A DNA stretch of 52,306 nucleotides from Bifidobacteriaceae bacterium (GTDB lineage: Bacteria; Actinomycetota; Actinomycetes; Actinomycetales; WQXJ01), in contig JAITFE010000075.1 of the NCBI GenBank assembly GCA_031281585.1, forward strand, positions 1-52,306, written 5' to 3'. The position numbers and the translations under genes were made by a program. Of this stretch, positions 1 through 52,306 are shown one piece after another. How positions within the stretch are numbered: position 1 is the first letter of the stretch; each line of letters begins with the position of its first letter. The notes under the pieces are model-generated. The model was not told where the DNA came from and searched no databases. It saw only the letters and a list, made by a program, of their open reading frames with translations.

Positions 1-485
1 TCGACTCCGCGTCGGTCAAGGGCGCCCCCACCGTCGGAGCCCCCACCAGGGGATACGACGCCGGGAAGAAGGTGTCGGGCCGCAAACGCCACATCGCGGT
101 GGACACCATGGGCCTCCTCATCTGCGTCCTGGTGACCGCCGCCAACGTCCAAGACCGGGACGGCGCCAGGCCCCTGCTCCAACTCCTGGCCGCCGGGACG
201 CGGTTGAAACTGGTGTGGGCCGACGGCGGATACGCCGGCGAGCTGGTCGACTGGTGCCGCCAGGCCACCGGCCTGGCCCTGGCCGTCGTCAAGCGGACCG
301 AGCAGCACAAGTTCGTCGTGCTGCCGCGCCGCTGGGTCGTCGAGCGCACCCTGGCGTGGATCGCCCGCCACCGCCGCTGCGCCAAAGACTACGAGATGCT
401 CCCCGCCTGCCACGAAGCCTGGGTCCGCTGGTCACAAATCCGACTCCTCCTCAAACGACTCGAATAGGTTCCCAAACAGGCACTA
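1..485 (+). mobile_element. IS5-type insertion sequence, right-hand part
   Basis: The window begins inside an insertion sequence. The transposase reading frame is already open at base 3 and stops at 467. It is followed by a short terminal stretch (about 463-485) ending in GGTTCCCAAACAGGCACTAA, which fits the right terminal inverted repeat of IS5/IS427-type elements. A truncated glycosidase reading frame starts immediately beyond it, so the IS inserted into, or recombined next to, that gene. The left end is outside the window, so exact ends and target duplication cannot be verified. Confidence 0.7.
3..467 (+). CDS. IS5 family transposase, 5'-partial (DDE domain)
   Basis: This is the C-terminal 154 residues or so of a DDE transposase that cuts and rejoins the IS ends. 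The frame is open from base 3 and reads DSASVKGA, then GYDAGKKVSGRKRHIAVDT, which is the conserved start of the IS5-type catalytic domain with the first catalytic Asp at its first residue. The second Asp is in WADGGYAG and the Glu in VVERTLAW, so the catalytic triad looks intact in what is visible. An ATG/GTG start cannot be assigned because the N-terminus is outside the window; an internal GTG at 72 is not the true start. The product ends normally with a TAG next to the IS end. Confidence 0.85.
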   Translation, partial: DSASVKGAPTVGAPTRGYDAGKKVSGRKRHIAVDTMGLLICVLVTAANVQDRDGARPLLQLLAAGTRLKLVWADGGYAGELVDWCRQATGLALAVVKRTEQHKFVVLPRRWVVERTLAWIARHRRCAKDYEMLPACHEAWVRWSQIRLLLKRLE

Positions 486-1685
486 AGGGAGCGGCGGCCC
501 GCCGATCCGTCCGAGGACCGCGAAGAGGCCAGTTCGGGGAACCTCGTGGGGGTGGTGAACATACTGCTCGGAGCGTTGGAGGCCGTTTTCCCGTTGATCA
601 TGCGCTTCCCCCGGGTGGACCGGCGCGCACGCGGCGCGTTCGCCGCCCTCGATGTGGCCGGCTACAACTACATGTACTCGCGTTACAGGTCCGACGCCCG
701 GCGGTACCCCGAGCGGGTGATCCTCGGTACCGAGACCGCTCCCACCGAGACGGTCCGCATCTGGCGAGAGATAGACGATCTGCCTTCGGTCATCGGGGAC
801 TTCGTGTGGGCCGGTTGGGACTACATCGGCGAGGCCGGGGTAGCGGTGCGGGAATACGGGCAGCCCACGCGGCTGCACCATCCATTCCCGGCGCTTCTCG
901 CCGGCGAGCCGGTGATTGACATCACCGGCCGGCGTCAGACACAGTCTTACCTCAACGAGATCGCCTGGCGCCGGCAGAGGGGCCCGTTTATCGCTGTTCA
1001 ACCCGTGAACCATTCCGGGGAGAAGCAGTCCCGGACACACTGGCGTAGCACGAACTCCATCCGAAGCTGGAGCTGGGAAGGGTGCGAAGGCCGCCCCGCG
1101 GTCGTCGAGGTGTACGCCGACGCGCATCGTGTTGAACTGCTCCTCGATGGAGCACGTGTCGGGGAGCGCCGGATGAGGCGGCGTGACGAGTTCCTCGCGA
1201 CGTTCACAGTTCCGTATCGCCCCGGCCGGCTCGCCGCAGTCGCCTACGACGCGGAAGGAAGGGTGGTGGGAACCGACGAAGTGTCCAGCGCCACCAGAGT
1301 GTTGCAACTCGCTGTGGCCTCTGATCGCGCCGAACTCATCGCGGACGGCGCAGACCTAGCGCACCTGGAGATCGCCCTGACCGATGACGTCCAGACCGTC
1401 CGTCCGCTCGCGGACAGGACTGTCGAGGTGTCGGTTCGGGGGGACGCCGCGCTCCTGGGCCTCGGCAGCGGCAACCCCATCACGCCGGAATCCTTCTCCT
1501 CCCCACGCCACCGCACCTACAACGGCCGCGCGCTCGCGGTCATCCGCGCGGGCGCCGCTCCAGGCGCTTGCGACGTGACGGTTTCGGCAGAGGGCTGCAC
1601 CCCGGTAGACCTCCGGATCCCCGTGGTGTCCGTCCCGCAAGACCCGCACGGGGCCGCCTCGACGCCCAAGAGCAGGTGGCCTTGA
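486..1685 (+). pseudogene. Truncated GH2 beta-galactosidase (C-terminal part)
   Basis: This is the C-terminal part of a glycoside hydrolase family 2 beta-galactosidase-like enzyme, normally a cytosolic glycosidase of 700-1000 residues. The frame is open directly from the IS boundary. The first visible residues lead into RFPRVDRRARGAFAALD and VAGYNYMYSRY, typical of the end of the TIM barrel, and then FVWAGWDYIGEAG. Beta-sandwich domains (DUF4982-like and Ig-like) run from about residue 160 to the end. The N-terminal sugar-binding domains and much of the barrel, including the acid/base Glu region, are missing. The GTG at 546 is an internal codon and no ribosome site precedes it. The simplest reading is disruption by the flanking IS. 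Confidence 0.8.
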
Positions 1686-1712
1686 CTTCAAGCGCTTGAG
1701 GTTTCCTATTCT
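1682..1712 (+). promoter_or_regulatory. MerR-type promoter/operator 1
   Basis: The -35 box is TTGACT (1682-1687) and the -10 box is TATTCT (1707-1712), separated by 19 bp, the overlong spacer typical of MerR-activated promoters. The spacer holds the near-palindrome ACTTCAAGCGCTTGAGGT (1685-1702), one mismatch from perfect. The predicted start lies at about 1719, which is the ATG of the MerR gene itself, so the mRNA is probably leaderless and the regulator autoregulated. Confidence 0.85.
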
Positions 1713-1718
1713 TCTATC

Positions 1719-2210
1719 ATGGAGACTTCCGCCAACGGTGAGACTTCCGCGCCGGTTGGCCGCCGCCGGGGCGGGTACGCGATCCGGGATGTGGCGCGGG
1801 CGACGCGGCTGTCGGAGAGCGCGTTGCGCTACTACGAGTCGATTGGGCTGACCCCCGCCGTGGCACGGGACCAATCGAGCGGGCACCGGGTCTACAGCCA
1901 AGAGGACTTGGACTACCTGGACGCCGTGGCGTGCCTTTCGGGCACTGGAATGCCGATCGAGGACATGCGCGTCTACCTGGGCAACGCGCTGCGTGGGGCG
2001 GCGGGCGCTTCGGAGCAGATCGGCCTGCTGGAGGCGCAGCGCGACCGCCTGGACATGGAAGCCGAGGCTCTTCGGGTCAGGCGTGAGTACGTGGAGCTGA
2101 AGGTCCGCTACTGGCAGGCGGTGGCGGCGGGGGACGACACGGAGGCGGCCGGCATCGGCGAGCGGGCCAGGGCGGTGGCGCAGGACGTGAAAGGGACAAG
2201 GGGCAGCTGA
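1719..2210 (+). CDS. MerR family transcriptional regulator
   Basis: A 163-residue DNA-binding regulator. After a charged N-terminal tail, residues about 20-90 form the MerR winged helix: YAIRDVARATRLSESALRYY, then ESIGLTPAVARD and the HRVYSQEDLDYLDAVACLSGTGM wing and second helix. A coiled-coil dimerisation helix follows (about 105-145). It has no long effector domain and no clear metal-binding Cys cluster, so it belongs with the small stress-type MerR regulators. Its start coincides with the predicted transcript start of the 19-bp-spacer promoter just upstream. Identical operators lie before the flavodoxin and aldo/keto reductase genes, so this protein most likely controls the whole 1.7-6.0 kb cluster. 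The stop overlaps the next ATG (TGATG), indicating translational coupling. Confidence 0.93.
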   Translation: METSANGETSAPVGRRRGGYAIRDVARATRLSESALRYYESIGLTPAVARDQSSGHRVYSQEDLDYLDAVACLSGTGMPIEDMRVYLGNALRGAAGASEQIGLLEAQRDRLDMEAEALRVRREYVELKVRYWQAVAAGDDTEAAGIGERARAVAQDVKGTRGS

Positions 2211-2929
2211 TGGCCAAGGTCACAGCCGGACGTGACGCGCTGGGAGAGTTCGCGCCCAAGTTCGCCGAGGTGAACGATGACGTGTTGTTCGGCCAGGTGT
2301 GGTCGAGGACGGCGGAGCTGCCGGCCAGGGACCGGTCGCTGGTGACGGTGGCGGCGCTGGTGTCGGGCGGGAACTTGGAGCAGCTCGGCCACCATTTGGG
2401 GGCGGCCAAGGCCAACGGCGTGACCGCCTCCGAGATCGCCGAGGCGTTGACCCATCTGGCGTTCTACGTGGGCTGGCCCAAAGCGTGGTCGGCGCTCAGC
2501 CGCGCCAAAGAAGTGTTCGCCGACGGCGGGCCGGTCGCCCCGGCCACGGCTTTCCCCCTCGGCGAACTGGTCGCCCAGGACTGGTTCACCGGCAAGGCGT
2601 GGCTGGCTCCCTTGGCGGGACAGCCCGGCCCGGAGTCGGTGACGGTCGGGAACGTCACGTTCGAGCCGTGCGCCCGCAACCATTGGCACTCCCACTCGGT
2701 CGGCCAGATTCTTCTTGCCACCGCCGGGAGGGGCTACGTCCAACTCGACGGCGAGCCCGCGCGGCTCTTGCGGCCCGGCGATGTGGCCCAGATCGGCCCG
2801 GACGCCCGCCACTGGCACGGCGCCGCCCCCGACGCCGGGTTCACGCACCTGGCGATCACTCGCGGGGAGACCGCCTGGTTTGAGCCGGTCACCGACGGGC
2901 AGTACACCCAGGCGACCGCCGAGGGATGA
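2210..2929 (+). CDS. Carboxymuconolactone decarboxylase-cupin fusion
   Basis: A 239-residue two-domain protein. Residues about 10-105 are a carboxymuconolactone decarboxylase/AhpD-like helical domain (RDRSLVTVAALVSGGNLEQL, then EIAEALTHLAFYVGWPKAW). It has no CxxC, so a peroxidase-type AhpD activity is unlikely from this domain. Residues about 135-230 are a cupin with metal-ligand-like histidines in RNHWHSHSVGQ and later DARHWHGAAPD. Fusions of this type are common in gut and soil bacteria next to MerR, flavodoxin and aldo/keto reductase genes, and their substrate is generally unknown. It overlaps the MerR stop codon and must be cotranscribed with it. Confidence 0.88.
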   Translation: MAKVTAGRDALGEFAPKFAEVNDDVLFGQVWSRTAELPARDRSLVTVAALVSGGNLEQLGHHLGAAKANGVTASEIAEALTHLAFYVGWPKAWSALSRAKEVFADGGPVAPATAFPLGELVAQDWFTGKAWLAPLAGQPGPESVTVGNVTFEPCARNHWHSHSVGQILLATAGRGYVQLDGEPARLLRPGDVAQIGPDARHWHGAAPDAGFTHLAITRGETAWFEPVTDGQYTQATAEG

Positions 2930-2933
2930 CGCC

Positions 2934-3491
2934 ATGAGACGGAGAGCAAGCCGCATGGCCGCGGCGCTGTTGGCCGTCTTCGTGGCGGGGTGCTCCGTGC
3001 CTGCGCCCTCGGACCCGGCGCCTTCGGCATCGGTCTGGGCACCCTCGCTACCCGTCCCGCCAACTGATGCCGCCGCCGTGACGGCTCCGACATCGACCGC
3101 CGACCCCAGCCCCGCGGCGGAAACGGAGCACGCCATGCGGCTCAGCCTCGCCGTGAACGGCCAGAGCCTCACCGCCACGTTGGTGGACAATTCGTCCACG
3201 CGGGCGCTGCTCGATCTGTTGGGCAGCGGTCCGCTGACTCTGGACATGGACGACTACGGCGGTTTCGAGAAGGTCGGCCCGCTCGGCACGACCCTGCCGC
3301 GCAACGACGAGCCGACAACGACCGGGCCTGGGGACCTGATCCTGTACCAGGGCGGCGCTTTCGTCATCTACTACGCTCCCAACTCGTGGGACTTCACCCG
3401 GCTCGGCCGCATCGATGATCTGACCGGCGACGAACTGATCGGCCTGCTCGGCCCCGGCCCGGCCACCGTGACGCTTTCTCTGCCCGATTGA
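2934..3491 (+). CDS. Cyclophilin-like fold lipoprotein
   Basis: A 185-residue exported protein. The ATG at 2934 gives a signal peptide: MRRRASR, a hydrophobic core, then the lipobox FVAGC with Cys at about residue 20. A Pro/Ala/Ser linker follows. From about residue 65 comes a small beta-rich domain (LSLAVNGQSLTATLVDN, then LDMDDYGGFEKVGPLG and YAPNSWDFTRLGRID), matching the cyclophilin-like domain family found beside flavodoxin and aldo/keto reductase genes. Prolyl isomerase activity has not been shown for this family as far as I know. It is 4 bp downstream of the CMD-cupin stop. Its stop codon lies inside the -35 box of the next operator, so the two transcripts are tightly packed. Confidence 0.85.
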   Translation: MRRRASRMAAALLAVFVAGCSVPAPSDPAPSASVWAPSLPVPPTDAAAVTAPTSTADPSPAAETEHAMRLSLAVNGQSLTATLVDNSSTRALLDLLGSGPLTLDMDDYGGFEKVGPLGTTLPRNDEPTTTGPGDLILYQGGAFVIYYAPNSWDFTRLGRIDDLTGDELIGLLGPGPATVTLSLPD

Positions 3492-3518
3492 CTTCAAGCG
3501 CTTGAGGTTTCCTAGGCT
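3488..3518 (+). promoter_or_regulatory. MerR-type promoter/operator 2
   Basis: TTGACT (3488-3493), ACTTCAAGCGCTTGAGGT (3491-3508) and TAGGCT (3513-3518) with a 19-bp spacer. This is the same operator as at 1682 and 4042. The transcript would start about 3525, leaving a short leader with GAAGGAGAAG as ribosome site before the flavodoxin ATG, so this one is not leaderless. Confidence 0.85.
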
Positions 3519-3550
3519 AGGCGACAGGCAATACGAGTGAAGGAGAAGTC

Positions 3551-4045
3551 ATGGGAACAAACTGCGGCGTGGTGGCCTTTTTCTCGGCCACCGGCGCCAC
3601 CGAACGGATCGCCGACCTGATCGCCGAGGTGGTTGGAGTGGACGTGTACCGGATCACGCCCGCCCAGCCCTACACTTCGGCGGATCTTGATTGGCAGAAC
3701 CCGCGCTCCCGGTCGAGCCTTGAGAACGCGGACCCGGCGTCCCGTCCCCCGCTGGCAGGCCCCGCGCTCGACATGACCGCCTATGACACCCTGTTCCTCG
3801 GTTACCCCATCTGGTGGGGGCAGGCTCCGAAGGCCGCGCTCACGTTCCTGGAGTCCCACGACTTCGGCGGCAAGACGGTGGTGCCGTTCTGCACGTCGGG
3901 CTCCAGCCCGGTCGGCGCCAGCGACACCGACCTACACACCCTCACCGACGGTTCCACGACCTGGACTCCAGGCATCCGCTTCCCCAGCGGGGCGTCCGCA
4001 GCGAGCGTCGGACGGTGGATCGACGGGCTCGGCCTGCCTGCTTGA
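3551..4045 (+). CDS. Flavodoxin family protein
   Basis: A 164-residue FMN-binding electron-transfer or quinone/NADPH-reductase-like protein. The phosphate-binding loop is visible as FFSATGATERIADLI near the N-terminus (Flavodoxin_4-like). It is followed by YDTLFLGYPIWWGQAPKAA, typical of the FMN isoalloxazine-binding region, and VVPFCTSGSSPVG. Proteins of this class accompany aldo/keto reductases in stress regulons. A good ribosome site (AAGGAGAAG) lies 5-6 bases before the ATG. Its own MerR-type promoter is directly upstream, so it is expressed as a separate unit of the same regulon. Confidence 0.92.
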   Translation: MGTNCGVVAFFSATGATERIADLIAEVVGVDVYRITPAQPYTSADLDWQNPRSRSSLENADPASRPPLAGPALDMTAYDTLFLGYPIWWGQAPKAALTFLESHDFGGKTVVPFCTSGSSPVGASDTDLHTLTDGSTTWTPGIRFPSGASAASVGRWIDGLGLPA

Positions 4046-4072
4046 CTTCAAGCGCTTGAAGTTTCCTAATGT
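4042..4072 (+). promoter_or_regulatory. MerR-type promoter/operator 3 (perfect palindrome)
   Basis: TTGACT (4042-4047), perfect 18-bp palindrome ACTTCAAGCGCTTGAAGT (4045-4062) and TAATGT (4067-4072) with a 19-bp spacer. The predicted start is about 4079, one base from the ATG at 4080, so a leaderless transcript is expected. The -35 box overlaps the flavodoxin stop codon. Confidence 0.87.
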
Positions 4073-4079
4073 GAGCGCC

Positions 4080-4970
4080 ATGACTCAACCGCCCATCCTG
4101 GCCCTCAACAATGGCGTCACGTTGCCCGCCCTCGGCTTCGGCGTTTTCCGCACGCCGCCCGACCAGGCCGTCCAGGCCGTCCTGACCGCCCTGGGGACCG
4201 GCTACCGCCATATCGACACCGCCGCCGCGTATTTCAACGAGCGCGAGGTCGGCGAAGCGATCCGGCGTTCCGGCCTGCCGCGTGACGAGGTGTTCGTCGA
4301 GACCAAGGTGTGGGTCTCCGACTACGGCTACGACGAGACCCTCCACGCCTTCGACAAAGCCACCGGAAAACTCGGCCTCGACCGCGTCGACCTGCTGATC
4401 CTGCACCAGGCCGCGCCCAAGGCGTTCGACCAGACCATCGCCGCCTACCGGGCGTTGGAGAAGCTGCTCGCCGATGGCGCGGTGCGGGCCATCGGCGTGT
4501 CCAATTTCAAGCCGAACCGGCTCGACGCCCTGTTGGCCGAGACGAGTGTGGTCCCGGCGGTCAACCAAATCGAGTTGCACCCGTACAACACCCAGCCCGC
4601 CCTTCAGGCGTATCACGCGCGGAACGGCATCGTGACCCAGGCGTGGTCCCCGATTGGCGGGATCACGTTCTATCCGGGCTTCTCCGACCCCAACGACCCG
4701 CACAGCACCCTGGACGACCCGGTGCTGGCCGCCATCGGCCAGACCCACGGCAAGACCCCGGCCCAGGTCATGTTGCGCTGGCACATCCAGCAGAGCCGCT
4801 CCGCCATCCCCAAGTCCGTCCGCCCCGAACGCATCAAAGAGAACTTCGACATCTTCGATTTCACGCTGACCGCAGACGAGTTGGCCCAGATCGACGCGCT
4901 GGACGACGGCGAGAAGTTCAACCCTGAAAACCTGGACTTCTCCCAGTTCGGCGGCATCCCCGAAGCCTGA
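4080..4970 (+). CDS. Aldo/keto reductase (2,5-diketogluconate reductase-like)
   Basis: A 296-residue NADPH-dependent reductase of aldehydes and ketones, cytosolic. The AKR tetrad is visible: Asp and Tyr in GYRHIDTAAAYFNEREVGEAI (about residues 40-60), Lys in ETKVWVSDYG and His in LLILHQAAP. The cofactor end follows in IGVSNFKPNRLD, QIELHPYNTQ, AWSPIGG and IPKSVRPERIKENFDIFDF. Length is normal for the family. The ATG at 4080 is chosen because it fits the predicted transcript start of operator 3 and begins MTQPPILALNNG, the usual AKR N-terminus; a longer open frame upstream overlaps the flavodoxin gene. It is followed after 18 bp by the alcohol dehydrogenase, so the two form one transcript. Confidence 0.95.
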   Translation: MTQPPILALNNGVTLPALGFGVFRTPPDQAVQAVLTALGTGYRHIDTAAAYFNEREVGEAIRRSGLPRDEVFVETKVWVSDYGYDETLHAFDKATGKLGLDRVDLLILHQAAPKAFDQTIAAYRALEKLLADGAVRAIGVSNFKPNRLDALLAETSVVPAVNQIELHPYNTQPALQAYHARNGIVTQAWSPIGGITFYPGFSDPNDPHSTLDDPVLAAIGQTHGKTPAQVMLRWHIQQSRSAIPKSVRPERIKENFDIFDFTLTADELAQIDALDDGEKFNPENLDFSQFGGIPEA

Positions 4971-4988
4971 CCCTCAAGGAGGAAAGCC

Positions 4989-6008
4989 ATGTACGGAACC
5001 ATCCTGCACGCCCCTGGCGACGTGCGCTACGTCGAACGCGACGATCCGCAGATCGTCGAGCCGACGGACGCGGTCATCCGGGTGGCCGCGACCTGCATCT
5101 GCGGTTCGGACCTGTGGCCGTACCGGGGAACCGACCCGGTGGTGGACCTTCCGATGGGCCACGAGTACGTCGGCGTGGTCGAGGAGATCGGCGCGCAAGT
5201 CCACCAGATCAAAGAAGGCCAGTTCGTGGTCGGCTCGTTCTGGTCCTCGGACGGGACGTGTGAGATTTGCCGGGCCGGGTACGAGTCGCACTGCGTCAAC
5301 CGGACGTTGATGGGATTGATCGGCACCCAAGCGCAGTATGCCCGCATTCCGTTGGCCGACGGCACCCTAGTCCCCACCCCGGCGCTGCCGGACGACGATC
5401 TGATCCCGTCGCTGGTGGCCGCCTCCGACGTGCTGGGCACTGGCTGGTTCGGCGCGGTCGCCGCCGAGGCCGGACCAGGCAAGACGGTCGCCGTTGTCGG
5501 CGACGGTGCGGTCGGCCTGTGCGCGGTGCTGGCCGCGAAGCAGTTGGGCGCGGAGAGGATCATCGCCATGTCGCGGCACGAGTCCCGCCAGCGGTTGGCG
5601 TTGAAGTTCGGGGCGACCGACATTGTGACCGAACGCGGCGACGATGGCGTGGCCCGGATCAAGGCCATGACTGGCGGGCTCGGCGCGCACAGCGTGGTCG
5701 AGGCGGTCGGCACCCAAGAGGCGATGACGCAAGCCATCCGCGCGACCCGTCCCGGCGGGCACACCGGTTTCGTCGGCGTCTCCCACGGAGTCGCCATCGA
5801 CGGCATCGAACTGTTCGGCTCCGGCGTCCACCTGCACGGCGGCCCCGCCCCGGTGCGCCGGTTTCTGCCCGACCTTATAGGGCGCATCTGGCGACGCGAG
5901 ATAGACCCCGGCCAAGTCTTCGACCTGACCCTGCCGCTATCCGAAGTCGCCGAAGGCTACAAGGCCATGGACCAACGGCGCGCGGTCAAAGTGCTGCTCC
6001 AGCCTTGA
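4989..6008 (+). CDS. Zinc-dependent alcohol dehydrogenase (MDR family)
   Basis: A 339-residue NAD(P)-dependent medium-chain dehydrogenase. Catalytic-zinc motifs are CICGSD (about residue 37) and GHEYVG (about 57). A shortened structural-zinc lobe (CEICRAGYESHC) shows three rather than four cysteines, so structural zinc binding may be weak. The Rossmann fingerprint is VAVVGDGAVGLCA. The C-terminus has GGPAPVRRFLPDLIGRIW, common in dehydrogenases found with AKR/flavodoxin clusters. A strong ribosome site (AAGGAGGAAAGCC) precedes the ATG. It is cotranscribed with the AKR and belongs to the same MerR regulon. The physiological substrate is not evident. Confidence 0.94.
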   Translation: MYGTILHAPGDVRYVERDDPQIVEPTDAVIRVAATCICGSDLWPYRGTDPVVDLPMGHEYVGVVEEIGAQVHQIKEGQFVVGSFWSSDGTCEICRAGYESHCVNRTLMGLIGTQAQYARIPLADGTLVPTPALPDDDLIPSLVAASDVLGTGWFGAVAAEAGPGKTVAVVGDGAVGLCAVLAAKQLGAERIIAMSRHESRQRLALKFGATDIVTERGDDGVARIKAMTGGLGAHSVVEAVGTQEAMTQAIRATRPGGHTGFVGVSHGVAIDGIELFGSGVHLHGGPAPVRRFLPDLIGRIWRREIDPGQVFDLTLPLSEVAEGYKAMDQRRAVKVLLQP

Positions 6009-6429
6009 CCGTTTGCGAACCCGCCCCAGCCGTAGCCGCAGGTCATACCCGGCGGCGCGCCGTGGTCTGCGCGCTGCGGGCAATCAGCCCAGTCGGCGCG
6101 GAGACCGGCTCTCACACGCCAGCCCCGTTCCGCGAGAACCCTGTTGGACGCCCGCGGCGACCCCGAACTCGACGCCACCCGCCTCGAACAACCCAACCGC
6201 AACCCCGAAGACCCGCCCGCCTGGGACAGCAACCCGAAGGGAAGGCAATACGCCACTCCCAGTGGCAGTGGCCCGACGACCGCCTGGCGACTCGACGTCC
6301 TCCGCCGGGCGTGGGGTTCTACGACCTCGTGTCGTGTAAGCCCCGAGATTGGGCCGCCAGCAGGAGCATCGGTGTCCAGCTGCACGCGATGCCCCGCGCC
6401 TGTGACGCGGGTCCACCAAGTTGGGGCGC
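6009..6429 (+). other. Gap without a recognisable gene
   Basis: About 420 bases between the alcohol dehydrogenase and the AraC-type regulator. Open frames exist on both strands, but none has a ribosome site or a family motif; the longest on + begins around 6144 with LDARGDPELDATRLEQ and then loses coherence. It may be decayed coding DNA or an element boundary. No tRNA, clear promoter or strong repeat was seen. Confidence 0.5.
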
Positions 6430-7440
6430 GTGATCAGGAGCGCAGAGCCCGGCGCGGTTGGGCGAAGCCCCAAGAAGTTCGTGGTAGAGCCGGGTGTTCA
6501 GTTCTGCGCCCAGGTGGTCACTCAGCGCAAAGCCCACGTGCCGGTCGCCTACGACTGGTTGAAGATGTTAGTCGTCTTGGAGGGTGACGGTTACATCGTT
6601 TTCAGCGATGTGCGCCGTCCTCAGCGCGTGCGCGCGGGCGACGTCGCCGTGCTCATGCCGGGGGTGCCGTGCGCTATCGTGCCCGACTGGCAGGTCAAGT
6701 TCACGCGGCTGTTCTTGTCGATGGGATTCCTGGTTGACAAGACCAGGGCAGCGCACTATCCCGATGCACTGGACCGGCGGGCGGCGGCGATCCTGGCGAA
6801 CGTCGAACTGCCGGTCGCCGGCCAGGTGGTGCGGTTGCGAACGGATGTGGCGACGGTCGGGCAGTGGCTGGGCCGGTTGGACGAGTTCACCAGGAACCGG
6901 AGTATCCGGCGGAATTGGCTGACCGCCGAGGCTATCGTCACGGCCACCCTTGGGGAGGTGGTTCCGTTGTTGAAGCGGGAGAAAGGGTCTCGCTGGCCGC
7001 ATCGGCTGCCGGACAGGTCGCGGCGGGCGACCCTGGCGGACATGACGGTTCTTCGCCCGCTGTCACCTGAGATCGAAGAGGCGCGCCGGATTCTGCAAAC
7101 CAACTACACGACGGGAATGACGATGGCCGAGGTCGCCGCAGCGGTCTACCTGTCGGAGAGCCGTTTCTACGCGGCGTTCAAGGATCAGATGGGCAAGACG
7201 CCTCTGGCTTATGTGCAGTCGTTGCGGGTGCAGTGGATGTGCCAACTTCTCGCCGGGACGGACATGAGCGTCGGGGAGATCGGGCGGCTGGCGGGGTGGG
7301 ACTCCCCGGACGCCGCTGGGCGGGTGTTCAAGGCGGCGGTGACGATGTCGCCGACCCGGTGGCGTGAGACGTTCGCGCCGCATATCGATCCGGCGGATTG
7401 CGTGTTGCGTCCGTTGGATTCTCTTGTGTTCGAGCAGTAG
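6430..7440 (+). CDS. AraC family transcriptional regulator
   Basis: A transcription factor of about 336 residues. The N-terminal part (about 15-110) resembles the cupin-like AraC sensor domain (VLEGDGYIVFSDVRRPQRV, then GDVAVLMPGVPCAIVP). The C-terminal 100 residues carry the two AraC helix-turn-helix units: MTMAEVAAAVYLSESRFYAA, FKDQMGKTPLAYVQSLRVQ, then MSVGEIGRLAGWDSPDAAGR and VFKAAVTMSPTRWRE. The GTG at 6430 or TTG at 6421 could be the start; no good ribosome site decides it. It stands alone between the detoxification cluster and the first conjugation-element gene, 173 bp upstream of the primase, and could regulate either. It lacks the element's leader motif, so I lean towards it not being in the element's regulon. 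Confidence 0.88.
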   Translation: MIRSAEPGAVGRSPKKFVVEPGVQFCAQVVTQRKAHVPVAYDWLKMLVVLEGDGYIVFSDVRRPQRVRAGDVAVLMPGVPCAIVPDWQVKFTRLFLSMGFLVDKTRAAHYPDALDRRAAAILANVELPVAGQVVRLRTDVATVGQWLGRLDEFTRNRSIRRNWLTAEAIVTATLGEVVPLLKREKGSRWPHRLPDRSRRATLADMTVLRPLSPEIEEARRILQTNYTTGMTMAEVAAAVYLSESRFYAAFKDQMGKTPLAYVQSLRVQWMCQLLAGTDMSVGEIGRLAGWDSPDAAGRVFKAAVTMSPTRWRETFAPHIDPADCVLRPLDSLVFEQ

Positions 7441-7565
7441 CTCTTCTGTTTCCGCCGACGTTCTGGCGTCATGGATGGCGCGCACCGCGCCCCTGAACGC
7501 CGGTTCCGGCGGCTCCTTTCCGGTTAGTTCTCCCGCCCGCCCGGTCGGCGGTTCGGGGACGCGGC

Positions 7566-7580
7566 GCGCACCTGGCAGAC
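7566..7580 (+). promoter_or_regulatory. Element leader motif, copy 1
   Basis: GCGCACCTG followed by GCAGAC, 33 bases before the primase ATG. It sits between complementary heptamers CGGTTCG (upstream, about 7549) and CGAACCG (downstream, about 7585), so it could be presented in a hairpin loop. Confidence 0.7.
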
Positions 7581-7613
7581 GGCAGCGAACCGCGCGAACC
7601 GGAGGACGAGAAC

Positions 7614-8552
7614 ATGGACTGGAAGGCCCACGACGAGCACCTGGCGGTGGTCGCCGCCCGGATGTCCGCGATCAGGCGGGCACAAGGCTGGCCGACCGCG
7701 CTGGCCGCCCTGACCTTGGCGCGCTCCGGCGTGCCGGTGTTCCCCTGCGAGCCGGGCGGGAAGAAGCCGTTGACTCGCCACGGCTTCCTGGACGCCTCGA
7801 CCGACGCGGGCCGGGTGGAGGCGTGGTGGCGTCGCCGTCCGGAGGCGAACATCGGCGTGCCGACCGGTGCGGTGTCCGGCCTGGACGTGGTTGATGTGGA
7901 CGTCCGCGGCGGCGGCTCCGGGTTCGACCGGTTCCGGCAGGCCAACGCCCAGGGGGTCGGCGAGGACTGGGCGATGGCGGTGCGGACCCCGTCCGGCGGC
8001 ATGCACTACTACTATCCGTCCAACCCGCAGGCGCCGCGCATGTCGTGGGCGCGCGGCAGCGCCCACGTCGACTTTAGGGGCGCGGGCGGTTACATCATCG
8101 TCCCGCCGTCCCAGATCGAGGTCGACGGGACGCCGGTCAGATACCAGGTGCTCCGCGTCCTCCCGCACGCCATGCCGGTGGACGCCGGACGGCTGCGCGA
8201 CCTGGTCGACCCCGAGGCCGCCCGGCGGCGCATGGCCACGCGGGTCACCCCAGGACGGGTGGCGGCCACGGCCCAGGACTCGGCGCTGGCCCGGTGGGTG
8301 TCGTCGCGTCCGGAGGGCGAGCGGAACACCGGATTGTTCTTCGCGGCGTGCAGGCTCGTGGAGGCCGGGCGGCCCTTCGACCACACCCTGGCGGCGCTCG
8401 CCCCCGCCGCCCAGCGGGCGGGCCTGCTGGATCGTGAGATCACCGCGACCGTCCGATCCGCGTACCGGCGCGCCCACGCTGCCTCAGCGCCATCGGCCCC
8501 GGTGTCGCCGTCGCGGCCTGGGCCGGCAACTGCCGCGGCGGTGGTGTTGTGA
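7614..8552 (+). CDS. Bifunctional primase-polymerase (prim-pol)
   Basis: A 312-residue replication protein that would make primers and extend them on element DNA. Residues about 22-190 match the Prim-Pol domain of plasmids and actinobacterial integrative elements: ALTLARSGVPVFPCEPGGKK, then WWRRRPEANIGVPTG and GLDVVDVDVRGGGSG with the catalytic D-x-D, and VRTPSGGMHYYYP. The C-terminal third is helical, as in PriCT-like tails, and no helicase domain is fused. The ATG is preceded by GGAGGACGAGAAC. It is the first gene of the element unit and carries the element leader motif in its 5' region. Its stop overlaps the next start (GTGTTGTGA). Confidence 0.92.
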   Translation: MDWKAHDEHLAVVAARMSAIRRAQGWPTALAALTLARSGVPVFPCEPGGKKPLTRHGFLDASTDAGRVEAWWRRRPEANIGVPTGAVSGLDVVDVDVRGGGSGFDRFRQANAQGVGEDWAMAVRTPSGGMHYYYPSNPQAPRMSWARGSAHVDFRGAGGYIIVPPSQIEVDGTPVRYQVLRVLPHAMPVDAGRLRDLVDPEAARRRMATRVTPGRVAATAQDSALARWVSSRPEGERNTGLFFAACRLVEAGRPFDHTLAALAPAAQRAGLLDREITATVRSAYRRAHAASAPSAPVSPSRPGPATAAAVVL

Positions 8553-9259
8553 GCAGACCAGGCGACCGGCGGGTGTCGGGTTGGGTTGCGGCCATTGGGA
8601 TCGCCGGCACGGTGTTGCTGGCGGTCGGGGCGTTCTCATTGTCGTTCACGTCGCTGATCCACTTCGCCGTCCGGTTCGGGATCGACCCGGCGCAGGCGTG
8701 GGAGTGGCCGCTGATCGTGGACGGCGTCATCGTCGTCGCCACCGTCTCGGTCGTGGCGTTGGCGGGGAGGCGGGGAACGGGCTACGCCTGGGCGCTGCTG
8801 GCCGCGGGAGCGCTGATGTCGGTCGCGTCGAACGCCGCCCAGGCGTGGCGGCTCGACACGGAGTCCCCGCTGATCGCAGCCGCCGTCGCCACGGTCCCGC
8901 CGGTCGTCCTGCTGGCCGCCACCCATATGACCGTCATCCTCACCCGGTCTGACCAGGAACCAGCCGCCGCGCAACCAGCGCCACCTCCCACATCCGCCAT
9001 CGCGCCGCCGCCGGTCTCCGCGCCAGAGCTCGTCACAGTCCAGAGGAAGCCGTCTTCGCCGCCGTCTGCGCCCGGCGCGGACGCGGCTGGGGACGGGGAG
9101 CGCACCTGGCTGATGGGGAAGGCCCGCCGGATGCGGGCCGACGGGTGGAGCGTCGCGGAGATCGCCGACGACCTGGGCAGGTCGATCGGCACGATCCGCC
9201 GCTGGCTGAAGACCACCGACCAGGCCGGAAACGAGACGACTGGAGAAGACGATGAGTGA
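8549..9259 (+). CDS. DUF2637 membrane protein with C-terminal helix-turn-helix
   Basis: A 236-residue protein of actinobacterial mobile elements. The N-terminal 130 residues hold four hydrophobic helices with the DUF2637 pattern (LSFTSLIHFAVRFGID, then WPLIVDGVIVVATVSVVAL and VASNAAQAW). A Pro/Ala linker follows. Residues about 188-228 form a helix-turn-helix of the spacer type (RRMRADGWSVAEIADDLGRS, then IGTIRRWLK), like those in recombinases. A membrane protein with a cytosolic DNA-binding tail could anchor element DNA near the conjugation pore, but that is inference. The GTG start overlaps the prim-pol stop. The gene also contains an internal copy of the element motif at 9100-9108. Confidence 0.88.
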   Translation: MSRPGDRRVSGWVAAIGIAGTVLLAVGAFSLSFTSLIHFAVRFGIDPAQAWEWPLIVDGVIVVATVSVVALAGRRGTGYAWALLAAGALMSVASNAAQAWRLDTESPLIAAAVATVPPVVLLAATHMTVILTRSDQEPAAAQPAPPPTSAIAPPPVSAPELVTVQRKPSSPPSAPGADAAGDGERTWLMGKARRMRADGWSVAEIADDLGRSIGTIRRWLKTTDQAGNETTGEDDE

Positions 9260-9635
9260 CGACCCGCGAGACCGCCGCCAACAGATGGCCGCAGCCGCCG
9301 AGCGGCCCAGGCCTGCCGCCGAGCAGGAGCCAGCGGCGTTGGCCCGGCATGGCGACCCCTCGGCCAAGAAGGCCGACTCGAAGCAGGCCGCTCGGGGCAA
9401 AGGGTCCGGCATCGAGTGGGTGCGCGTGTCGGACATCCTGGCCGGGCGCGGGCAGCGGCTGGCGGACCTTCACGCCAGCGGACAGACCCGGCTGGTCAAG
9501 CGGATGCGTCACGGCATTGCCCGCGCCGCCACGTCGAGGCGCGGCGCGGCGAACGCCTCCGCGCCGAACCTGCCGCCGGTCACCGCGTTCGGCTCCACCC
9601 CGCCGCAGTCGTCCGCCCAGGCGGTGGGCAGATGA
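9252..9635 (+). CDS. Small basic hypothetical protein
   Basis: A 127-residue polar protein without recognised domain. It begins with an Arg/Gln/Ala-rich stretch, has a central segment IEWVRVSDILAGRGQRLADL and a basic C-terminal half (RLVKRMRHGIARAATSRRG). The composition suggests nucleic-acid binding. The ATG overlaps the end of the DUF2637 gene by 8 bases and its own stop overlaps ATG 9632, so translation is coupled along the operon. Genes of this size and position are common in related integrative elements, but I do not know a function. Confidence 0.7.
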   Translation: MSDDPRDRRQQMAAAAERPRPAAEQEPAALARHGDPSAKKADSKQAARGKGSGIEWVRVSDILAGRGQRLADLHASGQTRLVKRMRHGIARAATSRRGAANASAPNLPPVTAFGSTPPQSSAQAVGR

Positions 9636-9675
9636 CCAGCCAGACCGCGACACATGCAGCGCTCGGAGAAGCGCC

Positions 9676-9690
9676 GCGCACCTGCCAGGC
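9676..9690 (+). promoter_or_regulatory. Element leader motif, copy 2
   Basis: GCGCACCTG followed by CCAGGC, 22 bases before the ATG at 9707 and directly upstream of its ribosome site (AAAGGAGGT). A small hairpin GCGCT/AGCGC precedes it. Confidence 0.68.
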
Positions 9691-9706
9691 GAAAGGAGGT
9701 CATCCC

Positions 9707-10519
9707 ATGACCCAACCCCGAGATCCTTCCTGGGACCGTTTCGCCGATCCCGACTATCTGCGTTCGGCGCTGCTGCGCATCCATCAGAGCGACGACGGGT
9801 GGCGCACCGACCCGGAGGCCGACGAGTTGATACGATACGCCGCCGACCGGTTCGCGGGGCTGGCCCGAAAGCACGGCTTGGAGGAGACCGACGCCATGTC
9901 GGTGGCGTTCGAGGCGATGCGGAACCCGGCCACCCGGTACGGGGCAGCCGACCCGTGGGGTGTGATCGTCCACGCCGTCGCCACCACGTTCCGGGCCTGG
10001 CAGTTCGCCGAGGAGGCCCTGTGCTCGGTCGACACCGCCCGCCGGGGCGGCCTGTCCGGCTGCCGCGCGGAGCGGATGTGCGAACGCGACCAGGTGCCCC
10101 TCGACTGCGACCCGGCGTTCACGCAGGCCGACCCGGAGGCTCCCGGCGGCTGGGACGGGCCGACCGTGTACCAGCAGGCCCGGCACGTCGCCGGGCTGCT
10201 CGCCCGCAACGGCTGGCCGTTCGACTCCGCTCTGTTGGCCGTCGAGGTCGTCCTGCGCAAACTGGCCGACTCCGGGTCGCGCCCCTCGGCGTATGAGGCG
10301 TTGCGGCGGGACCGCAGGTGGCGGTGCGCGGCGGGCATCCCCGCCGCCTCGTGGACCGGCCTGCTGCGCCTGCTGCTGGGCGCCCCGTCGGAAGCCGCCG
10401 CCATGACATCGACCGGGAAGGGCCTGCTGCTGCGGCTCGCTTTGGACGAGGACGTCGAAACCGACCCGGCGGTCGCAGCTGCCATCGCCTTGATCGCCCC
10501 AGGCGGCGGAAGGGCATGA
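9707..10519 (+). CDS. Conserved ICE protein, possibly sigma-region-2-like
   Basis: A 270-residue protein. The ATG at 9707 is chosen over the in-frame ATG at 9632 because an excellent ribosome site (GAAAGGAGGTCATCCC) precedes it and the element leader motif lies between the two. Residues about 35-95 (YAADRFAGLARKHGLEETDA, then MSVAFEAMRN and ADPWGVIVHAVATTFRAWQF) look like region 2 of ECF sigma factors: paired helices with an acidic turn and an ADPW segment. A second helical region (about 155-260) contains no clear region-4 helix-turn-helix. A sigma or anti-sigma-like role is only a hypothesis. The stop overlaps the ParB-like start (ATGA). Confidence 0.75.
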   Translation: MTQPRDPSWDRFADPDYLRSALLRIHQSDDGWRTDPEADELIRYAADRFAGLARKHGLEETDAMSVAFEAMRNPATRYGAADPWGVIVHAVATTFRAWQFAEEALCSVDTARRGGLSGCRAERMCERDQVPLDCDPAFTQADPEAPGGWDGPTVYQQARHVAGLLARNGWPFDSALLAVEVVLRKLADSGSRPSAYEALRRDRRWRCAAGIPAASWTGLLRLLLGAPSEAAAMTSTGKGLLLRLALDEDVETDPAVAAAIALIAPGGGRA

Positions 10520-11592
10520 TCGTGGCGGCGGACAATCTCGGCTTCGAGTGGGCGGTCGACTCGATCATGGTCGGCGCGCGGCACCGCAAAGACTTGGGCG
10601 ACTTGCAGCCGTTGACGGACTCGATCTCCCAGCACGGACTGATCCAGTTGATCACCGTCACCCCTGACGGGGTCCTGATCAGCGGCGCGAGGCGGCTGGA
10701 GGCGATCAAACGGCTGGGCTGGAAGACGGTGAACGTGTGGATCAGGACGGGCCTGTCCGACCGGCTCACCGCGTTGATGGCAGAACGGGACGAGAACTTG
10801 TCGCACAAGGGGTTCACGAAGACCGAGTTGGCTGAGTTGTACGAGGAGTTGAAGGACGTCGTCGCCGAGGAGGCCGCCCGCCGCCAGCAGGCCAGCCGTT
10901 TCGGGGCCGAGCCGGAGACCGGCCCGCCGGGCGGCGCCGCTAATCTAGCGGCGCCGTGGGAGGGACGCTACGACTCCCGCCGCAAAGCCGCCGACATGAT
11001 CGGGACCGGCGCGTCCCACATGACGATGGAGAAAGTCCTGGCGATCAAGCAGATCGCCGCCGACACGACCCGCCCCCAGGGGCTGCGGGACCAAGCCGCC
11101 GAGGCTGTCGCGGAGATCGACGCCGGAGGGCCGGTCGACCCCCAGTTCCTGCGGCTGCGGTCCCTGGTCCGCATCGACGACCTGGAACGCATGGCCGCCG
11201 ACGCGGGCGAACCAGACCCGGTCAGGGGGGCCGCGAGAGCCGGGGCGATCCTGCTGCGGAAACTGGAGGACACCCAGCCGATGACCCCAGCCGACCTGGA
11301 CAAAGCGGCAAAAGCCGCTCTCGACCGGGTCAAAGCCGCCCGGCGGGGCCGCAAACCTGTCCCCGAACCCAAACCGGCGAAGCCGGAGCCGGGGCCGAAG
11401 ACCCGGTCGGTGAAACAGTTCATCTGGACGTGGAACGAGATGAGCGACTGGCCGCAGGAGTACGACGTCGCCGCCGTCGCTGAAGCCCTCTCCGACAAGC
11501 AGTGGCAGCAGTTCAAAAAGACCATGGCCGACGGCCAGGCCTTCCTCGACCGGGTCGCCGCGGCCAGAGCCGGACTCGGGCTCAGCGCCTGA
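10516..11592 (+). CDS. ParB-like nuclease-domain protein
   Basis: A 358-residue protein for element partition, copy control or transcription. Residues about 10-90 form the ParB N-terminal domain: LGDLQPLTDSISQHGLIQLI, then TVTPDGVLISGARRLEAIKR (the GxRR box). Residues about 95-215 carry a helical DNA-binding region with RRKAADMIGTGASHMTMEKV, resembling the helix-turn-helix of element-borne ParB proteins. The C-terminal part is a charged linker (GRKPVPEPKPAKPEPGPK) and a last helical module with KQFIWTWNEMSDWPQEYD. The usual ParA partner is not seen nearby. It overlaps the preceding gene by 4 bases and is followed by a strong hairpin terminator. Confidence 0.9.
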   Translation: MIVAADNLGFEWAVDSIMVGARHRKDLGDLQPLTDSISQHGLIQLITVTPDGVLISGARRLEAIKRLGWKTVNVWIRTGLSDRLTALMAERDENLSHKGFTKTELAELYEELKDVVAEEAARRQQASRFGAEPETGPPGGAANLAAPWEGRYDSRRKAADMIGTGASHMTMEKVLAIKQIAADTTRPQGLRDQAAEAVAEIDAGGPVDPQFLRLRSLVRIDDLERMAADAGEPDPVRGAARAGAILLRKLEDTQPMTPADLDKAAKAALDRVKAARRGRKPVPEPKPAKPEPGPKTRSVKQFIWTWNEMSDWPQEYDVAAVAEALSDKQWQQFKKTMADGQAFLDRVAAARAGLGLSA

Positions 11593-11606
11593 CGACAACA
11601 CGGGCA

Positions 11607-11636
11607 GCGGGCCGCCCCCATCGCGGGGCGGCCCGC
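11607..11636 (+). terminator. Hairpin terminator after the ParB-like gene
   Basis: A perfect 12-bp stem, GCGGGCCGCCCC / GGGGCGGCCCGC, with a 6-base loop, begins 14 bases after the stop codon. There is no clear U-run, as is usual for actinobacterial terminators. It separates the replication/partition unit from the mating-pore unit. Confidence 0.75.
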
Positions 11637-11655
11637 ATTGGTGTTGGCGGGGGCG

Positions 11656-11664
11656 GCGCACCTG
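11656..11664 (+). promoter_or_regulatory. Element leader motif, copy 3
   Basis: GCGCACCTG, 40 bases before the ATG at 11705. The extension is weaker here (GGTTCT). The following GGGTTC is complementary to GAACCC just before the ATG, so the start region could be folded. Confidence 0.65.
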
Positions 11665-11704
11665 GGTTCTTGACAGACCAGCCGAGCCGAGGAAGAGGAA
11701 CCCG

Positions 11705-12382
11705 ATGCGCCACACCGACCCAGACCAATACCATGGCCACAGACCGTCGAAGAGGCTCGGTGCCGTCCTCGCCGTCGTGGCCCTCGGCGCGGCCGTCGGC
11801 GTCGGAGCCTACGGCCTGCTCCTCAAACCACGCTCGGAGCCGCGGCCCCAGCCCGCGCCCACGGCTACGGCCACGGCGTCGCCAGCGCCCACCCCGGCCA
11901 TGACGCCGCCCCCGGCGCCGCAGCGCGACCCGGAGGCGTTCGCCACCAGGGTCGCGCATCTGCTGTTCGACTGGGACACCCTGGCCACCAGCCCCGCCGC
12001 CATTAAAGAGACCCTCATCGGATTGGCCGACCCGACCGGCGACGAGACCGCCGGACTGGCCTCCGACCTCGGCAACTACCTGCCCGACGCCACCACCTGG
12101 GCCAAACTGCGCCGACACGGGACCCGTCAGAGCCTCGACATCGGGTCGGTCGCCGAGCCCGCCTCGTGGCAGACCGCCCAGGCCGACGCGCAACCGGGGG
12201 CGATCCTGCCTGGCACCGCCGCCTACACCATCGCCGGCGCCCGCCACCGAGAAGGCGTCTGGCAAGACCAGCCCACCAGCAGCGACCACGACGTGTCGTT
12301 CACGGTCTTCGTCACCTGCGCCCCGTCGTTCCCGGAATGCCACCTGATGCGCCTGTCCCAACTGGACAACCCGCTGAACTGA
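11705..12382 (+). CDS. TcpC/VirB8-like conjugation membrane protein
   Basis: A 225-residue bitopic membrane protein. One transmembrane helix lies at about residues 18-40 (LGAVLAVVALGAAVGVGAYG). It is followed by a Pro/Thr/Ala linker (about 45-75) and an extracytoplasmic domain of about 150 residues starting near FATRVAHLLFDWDTLA. This layout matches TcpC/VirB8-type scaffold proteins with an NTF2-like domain, which assemble the mating channel. Two cysteines (VTCAPSFPEC) near the C-terminus could form a disulphide. The assignment rests on topology and position beside the M23 hydrolase rather than on strong motifs. The ribosome site is GGAAGAGGAA. Confidence 0.72.
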   Translation: MRHTDPDQYHGHRPSKRLGAVLAVVALGAAVGVGAYGLLLKPRSEPRPQPAPTATATASPAPTPAMTPPPAPQRDPEAFATRVAHLLFDWDTLATSPAAIKETLIGLADPTGDETAGLASDLGNYLPDATTWAKLRRHGTRQSLDIGSVAEPASWQTAQADAQPGAILPGTAAYTIAGARHREGVWQDQPTSSDHDVSFTVFVTCAPSFPECHLMRLSQLDNPLN

Positions 12383-12389
12383 GGCACCC

Positions 12390-13562
12390 GTGAAGAAGAC
12401 CGCGCTCGTTCTGGCCGGGCTGCTCATGGTCGGCCCAGCCCTGCCGCTCCTCGCGGTCGCCTGCCTGATGAACCCGGCCGCTAAAGCCACCTGCGCCACC
12501 GTCACGCTCACCGTGGGGGCGATCCCGGAGTCCCTCACCGCCACGGACAGCGCCGGGGTGTCGGTCACGCTGAACCGGAAACAACTCGGCCACGCGGCCA
12601 CGATCATCACCGTCGGCGGGCGCACCCCCGGCGTCGACCGCGACGGCGTCGTCATCGCCCTGATGGCCGCGCTGACCGAGTCCCGGCTGCGGATGCTCGC
12701 CAACACGTCGGCCTACCCCGAATCCGCCGACTACCCGAACGACGGCGACGGGTCCGACCACGACTCCCTCGGCCTGTTCCAGATGCGCCACGCCTCCGGC
12801 TGGGGAACCGTCGAACAACTCATGGCCCCCGTCTACCAGGCACGCGCCTTCTACGGCGGGCAAACCGGACCCAACCACCCATCGCCCCGAGGGCTGCTCG
12901 ACATCCCCGACTGGAAGACCATGCCCAAAGGAGCCGCCGCCCAAGCCGTCGAAGTGTCCGCCTACCCCGACCGGTACGCCAACTGGGAACCCGTCGCCAA
13001 CACCATCCTCGCCGCGCTCACCAGGCCCGCCGCGCCCAACAACGGCGGCGGGACAGCGGACCCGAGCGTCCCGGAGACCGGGAGCGTCGTGTTCCCCCTC
13101 CCGGCGGGAACATGGGTCAAGACGTCGGGCTTCGGGATGCGCGTCAACCCCGTCACCGGCGTGTACACCCTCCACGCCGGAACCGACTACAGCGCACCCG
13201 ACGGCACACCGATCCTGGCCGCTGCCGACGGCACAGTCACGTTCTCCGGGCCGCGCGGCGGTTACGGCAACGCCATCCTGATCAACCACACCGTCGACGG
13301 CAAGCTGGTCGCTTCCCTTTACGGGCACATGTGGGACGGCGACCTCTACGTCAAAGCCGGGGACCGTGTCGTCGCCGGGCAGCACATCGCCGACGTCGGC
13401 TCCAACGGACGTTCCACCGGCCCCCACCTGCACTTCGAGATCCGCCCCAACAGCGACTACAACGAAGTCACCGACTCCGACGTCTGGCTCGCCCAGCACG
13501 GCGCGGCCACCATGACCGACCCGACCGCCAACGCGGGCGGCTGCTACACAGGAGGGAACTGA
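12390..13562 (+). CDS. Exported M23 peptidase with lysozyme-like region
   Basis: A 390-residue cell-wall hydrolase that would open peptidoglycan for the mating channel (VirB1-like role). It has an N-terminal signal peptide or membrane helix (about 1-28). Residues about 70-200 resemble the transglycosylase/lysozyme-like fold of conjugative elements (GVVIALMAALTESRLRMLAN with a candidate catalytic Glu, then SLGLFQMRHASGWG). Residues about 230-370 are an M23 endopeptidase with zinc ligands in HAGTD and HLHFEIR and the GFGMRVNPVTG approach. It carries two different peptidoglycan-cleaving folds in one chain. It lies 8 bp after the TcpC-like gene. Confidence 0.92.
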   Translation: MKKTALVLAGLLMVGPALPLLAVACLMNPAAKATCATVTLTVGAIPESLTATDSAGVSVTLNRKQLGHAATIITVGGRTPGVDRDGVVIALMAALTESRLRMLANTSAYPESADYPNDGDGSDHDSLGLFQMRHASGWGTVEQLMAPVYQARAFYGGQTGPNHPSPRGLLDIPDWKTMPKGAAAQAVEVSAYPDRYANWEPVANTILAALTRPAAPNNGGGTADPSVPETGSVVFPLPAGTWVKTSGFGMRVNPVTGVYTLHAGTDYSAPDGTPILAAADGTVTFSGPRGGYGNAILINHTVDGKLVASLYGHMWDGDLYVKAGDRVVAGQHIADVGSNGRSTGPHLHFEIRPNSDYNEVTDSDVWLAQHGAATMTDPTANAGGCYTGGN

Positions 13563-13563
13563 T

Positions 13564-13821
13564 ATGGCCCCAGACTTCTCAGCCGTCGGCGGCAACACTC
13601 TCGCCGCCATTGTCGGGGCGCTGCTCACCATCGTCCTGATCGCAGCCGTCGCCTCCCTGATCGCCTCCGCGATCTGCTGGGCTGTCGGCGAAGCCCAAGG
13701 CAACTACCAGATGGCTGCGAAAGGCAAGACCGGCGTGCTCATCGCCCTCGGCGCCGCCGCTGTCGCCGGGGCGGGCGTCTCATGGGCCAATTTCTTGATC
13801 CACGTCGGAGAGCAGTTCTAG
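13564..13821 (+). CDS. DUF6112-type small membrane protein 1
   Basis: An 85-residue protein with two long hydrophobic helices (about 14-42 and 55-78). The pattern of DUF6112 proteins in actinobacterial ICEs is visible: a Gly/Ala-rich polar start, TLAAIVGALLTIVLIAAVAS, then a GKTGVLIA turn and WANFLIHVGEQF. Size, two-helix topology and position just before the TrbL-like gene resemble TrbC/VirB2 pilin-type or channel subunits, though that function is unproven. It starts 2 bp after the M23 stop, and a paralogue occurs at 14524. Confidence 0.8.
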   Translation: MAPDFSAVGGNTLAAIVGALLTIVLIAAVASLIASAICWAVGEAQGNYQMAAKGKTGVLIALGAAAVAGAGVSWANFLIHVGEQF

Positions 13822-13974
13822 GCCTCCCGCCTCTGTGAGCCGGCCAGGGCGGATTGCAATTCGCGGCAGACGAGGGCTGGTCGGCGGGTGGCGCTCTCGG
13901 CGCGGCCCCGCCTGCACCTCGCGCAAGTCATCCTGGCGCGGAGGATTCGGGTGCCCAAAACCACAGATGTCGGA

Positions 13975-14307
13975 TCATTGCTGGGCCGCCGGTTCCGCCA
14001 GGCGGGGCCGTGAGGTCCGGGACAGCCTGTCCCGGGCGAGCATCGCGACTCCCCATGGGCCGATGGCGAGCAGCCGCATTCCGTCGACGATCAGGACGAC
14101 CACCGCGAGATGCAGCCAGCCGCTGCCGCCACGGCTGATCACGCTGGTCAGTGTCGCGGCGGCGAGGAAGCAGAGCAGGCCGAGGGCCGCGGCCGGGACG
14201 GCCCATCTCAAGGGATGCGCGCGGACGCGGGGGATGAGCTTGCTGGCGGGGGTGTGGCCCCACAGCCGGTAGAGGGCGGCGGCGAGGCGGATGCCGAGTC
14301 GGAGCAT
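13975..14307 (-). CDS. Antisense-oriented small membrane protein
   Basis: A 110-residue protein on the opposite strand to every other element gene. It reads MLRLGIRLAAALYRLWGHTP, then ASKLIPRVRAHPLRW and two hydrophobic helices (about 37-58 and 65-92). It has a GGAAGG ribosome site 7 bases before its ATG. I recall similar short membrane proteins from related actinobacterial elements, but no function. It lies between the two DUF6112 genes, convergent with the first. It could be an entry-exclusion or immunity-type protein because such genes often sit apart from the transfer operon; that is speculation. Confidence 0.65.
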   Translation of the reverse strand: MLRLGIRLAAALYRLWGHTPASKLIPRVRAHPLRWAVPAAALGLLCFLAAATLTSVISRGGSGWLHLAVVVLIVDGMRLLAIGPWGVAMLARDRLSRTSRPRLAEPAAQQ

Positions 14308-14454
14308 TGTCGTGCCTTCCGTGTCGTGCTGGTCGAGGCAGTCACCTGGGTTGGCCCCGGTGGAGCCGGTCGTCCGTCTTCGTTATCCCCGCTCGCCTTC
14401 GGCGGGGCAAAGCCTCTGGCCAACACAATGCCCGAACGGGCGTGGGGCAGTCCA

Positions 14455-14469
14455 GCGCACCTGCCTGGC
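14455..14469 (+). promoter_or_regulatory. Element leader motif, copy 4
   Basis: GCGCACCTG followed by CCTGGC, 60 bases before the ATG at 14524. Flanking CGGGC (14438-14442) and GCCCG (about 14471-14475), and inner GGCAG/CTGCC, allow nested stems around the motif. Confidence 0.7.
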
Positions 14470-14523
14470 GGCCCGGAGCGACCCAGCTTCCGGATGCGAA
14501 CGACAAGCAAAAGAGGTACAAGC

Positions 14524-14847
14524 ATGCTGACCAGGCTCTGGCACGCCGCGCTCCCCGCCATCGGTCTGCTGCCGATGGACATCAACATCTCCCCGAACGA
14601 CAACGGTCTGCCCGGCATCTCCCAGTTGAAGACCATCGTCGGCGCCGTCATGACCGTCGGCCTGATCCTGTCGGTGCTGGCCCTGATCATCTCGGCCATC
14701 GTGTGGGGCCTCGGAGCCAACTCCAGCAACCCGCACCTCGCCAGCCGGGGCAAGCTCGGTGTCATCGTGTCCTGCGCGGCGGCGATCATCTGCGGCGCGT
14801 CCGTCACTCTCATCAACTTCTTCTGGAACGTCGGCCAGTCCGTCTGA
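14524..14847 (+). CDS. DUF6112-type small membrane protein 2
   Basis: A 107-residue paralogue of the protein at 13564. Two hydrophobic helices (about 37-65 and 77-100) have the same order of features: GLPGISQLKTIVGAVMTVGL, a NSSNPHLASRGKLGVIVS turn and a terminal LINFFWNVGQSV that parallels WANFLIHVGEQF in the first copy. It has an extra 20-residue N-terminal segment. A candidate mating-channel subunit; two copies may form a hetero-oligomer or serve at different steps. It has its own leader motif and an AGAGGTACAAGC ribosome region. Confidence 0.8.
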   Translation: MLTRLWHAALPAIGLLPMDINISPNDNGLPGISQLKTIVGAVMTVGLILSVLALIISAIVWGLGANSSNPHLASRGKLGVIVSCAAAIICGASVTLINFFWNVGQSV

Positions 14848-14876
14848 CCCGGTCGGGCTGATGTAGGGGTTCGTTC

Positions 14877-14939
14877 TAGTTGGCCAATCGACCGGCATAG
14901 TTGGCCACCAGTTGGCCATTGACCGCCCAGTTGGCCATT
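14877..14939 (+). repeat. Iteron-like AGTTGGCCA direct repeats (4 copies)
   Basis: AGTTGGCCA occurs at 14878, 14899, 14910 and 14929. Two copies are extended to TAGTTGGCCA and two to CAGTTGGCCATT. All are in the same orientation within 62 bases, in a locally AT-richer patch. Each contains the palindrome TGGCCA. It looks like a protein-binding array (origin, oriT or operator). Confidence 0.8.
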
Positions 14940-14974
14940 CCGAGCATTGCGCAGGAGCAGGCCCATCGCCGACC

Positions 14975-14994
14975 GGGCCGTACATCAACGGCCC
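14975..14994 (+). terminator. Short hairpin (possible terminator or oriT stem)
   Basis: A perfect 7-bp stem GGGCCGT/ACGGCCC with loop ACATCA, 36 bases after the repeat array. It could terminate the DUF6112-2 transcript or be a structural part of a transfer origin. Confidence 0.5.
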
Positions 14995-15047
14995 CCCGCA
15001 AGGCGGCCGTGGCCGCGAAACCGCAGATGGAGCCCCTGGTTGCGGCC

Positions 15048-15056
15048 GCGCACCTG
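15048..15056 (+). promoter_or_regulatory. Element leader motif, copy 5
   Basis: GCGCACCTG without the extended half (GAGAGA follows). It lies 239 bases before the TrbL-like ATG, the longest spacing of the set. GCGGC before it and GCCGC after it could pair. Confidence 0.55.
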
Positions 15057-15294
15057 GAGAGAAGCGCCTCACCCGCCCGGGCGGGGACCGCCGCGGGACC
15101 ACTCCAATAAGCGAGGCGGACGCGGCCGGGGGCTGGCGTCCACGACTGAAGAAATGGACAACTGCGATGCGTGTTCCACCTCGACCCGACCACCAGGGCG
15201 AGACTGCCACCTGCGGCAATACGGTCACCAGTGGTCAACAACCTGGTCATGGTGGCCAAATCCATTGAATTCCTACAGCTGAGAGGAGCAGACG

Positions 15295-16674
15295 ATGGGG
15301 GTTTGCGACGTTCCGGGCGTCTCATATGTGTGCGACGCGGTCGGCGACGGTGTCGCCACGTTGGTGTCGGCGCCGTTCGACTGGCTCGCCTCGGCGATGG
15401 GGTCGGCAGCCGGGTGGGTGTTCGAACAGGTCTGGACCGTGTTCGACACCACCACCATGGTCGACGTGACCAACTCCGGCTACCGGCAGGTCTACGCCCT
15501 GGTCTTCGGGGCCGCCTGCTTCCTGATGCTGATCTTGTTCTGCTTCCAACTCGTCGCCGGGCTGATACGACACGAACCCGCCGCCCTGGGACGCGCCGCC
15601 ACCGGGCTGGCCAAGTCCGTCCTCGGGAGTTTCCTCGTCTTGGCCGTGACCGGTCTGCTGTTGGAGGCGACCGACCAGTTGTGCGTCGGGATCGTGCAGG
15701 CGACCGGGAACACGATGGAGTCCATGGGCGGCAGGATCGCCGTCCTGGCCGCCGGGCTGACCGCGATCAACATCGCCGCTCCCGGCGTGGGGGCGATCAT
15801 CACGATCTTCCTGGCCGGGCTGGCCATCACCTCCGCCCTGGTCGTGTGGTTCTCCCTGCTCGTCAGGAAGGCGCTGCTGCTCGTCGCGGTCGTGTTCGGG
15901 CCGTTCGCGACCGCCGGATGGTCCTGGGACGCCACCAAGGGCTGGTTCTCCAAATGGGCCATGTTCGTCATCGCCATGATCCTGTCGAAGCTGGTCCTCG
16001 TCGTCACCCTCCTGGTCGCCGTCACCCAAACCGCCTCCCCGATAGACCCAGACCTGCAATCGGTGTCGGAGCCGGTCGCGGGCGTCGTGTTGATGATGAT
16101 TGCCGCGTTCGCCCCCTACATGAGCTACAAGTTCATCTCCTTCATGGGAGCCGACATGTACCACCTGATGAGCGCCGAGCGAGAAGCCAAATCAGCCATG
16201 AACCGGCCCATCCCGGCGCGCCCCCAGGCCTCCAACCCGTCCAACATCCTCGGCGGCAACGGCACCAGCTCCAGCAGCACCGGGGGCGGCGGCTCGACCC
16301 CGCCGCCCGCCTCGCCCAGCGCGGGCTCCGGCGGGGGTAGCGCGTCGGCGGGCGCGTCCAGCGGCGGTGCGGCGGCAGGCGGATCGGCCAGCGCCGGTGC
16401 CAGTTCTGCCGGCGCGGGTGCCTCCTCGGGCGGCGCGGCAGCCGGGGGCGCAGCCGCTGCCGGTCCAGCGGCAGCCGTGATCATCGGGGCGCAGGTCGTC
16501 AAGGGGGCGGCCACCGCCGGGCCGAAAGCCGGGGGCGGGGTCGGCGGCGCGGCCACCGGGCAGACCGACGCCGCCCAGGCGACCCCGCCGACCGCTCCGG
16601 CCACCACGTTCACGCCGACCTCCAGCACACCGCCGCCGCCCGAACCCCCGGCGCCGGCGCCGCAGGGGGCGTAG
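15295..16674 (+). CDS. TrbL/VirB6-like conjugal transfer membrane protein
   Basis: A 459-residue polytopic membrane protein of the mating channel. After a Cys-containing start (MGVCDVPGVSYVCDAVGDG) come about six hydrophobic segments (about 65-90, 100-120, 145-165, 168-200, 220-250, 260-285), with VVFGPFATAGWSWDATKGWF as the typical conserved loop of TrbL/VirB6-like proteins. The last 150 residues are a low-complexity Gly/Ser/Ala/Pro tail, probably disordered and cytoplasmic. A GAGAGGAGCAGACG ribosome site supports the ATG at 15295. It is followed after 3 bp by the SCO6880-like gene. Confidence 0.88.
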   Translation: MGVCDVPGVSYVCDAVGDGVATLVSAPFDWLASAMGSAAGWVFEQVWTVFDTTTMVDVTNSGYRQVYALVFGAACFLMLILFCFQLVAGLIRHEPAALGRAATGLAKSVLGSFLVLAVTGLLLEATDQLCVGIVQATGNTMESMGGRIAVLAAGLTAINIAAPGVGAIITIFLAGLAITSALVVWFSLLVRKALLLVAVVFGPFATAGWSWDATKGWFSKWAMFVIAMILSKLVLVVTLLVAVTQTASPIDPDLQSVSEPVAGVVLMMIAAFAPYMSYKFISFMGADMYHLMSAEREAKSAMNRPIPARPQASNPSNILGGNGTSSSSTGGGGSTPPPASPSAGSGGGSASAGASSGGAAAGGSASAGASSAGAGASSGGAAAGGAAAAGPAAAVIIGAQVVKGAATAGPKAGGGVGGAATGQTDAAQATPPTAPATTFTPTSSTPPPPEPPAPAPQGA

Positions 16675-16677
16675 CCG

Positions 16678-18144
16678 ATGGCCCAGACCACGAAAGACCG
16701 CGACGGCTACGACCTGAACCCGGTCAAGTTCAGCCGCCTGTCGAAACGCGGGCTGCTGCTCGGCCTGTCCGGGCCGCAACTCGCCTGCCTCGGCCTCGCG
16801 GCTGCCGTGATGGTCGCCGCCCTGTACACCGGAGGGGCGGCCGCGTTCACGGTCGCCGCCGTCGTCTGGCTGCCCGCCTGCTGCCTCGCCCTGATCGGCG
16901 TGGCGGGAAGGAAACTCATCGAATGGGCGCCCGTCATCATCCGCTGGCTCACCCGCACCCACAAGGGACAAACCATGTTCAAGAAGACAATCGCCAAACC
17001 CCGCCCCGCAGGCACCCTGTCCCTGCCAGGAGACGCCGCCGCGCTACGCCAACACCAAGACCCCGCCACCGGGGCCGTCATGGTCCACGACCCCCACGCC
17101 CAAACCCTGACAGCGGTGGCCGAGGTCACCCACCCGTCATTCGTCCTGCTCGACCCCGCCGAACAGGAACGCCGCGTCCAATCCTGGGGCCGGGTCCTGG
17201 CCACCTGCTGCCGCGCCGGGCGCATCGCCCGGCTCCAAGTCCTGGAGCGCACTCTGCCGGATTCCGGCTCCGGCCTGATCGACTGGTGGCGGCTCCACGG
17301 CACCGACGACGGCTCCTGGACCGCCAAGGTCTACCGGGACCTGGTCGACCGCGCCGGACCCGCCTCCGAACGCCACGCCACCACGATCTCCGTCGCGCTC
17401 GACATGCGGCTGGCCGCCAGGGCGATCCGGGGCGCGGGCGGCGGGATGCGCGGAGCCGCCTCCGTCCTCGGCCAAGAGATGAACACCCTCGCCACCGCCC
17501 TGCGCAGCGCCGACCTCAACCTAGGCGAATGGCTCGGCCCCGGTCGGTTGGCGCTCATGCTCCGCGCCGCCTACGACCCCGAATCCGCCACCCGCCTCGA
17601 ACGCAACCGGGCCATCGGACGCGACCTGTCCAATGCCGGGCCGGTCGCCGTCCACGAGTCCTGGGCGTCCATGCGCACCGACACCGCCTTCCACGCCGTC
17701 CTGTGGGTCTCGGAATGGCCGCGCGCCCAAGTCTTCCCCGGCTTCCTGTCGCCCCTGCTGCTGTCGTGCGGCATCCGACGCACCTTCTCCTTGACGGTGA
17801 CGCCGATGCGGGCCGACCAGGCCGCCCGCGACATCCGCAGGAAGAAGACCGAGCACATCGCCGACCAGGCCCAACGCGCCAAGATCGGCCAGATCGAGGA
17901 CGCCGCCCAAACCGCCGAATACCACGACGTCCTCCAACAAGAAGCCGACCTCACATCCGGCCACGGCATCGTCCGCTACACCGGCCTGATCACCGTCTCT
18001 GCCCCGTCCGAACCGGAGTTGCAAGCCGCGCTCGCCGCCATCGAACAAGCCGCAGTCCAAGCCTCCTGCGAGACCCGCACGCTCGTCGGCCAACAGGCCC
18101 AAGGCTTCACCGTCGCCGCGCTACCTCTATGCAGGACGGTGTGA
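16678..18144 (+). CDS. SCO6880-type conjugation protein (PrgI/VirB3-VirB4N-like)
   Basis: A 488-residue protein. It begins with two transmembrane helices (about 30-52 and 56-78; GLLLGLSGPQLACLGLAAAV), resembling PrgI/VirB3-type subunits. About 390 soluble residues follow, matching the SCO6880 family of actinobacterial type IV secretion clusters. This part resembles the N-terminal domain of VirB4 proteins, including the TAVAEVTHPSFVLLDPAEQE region and VTPMRADQAARDIRRKKTEH. The ATPase domain itself is on the next gene, so VirB3 and VirB4 functions seem split differently from the classic system. The next gene starts 2 bp after its stop codon. Confidence 0.87.
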   Translation: MAQTTKDRDGYDLNPVKFSRLSKRGLLLGLSGPQLACLGLAAAVMVAALYTGGAAAFTVAAVVWLPACCLALIGVAGRKLIEWAPVIIRWLTRTHKGQTMFKKTIAKPRPAGTLSLPGDAAALRQHQDPATGAVMVHDPHAQTLTAVAEVTHPSFVLLDPAEQERRVQSWGRVLATCCRAGRIARLQVLERTLPDSGSGLIDWWRLHGTDDGSWTAKVYRDLVDRAGPASERHATTISVALDMRLAARAIRGAGGGMRGAASVLGQEMNTLATALRSADLNLGEWLGPGRLALMLRAAYDPESATRLERNRAIGRDLSNAGPVAVHESWASMRTDTAFHAVLWVSEWPRAQVFPGFLSPLLLSCGIRRTFSLTVTPMRADQAARDIRRKKTEHIADQAQRAKIGQIEDAAQTAEYHDVLQQEADLTSGHGIVRYTGLITVSAPSEPELQAALAAIEQAAVQASCETRTLVGQQAQGFTVAALPLCRTV

Positions 18145-18146
18145 CC

Positions 18147-19631
18147 ATGCCCAGCAACGATCACGTCCACGCAGCAGTCCTGGTCAGGCCCCCCAAACAG
18201 CTTCGCCGCGACCGCAAAGCGCAGGAGCGGGCCGCGCGTCAAGCAGTTGTCGACGGCGAGCGCGCCCAGAAAGCTCAGCAGCGCGCCCTTCTGGAGGCCG
18301 CGCGCCAGGAAACCCGCGAGGCCACCTATCTGCCTGCCGCTGGGGAGCCGGGAACGGCCCAGCTACGCACGCCGGGCCGGTTGCGTCTGCCGCAGCATCA
18401 GGACACCACAGCCACGCTTGGCGGGGCGTATCCGTTCTTGGCTGAGGGGGGCTTGGGGTCTGACGGGGTGTTCGTCGGGCAGGACATGTTCGGCGGGGCG
18501 TCGTTCGTGTACGACCCGTGGGTGCTGTACCGGGCCGGTCTCATCACCGCCCCGAACATCGTCCTGGCGGGGATCGTCGGCTCCGGGAAGTCATCCCTCG
18601 CCAAGTCCCTCTACACCCGCTCCATCCCTTTCGGCCGCAGAGTGTACGTTCCGGGCGACCCGAAGGGCGAGCACACCGCCGTCGCCGAAGCCGTCGGCGG
18701 CAAAGCTATCCGGCTCGGCCACGGCATGGCCGCCCGGCTGAACCCCCTGGACGAGGGATACAGGCCCGGCCACCTGTCGGACGTGGAGTGGCGGGCGCAA
18801 GTCGCATCGCGCCGACGCGACCTTATCGGCGCTTTGGCTGAGACAGTCCTGGATCGCCCGCTGGCCCCGCTGGAGCACACCGCCATCGATGTCTCCCTGG
18901 TCTCAGCGGTCGGTGCGTGCGACGTGCCGATCCTGCCGATGGTCGTGGACCGGGTTCTCGCCCCGGACCGGCGCGACGACCCGGACGGGAGGCTGACCGA
19001 GGACGGCAGGCAGGTCGGCCACGCCCTGCGGCGCCTGGTCGCCGGCGACCTGGCGGGTCTGTTCGACGGGCCGTCCACCGTCAGGTTCGACCCGAGCCTG
19101 CCGATGGTGTCCCTCGACCTGTCGCGGGTGGCTGAGAACTCGACCCTGATCAGCGTGTTGATGACGTGCTCGTCGGCGTGGATGGAGTCCGCGCTCCTGG
19201 ACCCGGACGGCGGGCAACGCTGGGTGATCTACGACGAGGCGTGGAGGCTGATGTCGCATCCCGCCCTGTTGCGGCGGATGGACGCGCAATGGCGGCTGGC
19301 CCGGCATTACGGGATCGCGAACATGCTGATCTTCCACAAGCTGACCGACCTGGACAACGTGGGCGACCAGGGCACCGCTATGCGCGCCCTCGCCTCGTCG
19401 CTGCTGGCGAACGCGGAGACCCGGATCATCTACCGGCAGGAGTCCGACCAGATGACAGGCACCGCCGAGACCCTCGGCCTGACCGGAACCGAGATGCGGC
19501 TCTTGCCGACCCTGTCGACCGGGCAGGGGTTGTGGCGGATCAAGGATCGTTCCTTCGTAGTCGCCCATCAGCTCCACCCTGACGAACTCCGGCTGTTCGA
19601 CACGACTTCCAAGATGTTGGGGATCTCCTGA
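18147..19631 (+). CDS. VirB4/TraC-like conjugation ATPase
   Basis: A 494-residue cytoplasmic ATPase powering pilus/channel assembly. A charged coiled-coil start (residues about 10-55) leads into the P-loop AGIVGSGKSSLAKSLYTR (about 135-150). Then come GDPKGEHTAVAEAVGG and the Walker B strand RWVIYDEAWRLM (about 355-366), and finally RRMDAQWRLARHYGIANMLI, typical of VirB4/TraC ATPases. ATG 18147 follows the previous stop by 2 bases and gives MPSNDHV; an in-frame ATG at 18129 is an alternative. A longer open frame upstream is a shadow of the SCO6880-like gene. Confidence 0.92.
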   Translation: MPSNDHVHAAVLVRPPKQLRRDRKAQERAARQAVVDGERAQKAQQRALLEAARQETREATYLPAAGEPGTAQLRTPGRLRLPQHQDTTATLGGAYPFLAEGGLGSDGVFVGQDMFGGASFVYDPWVLYRAGLITAPNIVLAGIVGSGKSSLAKSLYTRSIPFGRRVYVPGDPKGEHTAVAEAVGGKAIRLGHGMAARLNPLDEGYRPGHLSDVEWRAQVASRRRDLIGALAETVLDRPLAPLEHTAIDVSLVSAVGACDVPILPMVVDRVLAPDRRDDPDGRLTEDGRQVGHALRRLVAGDLAGLFDGPSTVRFDPSLPMVSLDLSRVAENSTLISVLMTCSSAWMESALLDPDGGQRWVIYDEAWRLMSHPALLRRMDAQWRLARHYGIANMLIFHKLTDLDNVGDQGTAMRALASSLLANAETRIIYRQESDQMTGTAETLGLTGTEMRLLPTLSTGQGLWRIKDRSFVVAHQLHPDELRLFDTTSKMLGIS

Positions 19632-19657
19632 GTTCCGCTGACCGCTGGCGGCGGGAC

Positions 19658-19672
19658 GCGCACCTGGCAGGC
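19658..19672 (+). promoter_or_regulatory. Element leader motif, copy 6
   Basis: GCGCACCTG followed by GCAGGC, 58 bases before the GTG at 19725. A strong hairpin follows (GGGG-a-CGCGGC/GCCGCG-CCCC, about 19678-19704) between the motif and the ribosome site GGAGGA. Confidence 0.7.
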
Positions 19673-19724
19673 ACGAAGGGGACGCGGCATCCGGGCCGCG
19701 CCCCGTGAAGCCTCTGGAGGAACC

Positions 19725-20414
19725 GTGTCCGATCCGTTGTACGCGCCGTGGAAAGAAGGCGATCCCATCGCCACGGTGACCATGTCCGAGCCCGACCTGA
19801 TGAGCGTGCGCCTGCTCGGCATCCCCTACCAGGCGCCCGCCGACTGGCTGCCGCTGAAGCGGACGGACTTCGGTAAGGTGATGGACCACATCTACACCAA
19901 GTACCCGATGCCGTTCACCTGCGAGATCATCGAGACCGATGGCACACGCACCACCGGCGTCGTCGACCTGACCGACACACCCGCCGCCACAGCGCCGACG
20001 CAGGCCGCTCAGCACGCCCGGCAGGCGCACCCCAGCCACGCCGCACCGCCTCCCGCCCAGCCTGTCGGCGAGCCGACGCCCGAGGCGTCCTGGGTCCGCC
20101 TCCTGGACGAACCCGAACCCGCCCCCATACCGGAAGCGTCGGGGCTAGGGGCACGGCTGGAGTCTTTACTCGGCCTGCCTGCGCTGCCGCCCCGGCGCCG
20201 CGAGGGGGAGGCGGTGGTTGCCGCCTACGGGTTCGAGCCCGGCGAGCAGGTCGCCGTGGGCCTGGTAGTCGGGCACGTCGCCGCCGACCACCAGGGGCGC
20301 GCGGCGGTGACCCTGCCCTCCTGGGTGCTGGCCAACCTGGTGACCGGGGAGGCCGTCCTGGCGGGTCTGGCGTCGGCCCGGTCCAGTGTCGTGCGCGGCG
20401 ACGCGGGCCGATGA
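19725..20414 (+). CDS. Hypothetical element protein
   Basis: A 229-residue protein of no recognised family. The first 80 residues look globular (PLYAPWKEGDPIATVTMSEP, then RLLGIPYQAPADWLPLK and DHIYTKYPMPFTCEIIETDG). A Pro/Ala-rich linker (about 85-145) follows, then a second small domain (about 150-229; EGEAVVAAYGFEPGEQVAVG) that ends in an Arg/Ala tail. The GTG start has a good GGAGGAACC ribosome site. It lies between the VirB4-like ATPase and the coupling protein and overlaps the latter's ATG by 4 bases, so a role in substrate recruitment to the coupling protein is possible but unsupported by motifs. Confidence 0.7.
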   Translation: MSDPLYAPWKEGDPIATVTMSEPDLMSVRLLGIPYQAPADWLPLKRTDFGKVMDHIYTKYPMPFTCEIIETDGTRTTGVVDLTDTPAATAPTQAAQHARQAHPSHAAPPPAQPVGEPTPEASWVRLLDEPEPAPIPEASGLGARLESLLGLPALPPRRREGEAVVAAYGFEPGEQVAVGLVVGHVAADHQGRAAVTLPSWVLANLVTGEAVLAGLASARSSVVRGDAGR

Positions 20415-22174
20415 GCCAGGCCCCCGTACCCGCCGGGCGCGACGCGCTGGCGAACCTCGGGATCGGCCTGCTGCTCGCCATCGGCCTGCTCGGCCTCGTG
20501 CTGCGCGGCGCGGGCAGCCTCGCCTGCCTGATCACCGGCCACGACCAGCCCACCGGATCGTGGGCGTCCGGCCTCCTCATCCTTGCCCGCCCCACCCACC
20601 CAGGGACAGTGATCGGAGCGGAAGGCCTCCACCCGGTCATGTACTGGCTGGTGGCCTGCGTCCTGCTATCCGCCCCGGCCGTCGGGGGCGTGTGGCTGTG
20701 GCGGGTGGTCCGCGACCACTCGCGCCGGGCCAAGGTCGACCCGCGCCGGATCGCCGGGACCGCCACGCGCGACGAGATCCGGATGCTCGCCTCATCCAAA
20801 GCCCTGCTCAAACGCGCCGGAACGCTGCGCCCGTCCGTCCCGAAACCCCAGCCGACCGATGTCGGCTACCTGCTAGGCACCAGCCACGGGGCTGGCGTGT
20901 GGGCGTCGGTCGAGGACTCGATCCTGCTGATCGGGCCGCCCCGGTCGGGCAAGGGACTGCACATCGTCATCAACGCCATCCTGGACGCGCCCGGCGCTGT
21001 CGTCACCACCTCGACCCGCCCCGACAACCTGACCGCCACTATGAGAGCCCGTCAGAAGGCTGGCCCGGTGGCGGTGTTCGACCCGCAACAACTCGCAGAG
21101 GGGCTGCCCGCCGGTTTGCGCTGGTCGCCCGTGCGGGGCTGCGAGCAGCCGTTGACGGCGATGATCCGGGCAACCGGCCTGGCGTCGGCTACCGGGATCG
21201 GCGGCGGCGGGGTCGAGAACGGCGGCTTCTGGGAAGGCAAGACCCGAGTCGCGCTGCAGTCCCTGCTCCACGCCGCCGCCCTCGGCCAGCGGGACTCCGC
21301 CGAACTGTTCCGCTGGACCCTGGACCCGAACTCCGCCAACGACGCCGTCGGCATCCTGCGCACCAGCCCCGACGCCGCCACAGGCTGGGCTGAGGCCCTC
21401 GACGCCACCATCCACGCCGACCCGCGCACAAGAGACTCCATCTGGCAAGGAGTGTCCCTGTCGTTGTCGGCCCTGGCCGATCCGAGGGTGTTGGCGGCCG
21501 TGTCGCCCGGCAAAGGCGAAACATTCGACCCGGCCCGGTTCCTCCTAGACCGGGGCACCCTCTACCTGCTCGCCACCGGCGCTGGGGCCGGCGCGTCGTC
21601 GGCCCTGGTGGCGGCGTTCATTGAGGACCTGGTCGAGACCGCCCGGAAACTCGCCGCCAGGTCGCCTGGCGCGCGCCTCGACCCGCCCCTCACCCTGGCG
21701 CTGGACGAGATCGGGAACCTCGCCCCGTTGCCCTCGCTCCCGGTGCTGATGGCCGAGGGCGGGGGCACCGGGATCACCACTCTGCCAGTGCTCCAGTCCT
21801 TGGCGCAGGCCAGACAGAAATGGGGCCAGAACGCCGCCGGAGCGATCTGGGACGCCAGCATCGTCAAGATCATCCTCGGCGGCGCGTCCAGCCCGACCGA
21901 CCTGCGCGACATCAGCACCCTGATCGGGGAACGGGACGAGACCACCACCAGCGACACGATCAACGAGCAAGGCTTCACCTCGACCCAACGGTCGATCCGG
22001 CGGGTGCCGGTCATGCCACCGGAGACCGTCAGAACCCTGCCGTTCGGCACCGGCGTCATCCTGCTGCGCACCACCCGGCCCATCATCGCCGACCTACGTC
22101 CCTGGCCGTCTCGCCCGGACGGCAAACAACTCGCCGCCGACCGCCAGGCGGTCGAGGCGTCCCTCCACCCGTGA
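20411..22174 (+). CDS. Type IV coupling protein (TraG/VirD4 family)
   Basis: A 587-residue inner-membrane ATPase that brings the DNA-protein substrate to the secretion channel. Two N-terminal transmembrane helices (about 15-38 and 77-98) are followed by the ATPase: Walker A ILLIGPPRSGKGLHIV (about 172-187), Walker B LTLALDEIGNLAPLPSLP (about 430-447) and the TraM-recognition/TraG C-terminal region (GGGTGITTLPVLQSLAQARQ). Membrane helices plus the TraG-type ATPase argue for single-stranded DNA transfer rather than the FtsK-like double-stranded transfer of streptomycete elements. It should therefore need a relaxase, and none is recognisable here. Confidence 0.94.
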   Translation: MSQAPVPAGRDALANLGIGLLLAIGLLGLVLRGAGSLACLITGHDQPTGSWASGLLILARPTHPGTVIGAEGLHPVMYWLVACVLLSAPAVGGVWLWRVVRDHSRRAKVDPRRIAGTATRDEIRMLASSKALLKRAGTLRPSVPKPQPTDVGYLLGTSHGAGVWASVEDSILLIGPPRSGKGLHIVINAILDAPGAVVTTSTRPDNLTATMRARQKAGPVAVFDPQQLAEGLPAGLRWSPVRGCEQPLTAMIRATGLASATGIGGGGVENGGFWEGKTRVALQSLLHAAALGQRDSAELFRWTLDPNSANDAVGILRTSPDAATGWAEALDATIHADPRTRDSIWQGVSLSLSALADPRVLAAVSPGKGETFDPARFLLDRGTLYLLATGAGAGASSALVAAFIEDLVETARKLAARSPGARLDPPLTLALDEIGNLAPLPSLPVLMAEGGGTGITTLPVLQSLAQARQKWGQNAAGAIWDASIVKIILGGASSPTDLRDISTLIGERDETTTSDTINEQGFTSTQRSIRRVPVMPPETVRTLPFGTGVILLRTTRPIIADLRPWPSRPDGKQLAADRQAVEASLHP

Positions 22175-22196
22175 CCCGCCCAAAAGGAGACCGCCA

Positions 22197-22661
22197 ATGG
22201 CCGTCAACACGCATCAGTCCTTGTCGGGGTTCGTCGCCTCCGAACCAGTCATCTCACCCGACGGCGACACCCAACGCCTCGACATGACCGTCGGCCAGGC
22301 CCGCCACGCCCGCACCCCGGATGGAGGCGTCGTCCGCGCCGAACCAGACCTGTGCCACCTTGTCCTGAAGGGCGTGCCCGCGATCCGAGCCGCCGGGCAG
22401 TTCCGCGTCGGCGACCAGTTCATCGCCGAAGGGCGCATGGCCGAGGAGAAGGTGTGGAACGCCGACACCGGCCAGTCCGAACTGCGGCCCGTGTTCCACG
22501 CCAGCCGCATCGGCCCCGACACCGCCTCCACCACCTACGAGTTGCTGTTCCAGCGCCGCATCCACCCCAAGCACGCGCCCCTGCGCGGCACCGCGGGGCC
22601 GTCCCAGCCGACCGGGGCCACACCAACGCCACCGTCCCAGCCTCCGGCCTTGTCGCTTTGA
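22197..22661 (+). CDS. Single-stranded DNA-binding protein, paralogue 1
   Basis: A 154-residue OB-fold protein of the SSB type. Residues about 5-110 show SLSGFVASEPVISPDGDTQR, RLDMTVGQARHA, LVLKGVPAIRAAGQFRVGDQ and FIAEGRMAEEKVW, the strand pattern of SSB with a divergent core. The C-terminal tail is Pro/Thr-rich and lacks the acidic DDxPF-type tip, so it may not recruit host replication proteins. The ribosome site AAGGAGA is 9 bases before the ATG. It would protect the transferred strand together with the paralogue at 22745. Confidence 0.85.
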   Translation: MAVNTHQSLSGFVASEPVISPDGDTQRLDMTVGQARHARTPDGGVVRAEPDLCHLVLKGVPAIRAAGQFRVGDQFIAEGRMAEEKVWNADTGQSELRPVFHASRIGPDTASTTYELLFQRRIHPKHAPLRGTAGPSQPTGATPTPPSQPPALSL

Positions 22662-22681
22662 CCTGGCGGTTGGGGCGGGCG

Positions 22682-22696
22682 GCGCACCTGCCCGGT
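22682..22696 (+). promoter_or_regulatory. Element leader motif, copy 7
   Basis: GCGCACCTG followed by CCCGGT, 54 bases before the ATG at 22745. Outer heptamers CGGTTGG (about 22667) and CCAACCG (about 22709) are perfectly complementary. Compared with CGGTTCG/CGAACCG in copy 1, they keep pairing while changing sequence. Confidence 0.72.
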
Positions 22697-22744
22697 GATC
22701 GCGGCCGCCAACCGGGCGGTCGCCCCGAGCATGAGGAAGACCAG

Positions 22745-23179
22745 ATGCCCATCAAGACCAACGAGTCCATGTCCGGATTCGTCGCCACCACCCCGCAGCT
22801 GACCCGCACCGGGCAGGGCGAGGCCCGCATGTACATGCGGGTCGGCCAAGAGACCTGGACCCGCAACCCGGACGGCTCCCACACCCAAGGCGAGTCGACA
22901 TTCCACGACCTGGTGATGTTCCGGCGTGCCGCCGAACGCGCCGCCGAACGGTTCGCCAAAGGGGACAAGTTCGTGGCCGAAGGCCGCGTGCACGCTTACA
23001 CCGTCACCGCCGACGCCGGCCAGACCGTCAACCGCGAGGAGTTCATCGCCCGCAAGATCGGCCACGACAACGCCTCCACCAACTACACCGTCGACCGGAC
23101 CGCGCGCGTCCAACAAGGCCCGACCAACGCCGTCAGTGCCGCGCCCGCCGCCCAGGCCGCTCCGGCTGTGGGGATGTGA
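22745..23179 (+). CDS. Single-stranded DNA-binding protein, paralogue 2
   Basis: A 144-residue SSB-type OB-fold protein: ESMSGFVATTPQLTRTGQGE, MYMRVGQETWTRNPDGSHTQ, FHDLVMFRRAAERAAERFAK and GDKFVAEGRVHAYT. It is closer to canonical SSB than its neighbour. The Ala/Pro/Gln tail again lacks an acidic tip. It starts its own leader-motif unit and overlaps the DUF4913 start by 4 bases. Two SSBs in one element probably arose by duplication, given the shared order of motifs. Confidence 0.87.
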   Translation: MPIKTNESMSGFVATTPQLTRTGQGEARMYMRVGQETWTRNPDGSHTQGESTFHDLVMFRRAAERAAERFAKGDKFVAEGRVHAYTVTADAGQTVNREEFIARKIGHDNASTNYTVDRTARVQQGPTNAVSAAPAAQAAPAVGM

Positions 23180-23793
23180 CCGCCGTGCCCACCACTTTCG
23201 CCGACCCTGACGACTTCGACTTCCAAGCCGCCGACCAGCAATTCACCAGGCCCGCCACCGGTGAGATCGGCGGCAGCGCCGGATCAGGCGGGCCGCCCCG
23301 CCCGGTCGTGTGGGCGGCGCTCAGCGCCGACCAGGCCGAGTTCGAGTGGCTGACGTTGAACGAATGGGTCGAAGACCTCCGCGTCACGTTCAACCTGGAC
23401 GTCACCGTGATCCCGCCGTTCTGGCACCGCCACCCGCTCCTGGTCGAGCACCTGTCGGCCCTGCACACGCACTGGCTGGCCGCGTTCGACCAGGAGCAGC
23501 ACGGCTCCGCGCCGTTCGGCTGGACACGCGACCTAGACGAGTGGAAGAACCGGATGCGGGAAGCCGTCTCCCAGTTGGGCTGCCGCCTAGACACCTGCCG
23601 CCCCCAGCAGCGAACCATGTGGCCGGGCGAGCCCGGCCCCGAGATCGACGAGTTCCCGCCGCCGGTCAACCTGGCCGACCGCTACGACGACCTCGTCGCC
23701 TGCGTCATGTGGGACACGGGGCGCCGCCGCCGCGTCGAGGACCGCTACTTCCGCATGATCGCGTCCGGCGGCGAAGACGTCGAGGAGGCGTGA
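23176..23793 (+). CDS. DUF4913 family protein
   Basis: A 205-residue protein of a family restricted to actinobacterial plasmids and integrative elements. Conserved features visible are VIPPFWHRHPLLVEHLSALH (about 75-95), LAAFDQEQHGSAPFGWTRDL, DEWKNRMREAVSQLGCRLD, and a C-terminal helix VACVMWDTGRRRRVEDRYF. There are no membrane segments. The function is unknown; its constant position behind SSB genes suggests DNA processing during transfer or establishment. The GTG start overlaps the SSB stop. Confidence 0.85.
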   Translation: MTAVPTTFADPDDFDFQAADQQFTRPATGEIGGSAGSGGPPRPVVWAALSADQAEFEWLTLNEWVEDLRVTFNLDVTVIPPFWHRHPLLVEHLSALHTHWLAAFDQEQHGSAPFGWTRDLDEWKNRMREAVSQLGCRLDTCRPQQRTMWPGEPGPEIDEFPPPVNLADRYDDLVACVMWDTGRRRRVEDRYFRMIASGGEDVEEA

Positions 23794-24014
23794 TGGCCGG
23801 GTACCGGAAGAAGACGAACTGGGCGCCGCAGGCCGAACGCGAGTTCACCGTCACCGACGAACGGCCCGACCGGTTCGACCCGCTGCGGCTGAAGGACTTG
23901 TTCCTGGTCGCGGCGTTGTCCGAGGGCGACGCCCCGCCCGAAGGCTGGCCTGCGCGGAGGCTGTCGCCGGGAACCAACCTCAAAGGGCCGCGACCTGCCC
24001 TCCGACCCGTCTGA
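23793..24014 (+). CDS. Small hypothetical element protein
   Basis: A 73-residue charged protein: MAGYRKKTNWAPQAEREFTV, then DERPDRFDPLRLKDLFLVAA, ending in basic residues. The ATG overlaps the DUF4913 stop (TGATGG), so it is translated with it. No domain or membrane segment was recognised. It could be an adaptor or a small regulator. It is the last gene before a hairpin and the integrase. Confidence 0.65.
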   Translation: MAGYRKKTNWAPQAEREFTVTDERPDRFDPLRLKDLFLVAALSEGDAPPEGWPARRLSPGTNLKGPRPALRPV

Positions 24015-24051
24015 CCAGAGGTAACATCAACCAGCCGACAAACCAGGAAGC

Positions 24052-24068
24052 CCCGCCCACGAGGCGGG
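24052..24068 (+). terminator. Hairpin before the integrase gene
   Basis: CCCGCC/GGCGGG with loop CACGA, 37 bases after the small hypothetical gene. It probably ends the transfer transcript. The interval 24015-24205 shows no copy of the element leader motif, so the integrase seems to be under separate control. Confidence 0.55.
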
Positions 24069-24205
24069 AAGGCCGCCCCAGGCGCCGCCGGGGCAATCAC
24101 GAGCAGACGACCGTCGGCGAACCAACCGCCCGCATGGCGCGGTCGGCCAACCTCGGCAGACCGGGGGGTGGCCGCCCGCGCCTGCGTCTCGTGAACGGAG
24201 CCGAG

Positions 24206-25972
24206 ATGACCGACGACCTGACCCTCGGGGCCGCAGGACGCGCCCTGGCCGTCACCTACCTGCGCGTGTCCACCAAAGAGCAGGCCGAGAAAGGCGGCAC
24301 CGACGAAGGGTTCTCCATCCCCGCCCAGCGCACCGCCAACACCAAGAAGGCCGACGAACTCGACGCGCTCGTAGTCGAGGAGTTCGTCGACGCCGGGGAG
24401 TCCGCCCGCAAAGCCGACCGGCCCGCCCTGCAGAGCATGCTCGAGTTCGTCGCCCGGCACCACATCACCTACTGCATCGTCCACAAGGTCGACCGGCTCG
24501 CCCGCAACCGCGCCGACGACGTCGCCATCCACCTCGCCCTCAAACAGGCCGGGGTCGTGCTCGTGTCCGCGACCGAGAACATCGACGAGACCCCGTCGGG
24601 GATGCTCCTGCACGGCATCATGTCGACCATCGCCGAGTTCTACTCCCGCAACCTCGCCACCGAGGTGGTCAAGGGCATGACCCAGAAAGCCAAGACCGGC
24701 GGCACCCCCACCAAAGCGCCCATCGGCTACATCAACGTCCAAGTCCGCGACCACGACGGCAGACGGGTCCGCACCGTCGAGACCGACCCGGAACGCGGAC
24801 CCCTGATCGCCTGGGCGTTCAAGGCCTATGCCTCCGGCAACTGGACCGTCGCCCAGCTCCGCGAGGAACTCACCCGACGGGGCCTTGTGACCCTGCCGAC
24901 CCCGAAGCACCCGTCGAAACCAATCGCCAAGTCCTACCTGTACAAGGTGCTGTCGAACCCCTACTACAAGGGCCAGGTCGTCTACCGGGGCCAGATGTAC
25001 AAAGGCAGCCACACCCCGCTCGTCCCGCCCGAGGTGTTCCTGCAAGTCCAGGCCGTCCTCGCCGCGAACGCGAAAGCCGAACTGCACACGCAGAAACACG
25101 ACCACTACCTCAAAGGCACCGTCTACTGCGGCGGCTGCCGCTCCCGGCTCATCCTGACCAACGCCAAGAGCCACACCGGCGACATCTACCCGTACTTCAT
25201 CTGCTCCGGCAGACAACGCAAAGCCACCGACTGCCAGATGCAAGCCATCCACGTCGAGAGAGTCGAACGGCTCGTCGCCGACCACTACACCACCGTCACC
25301 ATCCCCGCGCCCGTCCGAGCCAAACTGCGCCAAGAAGCCCACGCCGACTTCGACCAGATGATGGCCGAAGCGCACCACGACCTGGAAGACCTGCTGGCCC
25401 AGAAGAAGCGGATCGAGGACCAACAAGACCGCCTCGTCGACGCCCACCTCGAAGGCGCGCTGAGCATCGACGTGCTCACCCGCAAACAGAAGACGCTCGA
25501 AGAACGGCTCGCCCTGCTTAACCACGACATCGCCGCGTGCCGCCAGGACTACAAGCCCGCCAGAGCAAACATGGACGCCTACCTGTTCCTGGCCTCCGAC
25601 CCCCACGCCATGTACCTGCGGGCCAACAACGCCACCAGGCGGCTCGCCAACCAAACCTTCTTCACCAAGATCTTCATCACCGAGAACCCCCGTCGACCCG
25701 GTCACGACCGCCACACTGTCACCACAACGCTCGGCCAGCCGTTCGCCGCGATCCACGACCACGCCGTCGCCCTGGACGCCAGACCCACCGACCCCACGCG
25801 CCCACCGACGCGAAAAAAGAAGGCGGGCGAATCAAAGGTTGAGGCTGGCCAAGGTTTGAACCAGACCTCAAAGGTGCGCCAGGCGGGACTTGAACCCGCA
25901 CGCCCGAGGGCACAGGAACCTAAATCCTGCGCGTCTGCCAATTCCGCCACTGGCGCCCGCATAGGACCCTAG
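24206..25972 (+). CDS. Large serine recombinase (integrase)
   Basis: A 588-residue site-specific recombinase that integrates and excises the element. The catalytic resolvase domain occupies about 12-160 (AVTYLRVSTKEQAEKGG with nucleophile Ser; then SIPAQR, HKVDRLARNRADD and SATENIDETPSG). The recombinase domain covers about 175-290 (PIGYINV, TLPTPKHPSKPIAKSYLYKV). A zinc ribbon follows (YCGGCRSRL, then ICSGRQRKATDC), and a coiled coil lies near 385-450. ATG 24206 has ACGGAG upstream; ATG 24134 also stays in frame but lacks a ribosome site. The last 30 codons or so run antisense through the tRNA-Leu gene, so the C-terminal tail is supplied by flanking DNA and probably differs in the excised form. 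Confidence 0.93.
   Translation: MTDDLTLGAAGRALAVTYLRVSTKEQAEKGGTDEGFSIPAQRTANTKKADELDALVVEEFVDAGESARKADRPALQSMLEFVARHHITYCIVHKVDRLARNRADDVAIHLALKQAGVVLVSATENIDETPSGMLLHGIMSTIAEFYSRNLATEVVKGMTQKAKTGGTPTKAPIGYINVQVRDHDGRRVRTVETDPERGPLIAWAFKAYASGNWTVAQLREELTRRGLVTLPTPKHPSKPIAKSYLYKVLSNPYYKGQVVYRGQMYKGSHTPLVPPEVFLQVQAVLAANAKAELHTQKHDHYLKGTVYCGGCRSRLILTNAKSHTGDIYPYFICSGRQRKATDCQMQAIHVERVERLVADHYTTVTIPAPVRAKLRQEAHADFDQMMAEAHHDLEDLLAQKKRIEDQQDRLVDAHLEGALSIDVLTRKQKTLEERLALLNHDIAACRQDYKPARANMDAYLFLASDPHAMYLRANNATRRLANQTFFTKIFITENPRRPGHDRHTVTTTLGQPFAAIHDHAVALDARPTDPTRPPTRKKKAGESKVEAGQGLNQTSKVRQAGLEPARPRAQEPKSCASANSATGARIGP
25839..25871 (+). repeat. Inverted repeat at the integrase/tRNA junction (att or terminator)
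   Basis: TTGAGGCTGG (25839-25848) and CCAGACCTCAA (25861-25871) are inverted repeats with a one-base bulge around a 12-base centre (CCAAGGTTTGAA). They end 4 bases from the tRNA-Leu 3' end. Such dyad symmetry is expected for a serine-recombinase attachment site, but the same hairpin could terminate tRNA-Leu transcription on the minus strand. Confidence 0.55.
25875..25956 (-). tRNA. tRNA-Leu (anticodon UAG)
   Basis: An 82-nt class II tRNA. The acceptor stem GCGCCAG/CTGGCGC is intact. The anticodon stem CAGGA/TCCTG has loop TTTAGGT, giving UAG (reads CUA-type Leu codons). A long variable arm and a T arm with GGTTCAAGTCC are present. The CCA end is not encoded; CCTTTG follows the discriminator A. 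The 3' end faces the integrase, the usual orientation of an element that has used a tRNA 3' end as its target. Confidence 0.95.
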
Positions 25973-26033
25973 CCCACGTGGCCCCCGGCGCCCAAGCTCG
26001 GCGGCCCGCAGTGGCGCCCGCTAACCTTGGGGG

Positions 26034-26297
26034 ATGGACAAATCATCGCTGGACTCCTTGGCCGCCGGACTGAAGGACCAGCAAGCCGCCACCGCGAAGG
26101 TGATCGCGCAGTTAAAGGCGGAGTTGTCGCCAGAGTCCCTGGTCGCCTTGGGCAAAGAAAAGGCCGCCGATGCCGTCCGGGCGGCCACGCTCGAACCCTC
26201 CGGCCGGCCCAAGGCCTGGGTGTTGATCCTTGTCAGCGTGGTTTGCGCGCTGACGGCAGTCGGGATTGCGCTGCGGATCGCGAGGCGCAAGAAGTGA
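26034..26297 (+). CDS. DUF3618-like small membrane protein
   Basis: An 87-residue protein. An amphipathic N-terminal half (AGLKDQQAATAKVIAQLKAE) is followed by one transmembrane helix (about 62-80, AWVLILVSVVCALTAVGIAL) and a short basic tail RIARRKK that would face the cytoplasm. This matches the DUF3618 pattern of small actinobacterial membrane proteins usually found beside a GroES-like gene. The function is unknown. It overlaps the next gene (GTGA). It is the first chromosomal gene to the right of the element. Confidence 0.8.
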   Translation: MDKSSLDSLAAGLKDQQAATAKVIAQLKAELSPESLVALGKEKAADAVRAATLEPSGRPKAWVLILVSVVCALTAVGIALRIARRKK

Positions 26298-26692
26298 CCA
26301 CACGGGAACTGGCCGGGGCCGGGGAGGCCGCGGCGACGGCATCGGGCGCGGGAAAGGCGGCGCCGAAACTGCCGGAGGGGCCGCTGCCGGTTCGTTTGCT
26401 GGCGGACCGGCTGTTGGTGCTGCTGGACGCCGAGTCGGCCGAGCGGCGCAGCGCCGGCGGGATCCTGATCCCCGCCACCGCCGCCGTGGGCAAGCGCCTG
26501 GCCTGGGCCCACGTGGTGGCGACCGGGGACGCGGTGCGGCAGGTGGCGCTGGGCGAGCGGGTGTTGTTCGACCCGGAGGACCGGGCGGAAGTCGAAATCG
26601 GCGGGCAGACCTACCTGCTGCTGCGCGAACGCAACGTCCACGGCGTGGCCGAGGCGCCCGGCGGGAACGAGTCCGCCGGCATGTACCTGTGA
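26294..26692 (+). CDS. GroES-like (cpn10 family) protein
   Basis: A 132-residue protein with a 30-residue Ala/Gly-rich leader and then a chaperonin-10 beta-barrel. Features are PVRLLADRLLVLLDAESAER, GGILIPATAAVGKRLAWAHV, VATGDAVRQVALGERVLFDP and VEIGGQTYLLLRERNVHGVA. This is not the housekeeping groES, because no groEL follows and the mobile loop is altered. Such orphan GroES-like proteins are common beside DUF3618 genes in Actinomycetota. The GTG start overlaps the upstream stop by 4 bases. A role as alternative co-chaperonin is inferred from the fold only. Confidence 0.82.
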   Translation: MTTRELAGAGEAAATASGAGKAAPKLPEGPLPVRLLADRLLVLLDAESAERRSAGGILIPATAAVGKRLAWAHVVATGDAVRQVALGERVLFDPEDRAEVEIGGQTYLLLRERNVHGVAEAPGGNESAGMYL

Positions 26693-26770
26693 ACGCCCCG
26701 CCTTGCGGCCTGGGCCTGGGCAGACGCGCGTCCCAGGCCAAAGGCGAAGCGTGCTAAAGTCTCTAGTCGC

Positions 26771-26843
<73 letters not shown>

Positions 26844-26903
26844 CTTAGTCAACCAACAGTTGTTGGAACGGCTGTGGCCCGCACCTTGCTCGCAGATCTC
26901 CTT

Positions 26904-28370
26904 TCAGGCGACCGGCGCCGTCTGGTCGGGTTCGGCCAAGTCGCCCTCCAGCAGGGCTGGGGCGGCGGCCAGGACCTTGGGACGCGTGAGCTTGAGGACA
27001 ACCACGTAGACCACGCCCGCGGCGAGCAGGCCCAGCGACCACAGCGGCATCCAATCAAACGCGCCACCCTGGCCGGGGCGCAGGTTGCCCCACATGGGCA
27101 GCGCCAAGACCGCGACCCCGATCACCGGGACGACCAACCACAAGAACGGGTTCTTCCTGATCCCCTGCTTGCGGAACTTGAAGAACTGGACGAACAGGGC
27201 CACGTTGGTGATCGCGTAGGTCATGACCACGCCAAACAAGCCGAAGCCCGGCAGGAAACCCGACGTGGTGTCCGGATCCGTGATCAGCATGGAGAGCACG
27301 CCGATGGCGATGCTCGGCGCCACGAACGCGATCGCGGCCGCCCACGGGGTCTTGAACCGGGGGCTGGTCGCCGCCAGCGAGCGCGGCCAAATGCCGCCGC
27401 GGGCGCCGGCGAAGATCACGCGGGCCGTTTGGGTGTTGGCCGCAATGTAGGAACTGGTGACGGAGATCAGGAAGATGGCAGCGACGAACGGCACCATGAA
27501 CCGGGCGCCAATGTGCAGGAACTCCTGGGCCGCCGTCGCGAACGAGTTGCCGTCCTCATACATCGCCTGCCCGTCGTTGCCGAAAGCGGCCACCTGCGCC
27601 CACGCGCCCAGCACATAAAGAGTGCCGCTGATCAGCACGGTGAGCACCAACGCGATGGGCACGTTCCGGCGCGGGTTGTCGGTCTCCTCCGCCAGCGGCG
27701 CGGCGGCCTCAAAGCCGCCGAACGCGACCACGGTGACGCTGAAGGCCAAGAAGATGTTCGAAGCGCCCTGCTTGGGCCAGGTGAACGGCTCGGCGGTCAA
27801 ACCCACCGCGTCCGTGCCGCTCTGGAACAGCACCGCACAGATGACGACCAGCACAACCGCCACCTCGATCACGTACAGCACAATGGTCGCCCGGACGCCG
27901 AAGTGCAGGCCTACAATCACCGGAATGGTGACAAGCGCCCCATACACAATGGTGGTGATCACGACCAGCCAGGCCGGCTGCGCCTCGGCGTACCCGAACA
28001 CGTAGGTGACAATGTAGTTGCCCACGTAAAGGTAGATGCCGGCGAAGGCGATGATGTAGCCGATCACCATGATGAAGCCGGCCACCGTGCCGACTGCGGC
28101 GCCGAACGTGCGGGCCACATAGGTCACGAACCCGCCCGCGCTGGGATAGATGCCCGCGAACTGGGCGGTGCTGAGCGCGGTGGCCAAGAAGCCGACCATT
28201 GAGATGAGGTACACCAGCGGCACCGAGGCTCCCGCCAGACCGGCGACCACCGCGGTGGTGAAAAGCAGGTTGAACGCGGGCGCGATCTGCGCCAATCCGG
28301 GCAGCAGGACGCCCGCCAAGCCCAGCTTCTTGCGGGGCGCGAGTTGGCCGGCGGGGGCTTTGTCGGCCAT
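26904..28370 (-). CDS. APC superfamily amino acid permease
   Basis: A 488-residue membrane transporter with about 12 transmembrane helices. The N-terminal LGLAGVLLPGLAQIAPAFNL and the GIYPSAGGFVTYVARTFGAA segment are typical of the APC fold substrate site. FGGFEAAAPLAEETDNPRRN is the conserved loop after helix 6. It probably takes up an amino acid or a derivative. It is the last gene of a four-gene minus-strand operon; its ATG overlaps the stop of the alpha/beta hydrolase. The substrate is likely what the M20 peptidase and hydrolase act on. Confidence 0.92.
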   Translation of the reverse strand: MADKAPAGQLAPRKKLGLAGVLLPGLAQIAPAFNLLFTTAVVAGLAGASVPLVYLISMVGFLATALSTAQFAGIYPSAGGFVTYVARTFGAAVGTVAGFIMVIGYIIAFAGIYLYVGNYIVTYVFGYAEAQPAWLVVITTIVYGALVTIPVIVGLHFGVRATIVLYVIEVAVVLVVICAVLFQSGTDAVGLTAEPFTWPKQGASNIFLAFSVTVVAFGGFEAAAPLAEETDNPRRNVPIALVLTVLISGTLYVLGAWAQVAAFGNDGQAMYEDGNSFATAAQEFLHIGARFMVPFVAAIFLISVTSSYIAANTQTARVIFAGARGGIWPRSLAATSPRFKTPWAAAIAFVAPSIAIGVLSMLITDPDTTSGFLPGFGLFGVVMTYAITNVALFVQFFKFRKQGIRKNPFLWLVVPVIGVAVLALPMWGNLRPGQGGAFDWMPLWSLGLLAAGVVYVVVLKLTRPKVLAAAPALLEGDLAEPDQTAPVA

Positions 28371-29176
28371 CAGCGGGCACCGCTCTGGAGCAGGAAGCCG
28401 ATGAACGCGGCGTTAAATTCATCCGGGTACTCCCAGCAGCAGCCGTGGCCGCCCTTGGTGGTCCGGAACACCGAACCCGGGATCAAGTCGGAAAGCTCTT
28501 TGGAAAGCCGGGTTGGGATGAGGATGTCCTGCTCTCCCGCCAGCACCAGGGTGGGAATTGAGGCCAGGTCTCCCAGGCGGGCGCTCTCGTCGAAGTCCTG
28601 AATCACTGCGAGCTGCGCCAAGTAGGCCGGCACGGGCTGGTTCATGTAGCGCATGGCCGATTCGAATTCCGCCAGCTCCTCGCCCCTGTCGCGGAAGAAG
28701 TCGAGCGTGAACGCCCACAAGGTCACGTCCCGCATGACCTGCGGCACGCCCATGACGGTCGCCGTGTCCGCCCACATGGCGAACATGCGCGAGCAGAACG
28801 GCCCCGGCGCCGCGTAGGTGCACGCCAGGGTGACAGACGAAAGGTCGGCGCCGTACTTGAGCGCGTAGGTCTGGGCGATCATCCCGCCCATCGAGACGCC
28901 CATCAGGTGGTAGCGCCCAAGCCCCAGGTGGTCCACGACCGCCTTGATGTCATCGGCCAGCATTTCCGCGCTGTAAGGACCGGCGGGCTTGCTGGTCTGG
29001 CCGATCCCCCGGTTGTCGATGGTCACAACCTTGAAGCCGTTGTCGACAAGCGCCGGGACCTGGCCCGCCCAGGTCTCAAGTTCGTCGGCCAGGCCGTTGA
29101 TGAGCACGACGGTCTGGGCGCCGTCGCCCTCGACCTCGTAGCGTATGTCGATGTCATTCGCGTGCAGGTACGGCAT
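28370..29176 (-). CDS. Alpha/beta hydrolase
   Basis: A 268-residue esterase/amidase-like enzyme. The oxyanion-hole region is VVLINGLADELETW, the nucleophile elbow GVSMGGM gives Ser near residue 95, the acid is probably in VLAGEQDILIPTRLSK, and the catalytic His is in TTKGGHGCCWEYPD. A strong ribosome site AGGAGGAG lies before the ATG. It resembles the 3-oxoadipate enol-lactonase-like branch, but substrate cannot be read from sequence. It lies 12 bp behind the GntR gene in the operon. Confidence 0.92.
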   Translation of the reverse strand: MPYLHANDIDIRYEVEGDGAQTVVLINGLADELETWAGQVPALVDNGFKVVTIDNRGIGQTSKPAGPYSAEMLADDIKAVVDHLGLGRYHLMGVSMGGMIAQTYALKYGADLSSVTLACTYAAPGPFCSRMFAMWADTATVMGVPQVMRDVTLWAFTLDFFRDRGEELAEFESAMRYMNQPVPAYLAQLAVIQDFDESARLGDLASIPTLVLAGEQDILIPTRLSKELSDLIPGSVFRTTKGGHGCCWEYPDEFNAAFIGFLLQSGAR

Positions 29177-29188
29177 GAACGTCTCCTC

Positions 29189-29941
29189 CTAGTTGGTTGT
29201 CGGACGCGCCTGGCGATAAAGGGCGCGGAGCACCTCCGCTGTCAGCATGAGGTGGGTGGCCATGAGCTGCGCGGCGTCCTCGGCGCGACCGCCGTCCACC
29301 GCGTCGGCGATTTCCGAGTGCTGCGTCACCGCTTTGGCGCGAACCTCGGCGTTGTACGGTTCGGCGTCAAAGCCGAGGCTCACCTCGTGGCGCAGCCGCA
29401 AGCTGAGTTCGGCCAGCCTCGGATTGTGGGACGCGGCCGTCACGGCGCGGTGGAACGCGAGATCCGCGTCACGCGATGCCTCGCGATTGTTCTCGGCTTC
29501 GGCGTAAGCGCGCACACATTCCCAAATCCTCCGGACATCCTCAGGGGTGCGGCGCTCGGCCGCGGTGCGGGCGATCTGCTGCTCAATCAAGGACCGGAAA
29601 TCGAGGGTGACCTCAAGCCCGGCCCATTCGGGCTCAAGCGCCCGGCGGACCATAGAATCCGAGGTTTGGCCCCACTGCGACACCACGGTGGCGCCGCCGT
29701 TCCTGCCCCGGGTGATCCTCAGGTAGCCCAGGGCGGCCAAGCGGGTCTGGGCCTCGCGCACCGTGGTTGGGCTGACCTCCAACATGGCGGCCAGTTCCGC
29801 GATCGGGGGGAGCTTTTGCCCAACCACGAAATAGCCGAGGGCTATCGCGGTGACGAATCGATCCGCGATGCGGGCGGCCACGGTCTCCGCCACCAGCGGC
29901 GCCAACACGCCATCGGCCTGGTTTGGAGCCTTGCCGTTCAT
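29189..29941 (-). CDS. GntR family regulator (FadR/FCD subfamily)
   Basis: A 250-residue repressor or activator. The N-terminal winged helix (about 15-80) contains [20 protein letters not shown] and [20 protein letters not shown]. The C-terminal FCD ligand domain (about 100-235) has metal-binding-type residues [23 protein letters not shown] and [13 protein letters not shown]. The ATG at 29941 overlaps the peptidase stop (ATGA). An in-frame open extension upstream has no ribosome site and lies over the peptidase gene. It probably senses the substrate of its own operon. Confidence 0.92.
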
Positions 29942-31206
29942 TGGCCGAACCAGCGGCGCAACAGGCGGGCGACCGCCTTGGCGCATTCTCCAATGCTGGC
30001 GACCTCGACCGCCTCGTCGGTGCCGTGCATGTTTCTTGTTCTGGGGCCGTAGGCCGCGGCGGGCACGCCGAAATGGTTGACATACAGCCGGGCGTCCGTA
30101 GTGGAGCCCAAGGCCACGCTGGCCGGTTCGACTCCGTGGACTTCGCGGTGAGCCGCCGCCAGCGCGCGCACCAGCGGAGTGTCCGGATCCTGCAGGTGCC
30201 CCTCCGCGCGGAAGCCGTTCATTCGGAGCACGGGCGGATGGTCCACCAGCCAGGGATCCGACTCCACGGCCGAAAGCACGGCGCGGCGCACATGGTCGAA
30301 GGCCTCCTCGCTGGTCCACGCGCGCGGGTGGCCAACGCGCACGCCAAGGCGGGTCAGCGCGGGAACGCTCGAGATCCAATCGCCGCCCGCGACCGTCCCA
30401 AGGTTGACGTTGTAAGGATGGGCGATCGCGGCGAAGGCCGGATCCGGGCGGGCAATGTGGGCGGCGTTGAGCTCGTCTTCGAAACGGCGCAGCGCGCCGA
30501 CTATGGCCGGCAGCGCCAGAATCGGGTTGACCGCGCCCTCGGCCGCCTCCGCGTGCGCCGCGCGCCCGGGAATCTCGATCTCAACCCAGATGATGCCCAC
30601 TCCGCCAAGCAGGATTGCCAGTTCAGTCGGCTCGAGCAGCAGCGCCGCGTCGGCCAAGTGCCCGGCCCGCGCCGCCGCCAGGGTGCCGTTGCCGGTGTAC
30701 TCCTCTTCGATGGCCGCAGTCCAAGTCAACCGCCCTTGGCGCAGCCAACCGGGTTCGACCGCGTCCAGCGCCCACAGCGCCAGGAGTCCCGCGGCGAAGC
30801 CCCCCTTCATGTCCGCCGCGCCGCGGCCGTGCAACCAGCCGTCAACCACCGTCGGCTCGAACGGCGGGGTGCGCCACAACGCCGCCTCCTCGGCCGGGAC
30901 CACATCGATATGCCCGTTTACCAGCAGGCTGGGGCCGGTGCCGGACTCGGCTCCGCGTGTGGCGATCAGGTCGTAGCGGCCGGCGTAGGGCAGACGGGGG
31001 ACCCCGGCCAGCGGGTCGGCGCCAATCCCCTCGGGGATCTGGAGCCGCGCGACGGCGAAGCCCAGGCGCTCAAGCTCCTCTGCCAGCACCTCCTGCGCGC
31101 CTTGCTCCCGACCCAGCGTGCTGGGTTCGGCCACCAGGCGGCTCAACACGCCGACGGCGCGCGGCAACTGTTCGTCTATTTCGCGGTCGAGCGAAGTCGG
31201 GGGCAT
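29938..31206 (-). CDS. M20 family metallopeptidase (ArgE/DapE-like)
   Basis: A 422-residue zinc hydrolase of N-acyl amino acids or small peptides. Metal-site motifs are [14 protein letters not shown] (first His/Asp), [14 protein letters not shown] (bridging Asp), [14 protein letters not shown] (Glu pair) and a final His in [13 protein letters not shown]-type context near the C-terminus. The dimerisation lid covers about 180-290. ATG 31206 ([13 protein letters not shown]) is chosen because GGAAG precedes it; the open frame continues upstream without a ribosome site. It is the first gene of the four-gene operon. Confidence 0.92.
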
Positions 31207-31220
31207 GGTCGTTCTTCCAT

Positions 31221-31239
31221 CTAAACAGCCAGTCTTTAG
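31221..31239 (-). promoter_or_regulatory. Possible operator upstream of the M20 operon
   Basis: An AT-rich inverted repeat CTAAA-N9-TTTAG 15 bases upstream of the peptidase ATG. Spacing and symmetry would suit the GntR regulator of the same operon, but only one site is seen and no promoter hexamers are certain. Confidence 0.3.
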
Positions 31240-31294
31240 CTGTATTTCGACACAGTAGCGGTGGGATTGGTCGGTGTCCATAGGTCTTTTGAGG

Positions 31295-33739
31295 TCAGCT
31301 ATCGGCGGTCTGAACCGGTCCCGACCGCTGCTCGGCGTGCCGGCGCTCCAAACGCGCGCCCTCAATGTCCGCCTGAGGCAACAGCCGGTCCAACCAGCGC
31401 GGAATCCGCCAGGCGGCGGCCCCCACCAAGCTCATCAGGGCTGGCATCAAAACGAGGCGCACAATGAAGGCGTCCATCACCACGCCCAAGGCCAGCGCAA
31501 AGCCGAAAGCCTTGACCATGGCTGAGTCAGCCAGCGCAAACGACCCGAAAATCGCCACCATGATCAAGCCTGCGGCCACCACCACGGCCCGGCCAGCTCT
31601 GAAGCCGTGGGCCACCGCCAATCGGGGCGGATCCCCATGGACGTACGCCTCCCGCATGCCCGCGGCCAGGAATATCTGATAATCCATCGCCAGCCCGAAC
31701 AGCACCCCGGCCAAGATCACCGGGAGGAAGTTCAAGACCGGCCCCGGCGCATTCAGCCTGATCACGTCCTTCGCCCAGCCCCACTGGAAGACCATCACCA
31801 CAAGCCCCAGGGTGGCAAACAGGGACAGAATGAACCCGCCCGCCGCGATCAGGGGAACCAACAAAGACCGGAACACCAGAATCAGGATCAGGACGGTCAA
31901 GCCGACCACCACACCCAGATAGAGGGGCAAGACCGCCCGCAACCGGTCGGAGATGTCAATGTTGATGGCCGCCTGCCCCGCCACGCCCAAAGCCTGGTCG
32001 CCCGGTCCGGCGTCAAGACCCCGCAAGCGTCCCACCAGGTTGGCCGTCGACTCGTCGTTCGGACCGCCCTCCGGCAGTACCTGGAACGCGGCCAGGCGGC
32101 CGGACTCGGAGACCGCCACCGGGGCGACCCCGGCCACCCCCGCCTGGGCGCCCACAGCCTGGGCGATCTCGATTTGCGCGGCCAGCCGAGCGGCATCGTC
32201 CAACCCTTCTGGCAAATGCGCCGCCACCAACAGCGGGCTGTTAGCGCCGGGGCCGAACCGCTGGGCGGTGACGGTGTGGGCGCGCTCGGCCAACGAGCCT
32301 TTCGGCTCCGACGAACCGTCCGGCAGGCCCAGGCGCATGTCCATGGCCGGGATGGCGAGCGCCGCCAGGACGGCGACCGCCGCCACCGCTTGCAGCGCGC
32401 TGACCACGGCCCGGGCGGGGCGCGGCGGGGCGGGATTGTGCGGGCGGGCGCCTGAGCGGGCCGCGCGCGGGAGGACCCGGCGGCCGGCCAAACCAAGGAT
32501 CGCCGGCGTCAGCGTGACCGCCACCAGAACGGCCACGGCCACGGAGGCCGCTCCGACCAGGCCCATCAGGCCCAGGAAGGGCACGCCGGTGACCGTCAGC
32601 GCCGCCAAAGCCACCACAACCGTTGCGCCGGCGAACACAACCGCGGTGCCGGACGTGCCGTTGGCCAGGGCAAGCGACTCAAGCGGGGCCAGGCCGGCTA
32701 GAACCTGGCGGCGGTGCCGGTTGACTATGAACAGCGAGTAATCCACGCCCACGGCCAATCCGAGCATCACCCCCAAGATCGGCGTGACCGAGGTCATGGT
32801 CACAGCCGAGGAGAACGCCAAAGTCCCCAACGTGGCCACGCCGACTCCCGTGACCGCGCCGATCACCGGCGCCGCCATAGGGATCAAGGCTCGGAACATG
32901 ACCACCAAGACCAGGGCCGCCAGGGCCAGGCCGACCGCCTCGCCCGGGCCCAGCAGATCGGGCACGTCCTGGGACATGTCGACCGAGGCAGCCACCTCTA
33001 TCCCATCCAGGTCCGCGTCCTCAAAATGGGCGATCGCGGCCCGTTTCGACTCACTCGGCAGGTCAAGCCGAGGCTCGGTGAAGGCAAGCTGGACCAGCGC
33101 GGCCCCGCCATCCTCGCTGACCATCCGGATTGGCTCGGCCAACGCGAGGAGCGCGGCGGCGGCCTCCAATTGGGCGGTTTGGGCCGCGAGTTCAGCCCGC
33201 CCCTCCTCGATCGCGGCGCGCTGGGCCTCCAACTGCGCGGCGGCAGCCTCCGGGTCGGCAGGCGGCGGGACCTGGCCGGTCTGCACGGCCTGTTCGGCGG
33301 CCGCGATTTGGGCTTCGGCCTGGTCAAGCTCCTGGCCGCCGGCTTGGATCGCGGCCTGGCCCGCCGCGATCTCCTCGGCCTGGCTCTGCCGTTGGGCCTC
33401 GGCGGCGAACGGGTCGACCGCCTGGGCCAGGTCTGGAAGGGCCGCCGCGCTCGCGACCGCGTTCGCAACCTGATCGCGCTGCGTCTCGGTGAAGGGCTGT
33501 CCGTCGGCCGTGCGCAGCACAATGGTGCCGGATGCACCCGCGTATTCGGGCAGTTCGGCGGCGAGTTCGTCGACCACCTCGGATGACGGCAGGCCGGGTA
33601 TGTCGAAGCTGGCAGCCAGGCTCCCGTGGCCCATCCCAAAGGCTGCGCCCGCGATCGCGAGCAGGACCACCCAGGCGGCGATCACCGCCCAAGCCCGCCG
33701 CGCGGTCGCCTTGCCCAGCCGGTAGAGGAACTCCGCCAT
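31295..33739 (-). CDS. MMPL family (RND-type) exporter
   Basis: An 814-residue membrane transporter. It begins [20 protein letters not shown] with helix 1. A large external domain (about 40-260) contains a long Ala/Gln/Glu-rich coiled coil ([20 protein letters not shown]). The first block of helices has the MMPL signature [21 protein letters not shown] second external domain and a second helix block follow, with [20 protein letters not shown]. Export of a lipid or drug by proton motive force is the family role. A strong AAGGAG precedes the ATG. It is divergent from a TetR gene with a clear operator, so it is probably repressed by it. Confidence 0.94.
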
Positions 33740-33882
33740 TGCCAACTCCTTCGCGTCCGCGCCTTCGGCCCGGTGTTCGTGACCCGTCGCATGACCTTGC
33801 CGGTCCCAATGGGGGCCGCGCCTGTCGGGGTTCTTGTGGTCCTGTGAGGTTGGCGTCCCGTTGCGGCGCCTCTCCCCACCAG

Positions 33883-33922
33883 GCGAGACGGTGCGGTTCG
33901 TCTCGCATGCGAAGCCTACAAT
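33883..33922 (+). promoter_or_regulatory. TetR operator and -10 box between mmpL and tetR
   Basis: GCGAGACG (33883-33890) and CGTCTCGC (33899-33906) form a perfect 8-bp inverted repeat with an 8-base spacer. It overlaps a second palindrome TCGCATGCGA (33903-33912). A TACAAT box (33917-33922) sits 6 bases before the TetR ATG, so tetR should be leaderless and its promoter covered by the operator. Confidence 0.7.
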
Positions 33923-33928
33923 GTTGGC

Positions 33929-34528
33929 ATGATTTCCCGCCAATCGGACGCCAGTCGCCAGGCGGCGCCTGGCCGGCGGGAGAGCGCCCGTTCGGAGGCG
34001 TCCCGGCTCGCGATCCTTGACGCGACCGCGCGATTGTTCGCCGCGAACGGCTACGACCGCATGAGCATTGAAGGCATAGCGGCGGAGGCCGGGGTCGGCA
34101 AACAGACCATCTATCGCTGGTGGGACTCCAAGTCCGCGCTGGTGGCTGAGTGTCTTCTGGAGGGCGTTCTGGCGCCGGGGGCTTTGGCTCCGCGGGACAC
34201 GGGTGACGTCGGGGCCGACTTGCGGGTGTGGTTGGGGGAATTGTTCGCGTTTGTGGGCGATAGCGCGCACGCCACCATGACGCGGTCGTTGTTCGCCGCC
34301 GCCGCTGAGAACGAGGATGTGGGGAGGCTGCTGAGTTCGGCGCTGGGCGCGGGTTCGGTCCTTCACGTCCGCCTTGAGCGGGCCGCCGCGGCGGGGCAGT
34401 TGCGGCCCGGCACGCCGGTCCCGGAACTGGCCAAGGCCTTGGTCGGCTACGTCATTGTCCACGCGCTGGAGCGCGCGGGCACGCCCGCCGACCTGCCGGG
34501 CCGGGTGGTCGCGGCTCTTCTTCCCTGA
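33929..34528 (+). CDS. TetR family repressor
   Basis: A 199-residue regulator. The N-terminal helix-turn-helix (about 24-70) is visible: ASRLAILDATARLFAANGYD, then MSIEGIAAEAGVGKQTIYRW and WDSKSALVAECL. The C-terminal ligand domain (about 80-195) resembles the TetR_C16/AcrR-like class (LRVWLGELFAFVGDSAHATM). Its gene is divergent from the MMPL exporter with overlapping operator symmetry, so it most likely represses that exporter and itself. The -10 box position implies a leaderless mRNA. Confidence 0.93.
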   Translation: MISRQSDASRQAAPGRRESARSEASRLAILDATARLFAANGYDRMSIEGIAAEAGVGKQTIYRWWDSKSALVAECLLEGVLAPGALAPRDTGDVGADLRVWLGELFAFVGDSAHATMTRSLFAAAAENEDVGRLLSSALGAGSVLHVRLERAAAAGQLRPGTPVPELAKALVGYVIVHALERAGTPADLPGRVVAALLP

Positions 34529-34592
34529 CGCGGGGTTCCGCCGCGGTGGGTTCTGCGTCAGGGGGCCCGTGGTGGGGCCTGGAGCGTCTTCG

Positions 34593-34629
34593 TGATCCGC
34601 TGGTGGATCGGGATCGGCTCGGAGGTCGC
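34593..34629 (+). repeat. Dispersed 37-bp repeat, intergenic copy
   Basis: A palindromic core GATCC-N6-GGATC followed by GGGA and GGAGGTCGC. It matches 33 of 37 bases of the two tandem copies inside the PspC-domain gene at 47774 and 47867. It lies between the convergent tetR and MATE genes, where it might act as a terminator hairpin. Confidence 0.75.
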
Positions 34630-34677
34630 AGTTGAGGCTGCTGGTGGCCCGGCGCCAAAGGCTTTGACAGGGGCAGG

Positions 34678-35970
34678 CTAGACCGCCGCCGCGCGGCGGC
34701 GGTAGATCAGGGAACGCGCCAACATGAATTCGCCGGCGTAGCCGACCCAGAGCAGCGGGAGTCCCGCCGCGCCGGTGGCCCAGGCCGCCACTGCGGCGGC
34801 CCAAGGAAGATAGCAGGCCAAAGACATGGCCATCCCTTTTGCCAGGAATGGGCCCTCGGTCTCAGCGCCCATCAGGATCCCGTCCAGCGCAAAGGCCCAG
34901 GCCGCAAGCGGCATGCACAGCGCGACCACCAACAGGGCTGGCGTGGCCGCCGTGACGACGGCCCGGTCTGGCGTGAACGCCCACGGCAGGGTCCACGCCG
35001 AGGCCGCGAACAGGGCGCCCAAGCCGGCTCCGGACAGGACCGACAAATTGACCACGGTTTTCTTGACGGCGCGCAGCTCGCCGGCGTCGCCGCTGCCCAG
35101 GGACGCCCCGACCAGCGCCTGCGCGGCAATCGCCAGGGCGTCAGTGCTGAGCGCTGAGAACATCCACACATTTGAGACGATCTGATGCGCGGCCAACTGC
35201 ACGGCCCCGAGCGAAGAGGCCACCCACAAACTGGAGAGCCCCGCCGCCCGCAGGCAACAGGTCCGCAGGAACAGGGGCGCCCCGACGCGGGCCGCCTCCC
35301 CGACTCCGTGCGGGTGCGGGGTCAGTTCGGCCCCTGAGCGGCGGGCGAACCGGACAACCAGGCCGCCGGCCCACAGGGCCATCGCGGTCTGGGCCACCAC
35401 GGTGCCCACCGCCGCGCCGCGGATCCCCATACCGGCGGGGTAACAGAGCAACAACGAGACGGCGGCGTTGATCACGCCGCCGGTCACCGCCACGTAGAGG
35501 GTGACACGGGTGTTTTGGAGTCCTCGTAGCACGCCGATCGCCGCCAACACGACCAGCATGGCGGGCATGCCCGGCGCGGACCAGCGCAGGTACTGAGAGG
35601 CCGCCGCAAACACGGAAGGGTCCGGGCCGAACCACCGCAGGACCGCCCTGCCGCCCGCATAAAGGGCTGCGCCCACTACCACACCGAGCCCCAACGCCAG
35701 CCACAGGGCGTCCACGCCCCGCCGGGCGGCCTCAGGCAAATCGCCGGCACCGCAAGCCCGCGCCACACCGGCCGTGGTGGCGTAGGCGAGGAAAACGCAC
35801 AGGTAAACGCATGTGTCCAGGACCATGCCCGCCAGCGCCAGGCCAGCCAGCGGCACCGTGCCCAGGTGCCCCACAATGGCGCTGTCCACCATCACAAACA
35901 ACGGCTCGGCGGCGAGCGCGCCCAACGCGGGGACCGCCAGGGCGAGGACCCGGCGACGGGCAGAGGTCAC
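34678..35970 (-). CDS. MATE family efflux transporter (DinF-like)
   Basis: A 430-residue membrane antiporter with twelve hydrophobic helices. The N-terminus has VPALGALAAEPLFVMVDSAI, then VGHLGTVPLAGLALAG, the DinF-branch MATE signature. The C-terminal half repeats the fold (AAHQIVSNVWMFSALSTDAL, then AIAAQALVGASLGSGDAGEL). It would export cationic or aromatic compounds using Na+ or H+. The GTG start lies 12 bp downstream of the lipoate ligase stop, so both are probably one transcript, although no functional link is obvious. Confidence 0.93.
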   Translation of the reverse strand: MTSARRRVLALAVPALGALAAEPLFVMVDSAIVGHLGTVPLAGLALAGMVLDTCVYLCVFLAYATTAGVARACGAGDLPEAARRGVDALWLALGLGVVVGAALYAGGRAVLRWFGPDPSVFAAASQYLRWSAPGMPAMLVVLAAIGVLRGLQNTRVTLYVAVTGGVINAAVSLLLCYPAGMGIRGAAVGTVVAQTAMALWAGGLVVRFARRSGAELTPHPHGVGEAARVGAPLFLRTCCLRAAGLSSLWVASSLGAVQLAAHQIVSNVWMFSALSTDALAIAAQALVGASLGSGDAGELRAVKKTVVNLSVLSGAGLGALFAASAWTLPWAFTPDRAVVTAATPALLVVALCMPLAAWAFALDGILMGAETEGPFLAKGMAMSLACYLPWAAAVAAWATGAAGLPLLWVGYAGEFMLARSLIYRRRAAAV

Positions 35971-35982
35971 GGCACTATGGTG

Positions 35983-37032
35983 TCACGGCACTCGGCGCAG
36001 CCATTCGGGGTTGGCGAACTTGGCCTCCACCAACTCGGCCGCGCGGGCGAGTTCCGCCGCCGTCGGCTCGGAGCGCTCCAGCCCGTGGAGCGACTCGAAA
36101 TGGGCGACGAACGCGTCGACAATGGTTTCGCGGGTCAGGCCCGTTTGCGACCGAAGCGGGTCGACCCGCTTGGCGGCGGACTTGGTGCCTTTGTCGGAGA
36201 GTTTCTCGCGGCCGATCCGCAACACCTCCAGCATCTTTGCCGCGTCGATGTCGTAAGCCATCGTGACGTGGTGTAACACCGTCCCGTCTGCGAAGCGCTT
36301 CTGGGCCGCCCCGGCGATCTTCCCCGCCGGGCTGGCGATGTCGTTGATCGGCAGATAGGTCGCGTCGATCCCCAAGCCCCGCAACGCCCCGACGCACCAG
36401 GCGTCGAGGAACGCGTAGGAATCCACGAAGCTCATCCCGTCCACCAAGGATTCGGGCACCACCAGCGAGTATGTGATGGTGTTGCCCGGCTCGACAAACA
36501 TGGCCCCGCCCCCGGACACCCGCCGGACCACGGTCACGTCGTGGCGGGCGGCGCCCGCCTCGTCGACCTCGTTGGACCAGGACTGGTAGGACCCGATGAT
36601 GACCGCGTTGGACGCCCACTCCCAGACCCTGAGCGTGGGGCCGCGCCGCCCGGCGGCTAGTTCTTCCGCGTAAACCTGGTCCAGCGCCATTTGAGTGTAC
36701 GGGTCGCGCGGCTTTTCCTGGATCAGCGTGAAGGTGTGGTCAGCCCAGGTGGAGGACTTGCCGAGCGCCCGCCTGACGGCGATCGCCACCGCCAGGGGGT
36801 CGAATCCGACCAGCGTGTCGGTCGGCTCAAGGGCCCGGTGGACGCGTTCGGCGAGGGTTTGGGCCTGGTCTTCAGCCGCCGCGCCCAGAAGCGCTGCCTC
36901 GATTCGGGAGAGTGCGTCATCCGGTTCCAGGAAGAAGTCTCCCGCCAGTCGGGCCTCCGCGAGTCGCCCTTCCCGCACCCCCACATCGACTGCGACCAGT
37001 TTGCCGCCAGGAGTTTTGTATTCGCCGTGCAC
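35983..37032 (-). CDS. lplA: Lipoate-protein ligase, domain-swapped
   Basis: A 349-residue enzyme that attaches lipoate to E2/GcvH proteins via lipoyl-AMP. Residues about 1-85 are the small accessory domain (YKTPGGKLVAVDVGVREGRL, then AGDFFLEPDDALSRIEAALL), which in E. coli LplA is C-terminal. Residues about 100-349 are the catalytic domain: NAVIIGSYQSWSNEV, RRVSGGGAMFVEPGNTITYS (lipoate/ATP loop) and SPAGKIAGAAQKR with the catalytic Lys. The order is therefore inverted relative to E. coli. Both parts are present, so full ligase activity is plausible. The start is GTG. Confidence 0.9.
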   Translation of the reverse strand: MHGEYKTPGGKLVAVDVGVREGRLAEARLAGDFFLEPDDALSRIEAALLGAAAEDQAQTLAERVHRALEPTDTLVGFDPLAVAIAVRRALGKSSTWADHTFTLIQEKPRDPYTQMALDQVYAEELAAGRRGPTLRVWEWASNAVIIGSYQSWSNEVDEAGAARHDVTVVRRVSGGGAMFVEPGNTITYSLVVPESLVDGMSFVDSYAFLDAWCVGALRGLGIDATYLPINDIASPAGKIAGAAQKRFADGTVLHHVTMAYDIDAAKMLEVLRIGREKLSDKGTKSAAKRVDPLRSQTGLTRETIVDAFVAHFESLHGLERSEPTAAELARAAELVEAKFANPEWLRRVP

Positions 37033-37368
37033 CGGGCCAGGTTAACCTCTGCCTGCCCGCCAACGGAAATCCGGTAACGCCCCCACTGGCCTTGCGTCGC
37101 CAGTTTGGCCCGGCCCGCTTTGTCGACATTGCCCGATGCCGACCGCACGGCGCCCGAACAGCCCCAAAGGACAGGCGCAGCGCCGAGAAAGCCGCACCGA
37201 GAAACGGGGACGGTCAGATGTCCGGCTTGCGGAAATCAAGTCCTCCCCATTTCGGCACGTCGTAGTCCGCTGGGATGAGCGGCCAGGGGATTTGTCGCTC
37301 TGTGGGCGGAACAAACGATGGTCGACGGGAGGACGACAGCGCGGCGCGGGCGGATCAAGCTGGGAAGT
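37033..37368 (+). other. Intergenic region between lplA and the DUF3152 gene
   Basis: About 336 bases between divergent genes. Short open frames have no motif or ribosome site. No strong repeat or hairpin was seen. It must hold the promoters of lplA and the DUF3152 gene, but I cannot assign hexamers with confidence. Confidence 0.5.
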
Positions 37369-38088
37369 ATGGCGACTTACCAAACTCGGCGGAAGGCCCG
37401 GCTGACGCCGCTCGGGAGGCTTGTTTTCGGGGCGTTGGCTTTGGTGGCGCTGGCGGGCCTATGGGTCGGGGGCAAGGCCGTCCTCGGCTGGATTGCGCCG
37501 GAAGCGGGCCTGCGGGGGCAGGACGCACGGGCCGAGGGCGGAGACCGCCACATCCCGCAGACCCCAGGGGCTCAAGAGGGCCAGCACGCAGGCGCAGCCG
37601 TGGTGGTCACCTATGATGTCGCGGCCGCAGGACCGGTCGCGGCGGACCTGGCGGATTTCGCGGCCCAGGCGCAAGCCGCCCTGGACGACCCGTCGGGTTG
37701 GCGCACTGCGGGCGTCGGCTTTGACCGGGTGGCCGGGGGCGGCGACTTCACCCTCTGGCTGGCCACGCCGGACCAGATGACCGGCTTCGCCGAGGACTGT
37801 TCCCCCGAGTATTCCTGCCGCGTCGGCCGGGATGTCGTGATCAACGAGGAGCGCTGGTTGCGCGGCGCGCTGCCGGGGGCCCTGGACGGCCTTGAACTTG
37901 ACGTTTACAGGGCGATGGTGGTGAATCACGAGGTTGGCCATTGGCTTGGGCACGACCACTCCGGATGCCCCGGCCCCGGCCAATCGGCGCCGCTGATGAT
38001 GCAGCAGTCCAAAGGCCTGGACGGGTGCGTCGCCAATCAGTATCCGCTGCCGGAGGAGCAAACGGCTCCGGCGCTGGGCCTTGGCTAG
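37369..38088 (+). CDS. DUF3152 membrane-anchored metalloprotease-like protein
   Basis: A 239-residue protein with one N-terminal transmembrane helix (about 16-36) and an extracytoplasmic domain. The zinc site HEVGHWLGHDH (near residue 186) is a complete HExxHxxGxxH metzincin motif and is followed by a Met-containing PLMMQQSKGLDGC turn. DUF3152 proteins are actinobacterial and carry this motif, but substrates are unknown. The ATG at 37369 gives the usual short cytosolic start MATYQTRRKARLTP. An in-frame ATG at 37318 is possible because the ribosome site is not decisive. Confidence 0.85.
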   Translation: MATYQTRRKARLTPLGRLVFGALALVALAGLWVGGKAVLGWIAPEAGLRGQDARAEGGDRHIPQTPGAQEGQHAGAAVVVTYDVAAAGPVAADLADFAAQAQAALDDPSGWRTAGVGFDRVAGGGDFTLWLATPDQMTGFAEDCSPEYSCRVGRDVVINEERWLRGALPGALDGLELDVYRAMVVNHEVGHWLGHDHSGCPGPGQSAPLMMQQSKGLDGCVANQYPLPEEQTAPALGLG

Positions 38089-38120
38089 AACGCGCGAGCG
38101 AGCCGCACGACTGCACGGCG

Positions 38121-38273
38121 GCTTGGCTTCGCCGCGGCTCAGATCGCGGTCAGCCGAGGATGGCGAAGAAGACCGGCGCGAACGCGCCGACCGCGCGGGG
38201 CTTGGCTTCGCCGCGGCTCAGATCGCGGTCAGCCGAGGATGACGAAGAAGACCAGCGAGAACGAGCCGACCGC
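38121..38273 (+). repeat. Tandem duplication of a gene 3' end (period 79 bp)
   Basis: Two 74-bp copies (38121-38194 and 38200-38273) differ at only about four positions. The right copy contains the last 15 codons and stop of the zinc-ribbon protein gene plus its downstream sequence. The left copy is a non-functional duplicate downstream of the stop. Confidence 0.85.
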
Positions 38274-38972
38274 CAGGGCGATGGCACCAACCACCAGGCC
38301 GACGATCCAACCGACCTTGCCCCCGCGCGGATTGGGTTCCCGCGGCGGCTTGGGAGGCTTGGGCGGCGGAGCCGATGTGCCGGGAGGGCTGTAGCCAGGC
38401 GGCGGTGCTCCGTAGCCGGGTCCTGGAGGGGGAGCGCCGTAGGTTGGCGGCGGCGCGGTCGTTCCCTGTGGCGCCGAGGCTGGCGGCGGTCCCGGCTGCG
38501 GGCCGGGTGTTGGCGGCGCGAATCCCGGCTGCGTGTCCGCCGGGGGTGGAGTGGGCGGGTTGCCAGGTCCGGGCCCGTAGTTAGGGGGCGGAGGAGGAGG
38601 CTGCGAGGGCGGGGCGAATCCGCTGGGAGCAGGCGTCCCCGGGGGGATGCTGGGCGGCGGTGGCGGCGGCGCGCTGGCTTGCGGCCCTAGGCGAACGGTT
38701 TCGGTTGCCGGCGGGCGGAGCGGCAGCGGCGCCTGGCGACCCGGCGGTGTGCCGTAATCCGGCTCGGGCGCGGGGGGCGGCCCCGGTGGAGGCGGAGCCG
38801 GCGCGAAGCCCGGCCCGTTCGGCGGGGCCGGGGCCGGCGCGAAGCCCGGGTCGTTTGGCGGCGTGGGGGCCGGGGGTTCGGGTTGAGACGGGCTGGCCTC
38901 CAGGCTGGCTCCGCAGTTGGAACAAAAAGCGCCCTCTTCATTGGGGCTGTCGCATTTAGGGCAGCGCTGCAT
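38229..38972 (-). CDS. Zinc-ribbon, proline-rich membrane protein
   Basis: A 247-residue protein. Residues 1-25 form a zinc ribbon (MQRCPKCDSPNEEGAFCSNC). About 170 residues of Pro/Gly/Ala-rich low complexity follow (many PPPP and YGAPPPG units). The C-terminus has a basic stretch (PKPPREPNPRGGKVG) and one transmembrane helix (about 222-245). The tail-anchored layout with a cytosolic ribbon resembles actinobacterial zinc-ribbon membrane proteins of unknown function. ATG 38972 starts directly at the ribbon; the frame is open upstream but lacks a ribosome site. Confidence 0.8.
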   Translation of the reverse strand: MQRCPKCDSPNEEGAFCSNCGASLEASPSQPEPPAPTPPNDPGFAPAPAPPNGPGFAPAPPPPGPPPAPEPDYGTPPGRQAPLPLRPPATETVRLGPQASAPPPPPPSIPPGTPAPSGFAPPSQPPPPPPNYGPGPGNPPTPPPADTQPGFAPPTPGPQPGPPPASAPQGTTAPPPTYGAPPPGPGYGAPPPGYSPPGTSAPPPKPPKPPREPNPRGGKVGWIVGLVVGAIALAVGSFSLVFFVILG

Positions 38973-39072
38973 GGACCAATTCTTCCCTATAGCGCAGCGG
39001 ATTCCCACCCCGGCGGCCAACACGGTGCTCGCGGGAGCGTTGGGGCGGCACCGGGAGCCGGCCTCGGGACCT

Positions 39073-39217
39073 CGGGCAGGTCTGTCCCCATCCTTCGAAG
39101 AAAGGACCGTCCCCGGTTTGAAGGAGGGGGACAGACGTGGCGTGGCGGTGCTGGTGGGGGCCGGACGGCATCGGGCAGGTGTGTCCCCATCTTTCGAAGA
39201 AAGGACCGTCCCCGGTT
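39073..39217 (+). repeat. Two 46-bp REP-like direct repeats
   Basis: Copies at 39073-39118 and 39172-39217 run from CGGGCAGGT through GTCCCCAT and TTCGAAGAAAGGACC to GTCCCCGGTT, with two differences. An inverted fragment GGGGGACAGAC (39126-39136) lies between them, and a related fragment GGGACAGACCTGCCCC occurs at 48843. Such GGGGAC/GTCCCC-type units recall REP sequences. The interval 38973-39225 holds no gene. Confidence 0.7.
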
Positions 39218-39225
39218 GTGGCGGG

Positions 39226-40434
39226 TTAGGGGGTGGTTGGGGTCAGGGAGTCGATTAGCTCGGCCGCCTGGTGGGCTATCTCGTATTCCTCGTCGGTCGG
39301 CATGACCCAGACTTGCGTCGCCGCGCCCTCGGGGGAGATGCGGGTGGCGCTGCGGGCGGACTGGTTCAGGGCCGGGTCCAGCAAGACGCCGAAGGCTTCC
39401 AGGCCCTCCAGCGCCATGGCCCGCGTGATCGGGTCGTTCTCGCCAATTCCGGCGGTGAACGCGATCGCGTCCACCCGGCCCAGTTGGGCGCAATAGGCGC
39501 CAATGTAATGGCGCAGCCGGTGGGTGAAGACCTCCAGGGCGAGCTTCGCGGCCGGGTCGCCCTCGCCGATCGCCTTGTGGATGTCCCGCACGTCGAGCGA
39601 GCCGCACAGCCCCAACAGGCCGGACTTCTTGTTCAGCATGGTGTCGACCTGGTCCACGGTGTAGCCGCCCTCCCGGACCAGGTGGAAGACGATCGCCGGG
39701 TCGATGTCGCCGCAGCGCGAGCCCATGACCAGGCCTTCCAGCGGCGTCAGGCCCATGGAGGTCTCAACGCTGTGGCCGCCCCGGACGGCCGCCATGGAGC
39801 ACCCGGAGCCGATGTGGATGGTGATGATGTTGACATCCTCGGGCGCGCGGCTCATGGCGCGGGCCGTCTCCCTGGAGACGTATTGATGCGAGGTGCCGTG
39901 GAAGCCGTAACGCCGGATCCGCAAAGACTTCGCCACCTCCGGGGGAATGGCGTAGGTGTAGGCGGCGGGGGGCAGGGTGGCGTGGAAGGCCGTGTCGAAG
40001 ATCGCCACCTGCGGGAGCTCTGGGAAGGCGTCCATGGCGGCCCGGATGCCCTGCAGGTTGGCGGGATTGTGAAGCGGCGCCAGGGGCGACAGCTCCTCGA
40101 TGGTCTGGATGACCTCGGGGGTGATGATGGTCGCGGCCGTGTAGATGTCGGCGCCTTGCACCACCCGGTGGCCCACTCCGACCAGGCCCACGGTGGCGAG
40201 GTCTGGCCCATACTTGGCGAACAGCTTGAGCACTGCCCGAAGCCCGGTGGTGTGGTCCGGCACGGGCACCTCGACGGTGTGCTTCTCGCCGTGCGCCTTG
40301 TGGGTCAGCGGTGAGACCGCCTCGCCGATCCTCTCCACAATGCCGCTGGCCAGGGCCTCGCGGGTGTCGACGTCCACCAGTTGGTACTTAATTGACGAGG
40401 AGCCGGCGTTGATGACTAGAACTGTTTCGCTCAC
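39226..40434 (-). CDS. ackA: Acetate kinase
   Basis: A 402-residue enzyme interconverting acetyl phosphate + ADP and acetate + ATP. Family signatures are complete: VLVINAGSSSIKYQLVD at the N-terminus, VGHRVVQGAD, IRRYGFHGTSHQYVS, HIGSGCSMAAVRGGHSVETS, then MGLTPLEGLVMGSRCGDID and FTAGIGENDP. Length matches the family. The GTG start gives the standard N-terminus. It lies 76 bp downstream of pta, forming the classical Pta-AckA acetate/substrate-level phosphorylation pair, here in pta-ackA order. Confidence 0.97.
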   Translation of the reverse strand: MSETVLVINAGSSSIKYQLVDVDTREALASGIVERIGEAVSPLTHKAHGEKHTVEVPVPDHTTGLRAVLKLFAKYGPDLATVGLVGVGHRVVQGADIYTAATIITPEVIQTIEELSPLAPLHNPANLQGIRAAMDAFPELPQVAIFDTAFHATLPPAAYTYAIPPEVAKSLRIRRYGFHGTSHQYVSRETARAMSRAPEDVNIITIHIGSGCSMAAVRGGHSVETSMGLTPLEGLVMGSRCGDIDPAIVFHLVREGGYTVDQVDTMLNKKSGLLGLCGSLDVRDIHKAIGEGDPAAKLALEVFTHRLRHYIGAYCAQLGRVDAIAFTAGIGENDPITRAMALEGLEAFGVLLDPALNQSARSATRISPEGAATQVWVMPTDEEYEIAHQAAELIDSLTPTTP

Positions 40435-40510
40435 GGGTGATTCCTTTTCGTTGCGAGTTGAGCTGGGCTAAGGCAGGGAGCCGCCACTGGGGATGGCCGC
40501 GAAATGGCCG

Positions 40511-42568
40511 TCACTGGGCCTGGCACGCGGTGATGATGACCGTGTTGACGATGTCTTCCACCAGCGCGCCGCGGGACAGGTCGTTGACCGGCTTGCGCAG
40601 GCCTTGCAGCACGGGTCCAATGGCGACCGCGCCAGCCGAGCGCTGCACCGCCTTGTAGACGGCGTTGCCAGTGTTGAGGTCCGGGAAGATCAGCACGGTG
40701 GCGCGGCCCGCCACGGGCGAGCCGGGCATCTTCGAGGCGCCGACAGAGGGAACCACCGCCGCGTCGTACTGGATCGGGCCGTCCAGGGCCAGTTCCGGGG
40801 CGGCCGCCTGGGCCAGCTCGGTGGCCTGACGCACCGCGTCCACGTCCGGCCCGGCGCCGGACGTGCCGGTCGAATAGGAGATCATGGCCACGCGCGGGTC
40901 CACCCCGAAGGCCTTCGCCGTGGTGGCCGAATCGACCGCGATTCCGGCCAGTTGGCTGGGCGTGGGGTTCGGGTTGACAGCGCAGTCGCCGAACACCAGC
41001 ACCCGGTCCGCCATGGCCATCAGGAAGACGGAGGAGACAACCTCCGTGCCCGGTTTGGTCTTGATGATCTCGAAGGACGGCCGGATCGTGTCGGCCGTGG
41101 TGTGCTTGGCGCCGGACACCATGCCGTCCGCCATCCCGGTGTGGACCATCATGGTGGCGAAGTAGGTGCCCGAGTTCCGGATCACCTCCAGCGCGCGGTC
41201 CTTGGTCATGCCTTTGTGGGCGCGCAGTTCGGCGTAGATGTCGGCGAAGTGGTCCACCAGGTCGCCGCCGGTCGGGTCCACGATGTTGGCGGCCCTGAGG
41301 TCCAGGTCCAAGGCGGCGGCCCGCGCCAGAATGGCGTCCCGGTCGCCCAAGATGGTGACGCGGGCGGCGTCCATCTCGAGGACGCGGGCGGCGGCCTGGA
41401 GGATCCGGTCGTCATCCCCCTCCGGCAGCACAATGTTCTTGAGGTCTTGGCGGGCGCGCTTGACCAGCGACTGCTGGAAGGCCAGCGGCGTCACGGCGAC
41501 GGGGACGAACGCCTCGATCGCCTCGGCGAAACGGCGGCCGTCCACGCCCTCTTCGAAGGCCTCCAGAGCGGCTTCGACTTTGTCCTGGGAGGAGAGGTCC
41601 AGTTGGCCCCGCACCAGGGTGGCCGCCGCGGCGGCCGCGAACGTCTCCTTGGCGGTCGTGATGATCGGCAGGTCGCCGGCCAGCGAGCGCGCCAGGTCCA
41701 TGACCGGCTTCTCCGGCACGTAGCCGCCGCCCATGATCAGGCCGGCCAGGGCCGGGAAGTCCTCGTCGCCCTGGGTTGAGGCCAGCCCCAGCAGCACGCC
41801 CACCCGGTCGCCGGGGAAGATCACCACGGACCGGGGCGTCAGGTGGGCCAGCACGTGCTCCACCTCTTGGGCGGCGATCGTCATGTCCAGCACTTCGAGG
41901 CCCAACGCCGCCGGGTCCCCGCTCGCCAACGTGCCGCCCACCGCGTCCACCACCGCGCCCAGAGTTGGGGCCAGCGCGATCCGCGAGTCGGGGATCGCCC
42001 CCGTCGGCACGTCCAGTTCGCCCAGGGCCGCGCGCACGGCCGCGAGTTGGTCCGCCGGGCACCGGTTGGCGATCACGCCGACTACCTTGGCGTGCTCGTT
42101 TTCGACTGTGGCGGTCGCCAATTTGGCCGATGCCGTGATCTGGCCCGGCGTCCAACGCGTCGCCGGGAGGACCAGCAATATGGGCGCCCCGAGGTTGGCC
42201 GCGATTTGGGCGTTGAGGGAAAGCTCCTCGCCGCCCGGCACGTCGGTGTGGTCTGATCCGACCACCACCACAAAGTCGCAGCTGGCTTTGAAGGCCTCGA
42301 AGCGTTCCAGCACCAACTCCATGGCCGCCTCCGGCGCCTCGTGGAAATGCTGGTAGGTGGTGCCCACGCGAACCGCCCTGTCGGCCTCGATGGTGTCGCG
42401 TGTTTTGAGCAGGTCCAGCACGTGGTCGCTGCCGTCGGCGTTCCGGAGCACGGGCCTGAAAACGCCCACCCGTTCATAGGAGCGCTTCAGCTCCTCGATC
42501 AATCCGACAGCCACAATAGACTTGACCGCGTCGCGGTCGGTCGAAGCCAAGAAAACTGAACGTGCCAC
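40511..42568 (-). CDS. pta: Phosphate acetyltransferase (long form)
   Basis: A 685-residue enzyme converting acetyl-CoA + phosphate to acetyl phosphate. The N-terminal third (about 1-210) is a P-loop-like CobQ/AAA-type domain beginning VARSVFLASTDRDAVKSIVA. The DRTGG domain (about 215-330) has VVIFPGDRVGVLLGLAS. The catalytic PTA_PTB domain (about 355-685) contains NIVLPEGDDDRILQAAARVL, SYSTGTSGAGPDVDAVRQAT and STVLIFPDLNTGNAVYKAV-type motifs, ending GLRKPVNDLSRGALVEDIVN. The start is GTG. It is divergent from guaA. Confidence 0.97.
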   Translation of the reverse strand: MARSVFLASTDRDAVKSIVAVGLIEELKRSYERVGVFRPVLRNADGSDHVLDLLKTRDTIEADRAVRVGTTYQHFHEAPEAAMELVLERFEAFKASCDFVVVVGSDHTDVPGGEELSLNAQIAANLGAPILLVLPATRWTPGQITASAKLATATVENEHAKVVGVIANRCPADQLAAVRAALGELDVPTGAIPDSRIALAPTLGAVVDAVGGTLASGDPAALGLEVLDMTIAAQEVEHVLAHLTPRSVVIFPGDRVGVLLGLASTQGDEDFPALAGLIMGGGYVPEKPVMDLARSLAGDLPIITTAKETFAAAAAATLVRGQLDLSSQDKVEAALEAFEEGVDGRRFAEAIEAFVPVAVTPLAFQQSLVKRARQDLKNIVLPEGDDDRILQAAARVLEMDAARVTILGDRDAILARAAALDLDLRAANIVDPTGGDLVDHFADIYAELRAHKGMTKDRALEVIRNSGTYFATMMVHTGMADGMVSGAKHTTADTIRPSFEIIKTKPGTEVVSSVFLMAMADRVLVFGDCAVNPNPTPSQLAGIAVDSATTAKAFGVDPRVAMISYSTGTSGAGPDVDAVRQATELAQAAAPELALDGPIQYDAAVVPSVGASKMPGSPVAGRATVLIFPDLNTGNAVYKAVQRSAGAVAIGPVLQGLRKPVNDLSRGALVEDIVNTVIITACQAQ

Positions 42569-42687
42569 GCCTGAACGCCTTTCCTCAATGAACGGGGTTT
42601 TTACTCGATGTTGGAACCGCCAACTCCTACAGTGTACCTAGGACTTCCGGCCCTTCCGGCCAGCTTGATCAAGGAGCATTCCATTCC

Positions 42688-44400
42688 GTGACCAATTCCT
42701 TACCCAATCCCAAGCCCGTCTTGGTGGTCGACTTCGGCGCGCAGTACGCCCAATTGATCGCCCGTCGAGTTCGGGAAGCGCACATCTACTCGGAGATCGT
42801 ACCGCACAGTTGGTCGGCCGAGCGGATTCTGGCCCGCGACCCGGCGGCGATCATCCTGTCCGGCGGCCCGGCCTCGGTCTTCGAACCCGGCGCGCCCCGG
42901 TTGGACCCCGCCCTGCTTGAGGCGGGCGTGCCGGTGCTCGGCATCTGCTACGGCTTCCAGGCCATGGCCCACGTGCTGGGCGGCGACGTCGACCGGGCCT
43001 CCAAGGGCGAATACGGGTCTACGCGGGCTGCGGTGCCGGCGTCCGCGAGCCCCGCCGGCGCTGATCCGGCCGGGTCTGGAGCGTCTGATTCCCCCGCGAC
43101 GTCTGGTTCCGGAGGCCATCTCATCCCTGCGGCCCCAGGTTCTGGGGGCGGTCCCGCTGGGGGATTGCTGGCCGGCAGCCCGGCCACGCAGACCGTCTGG
43201 ATGAGCCACGGCGTGGCGGTGACCCGGCCGCCGGCCGGATTCGAAGTCCTGGCCAGCACCGACGGGGCGCCGGTGGCGGCGTTCCAAGACCGCTCGCGCG
43301 GGCTCTACGGGCTGCAATGGCACCCGGAGGTCCGACACACCCCGCTGGGCCAGGCGGCGCTGGAGAACTTCCTCTACCGGGAGGCGGGGCTGAAGCCGAA
43401 CTGGACCCCCGGATCGATAGTCGCCGAACAGGTCGCGGCGATCCGGCGGCAAGTCGGCTCCGACCAGGTGATCTGCGGCCTGTCCGGCGGGGTGGACTCC
43501 TCCGTGGCGGCGGCGCTGGTGCAGCGGGCCGTGGGCGACCAGTTGACTTGCGTGTTCGTTGACCACGGGCTCCTCCGCCAAGGGGAACGCGAGCAGGTTG
43601 AACGGGACTTCGTGGCCGTCACCGGCGCGAAGTTGGTGGTGCAAGACGCCTCGGCGGTGTTCCTGCGCGCTTTGGCCGGGGTGAGCGACCCGGAGGCCAA
43701 ACGCAAGATAATCGGGCGGGAGTTCATCCGCGCCTTCGAGGCGGCGGCCTCAGACGTGGTGGCCCAGGCGGCGGCCGGCACGGGAGAAGGGGCCGCTGGG
43801 ACCGGCCAGGTTCGGTTCCTGGTGCAGGGGACGCTTTATCCGGACGTGGTCGAATCCGGCGGCGGCGACGGCGCCGCCACGATCAAATCCCACCACAACG
43901 TTGGGGGGCTGCCCGAGGACCTTCAATTCGAACTGGTCGAGCCGTTGCGGGCCCTGTTCAAGGACGAGGTGCGGGCGGTCGGCTCCGAACTCGGCCTGCC
44001 GGACTCGATGGTCTGGCGGCAGCCGTTCCCCGGCCCCGGACTGGGCATACGAATTGTGGGCGAGGTGACCGAAAGCCGGCTGGAGACGGTTAGGCGGGCG
44101 GACGGCATCGTGCGCGAAGAGCTGACGCGGGCGGGGCTGGACCGTGAGATCTGGCAATGCCCGGTGGTGCTCCTGGCGGACGTGCGGTCGGTCGGCGTGC
44201 AGGGCGACGGGCGGACCTACGGGCATCCGGTGGTGCTGCGGCCGGTCAGCTCCGAGGACGCGATGACGGCGGACTTCTCGCGGCTCGACTACGACCTGCT
44301 GTCGAAGATCGCGGGGCGGATCACCGGCGAGGTGCCGGAGGTCAACCGGGTTGTCCTCGACATCACCTCGAAGCCGCCCGGCACCATCGAATGGGAGTGA
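42688..44400 (+). CDS. guaA: GMP synthase (glutamine-hydrolysing) with an insert
   Basis: A 570-residue enzyme that aminates XMP to GMP. The class I glutamine amidotransferase domain (about 8-230) has the nucleophile Cys in [10 protein letters not shown] and His/Glu in GLQWHPEV. The ATP-pyrophosphatase domain has [15 protein letters not shown]. The C-terminal dimerisation domain ends IEWE. The start is GTG with CAAGGAG upstream. Oddly, about 40 residues of Ala/Ser/Gly/Pro low complexity (about 117-158) interrupt the amidotransferase domain between EYGSTRAAV and [16 protein letters not shown], where usual enzymes have about 10 residues. All catalytic residues remain. Confidence 0.96.
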
Positions 44401-44454
44401 CGCGGCCCGGCCAACGCTGGGCCTGAACGGAAAACGCGGGAATCGGAGGTTGCC

Positions 44455-45228
44455 ATGAGAGACGTGTGGAACAGCGGCGGCGTGGCCTACGGGGCCTGGA
44501 CCACGATCGCGGACCCGGTGGCCGTGACCCTGGTCGCACGGGGCGGATTCGACTACACGTGCGTTGACCTCCAGCACGGGATGGCCACCTTCGGCGAGCT
44601 GCCGACCATCTTGCGCTACCTCATGGGAACTGGCACGACTCGGCTGGTGCGCGTGCCGTCCAGCGCCGCCGCGCCGATCACACGGGCACTGGACCTGGGT
44701 GCGCAAGGGGTTGTGGTGCCCATGGTGGAGGATGCCGAGGAGGCGGCGCGGGCCGTGGCCGCCGCGCGGTACCCGGCTCTGCCCGGCGCGCCGGAGACGC
44801 ACGGTCGGCGCAGCTGGGGGCCGATCTTCTGGGACCTGGGCGAGGCGCCCGGGCCGGCCGAGGCCAACGAAGAGGTGATTGTGGTCGTGATGATCGAGAC
44901 GCCGGGGGCGTTTGCGCAGATTGAGCGCATCGCGGCCGTGCCCGGCGTGGACGTCTTGTACGTGGGGCCGTACGACTTCGCCCTCTCCAGCGGCTACGGG
45001 CAGGCCACCTACCGGGACAACGCGGAGGTCGAACAGCGCATGCGGCGGGTCGTGGACGTGGCCCTTGAGCACGGGAAAATCCCCGCCGTGCACTGCACGG
45101 ACCTGCAGATGGTGCGCGACTGGCGCGAGCGCGGGGCGCGCATGCTCACCGCCTGCCTCGACACCACCGTGATCGCCGAAGCCTTCGCGGCGCGGCTGGC
45201 CGGCGCCACAGACACGGGGCGGGGCTGA
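44455..45228 (+). CDS. HpcH/HpaI aldolase family protein
   Basis: A 257-residue class II pyruvate aldolase-like enzyme cleaving or forming 2-keto-4-hydroxy acids, Mg/Mn dependent. Motifs are FDYTCVDLQHGMATFGELPT (catalytic His), LVRVPSSAAAPITRALDLGA, QGVVVPMVEDAEEAARAVAA, VVVMIETPGAFAQIERIAAV (metal Glu) and VLYVGPYDFALSSGY (metal Asp). TIM-barrel length is normal. It lies 54 bp after guaA with a good GGAGG ribosome site and may be cotranscribed, but no pathway partner is adjacent. Confidence 0.93.
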   Translation: MRDVWNSGGVAYGAWTTIADPVAVTLVARGGFDYTCVDLQHGMATFGELPTILRYLMGTGTTRLVRVPSSAAAPITRALDLGAQGVVVPMVEDAEEAARAVAAARYPALPGAPETHGRRSWGPIFWDLGEAPGPAEANEEVIVVVMIETPGAFAQIERIAAVPGVDVLYVGPYDFALSSGYGQATYRDNAEVEQRMRRVVDVALEHGKIPAVHCTDLQMVRDWRERGARMLTACLDTTVIAEAFAARLAGATDTGRG

Positions 45229-45232
45229 TCGT

Positions 45233-45484
45233 TTACGCCACGTCGACCGGGTCGACTGCGACAACTCGGCTGCCCGACAGAATCGCTGCCTGGGAAATGG
45301 TCTCCAAGGCGTCGACCAAGAGTTGGCGTCCCAAGCCGCGCCCCTGGAGCGAACGGTCCAGGGCCAATCGCGCGAGCAGATAGCCGGGCACGACCGAACG
45401 GCCACGGCTGGCCTGTCGGGGGAGTTCAGGCCGGGTCAACCGTGTGGGCGCAACCGAGTAGTGCGCCAGGTCGCGGTCGGCCAA
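45233..45484 (-). pseudogene. GNAT acetyltransferase (toxin-type) fragment
   Basis: The remaining 83 codons cover only the middle of a TacT/AtaT-like GNAT enzyme: LAHYSVAPTRLTRPELPRQA, then YLLARLALDRSLQGRGLGRQ (the acetyl-CoA loop, usually Q/RxxGxG) and LLVDALETI. About 45 N-terminal residues are missing, with no homologous sequence upstream in the three frames, and the frame stops after SRVVAVDPVDVA, before the usual AFYEHHGF end. No DUF1778/ribbon-helix-helix antitoxin gene is visible. I read it as a decayed toxin-antitoxin toxin gene. Confidence 0.75.
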
Positions 45485-45616
45485 TGGTCCCTTGACAGTA
45501 GAATGGAATCAGCCTCCAAGCGCATAACGACCAGTCGCGGGGAACTGACCGAGGGCGGCGCCATTTCCGGCCTTGTGGGGGCTGGGTAGTCACCCGCGGG
45601 CGAGGAGCCCTCGAAC

Positions 45617-46255
45617 ATGTCAAACAGTCAACTCGATGCGGGCCGCGGCGTGCGCGGCATTGGCCGCATTCTGATGATTCTGGGAATCCTGGTGTTCGCG
45701 GCCGGGGTGGCCACCTACATTGCAGTCGGCGCCCAGCTCAAAGCCGAGAAGATTCCAATCAACGGCGACACGCCGTTCATGAACTCCGTCTTCGGGTCCG
45801 GCGAAGGCGAAACGCCGAAGGAAGTCGGGGGGCCGCTAGGCGCGATCGCCCAGGCCGAAGGCATCAAGATGCACACCGAAAACATGCCGGGCAACTACGG
45901 CTTTGAAGACCTCAACGGCCGGACTGCGGGCGAGATAGCGCATATTCGCTCTGCCAAGGAATACGCGGGCGCGGGCGGCGAAGAGGCGGATGCCAAGATG
46001 ACGGCCCTTTGGAACATGATGAACACCTCTTCCTTCCTGCGGTCGTCGCTGATGCTCAGCGCCATGGCTTTCGGCGTGGCGTTGCTCGTAGCAGGGGTCG
46101 GCGTGGTGGTCCTCTTGGTCGGCTGGGGCCTGCTCAAAGCCGGGCGTGGGCTGGGCGACCAGCGCCCGAACATAGGCCAGGTCACGGAGGTGGTCACCTC
46201 CCCGGCCGCGCCCGTTCTGATGGAGCCGGCCGAGCCGCCGGTCGCGCGGGCCTGA
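45617..46255 (+). CDS. Two-helix membrane protein of unknown function
   Basis: A 212-residue protein. Transmembrane helices lie at about 15-38 (GRILMILGILVFAAGVATYI) and about 147-175 (LMLSAMAFGVALLVAGVGVV). Between them is a 105-residue external segment with ENMPGNYGFEDLNGRTAGEI and a Met-rich stretch. The tail is Pro/Ala-rich. No family function is known to me. It has no clear operon partner; the following gene is on the other strand. The stop lies inside a local duplication. Confidence 0.8.
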   Translation: MSNSQLDAGRGVRGIGRILMILGILVFAAGVATYIAVGAQLKAEKIPINGDTPFMNSVFGSGEGETPKEVGGPLGAIAQAEGIKMHTENMPGNYGFEDLNGRTAGEIAHIRSAKEYAGAGGEEADAKMTALWNMMNTSSFLRSSLMLSAMAFGVALLVAGVGVVVLLVGWGLLKAGRGLGDQRPNIGQVTEVVTSPAAPVLMEPAEPPVARA

Positions 46256-46334
46256 AATCCATTTCCCTCGGGGCGGTTGTCGTCGCGTTGGCCGCCAGTT
46301 GGCCGGTCGCGCGGGCTTGAAGGTCATTTCCCTC
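46238..46334 (+). repeat. Direct duplication over a gene 3' end (period 65 bp)
   Basis: CCGGTCGCGCGGGC, a TGAA and CATTTCCCTC occur at 46238-46269 and again at 46303-46334 with few changes. The first copy contains the stop codon of the membrane protein gene. The second repeats the VARA-stop end out of use. Confidence 0.75.
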
Positions 46335-46374
46335 CGGTTCACGCCCGCGCGCCCGTGCCTCGCGCCACTTTCGG

Positions 46375-46758
46375 TTAGGCCTTGGGGCGGCGAAAGGCCG
46401 CTATCAGCGCGGAGACGATCAGGGTTACGCCGCCCAGCGCCAAGATCAGGATCAGAGCCAACTGTTCGTCAACCACAAAGCCGCATGAGGCGGCGATGAT
46501 CCAGACGCCTAGCAGCGCTATCACGATTCCCGTGATGATCATGCCGACACGGGGGCCGGTCTTGACCGGCGGGGCGGGTCGCGGCAGCGTGGGCGCCGCA
46601 GGCGCCGTCCCGTAGGGTCCGGGGTAATAGGGGGCCGGACCCGTGGGGTAGCCGGGCGTCCCGTATGGATGGCGTCCGTAATGCGTCGCGCCGACGGGCA
46701 CGCGTGGCGGCGGGGCCGACGGACGGTGCGGCTGGGCCGGAGGTGGTGTGTTGCTCAT
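46375..46758 (-). CDS. Proline-rich two-helix membrane protein
   Basis: A 127-residue protein. The N-terminal 65 residues are Pro/Tyr/Gly-rich (HYGRHPYGTPGYPTGPAPYY) and presumably cytosolic. Two transmembrane helices follow (about 72-92 and 98-118) and a short basic tail. It lies 9 bp downstream of the PspC-domain gene on the same strand and is probably its operon partner, hence a candidate envelope-stress component. No conserved domain recognised. Confidence 0.78.
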   Translation of the reverse strand: MSNTPPPAQPHRPSAPPPRVPVGATHYGRHPYGTPGYPTGPAPYYPGPYGTAPAAPTLPRPAPPVKTGPRVGMIITGIVIALLGVWIIAASCGFVVDEQLALILILALGGVTLIVSALIAAFRRPKA

Positions 46759-46767
46759 GGGTGGCTC

Positions 46768-48729
46768 CTAACGTATTCCCCAGATCCGGGAGTCTTCTTG
46801 GTAGATCTCCAGATTGCCGATGGTCCCCCGGTAGTTGATTGTCAAAGTCGGACCGTCGCCGGCGGACAGCGTCTCGGCGCGCAGCGACACGTTCAGACCT
46901 CCAAGCTCGTCTTCTCCGCGATCGATTTCCCAAACCGAGCCGGTGCTGCTCCCGTGCCAGCCCCGCCCGCGCACGCCCGCGGCGGACCAGTCGACCAACC
47001 ATTCGTCACGGTCGAATCCGGACAGCTCGATCGCGCCGGTTGAGACGGTGGCGTTGATGACCACGGCACCGCTGGAAGGCACCGTCAAAATGGCCTGCCC
47101 AACCCCCACCGACACGTCCACCGTCAGGTCCTCGCCCCGAAGGGCCGGGTCTGTCAGGTTGACAGACAGCTCGCCAGCCCCGATTGAATAGCCGGCCGCC
47201 GCGTCCGCTCGGGTGGAGGGGCTGTAGTCGTACGAGCCGACGGTCACCGAACCGTTGACCATGCGCAGCGCCTGCGCCCCGCCCGCGAGCGGAGCCGCGA
47301 ACAGCGCCAGGACGATCGCCGCGGCTATGAATCCGCCCGCTCGCCGCCCAGCCATGCCCAAGATCACAAGCCCCACGCCCATCACCACTAGCGCCCCGCC
47401 CAGGCAGAGGCCCATCACGACGAAGCCGCTCAGCAGGTCCGTGTAGCGGCTGATCGCCACCACGCCCGCAATCGCCAGCAACATCAGGCCCAGCAACGCG
47501 AGCGTCAAGGCCCCGCCTTTGGCTCGCCGGGCCGGCGGCGTGCCAGCTCCCGGCGGCCACCCGCCGTTGCCTCCGCCCTTGCCCGGCGCCGTCCAGCCGC
47601 CGCCCGCTCCCTGCCCGCCTTGGGCAGGCGCGGTGCTTGCCGGCGCCGTCCCGGCCTGGCCGGTCGATTCGGCGCCCGGCTGTTCGCCTTGTCCGGGCAA
47701 CTGAGCGGTCAGGGGCTCAGTTGGCGCCTCGGCGGCGGTTGCGGGCGCCTCGGTGCGAGTGAAGTCGCGATCCTGATCCGCTGGTGGATCGGGAAGAGCT
47801 TGGAGGTCGCTTTGCGGGTCGCCGGCGGCGGTTGTGCCCGCCTCTTTGCGAGTGAAATCGCGATCCTGATCCGCTGGTGGATCGGGAAGAGCTTGAAGGT
47901 CGCTTTGCGGGTCGCCCCCTGGACCACCGGCCTCGGTGGCAGGCTCTCCCGGCGATGGTTGGGCTGGCGTTTCTTCTTTCGGCTGGGCTGATAGTGGTTC
48001 GGGCATTGGTTCCCCCGATCCTCCTGGTAGTTGTTGCGTTGATGCGGGGATGAGGTCGTTTGGCATGGGCTCGGCCATCACGGCGGTCGCGGCGCCGGCC
48101 GCCGCAGGGACCGAACTGTTTGGCGGAGCAAATGGCGGGGCTGGCGCTGGCGGCCGCGCTGGAGGCGCTGAGGCCCCGGCGGGTGCTGGGAAGGGCTGAA
48201 CGGCATCGGGCGCTGGGTAGGTGGGCGGAACCGGTCCGCCGGGGTTGGGCTGACCCGGCGGCGGGGCCGCGAACTGCGGTTGCTGCGCGGGGGTGGGCGG
48301 GCGGTTGAAGGCGTACGCGCAGACGATCACCACCGCCGCAGCCAACGTTGCCAACCAGAACATGCCCCAAGGGAAGGTTGTGGGCATCCATACGAACACC
48401 ATGACCGCGCCGCAGGCGGTCAGGGCGGCGCTGCCCCAGAAGCCGGGGCTGAAGCGGCCCTCGACGGCGTCTTCAAGGTGACTCCGCCCGGTCGCGGCGT
48501 CTGGGACGGCGAGCCAGGCGGCGCCGTAAAGCAACAGGCCCAGGCCGGAGAAAATGGCGGCCACAATGAACAACCCCCGCACCAGCACCGGGTCCCAGCC
48601 CAGGCGGCGGGCCAAGCCTGAGGCCACTCCGCCAATCCAGCGGTCGGGGCCGCGAAAGACTTGTTGGCGGCGAATCCAATCGAAGAAGCTCGATCCGGCC
48701 GGACGGGCGGGAGGTGGAAATGCGGTCAT
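46768..48729 (-). CDS. PspC-domain protein with LiaF-like C-terminal domain
   Basis: A 653-residue membrane protein. Residues about 18-78 are PspC (VFRGPDRWIGGVASGLARRL, then GWDPVLVRGLFIVAAIFSG). Two helices lie near 95-140. A 240-residue Pro/Ala/Glu-rich linker follows, with two 31-residue tandem repeats (DPQSDLQALPDPPADQDRDF). Four more helices lie at about 405-490. The final 150 residues form a beta-rich domain (SIGAGELSVNLTDPALRGED, then LTVDVSVGVGQAILTVPSSG), like the LiaF/DUF4097 sensor domain. It is divergent from the kinase and presumably modulates it, as LiaF does LiaS. Confidence 0.87.
   Translation of the reverse strand: MTAFPPPARPAGSSFFDWIRRQQVFRGPDRWIGGVASGLARRLGWDPVLVRGLFIVAAIFSGLGLLLYGAAWLAVPDAATGRSHLEDAVEGRFSPGFWGSAALTACGAVMVFVWMPTTFPWGMFWLATLAAAVVIVCAYAFNRPPTPAQQPQFAAPPPGQPNPGGPVPPTYPAPDAVQPFPAPAGASAPPARPPAPAPPFAPPNSSVPAAAGAATAVMAEPMPNDLIPASTQQLPGGSGEPMPEPLSAQPKEETPAQPSPGEPATEAGGPGGDPQSDLQALPDPPADQDRDFTRKEAGTTAAGDPQSDLQALPDPPADQDRDFTRTEAPATAAEAPTEPLTAQLPGQGEQPGAESTGQAGTAPASTAPAQGGQGAGGGWTAPGKGGGNGGWPPGAGTPPARRAKGGALTLALLGLMLLAIAGVVAISRYTDLLSGFVVMGLCLGGALVVMGVGLVILGMAGRRAGGFIAAAIVLALFAAPLAGGAQALRMVNGSVTVGSYDYSPSTRADAAAGYSIGAGELSVNLTDPALRGEDLTVDVSVGVGQAILTVPSSGAVVINATVSTGAIELSGFDRDEWLVDWSAAGVRGRGWHGSSTGSVWEIDRGEDELGGLNVSLRAETLSAGDGPTLTINYRGTIGNLEIYQEDSRIWGIR
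47738..47923 (-). repeat. In-frame tandem repeat (2 x 93 bp) inside the PspC-domain gene
   Basis: Two 93-bp units (31 codons) code for GDPQSDLQALPDPPADQDRD and flanks. Each contains the 37-bp palindrome-containing segment (47774-47810 and 47867-47903) that also occurs between genes at 34593. Confidence 0.85.
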
Positions 48730-48775
48730 GGATACCAGTCTGAACGCCGCGGGCTCGGCGTTCTATTGGGGTTCG

Positions 48776-48838
48776 CCCTGATTCGACCCTGATTTGCCCC
48801 TGGTTCCTCCCTGATTTGACCGCGATTCGCCCCTGATT
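48776..48838 (+). promoter_or_regulatory. Six CCCTGATT-type repeats at exact 11-bp period
   Basis: Octamers start at 48776, 48787, 48798, 48809, 48820 and 48831: CCCTGATT, CCCTGATT, CCCTGGTT, CCCTGATT, CCGCGATT and CCCTGATT. All are in the same orientation and one helical turn apart. The array fills the region between the divergent PspC-domain gene and the kinase gene, a likely cooperative binding site for the response regulator or another regulator of this locus. Confidence 0.85.
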
Positions 48839-48887
48839 AAGCGGGACAGACCTGCCCCGGCCAGGCGCGGCGTGGTTCCATGGTCAT

Positions 48888-50098
<1,211 letters not shown>

Positions 50099-50102
<4 letters not shown>

Positions 50103-50749
50103 ACGCGAAGTTGCGGGTGGTGTTGGTTGACGACCACGCCCTGTTCCGCTCCGGCACCAAAGCCGAGTTGGGCGGCGCCCTGGACATTGTGGGGGAGGCC
50201 GACTGCGTCGAGGGGGCGATTGACGTGATTGGGCGCGTGCAGCCGGACGTGGTGCTGCTGGACGTGCACCTGCCGGGCGGCCACGGAGGCGGCGGCGCCG
50301 AGGTGGCCAGCGCCTTCGCCGGTTCCCCGGTCCGGTTTTTGGCTTTGTCGGTGTCCGATGCCGCCGGCGACGTGGTGGCCGTCATCCGGGCCGGGGCACG
50401 GGGTTACGTCACCAAGACCATCACGGCGGGCGAGTTGGTGGAGGCCGTTCGCCGCGTGGCGGATGGTGACGCGGTCTTCTCGCCCCGGCTGGCGGGCTTT
50501 GTGCTGGACGCTTTTGGGGCGGTGGCCGGGAACGTGGCCGCGGCGGACGACGAACTCGACTCGTTGACCGCCCGCGAGCAGGAGGTCATGCGGCTGATCG
50601 CGCGCGGTTACACCTACCGCGAGGTGGCGGGGGAGTTGTTCATCTCAATCAAGACGGTCGAAACGCATGTGAGCGCCGTTCTGCGGAAACTGCAGTTGTC
50701 CAACCGGGCGGAGCTGACCCGTTGGGCGGCGCGGCGGAACCTCCTTTGA
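50099..50749 (+). CDS. LuxR/NarL family response regulator
   Basis: A 216-residue regulator. The receiver domain has RVVLVDDHALFRSGTKAELG (acidic pair), VVLLDVHLPGGHGG with the phosphorylated Asp near residue 58, ALSVSDAAGD and the Lys of GYVTKTITAGE. The C-terminal LuxR helix-turn-helix (about 150-210) is LTAREQEVMRLIARGYTYRE, then VAGELFISIKTVETHVSAVL and RKLQLSNRAELTRW. It is coupled to the kinase by ATGA overlap, forming a two-component system whose natural target is the divergent PspC gene. Confidence 0.96.
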
Positions 50750-50778
50750 GCTCTGCGCCCGGAGGCGGCCTGCCATCA

Positions 50779-52152
50779 ATGCCGCGCAACGTTTGGATCT
50801 TGGCGGGGATTGGCCTGGCCGTGGCGATCGGGTTCGGCGTGGTCAACCCTGTGCTCCCGGTCTTTGCGGCCTCCTTTGGCGTCAACGAGTTGGCCGCCGC
50901 AGCGGTTGTGAGCGCTTTCGCGCTGATGCGCCTGGTGTTCGCCCCGGCTGTTGGCCCGTTGACCGACCGTTGGGGGCACCGGTTCGTTCTGCTGGCGGGC
51001 GTGCTGATCGTGGCGGTGTCTTCGCTGGCGGTCGGCTACGCGCGATCCTATGCGCAGATGATTGTTTTCCGGGGCCTGGGCGGGTTGGGTTCCGCGATGT
51101 TCTCCGTTTCGGCCATGACGATCCTGTTGTCCTCGGTGGACGCGGACCGGCGCGGGCGCGCCTCGGCGGTGTACCAGGGATCATTCCTGGTCGGGGCGGT
51201 GGCGGGCCCCGCGTTGGGCGGCCTGTTCGGCGCCATCTCGCTCCGCGCCCCGTTCTTCTTCTATTCGATCACCCTGGGCGCGGCGGCGGCGGTGTCGCTG
51301 GGCTTGGCGCCCATCACCGGCGACCGGCCGCTTGCGGCCCGGCCCGACCGGACGACGCCCGGGGCCGCCGCCGGCGCGGCGGGTTCGGCTGCGGGCGTGT
51401 CGGTCCCGGACGAGCAGGCCGGGAATGGTGGTCTGGATTCCCCCGGTGGGCCGGTCTCGGCCGGGGATGGCGGGGCTGACGGCGTCGGGCGGGGGCCGAG
51501 CCTGTCGGAAGGGGAAGACGGGGGTGACCGGACGGCATCGGGCGGGGTGGCGAGGCCGCTGCGCGAGGTGGTGCGGGACCGGCGGTACCAGGCGGCGTTG
51601 CTGGCGCACTTGGCGCAGGGGTGGAACACCAACGGCACGCGGGGCGCGCTGATCCCGTTGTTCGTGGCGGCGTACCTGGCGGCCGACGAGTCCCAAGCGG
51701 TGCTGTGGGCGGGGATCGCAATGTCGGTCGGGGCGATTGTCCAGGTGGGGGCGATCTGGCCGTCGGGGGTGGTGGTGGACCGGATCGGGCGGCGGGGACC
51801 CATGGTGATTGGCGCGTTGGTCGCCGCGGGCGCGATGGCGGCGCTGCCCATCTCGCGCTCGCTGGCGGTGTTGGCGGCTGTCCTGTCTGTCTACGCGATC
51901 GGGGCGGCGCTGATCGGCACGGCGCCCGCGGCGGCGGTGGGGGACGCGGCCGGGCCGGGCGGCACCCGCGCGATCGCCCTGTACTCCATGGCGGGGGACA
52001 CCGGCTCGGTGGTGGGCCCGCTGGTGGCGGGCTACTTGGCGGCGCACTTCTCCTATGTCACGGCGTGCGCGGCGGGGGCGCTGCTCTGGCTGGCGTCGGC
52101 GCTGGTTTCCGCCGCGATGCGGCGGCCAGGAGCTGACCGGCGCTTGCCGTAG
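50779..52152 (+). CDS. MFS transporter
   Basis: A 457-residue major facilitator with two blocks of six helices. The DHA1-like loop 2-3 motif is APAVGPLTDRWGHRFVLLAG. Motif C-like GSFLVGAVAGPALGGLFGAI lies in helix 5. The central loop between helices 6 and 7 is long (about 75 residues) and low in complexity. It probably exports drugs or metabolites. ATG 50779 has GGAGGCGG upstream and begins MPRNVWILAGIG; earlier alternative starts would overlap the response-regulator gene. It may be cotranscribed with the two-component system. Confidence 0.92.
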   Translation: MPRNVWILAGIGLAVAIGFGVVNPVLPVFAASFGVNELAAAAVVSAFALMRLVFAPAVGPLTDRWGHRFVLLAGVLIVAVSSLAVGYARSYAQMIVFRGLGGLGSAMFSVSAMTILLSSVDADRRGRASAVYQGSFLVGAVAGPALGGLFGAISLRAPFFFYSITLGAAAAVSLGLAPITGDRPLAARPDRTTPGAAAGAAGSAAGVSVPDEQAGNGGLDSPGGPVSAGDGGADGVGRGPSLSEGEDGGDRTASGGVARPLREVVRDRRYQAALLAHLAQGWNTNGTRGALIPLFVAAYLAADESQAVLWAGIAMSVGAIVQVGAIWPSGVVVDRIGRRGPMVIGALVAAGAMAALPISRSLAVLAAVLSVYAIGAALIGTAPAAAVGDAAGPGGTRAIALYSMAGDTGSVVGPLVAGYLAAHFSYVTACAAGALLWLASALVSAAMRRPGADRRLP

Positions 52153-52306
52153 CGCGCTGAGTTGGCAGCAGGCTGACCGTTGCTTGCCTTAGCCTCGATC
52201 CGCCGATTTGGGGTCGTGTGGCGTGTCGGATCGGCGCCTGGGGTTGGCGGGGGGCGCGTGGCGCGGCGCGGGCGGCTGGTGGCGCGATCGTGCCGCTGGC
52301 CTGCGC
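52153..52306 (+). other. Window end, non-coding as far as visible
   Basis: The last 154 bases after the MFS stop show no start codon with ribosome site and no clear hairpin. They contain a short imperfect repeat of GTTGGCAGCAGGCTGACCG-like sequence with the MFS gene end (GAGCTGACCGGCGCTTGCCG and GCTGACCGTTGCTTGCCTTA). Confidence 0.4.

Follow-up and report, generated by a model that had tools for sequence, protein, structure and literature searches.

The conjugative element and its motif copies

The window, i.e. the whole stretch of DNA that was analysed (52,306 nucleotides from a Bifidobacteriaceae bacterium), contains at about 7.5-26 kb a conjugative element whose genes specify Prim-Pol, DUF2637, ParB-like, M23, two DUF6112, SCO6881, SCO6880, VirB4-like, TraG and SSB proteins as well as a serine recombinase. 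The serine recombinase gene (24206-25972) is overlapped at its 3' end by a minus-strand tRNA-Leu gene (25873-25956), which likely marks an attachment end of the element; a search between the two ends of the element for a direct repeat of at least 14 bp, which could represent the attachment site, revealed none.

The sequence GCGCACCTG is present in nine copies in the window, all of them on the + strand, compared with 1.6 copies expected on both strands. Seven of these were reported in a preliminary description of this DNA, and all of them were recovered where it had placed them; its statement that every gap of the element longer than 60 bp, except the one before the recombinase, carries a copy also holds, based on the gene calls. 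The ninth copy, at 1359, is in coding DNA outside the element. From the leaders of related elements, the full form of the motif is YSGGG-N7-GYGCACCT[GT]-NCTG-N-YR, which is 29 bases long and of fixed spacing, with GCGCACCTG as its core. When the window was scored by a matrix built without it, six copies reached scores of 18 or higher (matrix positions 22684, 9678, 9102, 14457, 7568 and 19660; scores 18.0-24.0), the best antisense score being 14.0. The well-formed leader copies are found 29-67 bp from the start codon.

The first copy within the element (7554..7582, + strand; score 20.8 with the window left out), consisting of the YSGGG box, the core GYGCACCTG and the YR step, precedes the Prim-Pol gene (7614-8552), and its transcript start is predicted at 7581. 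The preliminary description had overlooked the next copy (9088..9116, + strand; score 22.8), whose GCGCACCTG core at 9100 (matrix position 9102) lies within the DUF2637-HTH gene, in its 3' part, and 150 nt before the gene 9252-9635, which is just upstream of the sigma-like gene; the place of this copy is kept in relatives, as counterparts near the end of the DUF2637-HTH gene are seen in L116, L119, L122 and L142. An in-frame ATG at 9131, after this copy, would give a 42-aa protein containing only the HTH, and the copy may serve either this protein or the 9252 gene, the product of which could, as a guess, be an anti-sigma factor. The copy at 9664..9692 (+ strand; score 23.9) precedes the gene for a divergent sigma-like protein of 270 aa (9707..10519, + strand), which shares an operon with the ParB-like gene (10522..11592, + strand). 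A transcript from this copy is predicted to begin GAAAGGAGGUC, and the orthologous leaders form GCACCUGCCUGUCAGGAGGUGC.

Before the TcpC-position gene (11705-12382), a terminator-like 12-bp GC hairpin with a ATTGGTGTTG tail (11607..11636, + strand) ends 7 nt before a weak copy (11644..11672, + strand). This copy, included with the others in the preliminary description, scores only 8.7; the equivalent gap holds a strong copy in L011, L012, L019, L027 and L050. A further copy (14443..14471, + strand; score 22.8) is located before the second DUF6112 gene (ATG at 14524; DUF6112 match). The leader position ascribed to the copies applies to most of them; however, the degenerate core copy at 15036..15064 (+ strand; score 13.5) is 245 nt from the next start codon, that of the SCO6881-family gene, and it lacks the YR step. 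This copy is probably not functional. The remaining copies precede the gene 19725-20414 (19646..19674, + strand; score 18.0) and the SSB gene (22745-23179; Pfam SSB match), where the copy at 22670..22698 (+ strand; score 24.0) is also matched by the covariance model (E 0.045).

Conservation of the motif in related elements

A homologous set of 80 loci was fetched around relatives of TraG, and 65 non-redundant leaders were aligned on GCACCT, this hexamer itself being the selection criterion. In these 65 leaders, the upstream box YSGGG occupies positions -14..-10, with a G at -12 in 94% of them, and conserved bases continue downstream to +14, including a near-universal YR at +12/+13 (60 of 65 leaders; a purine at +13 is present in 64 of 65). 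In the gap behind traG and before the SSB gene, the motif is conserved in many actinobacterial genera. Scanning the 80 loci with one locus left out each time gave 126 sense and 9 antisense hits with scores of at least 16, and 107 of the 126 sense hits (85%) were intergenic although the intergenic share of the DNA is about 10%; both of these counts are inflated by near-identical loci. At least one hit scoring 12 or more was found in 47 of the 53 fully covered homologous loci, and the hits in relatives precede the same genes in each element, viz. the TcpC-position gene, the second DUF6112 gene, the MPTF gene and the SSB gene.

With the matrix frozen, a held-out set of 30 loci around Prim-Pol relatives gave 30 sense hits (three of which are the window's own copies, scanned for comparison) versus 1 antisense hit at scores of at least 16, and 15 versus 0 at scores of at least 20. 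When sites were chosen by the core only, in the Prim-Pol-relative loci and 30 further loci, none of which were used in building the matrix, the sense:antisense ratio was 65:6, and these sense sites showed G at -12 in 88%, YR in 89% and a purine at +13 in 97% of cases. Based on these results, the signal is real, conserved and specific to the element. The earlier proposal of an element-wide, strand-fixed motif located in leaders is thus upheld, in homologous elements as well, and the motif is far rarer in their coding DNA than in leaders. One of the loci, L041, comes from a record titled Stenotrophomonas maltophilia P13; it carries this actinobacterial element with its motif copies, probably due to contamination of that assembly.

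Three other candidate explanations were tried and rejected. A host-wide regulon is not indicated, as in 396 genomes of the phylum the strict pattern has only scattered matches, mostly single ones, with none in this genome; of the 5 matches to a related pattern in this 4-Mb genome, 4 are within the element. For a phage motif, viral contigs contained 0 and 5 scattered matches. For a small RNA that would act in trans by complementarity to the motif, CAGGTGC occurs on the + strand of the element only at 8145 and 10091, both intragenic.

Pairing with the Shine-Dalgarno and a candidate reader

In many relatives, the 3' half of the motif (CCTGNCTGRC) forms base pairs with the Shine-Dalgarno (SD) that follows it, changes on one side being compensated on the other, and because of this pairing their leaders can hide the SD. 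By direct count, changes on both sides were found at 5 of the 7 pairs of this stem, with 15 such cells and none as extreme in 500 shuffles; when arms were swapped among leaders in an alignment-free manner, arm/SD complementarity gave z -6.7 (0 of 5000 swaps; z -1.9 for a reversed-arm control), and both the shuffles and the swaps remove relatedness only in part. RNAalifold on a MAFFT alignment gave no structure, because the inner hairpin was misaligned; the count above was made directly on the outer stem. A covariance model found the leaders almost exclusively on the sense strand. The predicted openness of the SD was lowest with the arm (0.32), as against 0.41 with a shuffled arm and 0.48 for the sequence from +13 on. 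Among the leader types of the relatives, the best covariation is seen in the SSB type, to which the window copy 22670..22698 belongs. However, the window's own leaders show only a small difference in openness, little hiding of the SD and weak covariation, and most of the window copies, like the MPTF-gene class, lack the hairpin that pairs with the SD.

A hairpin with covariation had been suggested earlier from two heptamer pairs flanking motif copies. Both pairs are present in the window, but the adjoining YSGGG box gave no signal of pairing within the leader in relatives, and the covariation that exists, which is strong in relatives, involves the 3' half of the motif and the SD region rather than these heptamers. 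In agreement with the earlier remark that the motif was not recognised as a named one, Rfam gave no match beyond chance in the element up to an E of 5, and none in the leaders of 8 homologous loci. In the Prim-Pol leaders of L123, L125 and L143 (minus strand), the anti-SD arm can pair either with CGACCAGG or with the SD stretch GAGGTGC but not with both at once, an arrangement that looks like a two-state switch.

The candidate reader of the motif is the product of 9707-10519, relatives of which were found in all of the 28 relative genomes searched. Its AlphaFold2 model (pLDDT 82.8, pTM 0.50) gave structural matches with Z of at least 5 to 13 chains, all of which are sigma factors. However, the top Z of 5-10 is middling for helical proteins, and the Foldseek E is >0.5. 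Pfam gave no match for the protein and no Sigma70_r2 match among 27 family members; the family also had no match to PDB sequences and none by hhalign to the sister plasmid sigma. In distant sister plasmids an annotated sigma factor is present behind DUF2637 or in that region, and in a Citricoccus sister plasmid it is next to DUF2637 and has a Pfam Sigma70_r2 match. From the fold matches and the presence of a sister-plasmid sigma in the same region, weighed with the Foldseek and profile results, this modelled protein is a likely but still putative sigma factor.

Possible functions of the motif

Taken alone, the covariation would favour a structured RNA, and compensatory changes in a conserved stem, as found in structured cis-regulatory leaders, are observed in relatives though weakly in the window. 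However, since the window copies are mostly free of hairpins and the YSGGG box is unpaired, pairing by itself is insufficient to explain the motif. The reading that best accounts for most of the observations is a promoter to which the hairpin adds a second layer. It is favoured by the unpaired box at fixed spacing, the YR step, abutting terminators, the hairpin-free copies and the sigma-like protein encoded by the element. We consider that there is about an even chance that the motif serves as promoter for a divergent sigma factor encoded by the element, with an overlapping arm that hides the SD. The choice offered in the preliminary description, between a structured RNA and a regulator site, is thus partly borne out, as the covariation is real in relatives, but a promoter better explains the motif itself.

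In such a promoter, GYGCACCT[GT] would occupy positions -15..-7 and YSGGG positions -27..-23, and the first transcribed base would be the purine conserved at +13, which follows a pyrimidine conserved at +12; such a pyrimidine-purine step is usual at bacterial start sites. Boxes of fixed spacing with YR at the right distance, as in sigma-dependent promoters, are indeed found. For the 9707-type gene, the +13 purine of the leaders is also the first base of the SD AGGAGGUG, with which the predicted transcript would open. In several units, including that at 11607-11636 in the window, terminator-like hairpins lie upstream of the motif with their ends 7-20 nt from it, and because these abut the motif there is no space for another promoter in those units; perfect stems of at least 9 pairs within 20 nt of the motif number 3 versus 0.12 expected, with imperfect ones also present, this being a small subset. 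No sigma-70 consensus promoter was found in the element. Promoter copies would be repeated before each translationally coupled group of genes, and the product of 9707-10519 would switch on the transfer regulon, its own gene included. A hairpin with the SD in its 3' arm would, in many relatives, have its 5' arm encoded immediately before the start; transcripts reading in from upstream would fold and hide the ribosome-binding site, whereas those from the motif's own start would lack the 5' arm and be translated. More tentatively, and with somewhat less than even confidence, in a whole family of actinobacterial conjugative elements a single 29-bp non-canonical promoter module with its own sigma factor may serve both to start the transfer genes and, by its anti-SD arm, to silence read-through from the host chromosome. 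However, canonical -35/-10 spacing is not seen, as YSGGG ends 7 nt before the core and the two boxes are closer together than those of usual sigma-70-family promoters. Further, the most conserved block doubles as the anti-SD arm, the window's own leaders hide the SD but little, and the 9707 protein has the null profile results and middling Z noted above.

The main rival, which we regard as rather unlikely, is that the motif is a cis-acting RNA leader within the productive mRNA and that the transfer genes are controlled at translation, a trans-acting factor (protein or RNA) reading YSGGG-N7-GYGCACCUG and opening or closing the SD hairpin. The covariation of the 3' half with the SD in several leader classes and the location of leaders within co-directional runs of genes agree with this, as does the fixed strand, which such control requires; but many copies lack SD pairing, the upstream box is unpaired, and the abutting terminators leave those units without an upstream promoter. 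An improbable alternative is a DNA operator at host-sigma promoters for an activator or repressor of the element, such as the ParB-like protein (10522-11592), an alternative candidate regulator, or the DUF2637-HTH protein. One site per unit, the DNA-binding repertoire of the element and the precedent of SetCD in SXT, which acts at promoters with poor -35 and -10 elements (PMC4344509), are in accordance with it, but the motif is asymmetric and strictly oriented, and no host-type -10 is present at a fixed distance. Coincidence of composition or phylogeny in GC-rich DNA, although single copies of the strict pattern are present in other genomes of the phylum, is exceedingly improbable in view of the strand and location bias in held-out loci.

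Parts of the promoter reading have parallels in other systems. In the IS10 transposase gene and T4 gene e, hairpins hide the ribosome-binding site in read-through transcripts, and transcripts starting inside the hairpin lack its 5' arm so that only read-through messages are silenced; here, in contrast, one element has the arrangement in many of its units, each time coinciding with a shared motif. Phage sigma factors of the T4 gp55 type, to which PDB 7d7c among the structural matches of the 9707 model presumably belongs, provide a case of a mobile element supplying a divergent sigma for its own short promoters, but the sequence, promoter and host differ, and the present element is conjugative and not a lytic phage. 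The motif differs also from two repeated signals described in the literature. In the SXT/R391 ICEs, the FlhCD-like activator SetCD is likewise a master regulator encoded by the element, with one shared box per transfer operon, placed either across the -35 of a host-sigma promoter or immediately before it (PMC4344509), whereas the candidate regulator of the present element is sigma-like, and the motif reaches the presumed start site and has an SD-pairing arm. The start-associated sequences of cluster K mycobacteriophages (5'-GGGATAGGAGCCC, with an SD-like part) are similarly asymmetric repeats of fixed orientation before many genes, some with inverted repeats (PMC3203893); however, they lie 3-7 bp from the start codon, where the window motif does not place GGGATAGGAGCCC, and the motif is unrelated to them in sequence and placement (29-67 bp). 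No paper on the control of SCO6880-type conjugative elements was found in the library searched, and how these actinobacterial elements are kept silent and jointly switched on seems little studied. A shared signal and a named candidate protein make this regulation directly testable, and the motif also provides a sequence handle for transfer units in unannotated elements.

In the Citricoccus sister plasmid, a motif comparable to that of the window was sought and rejected, as only two copies of GGGGNNNNGCGAACTG are present (L182:8353 and L182:18130). The first of these is in the gap behind the sigma gene, and in its leader TGTCCTC pairs with the SD stretch GAGGACA.
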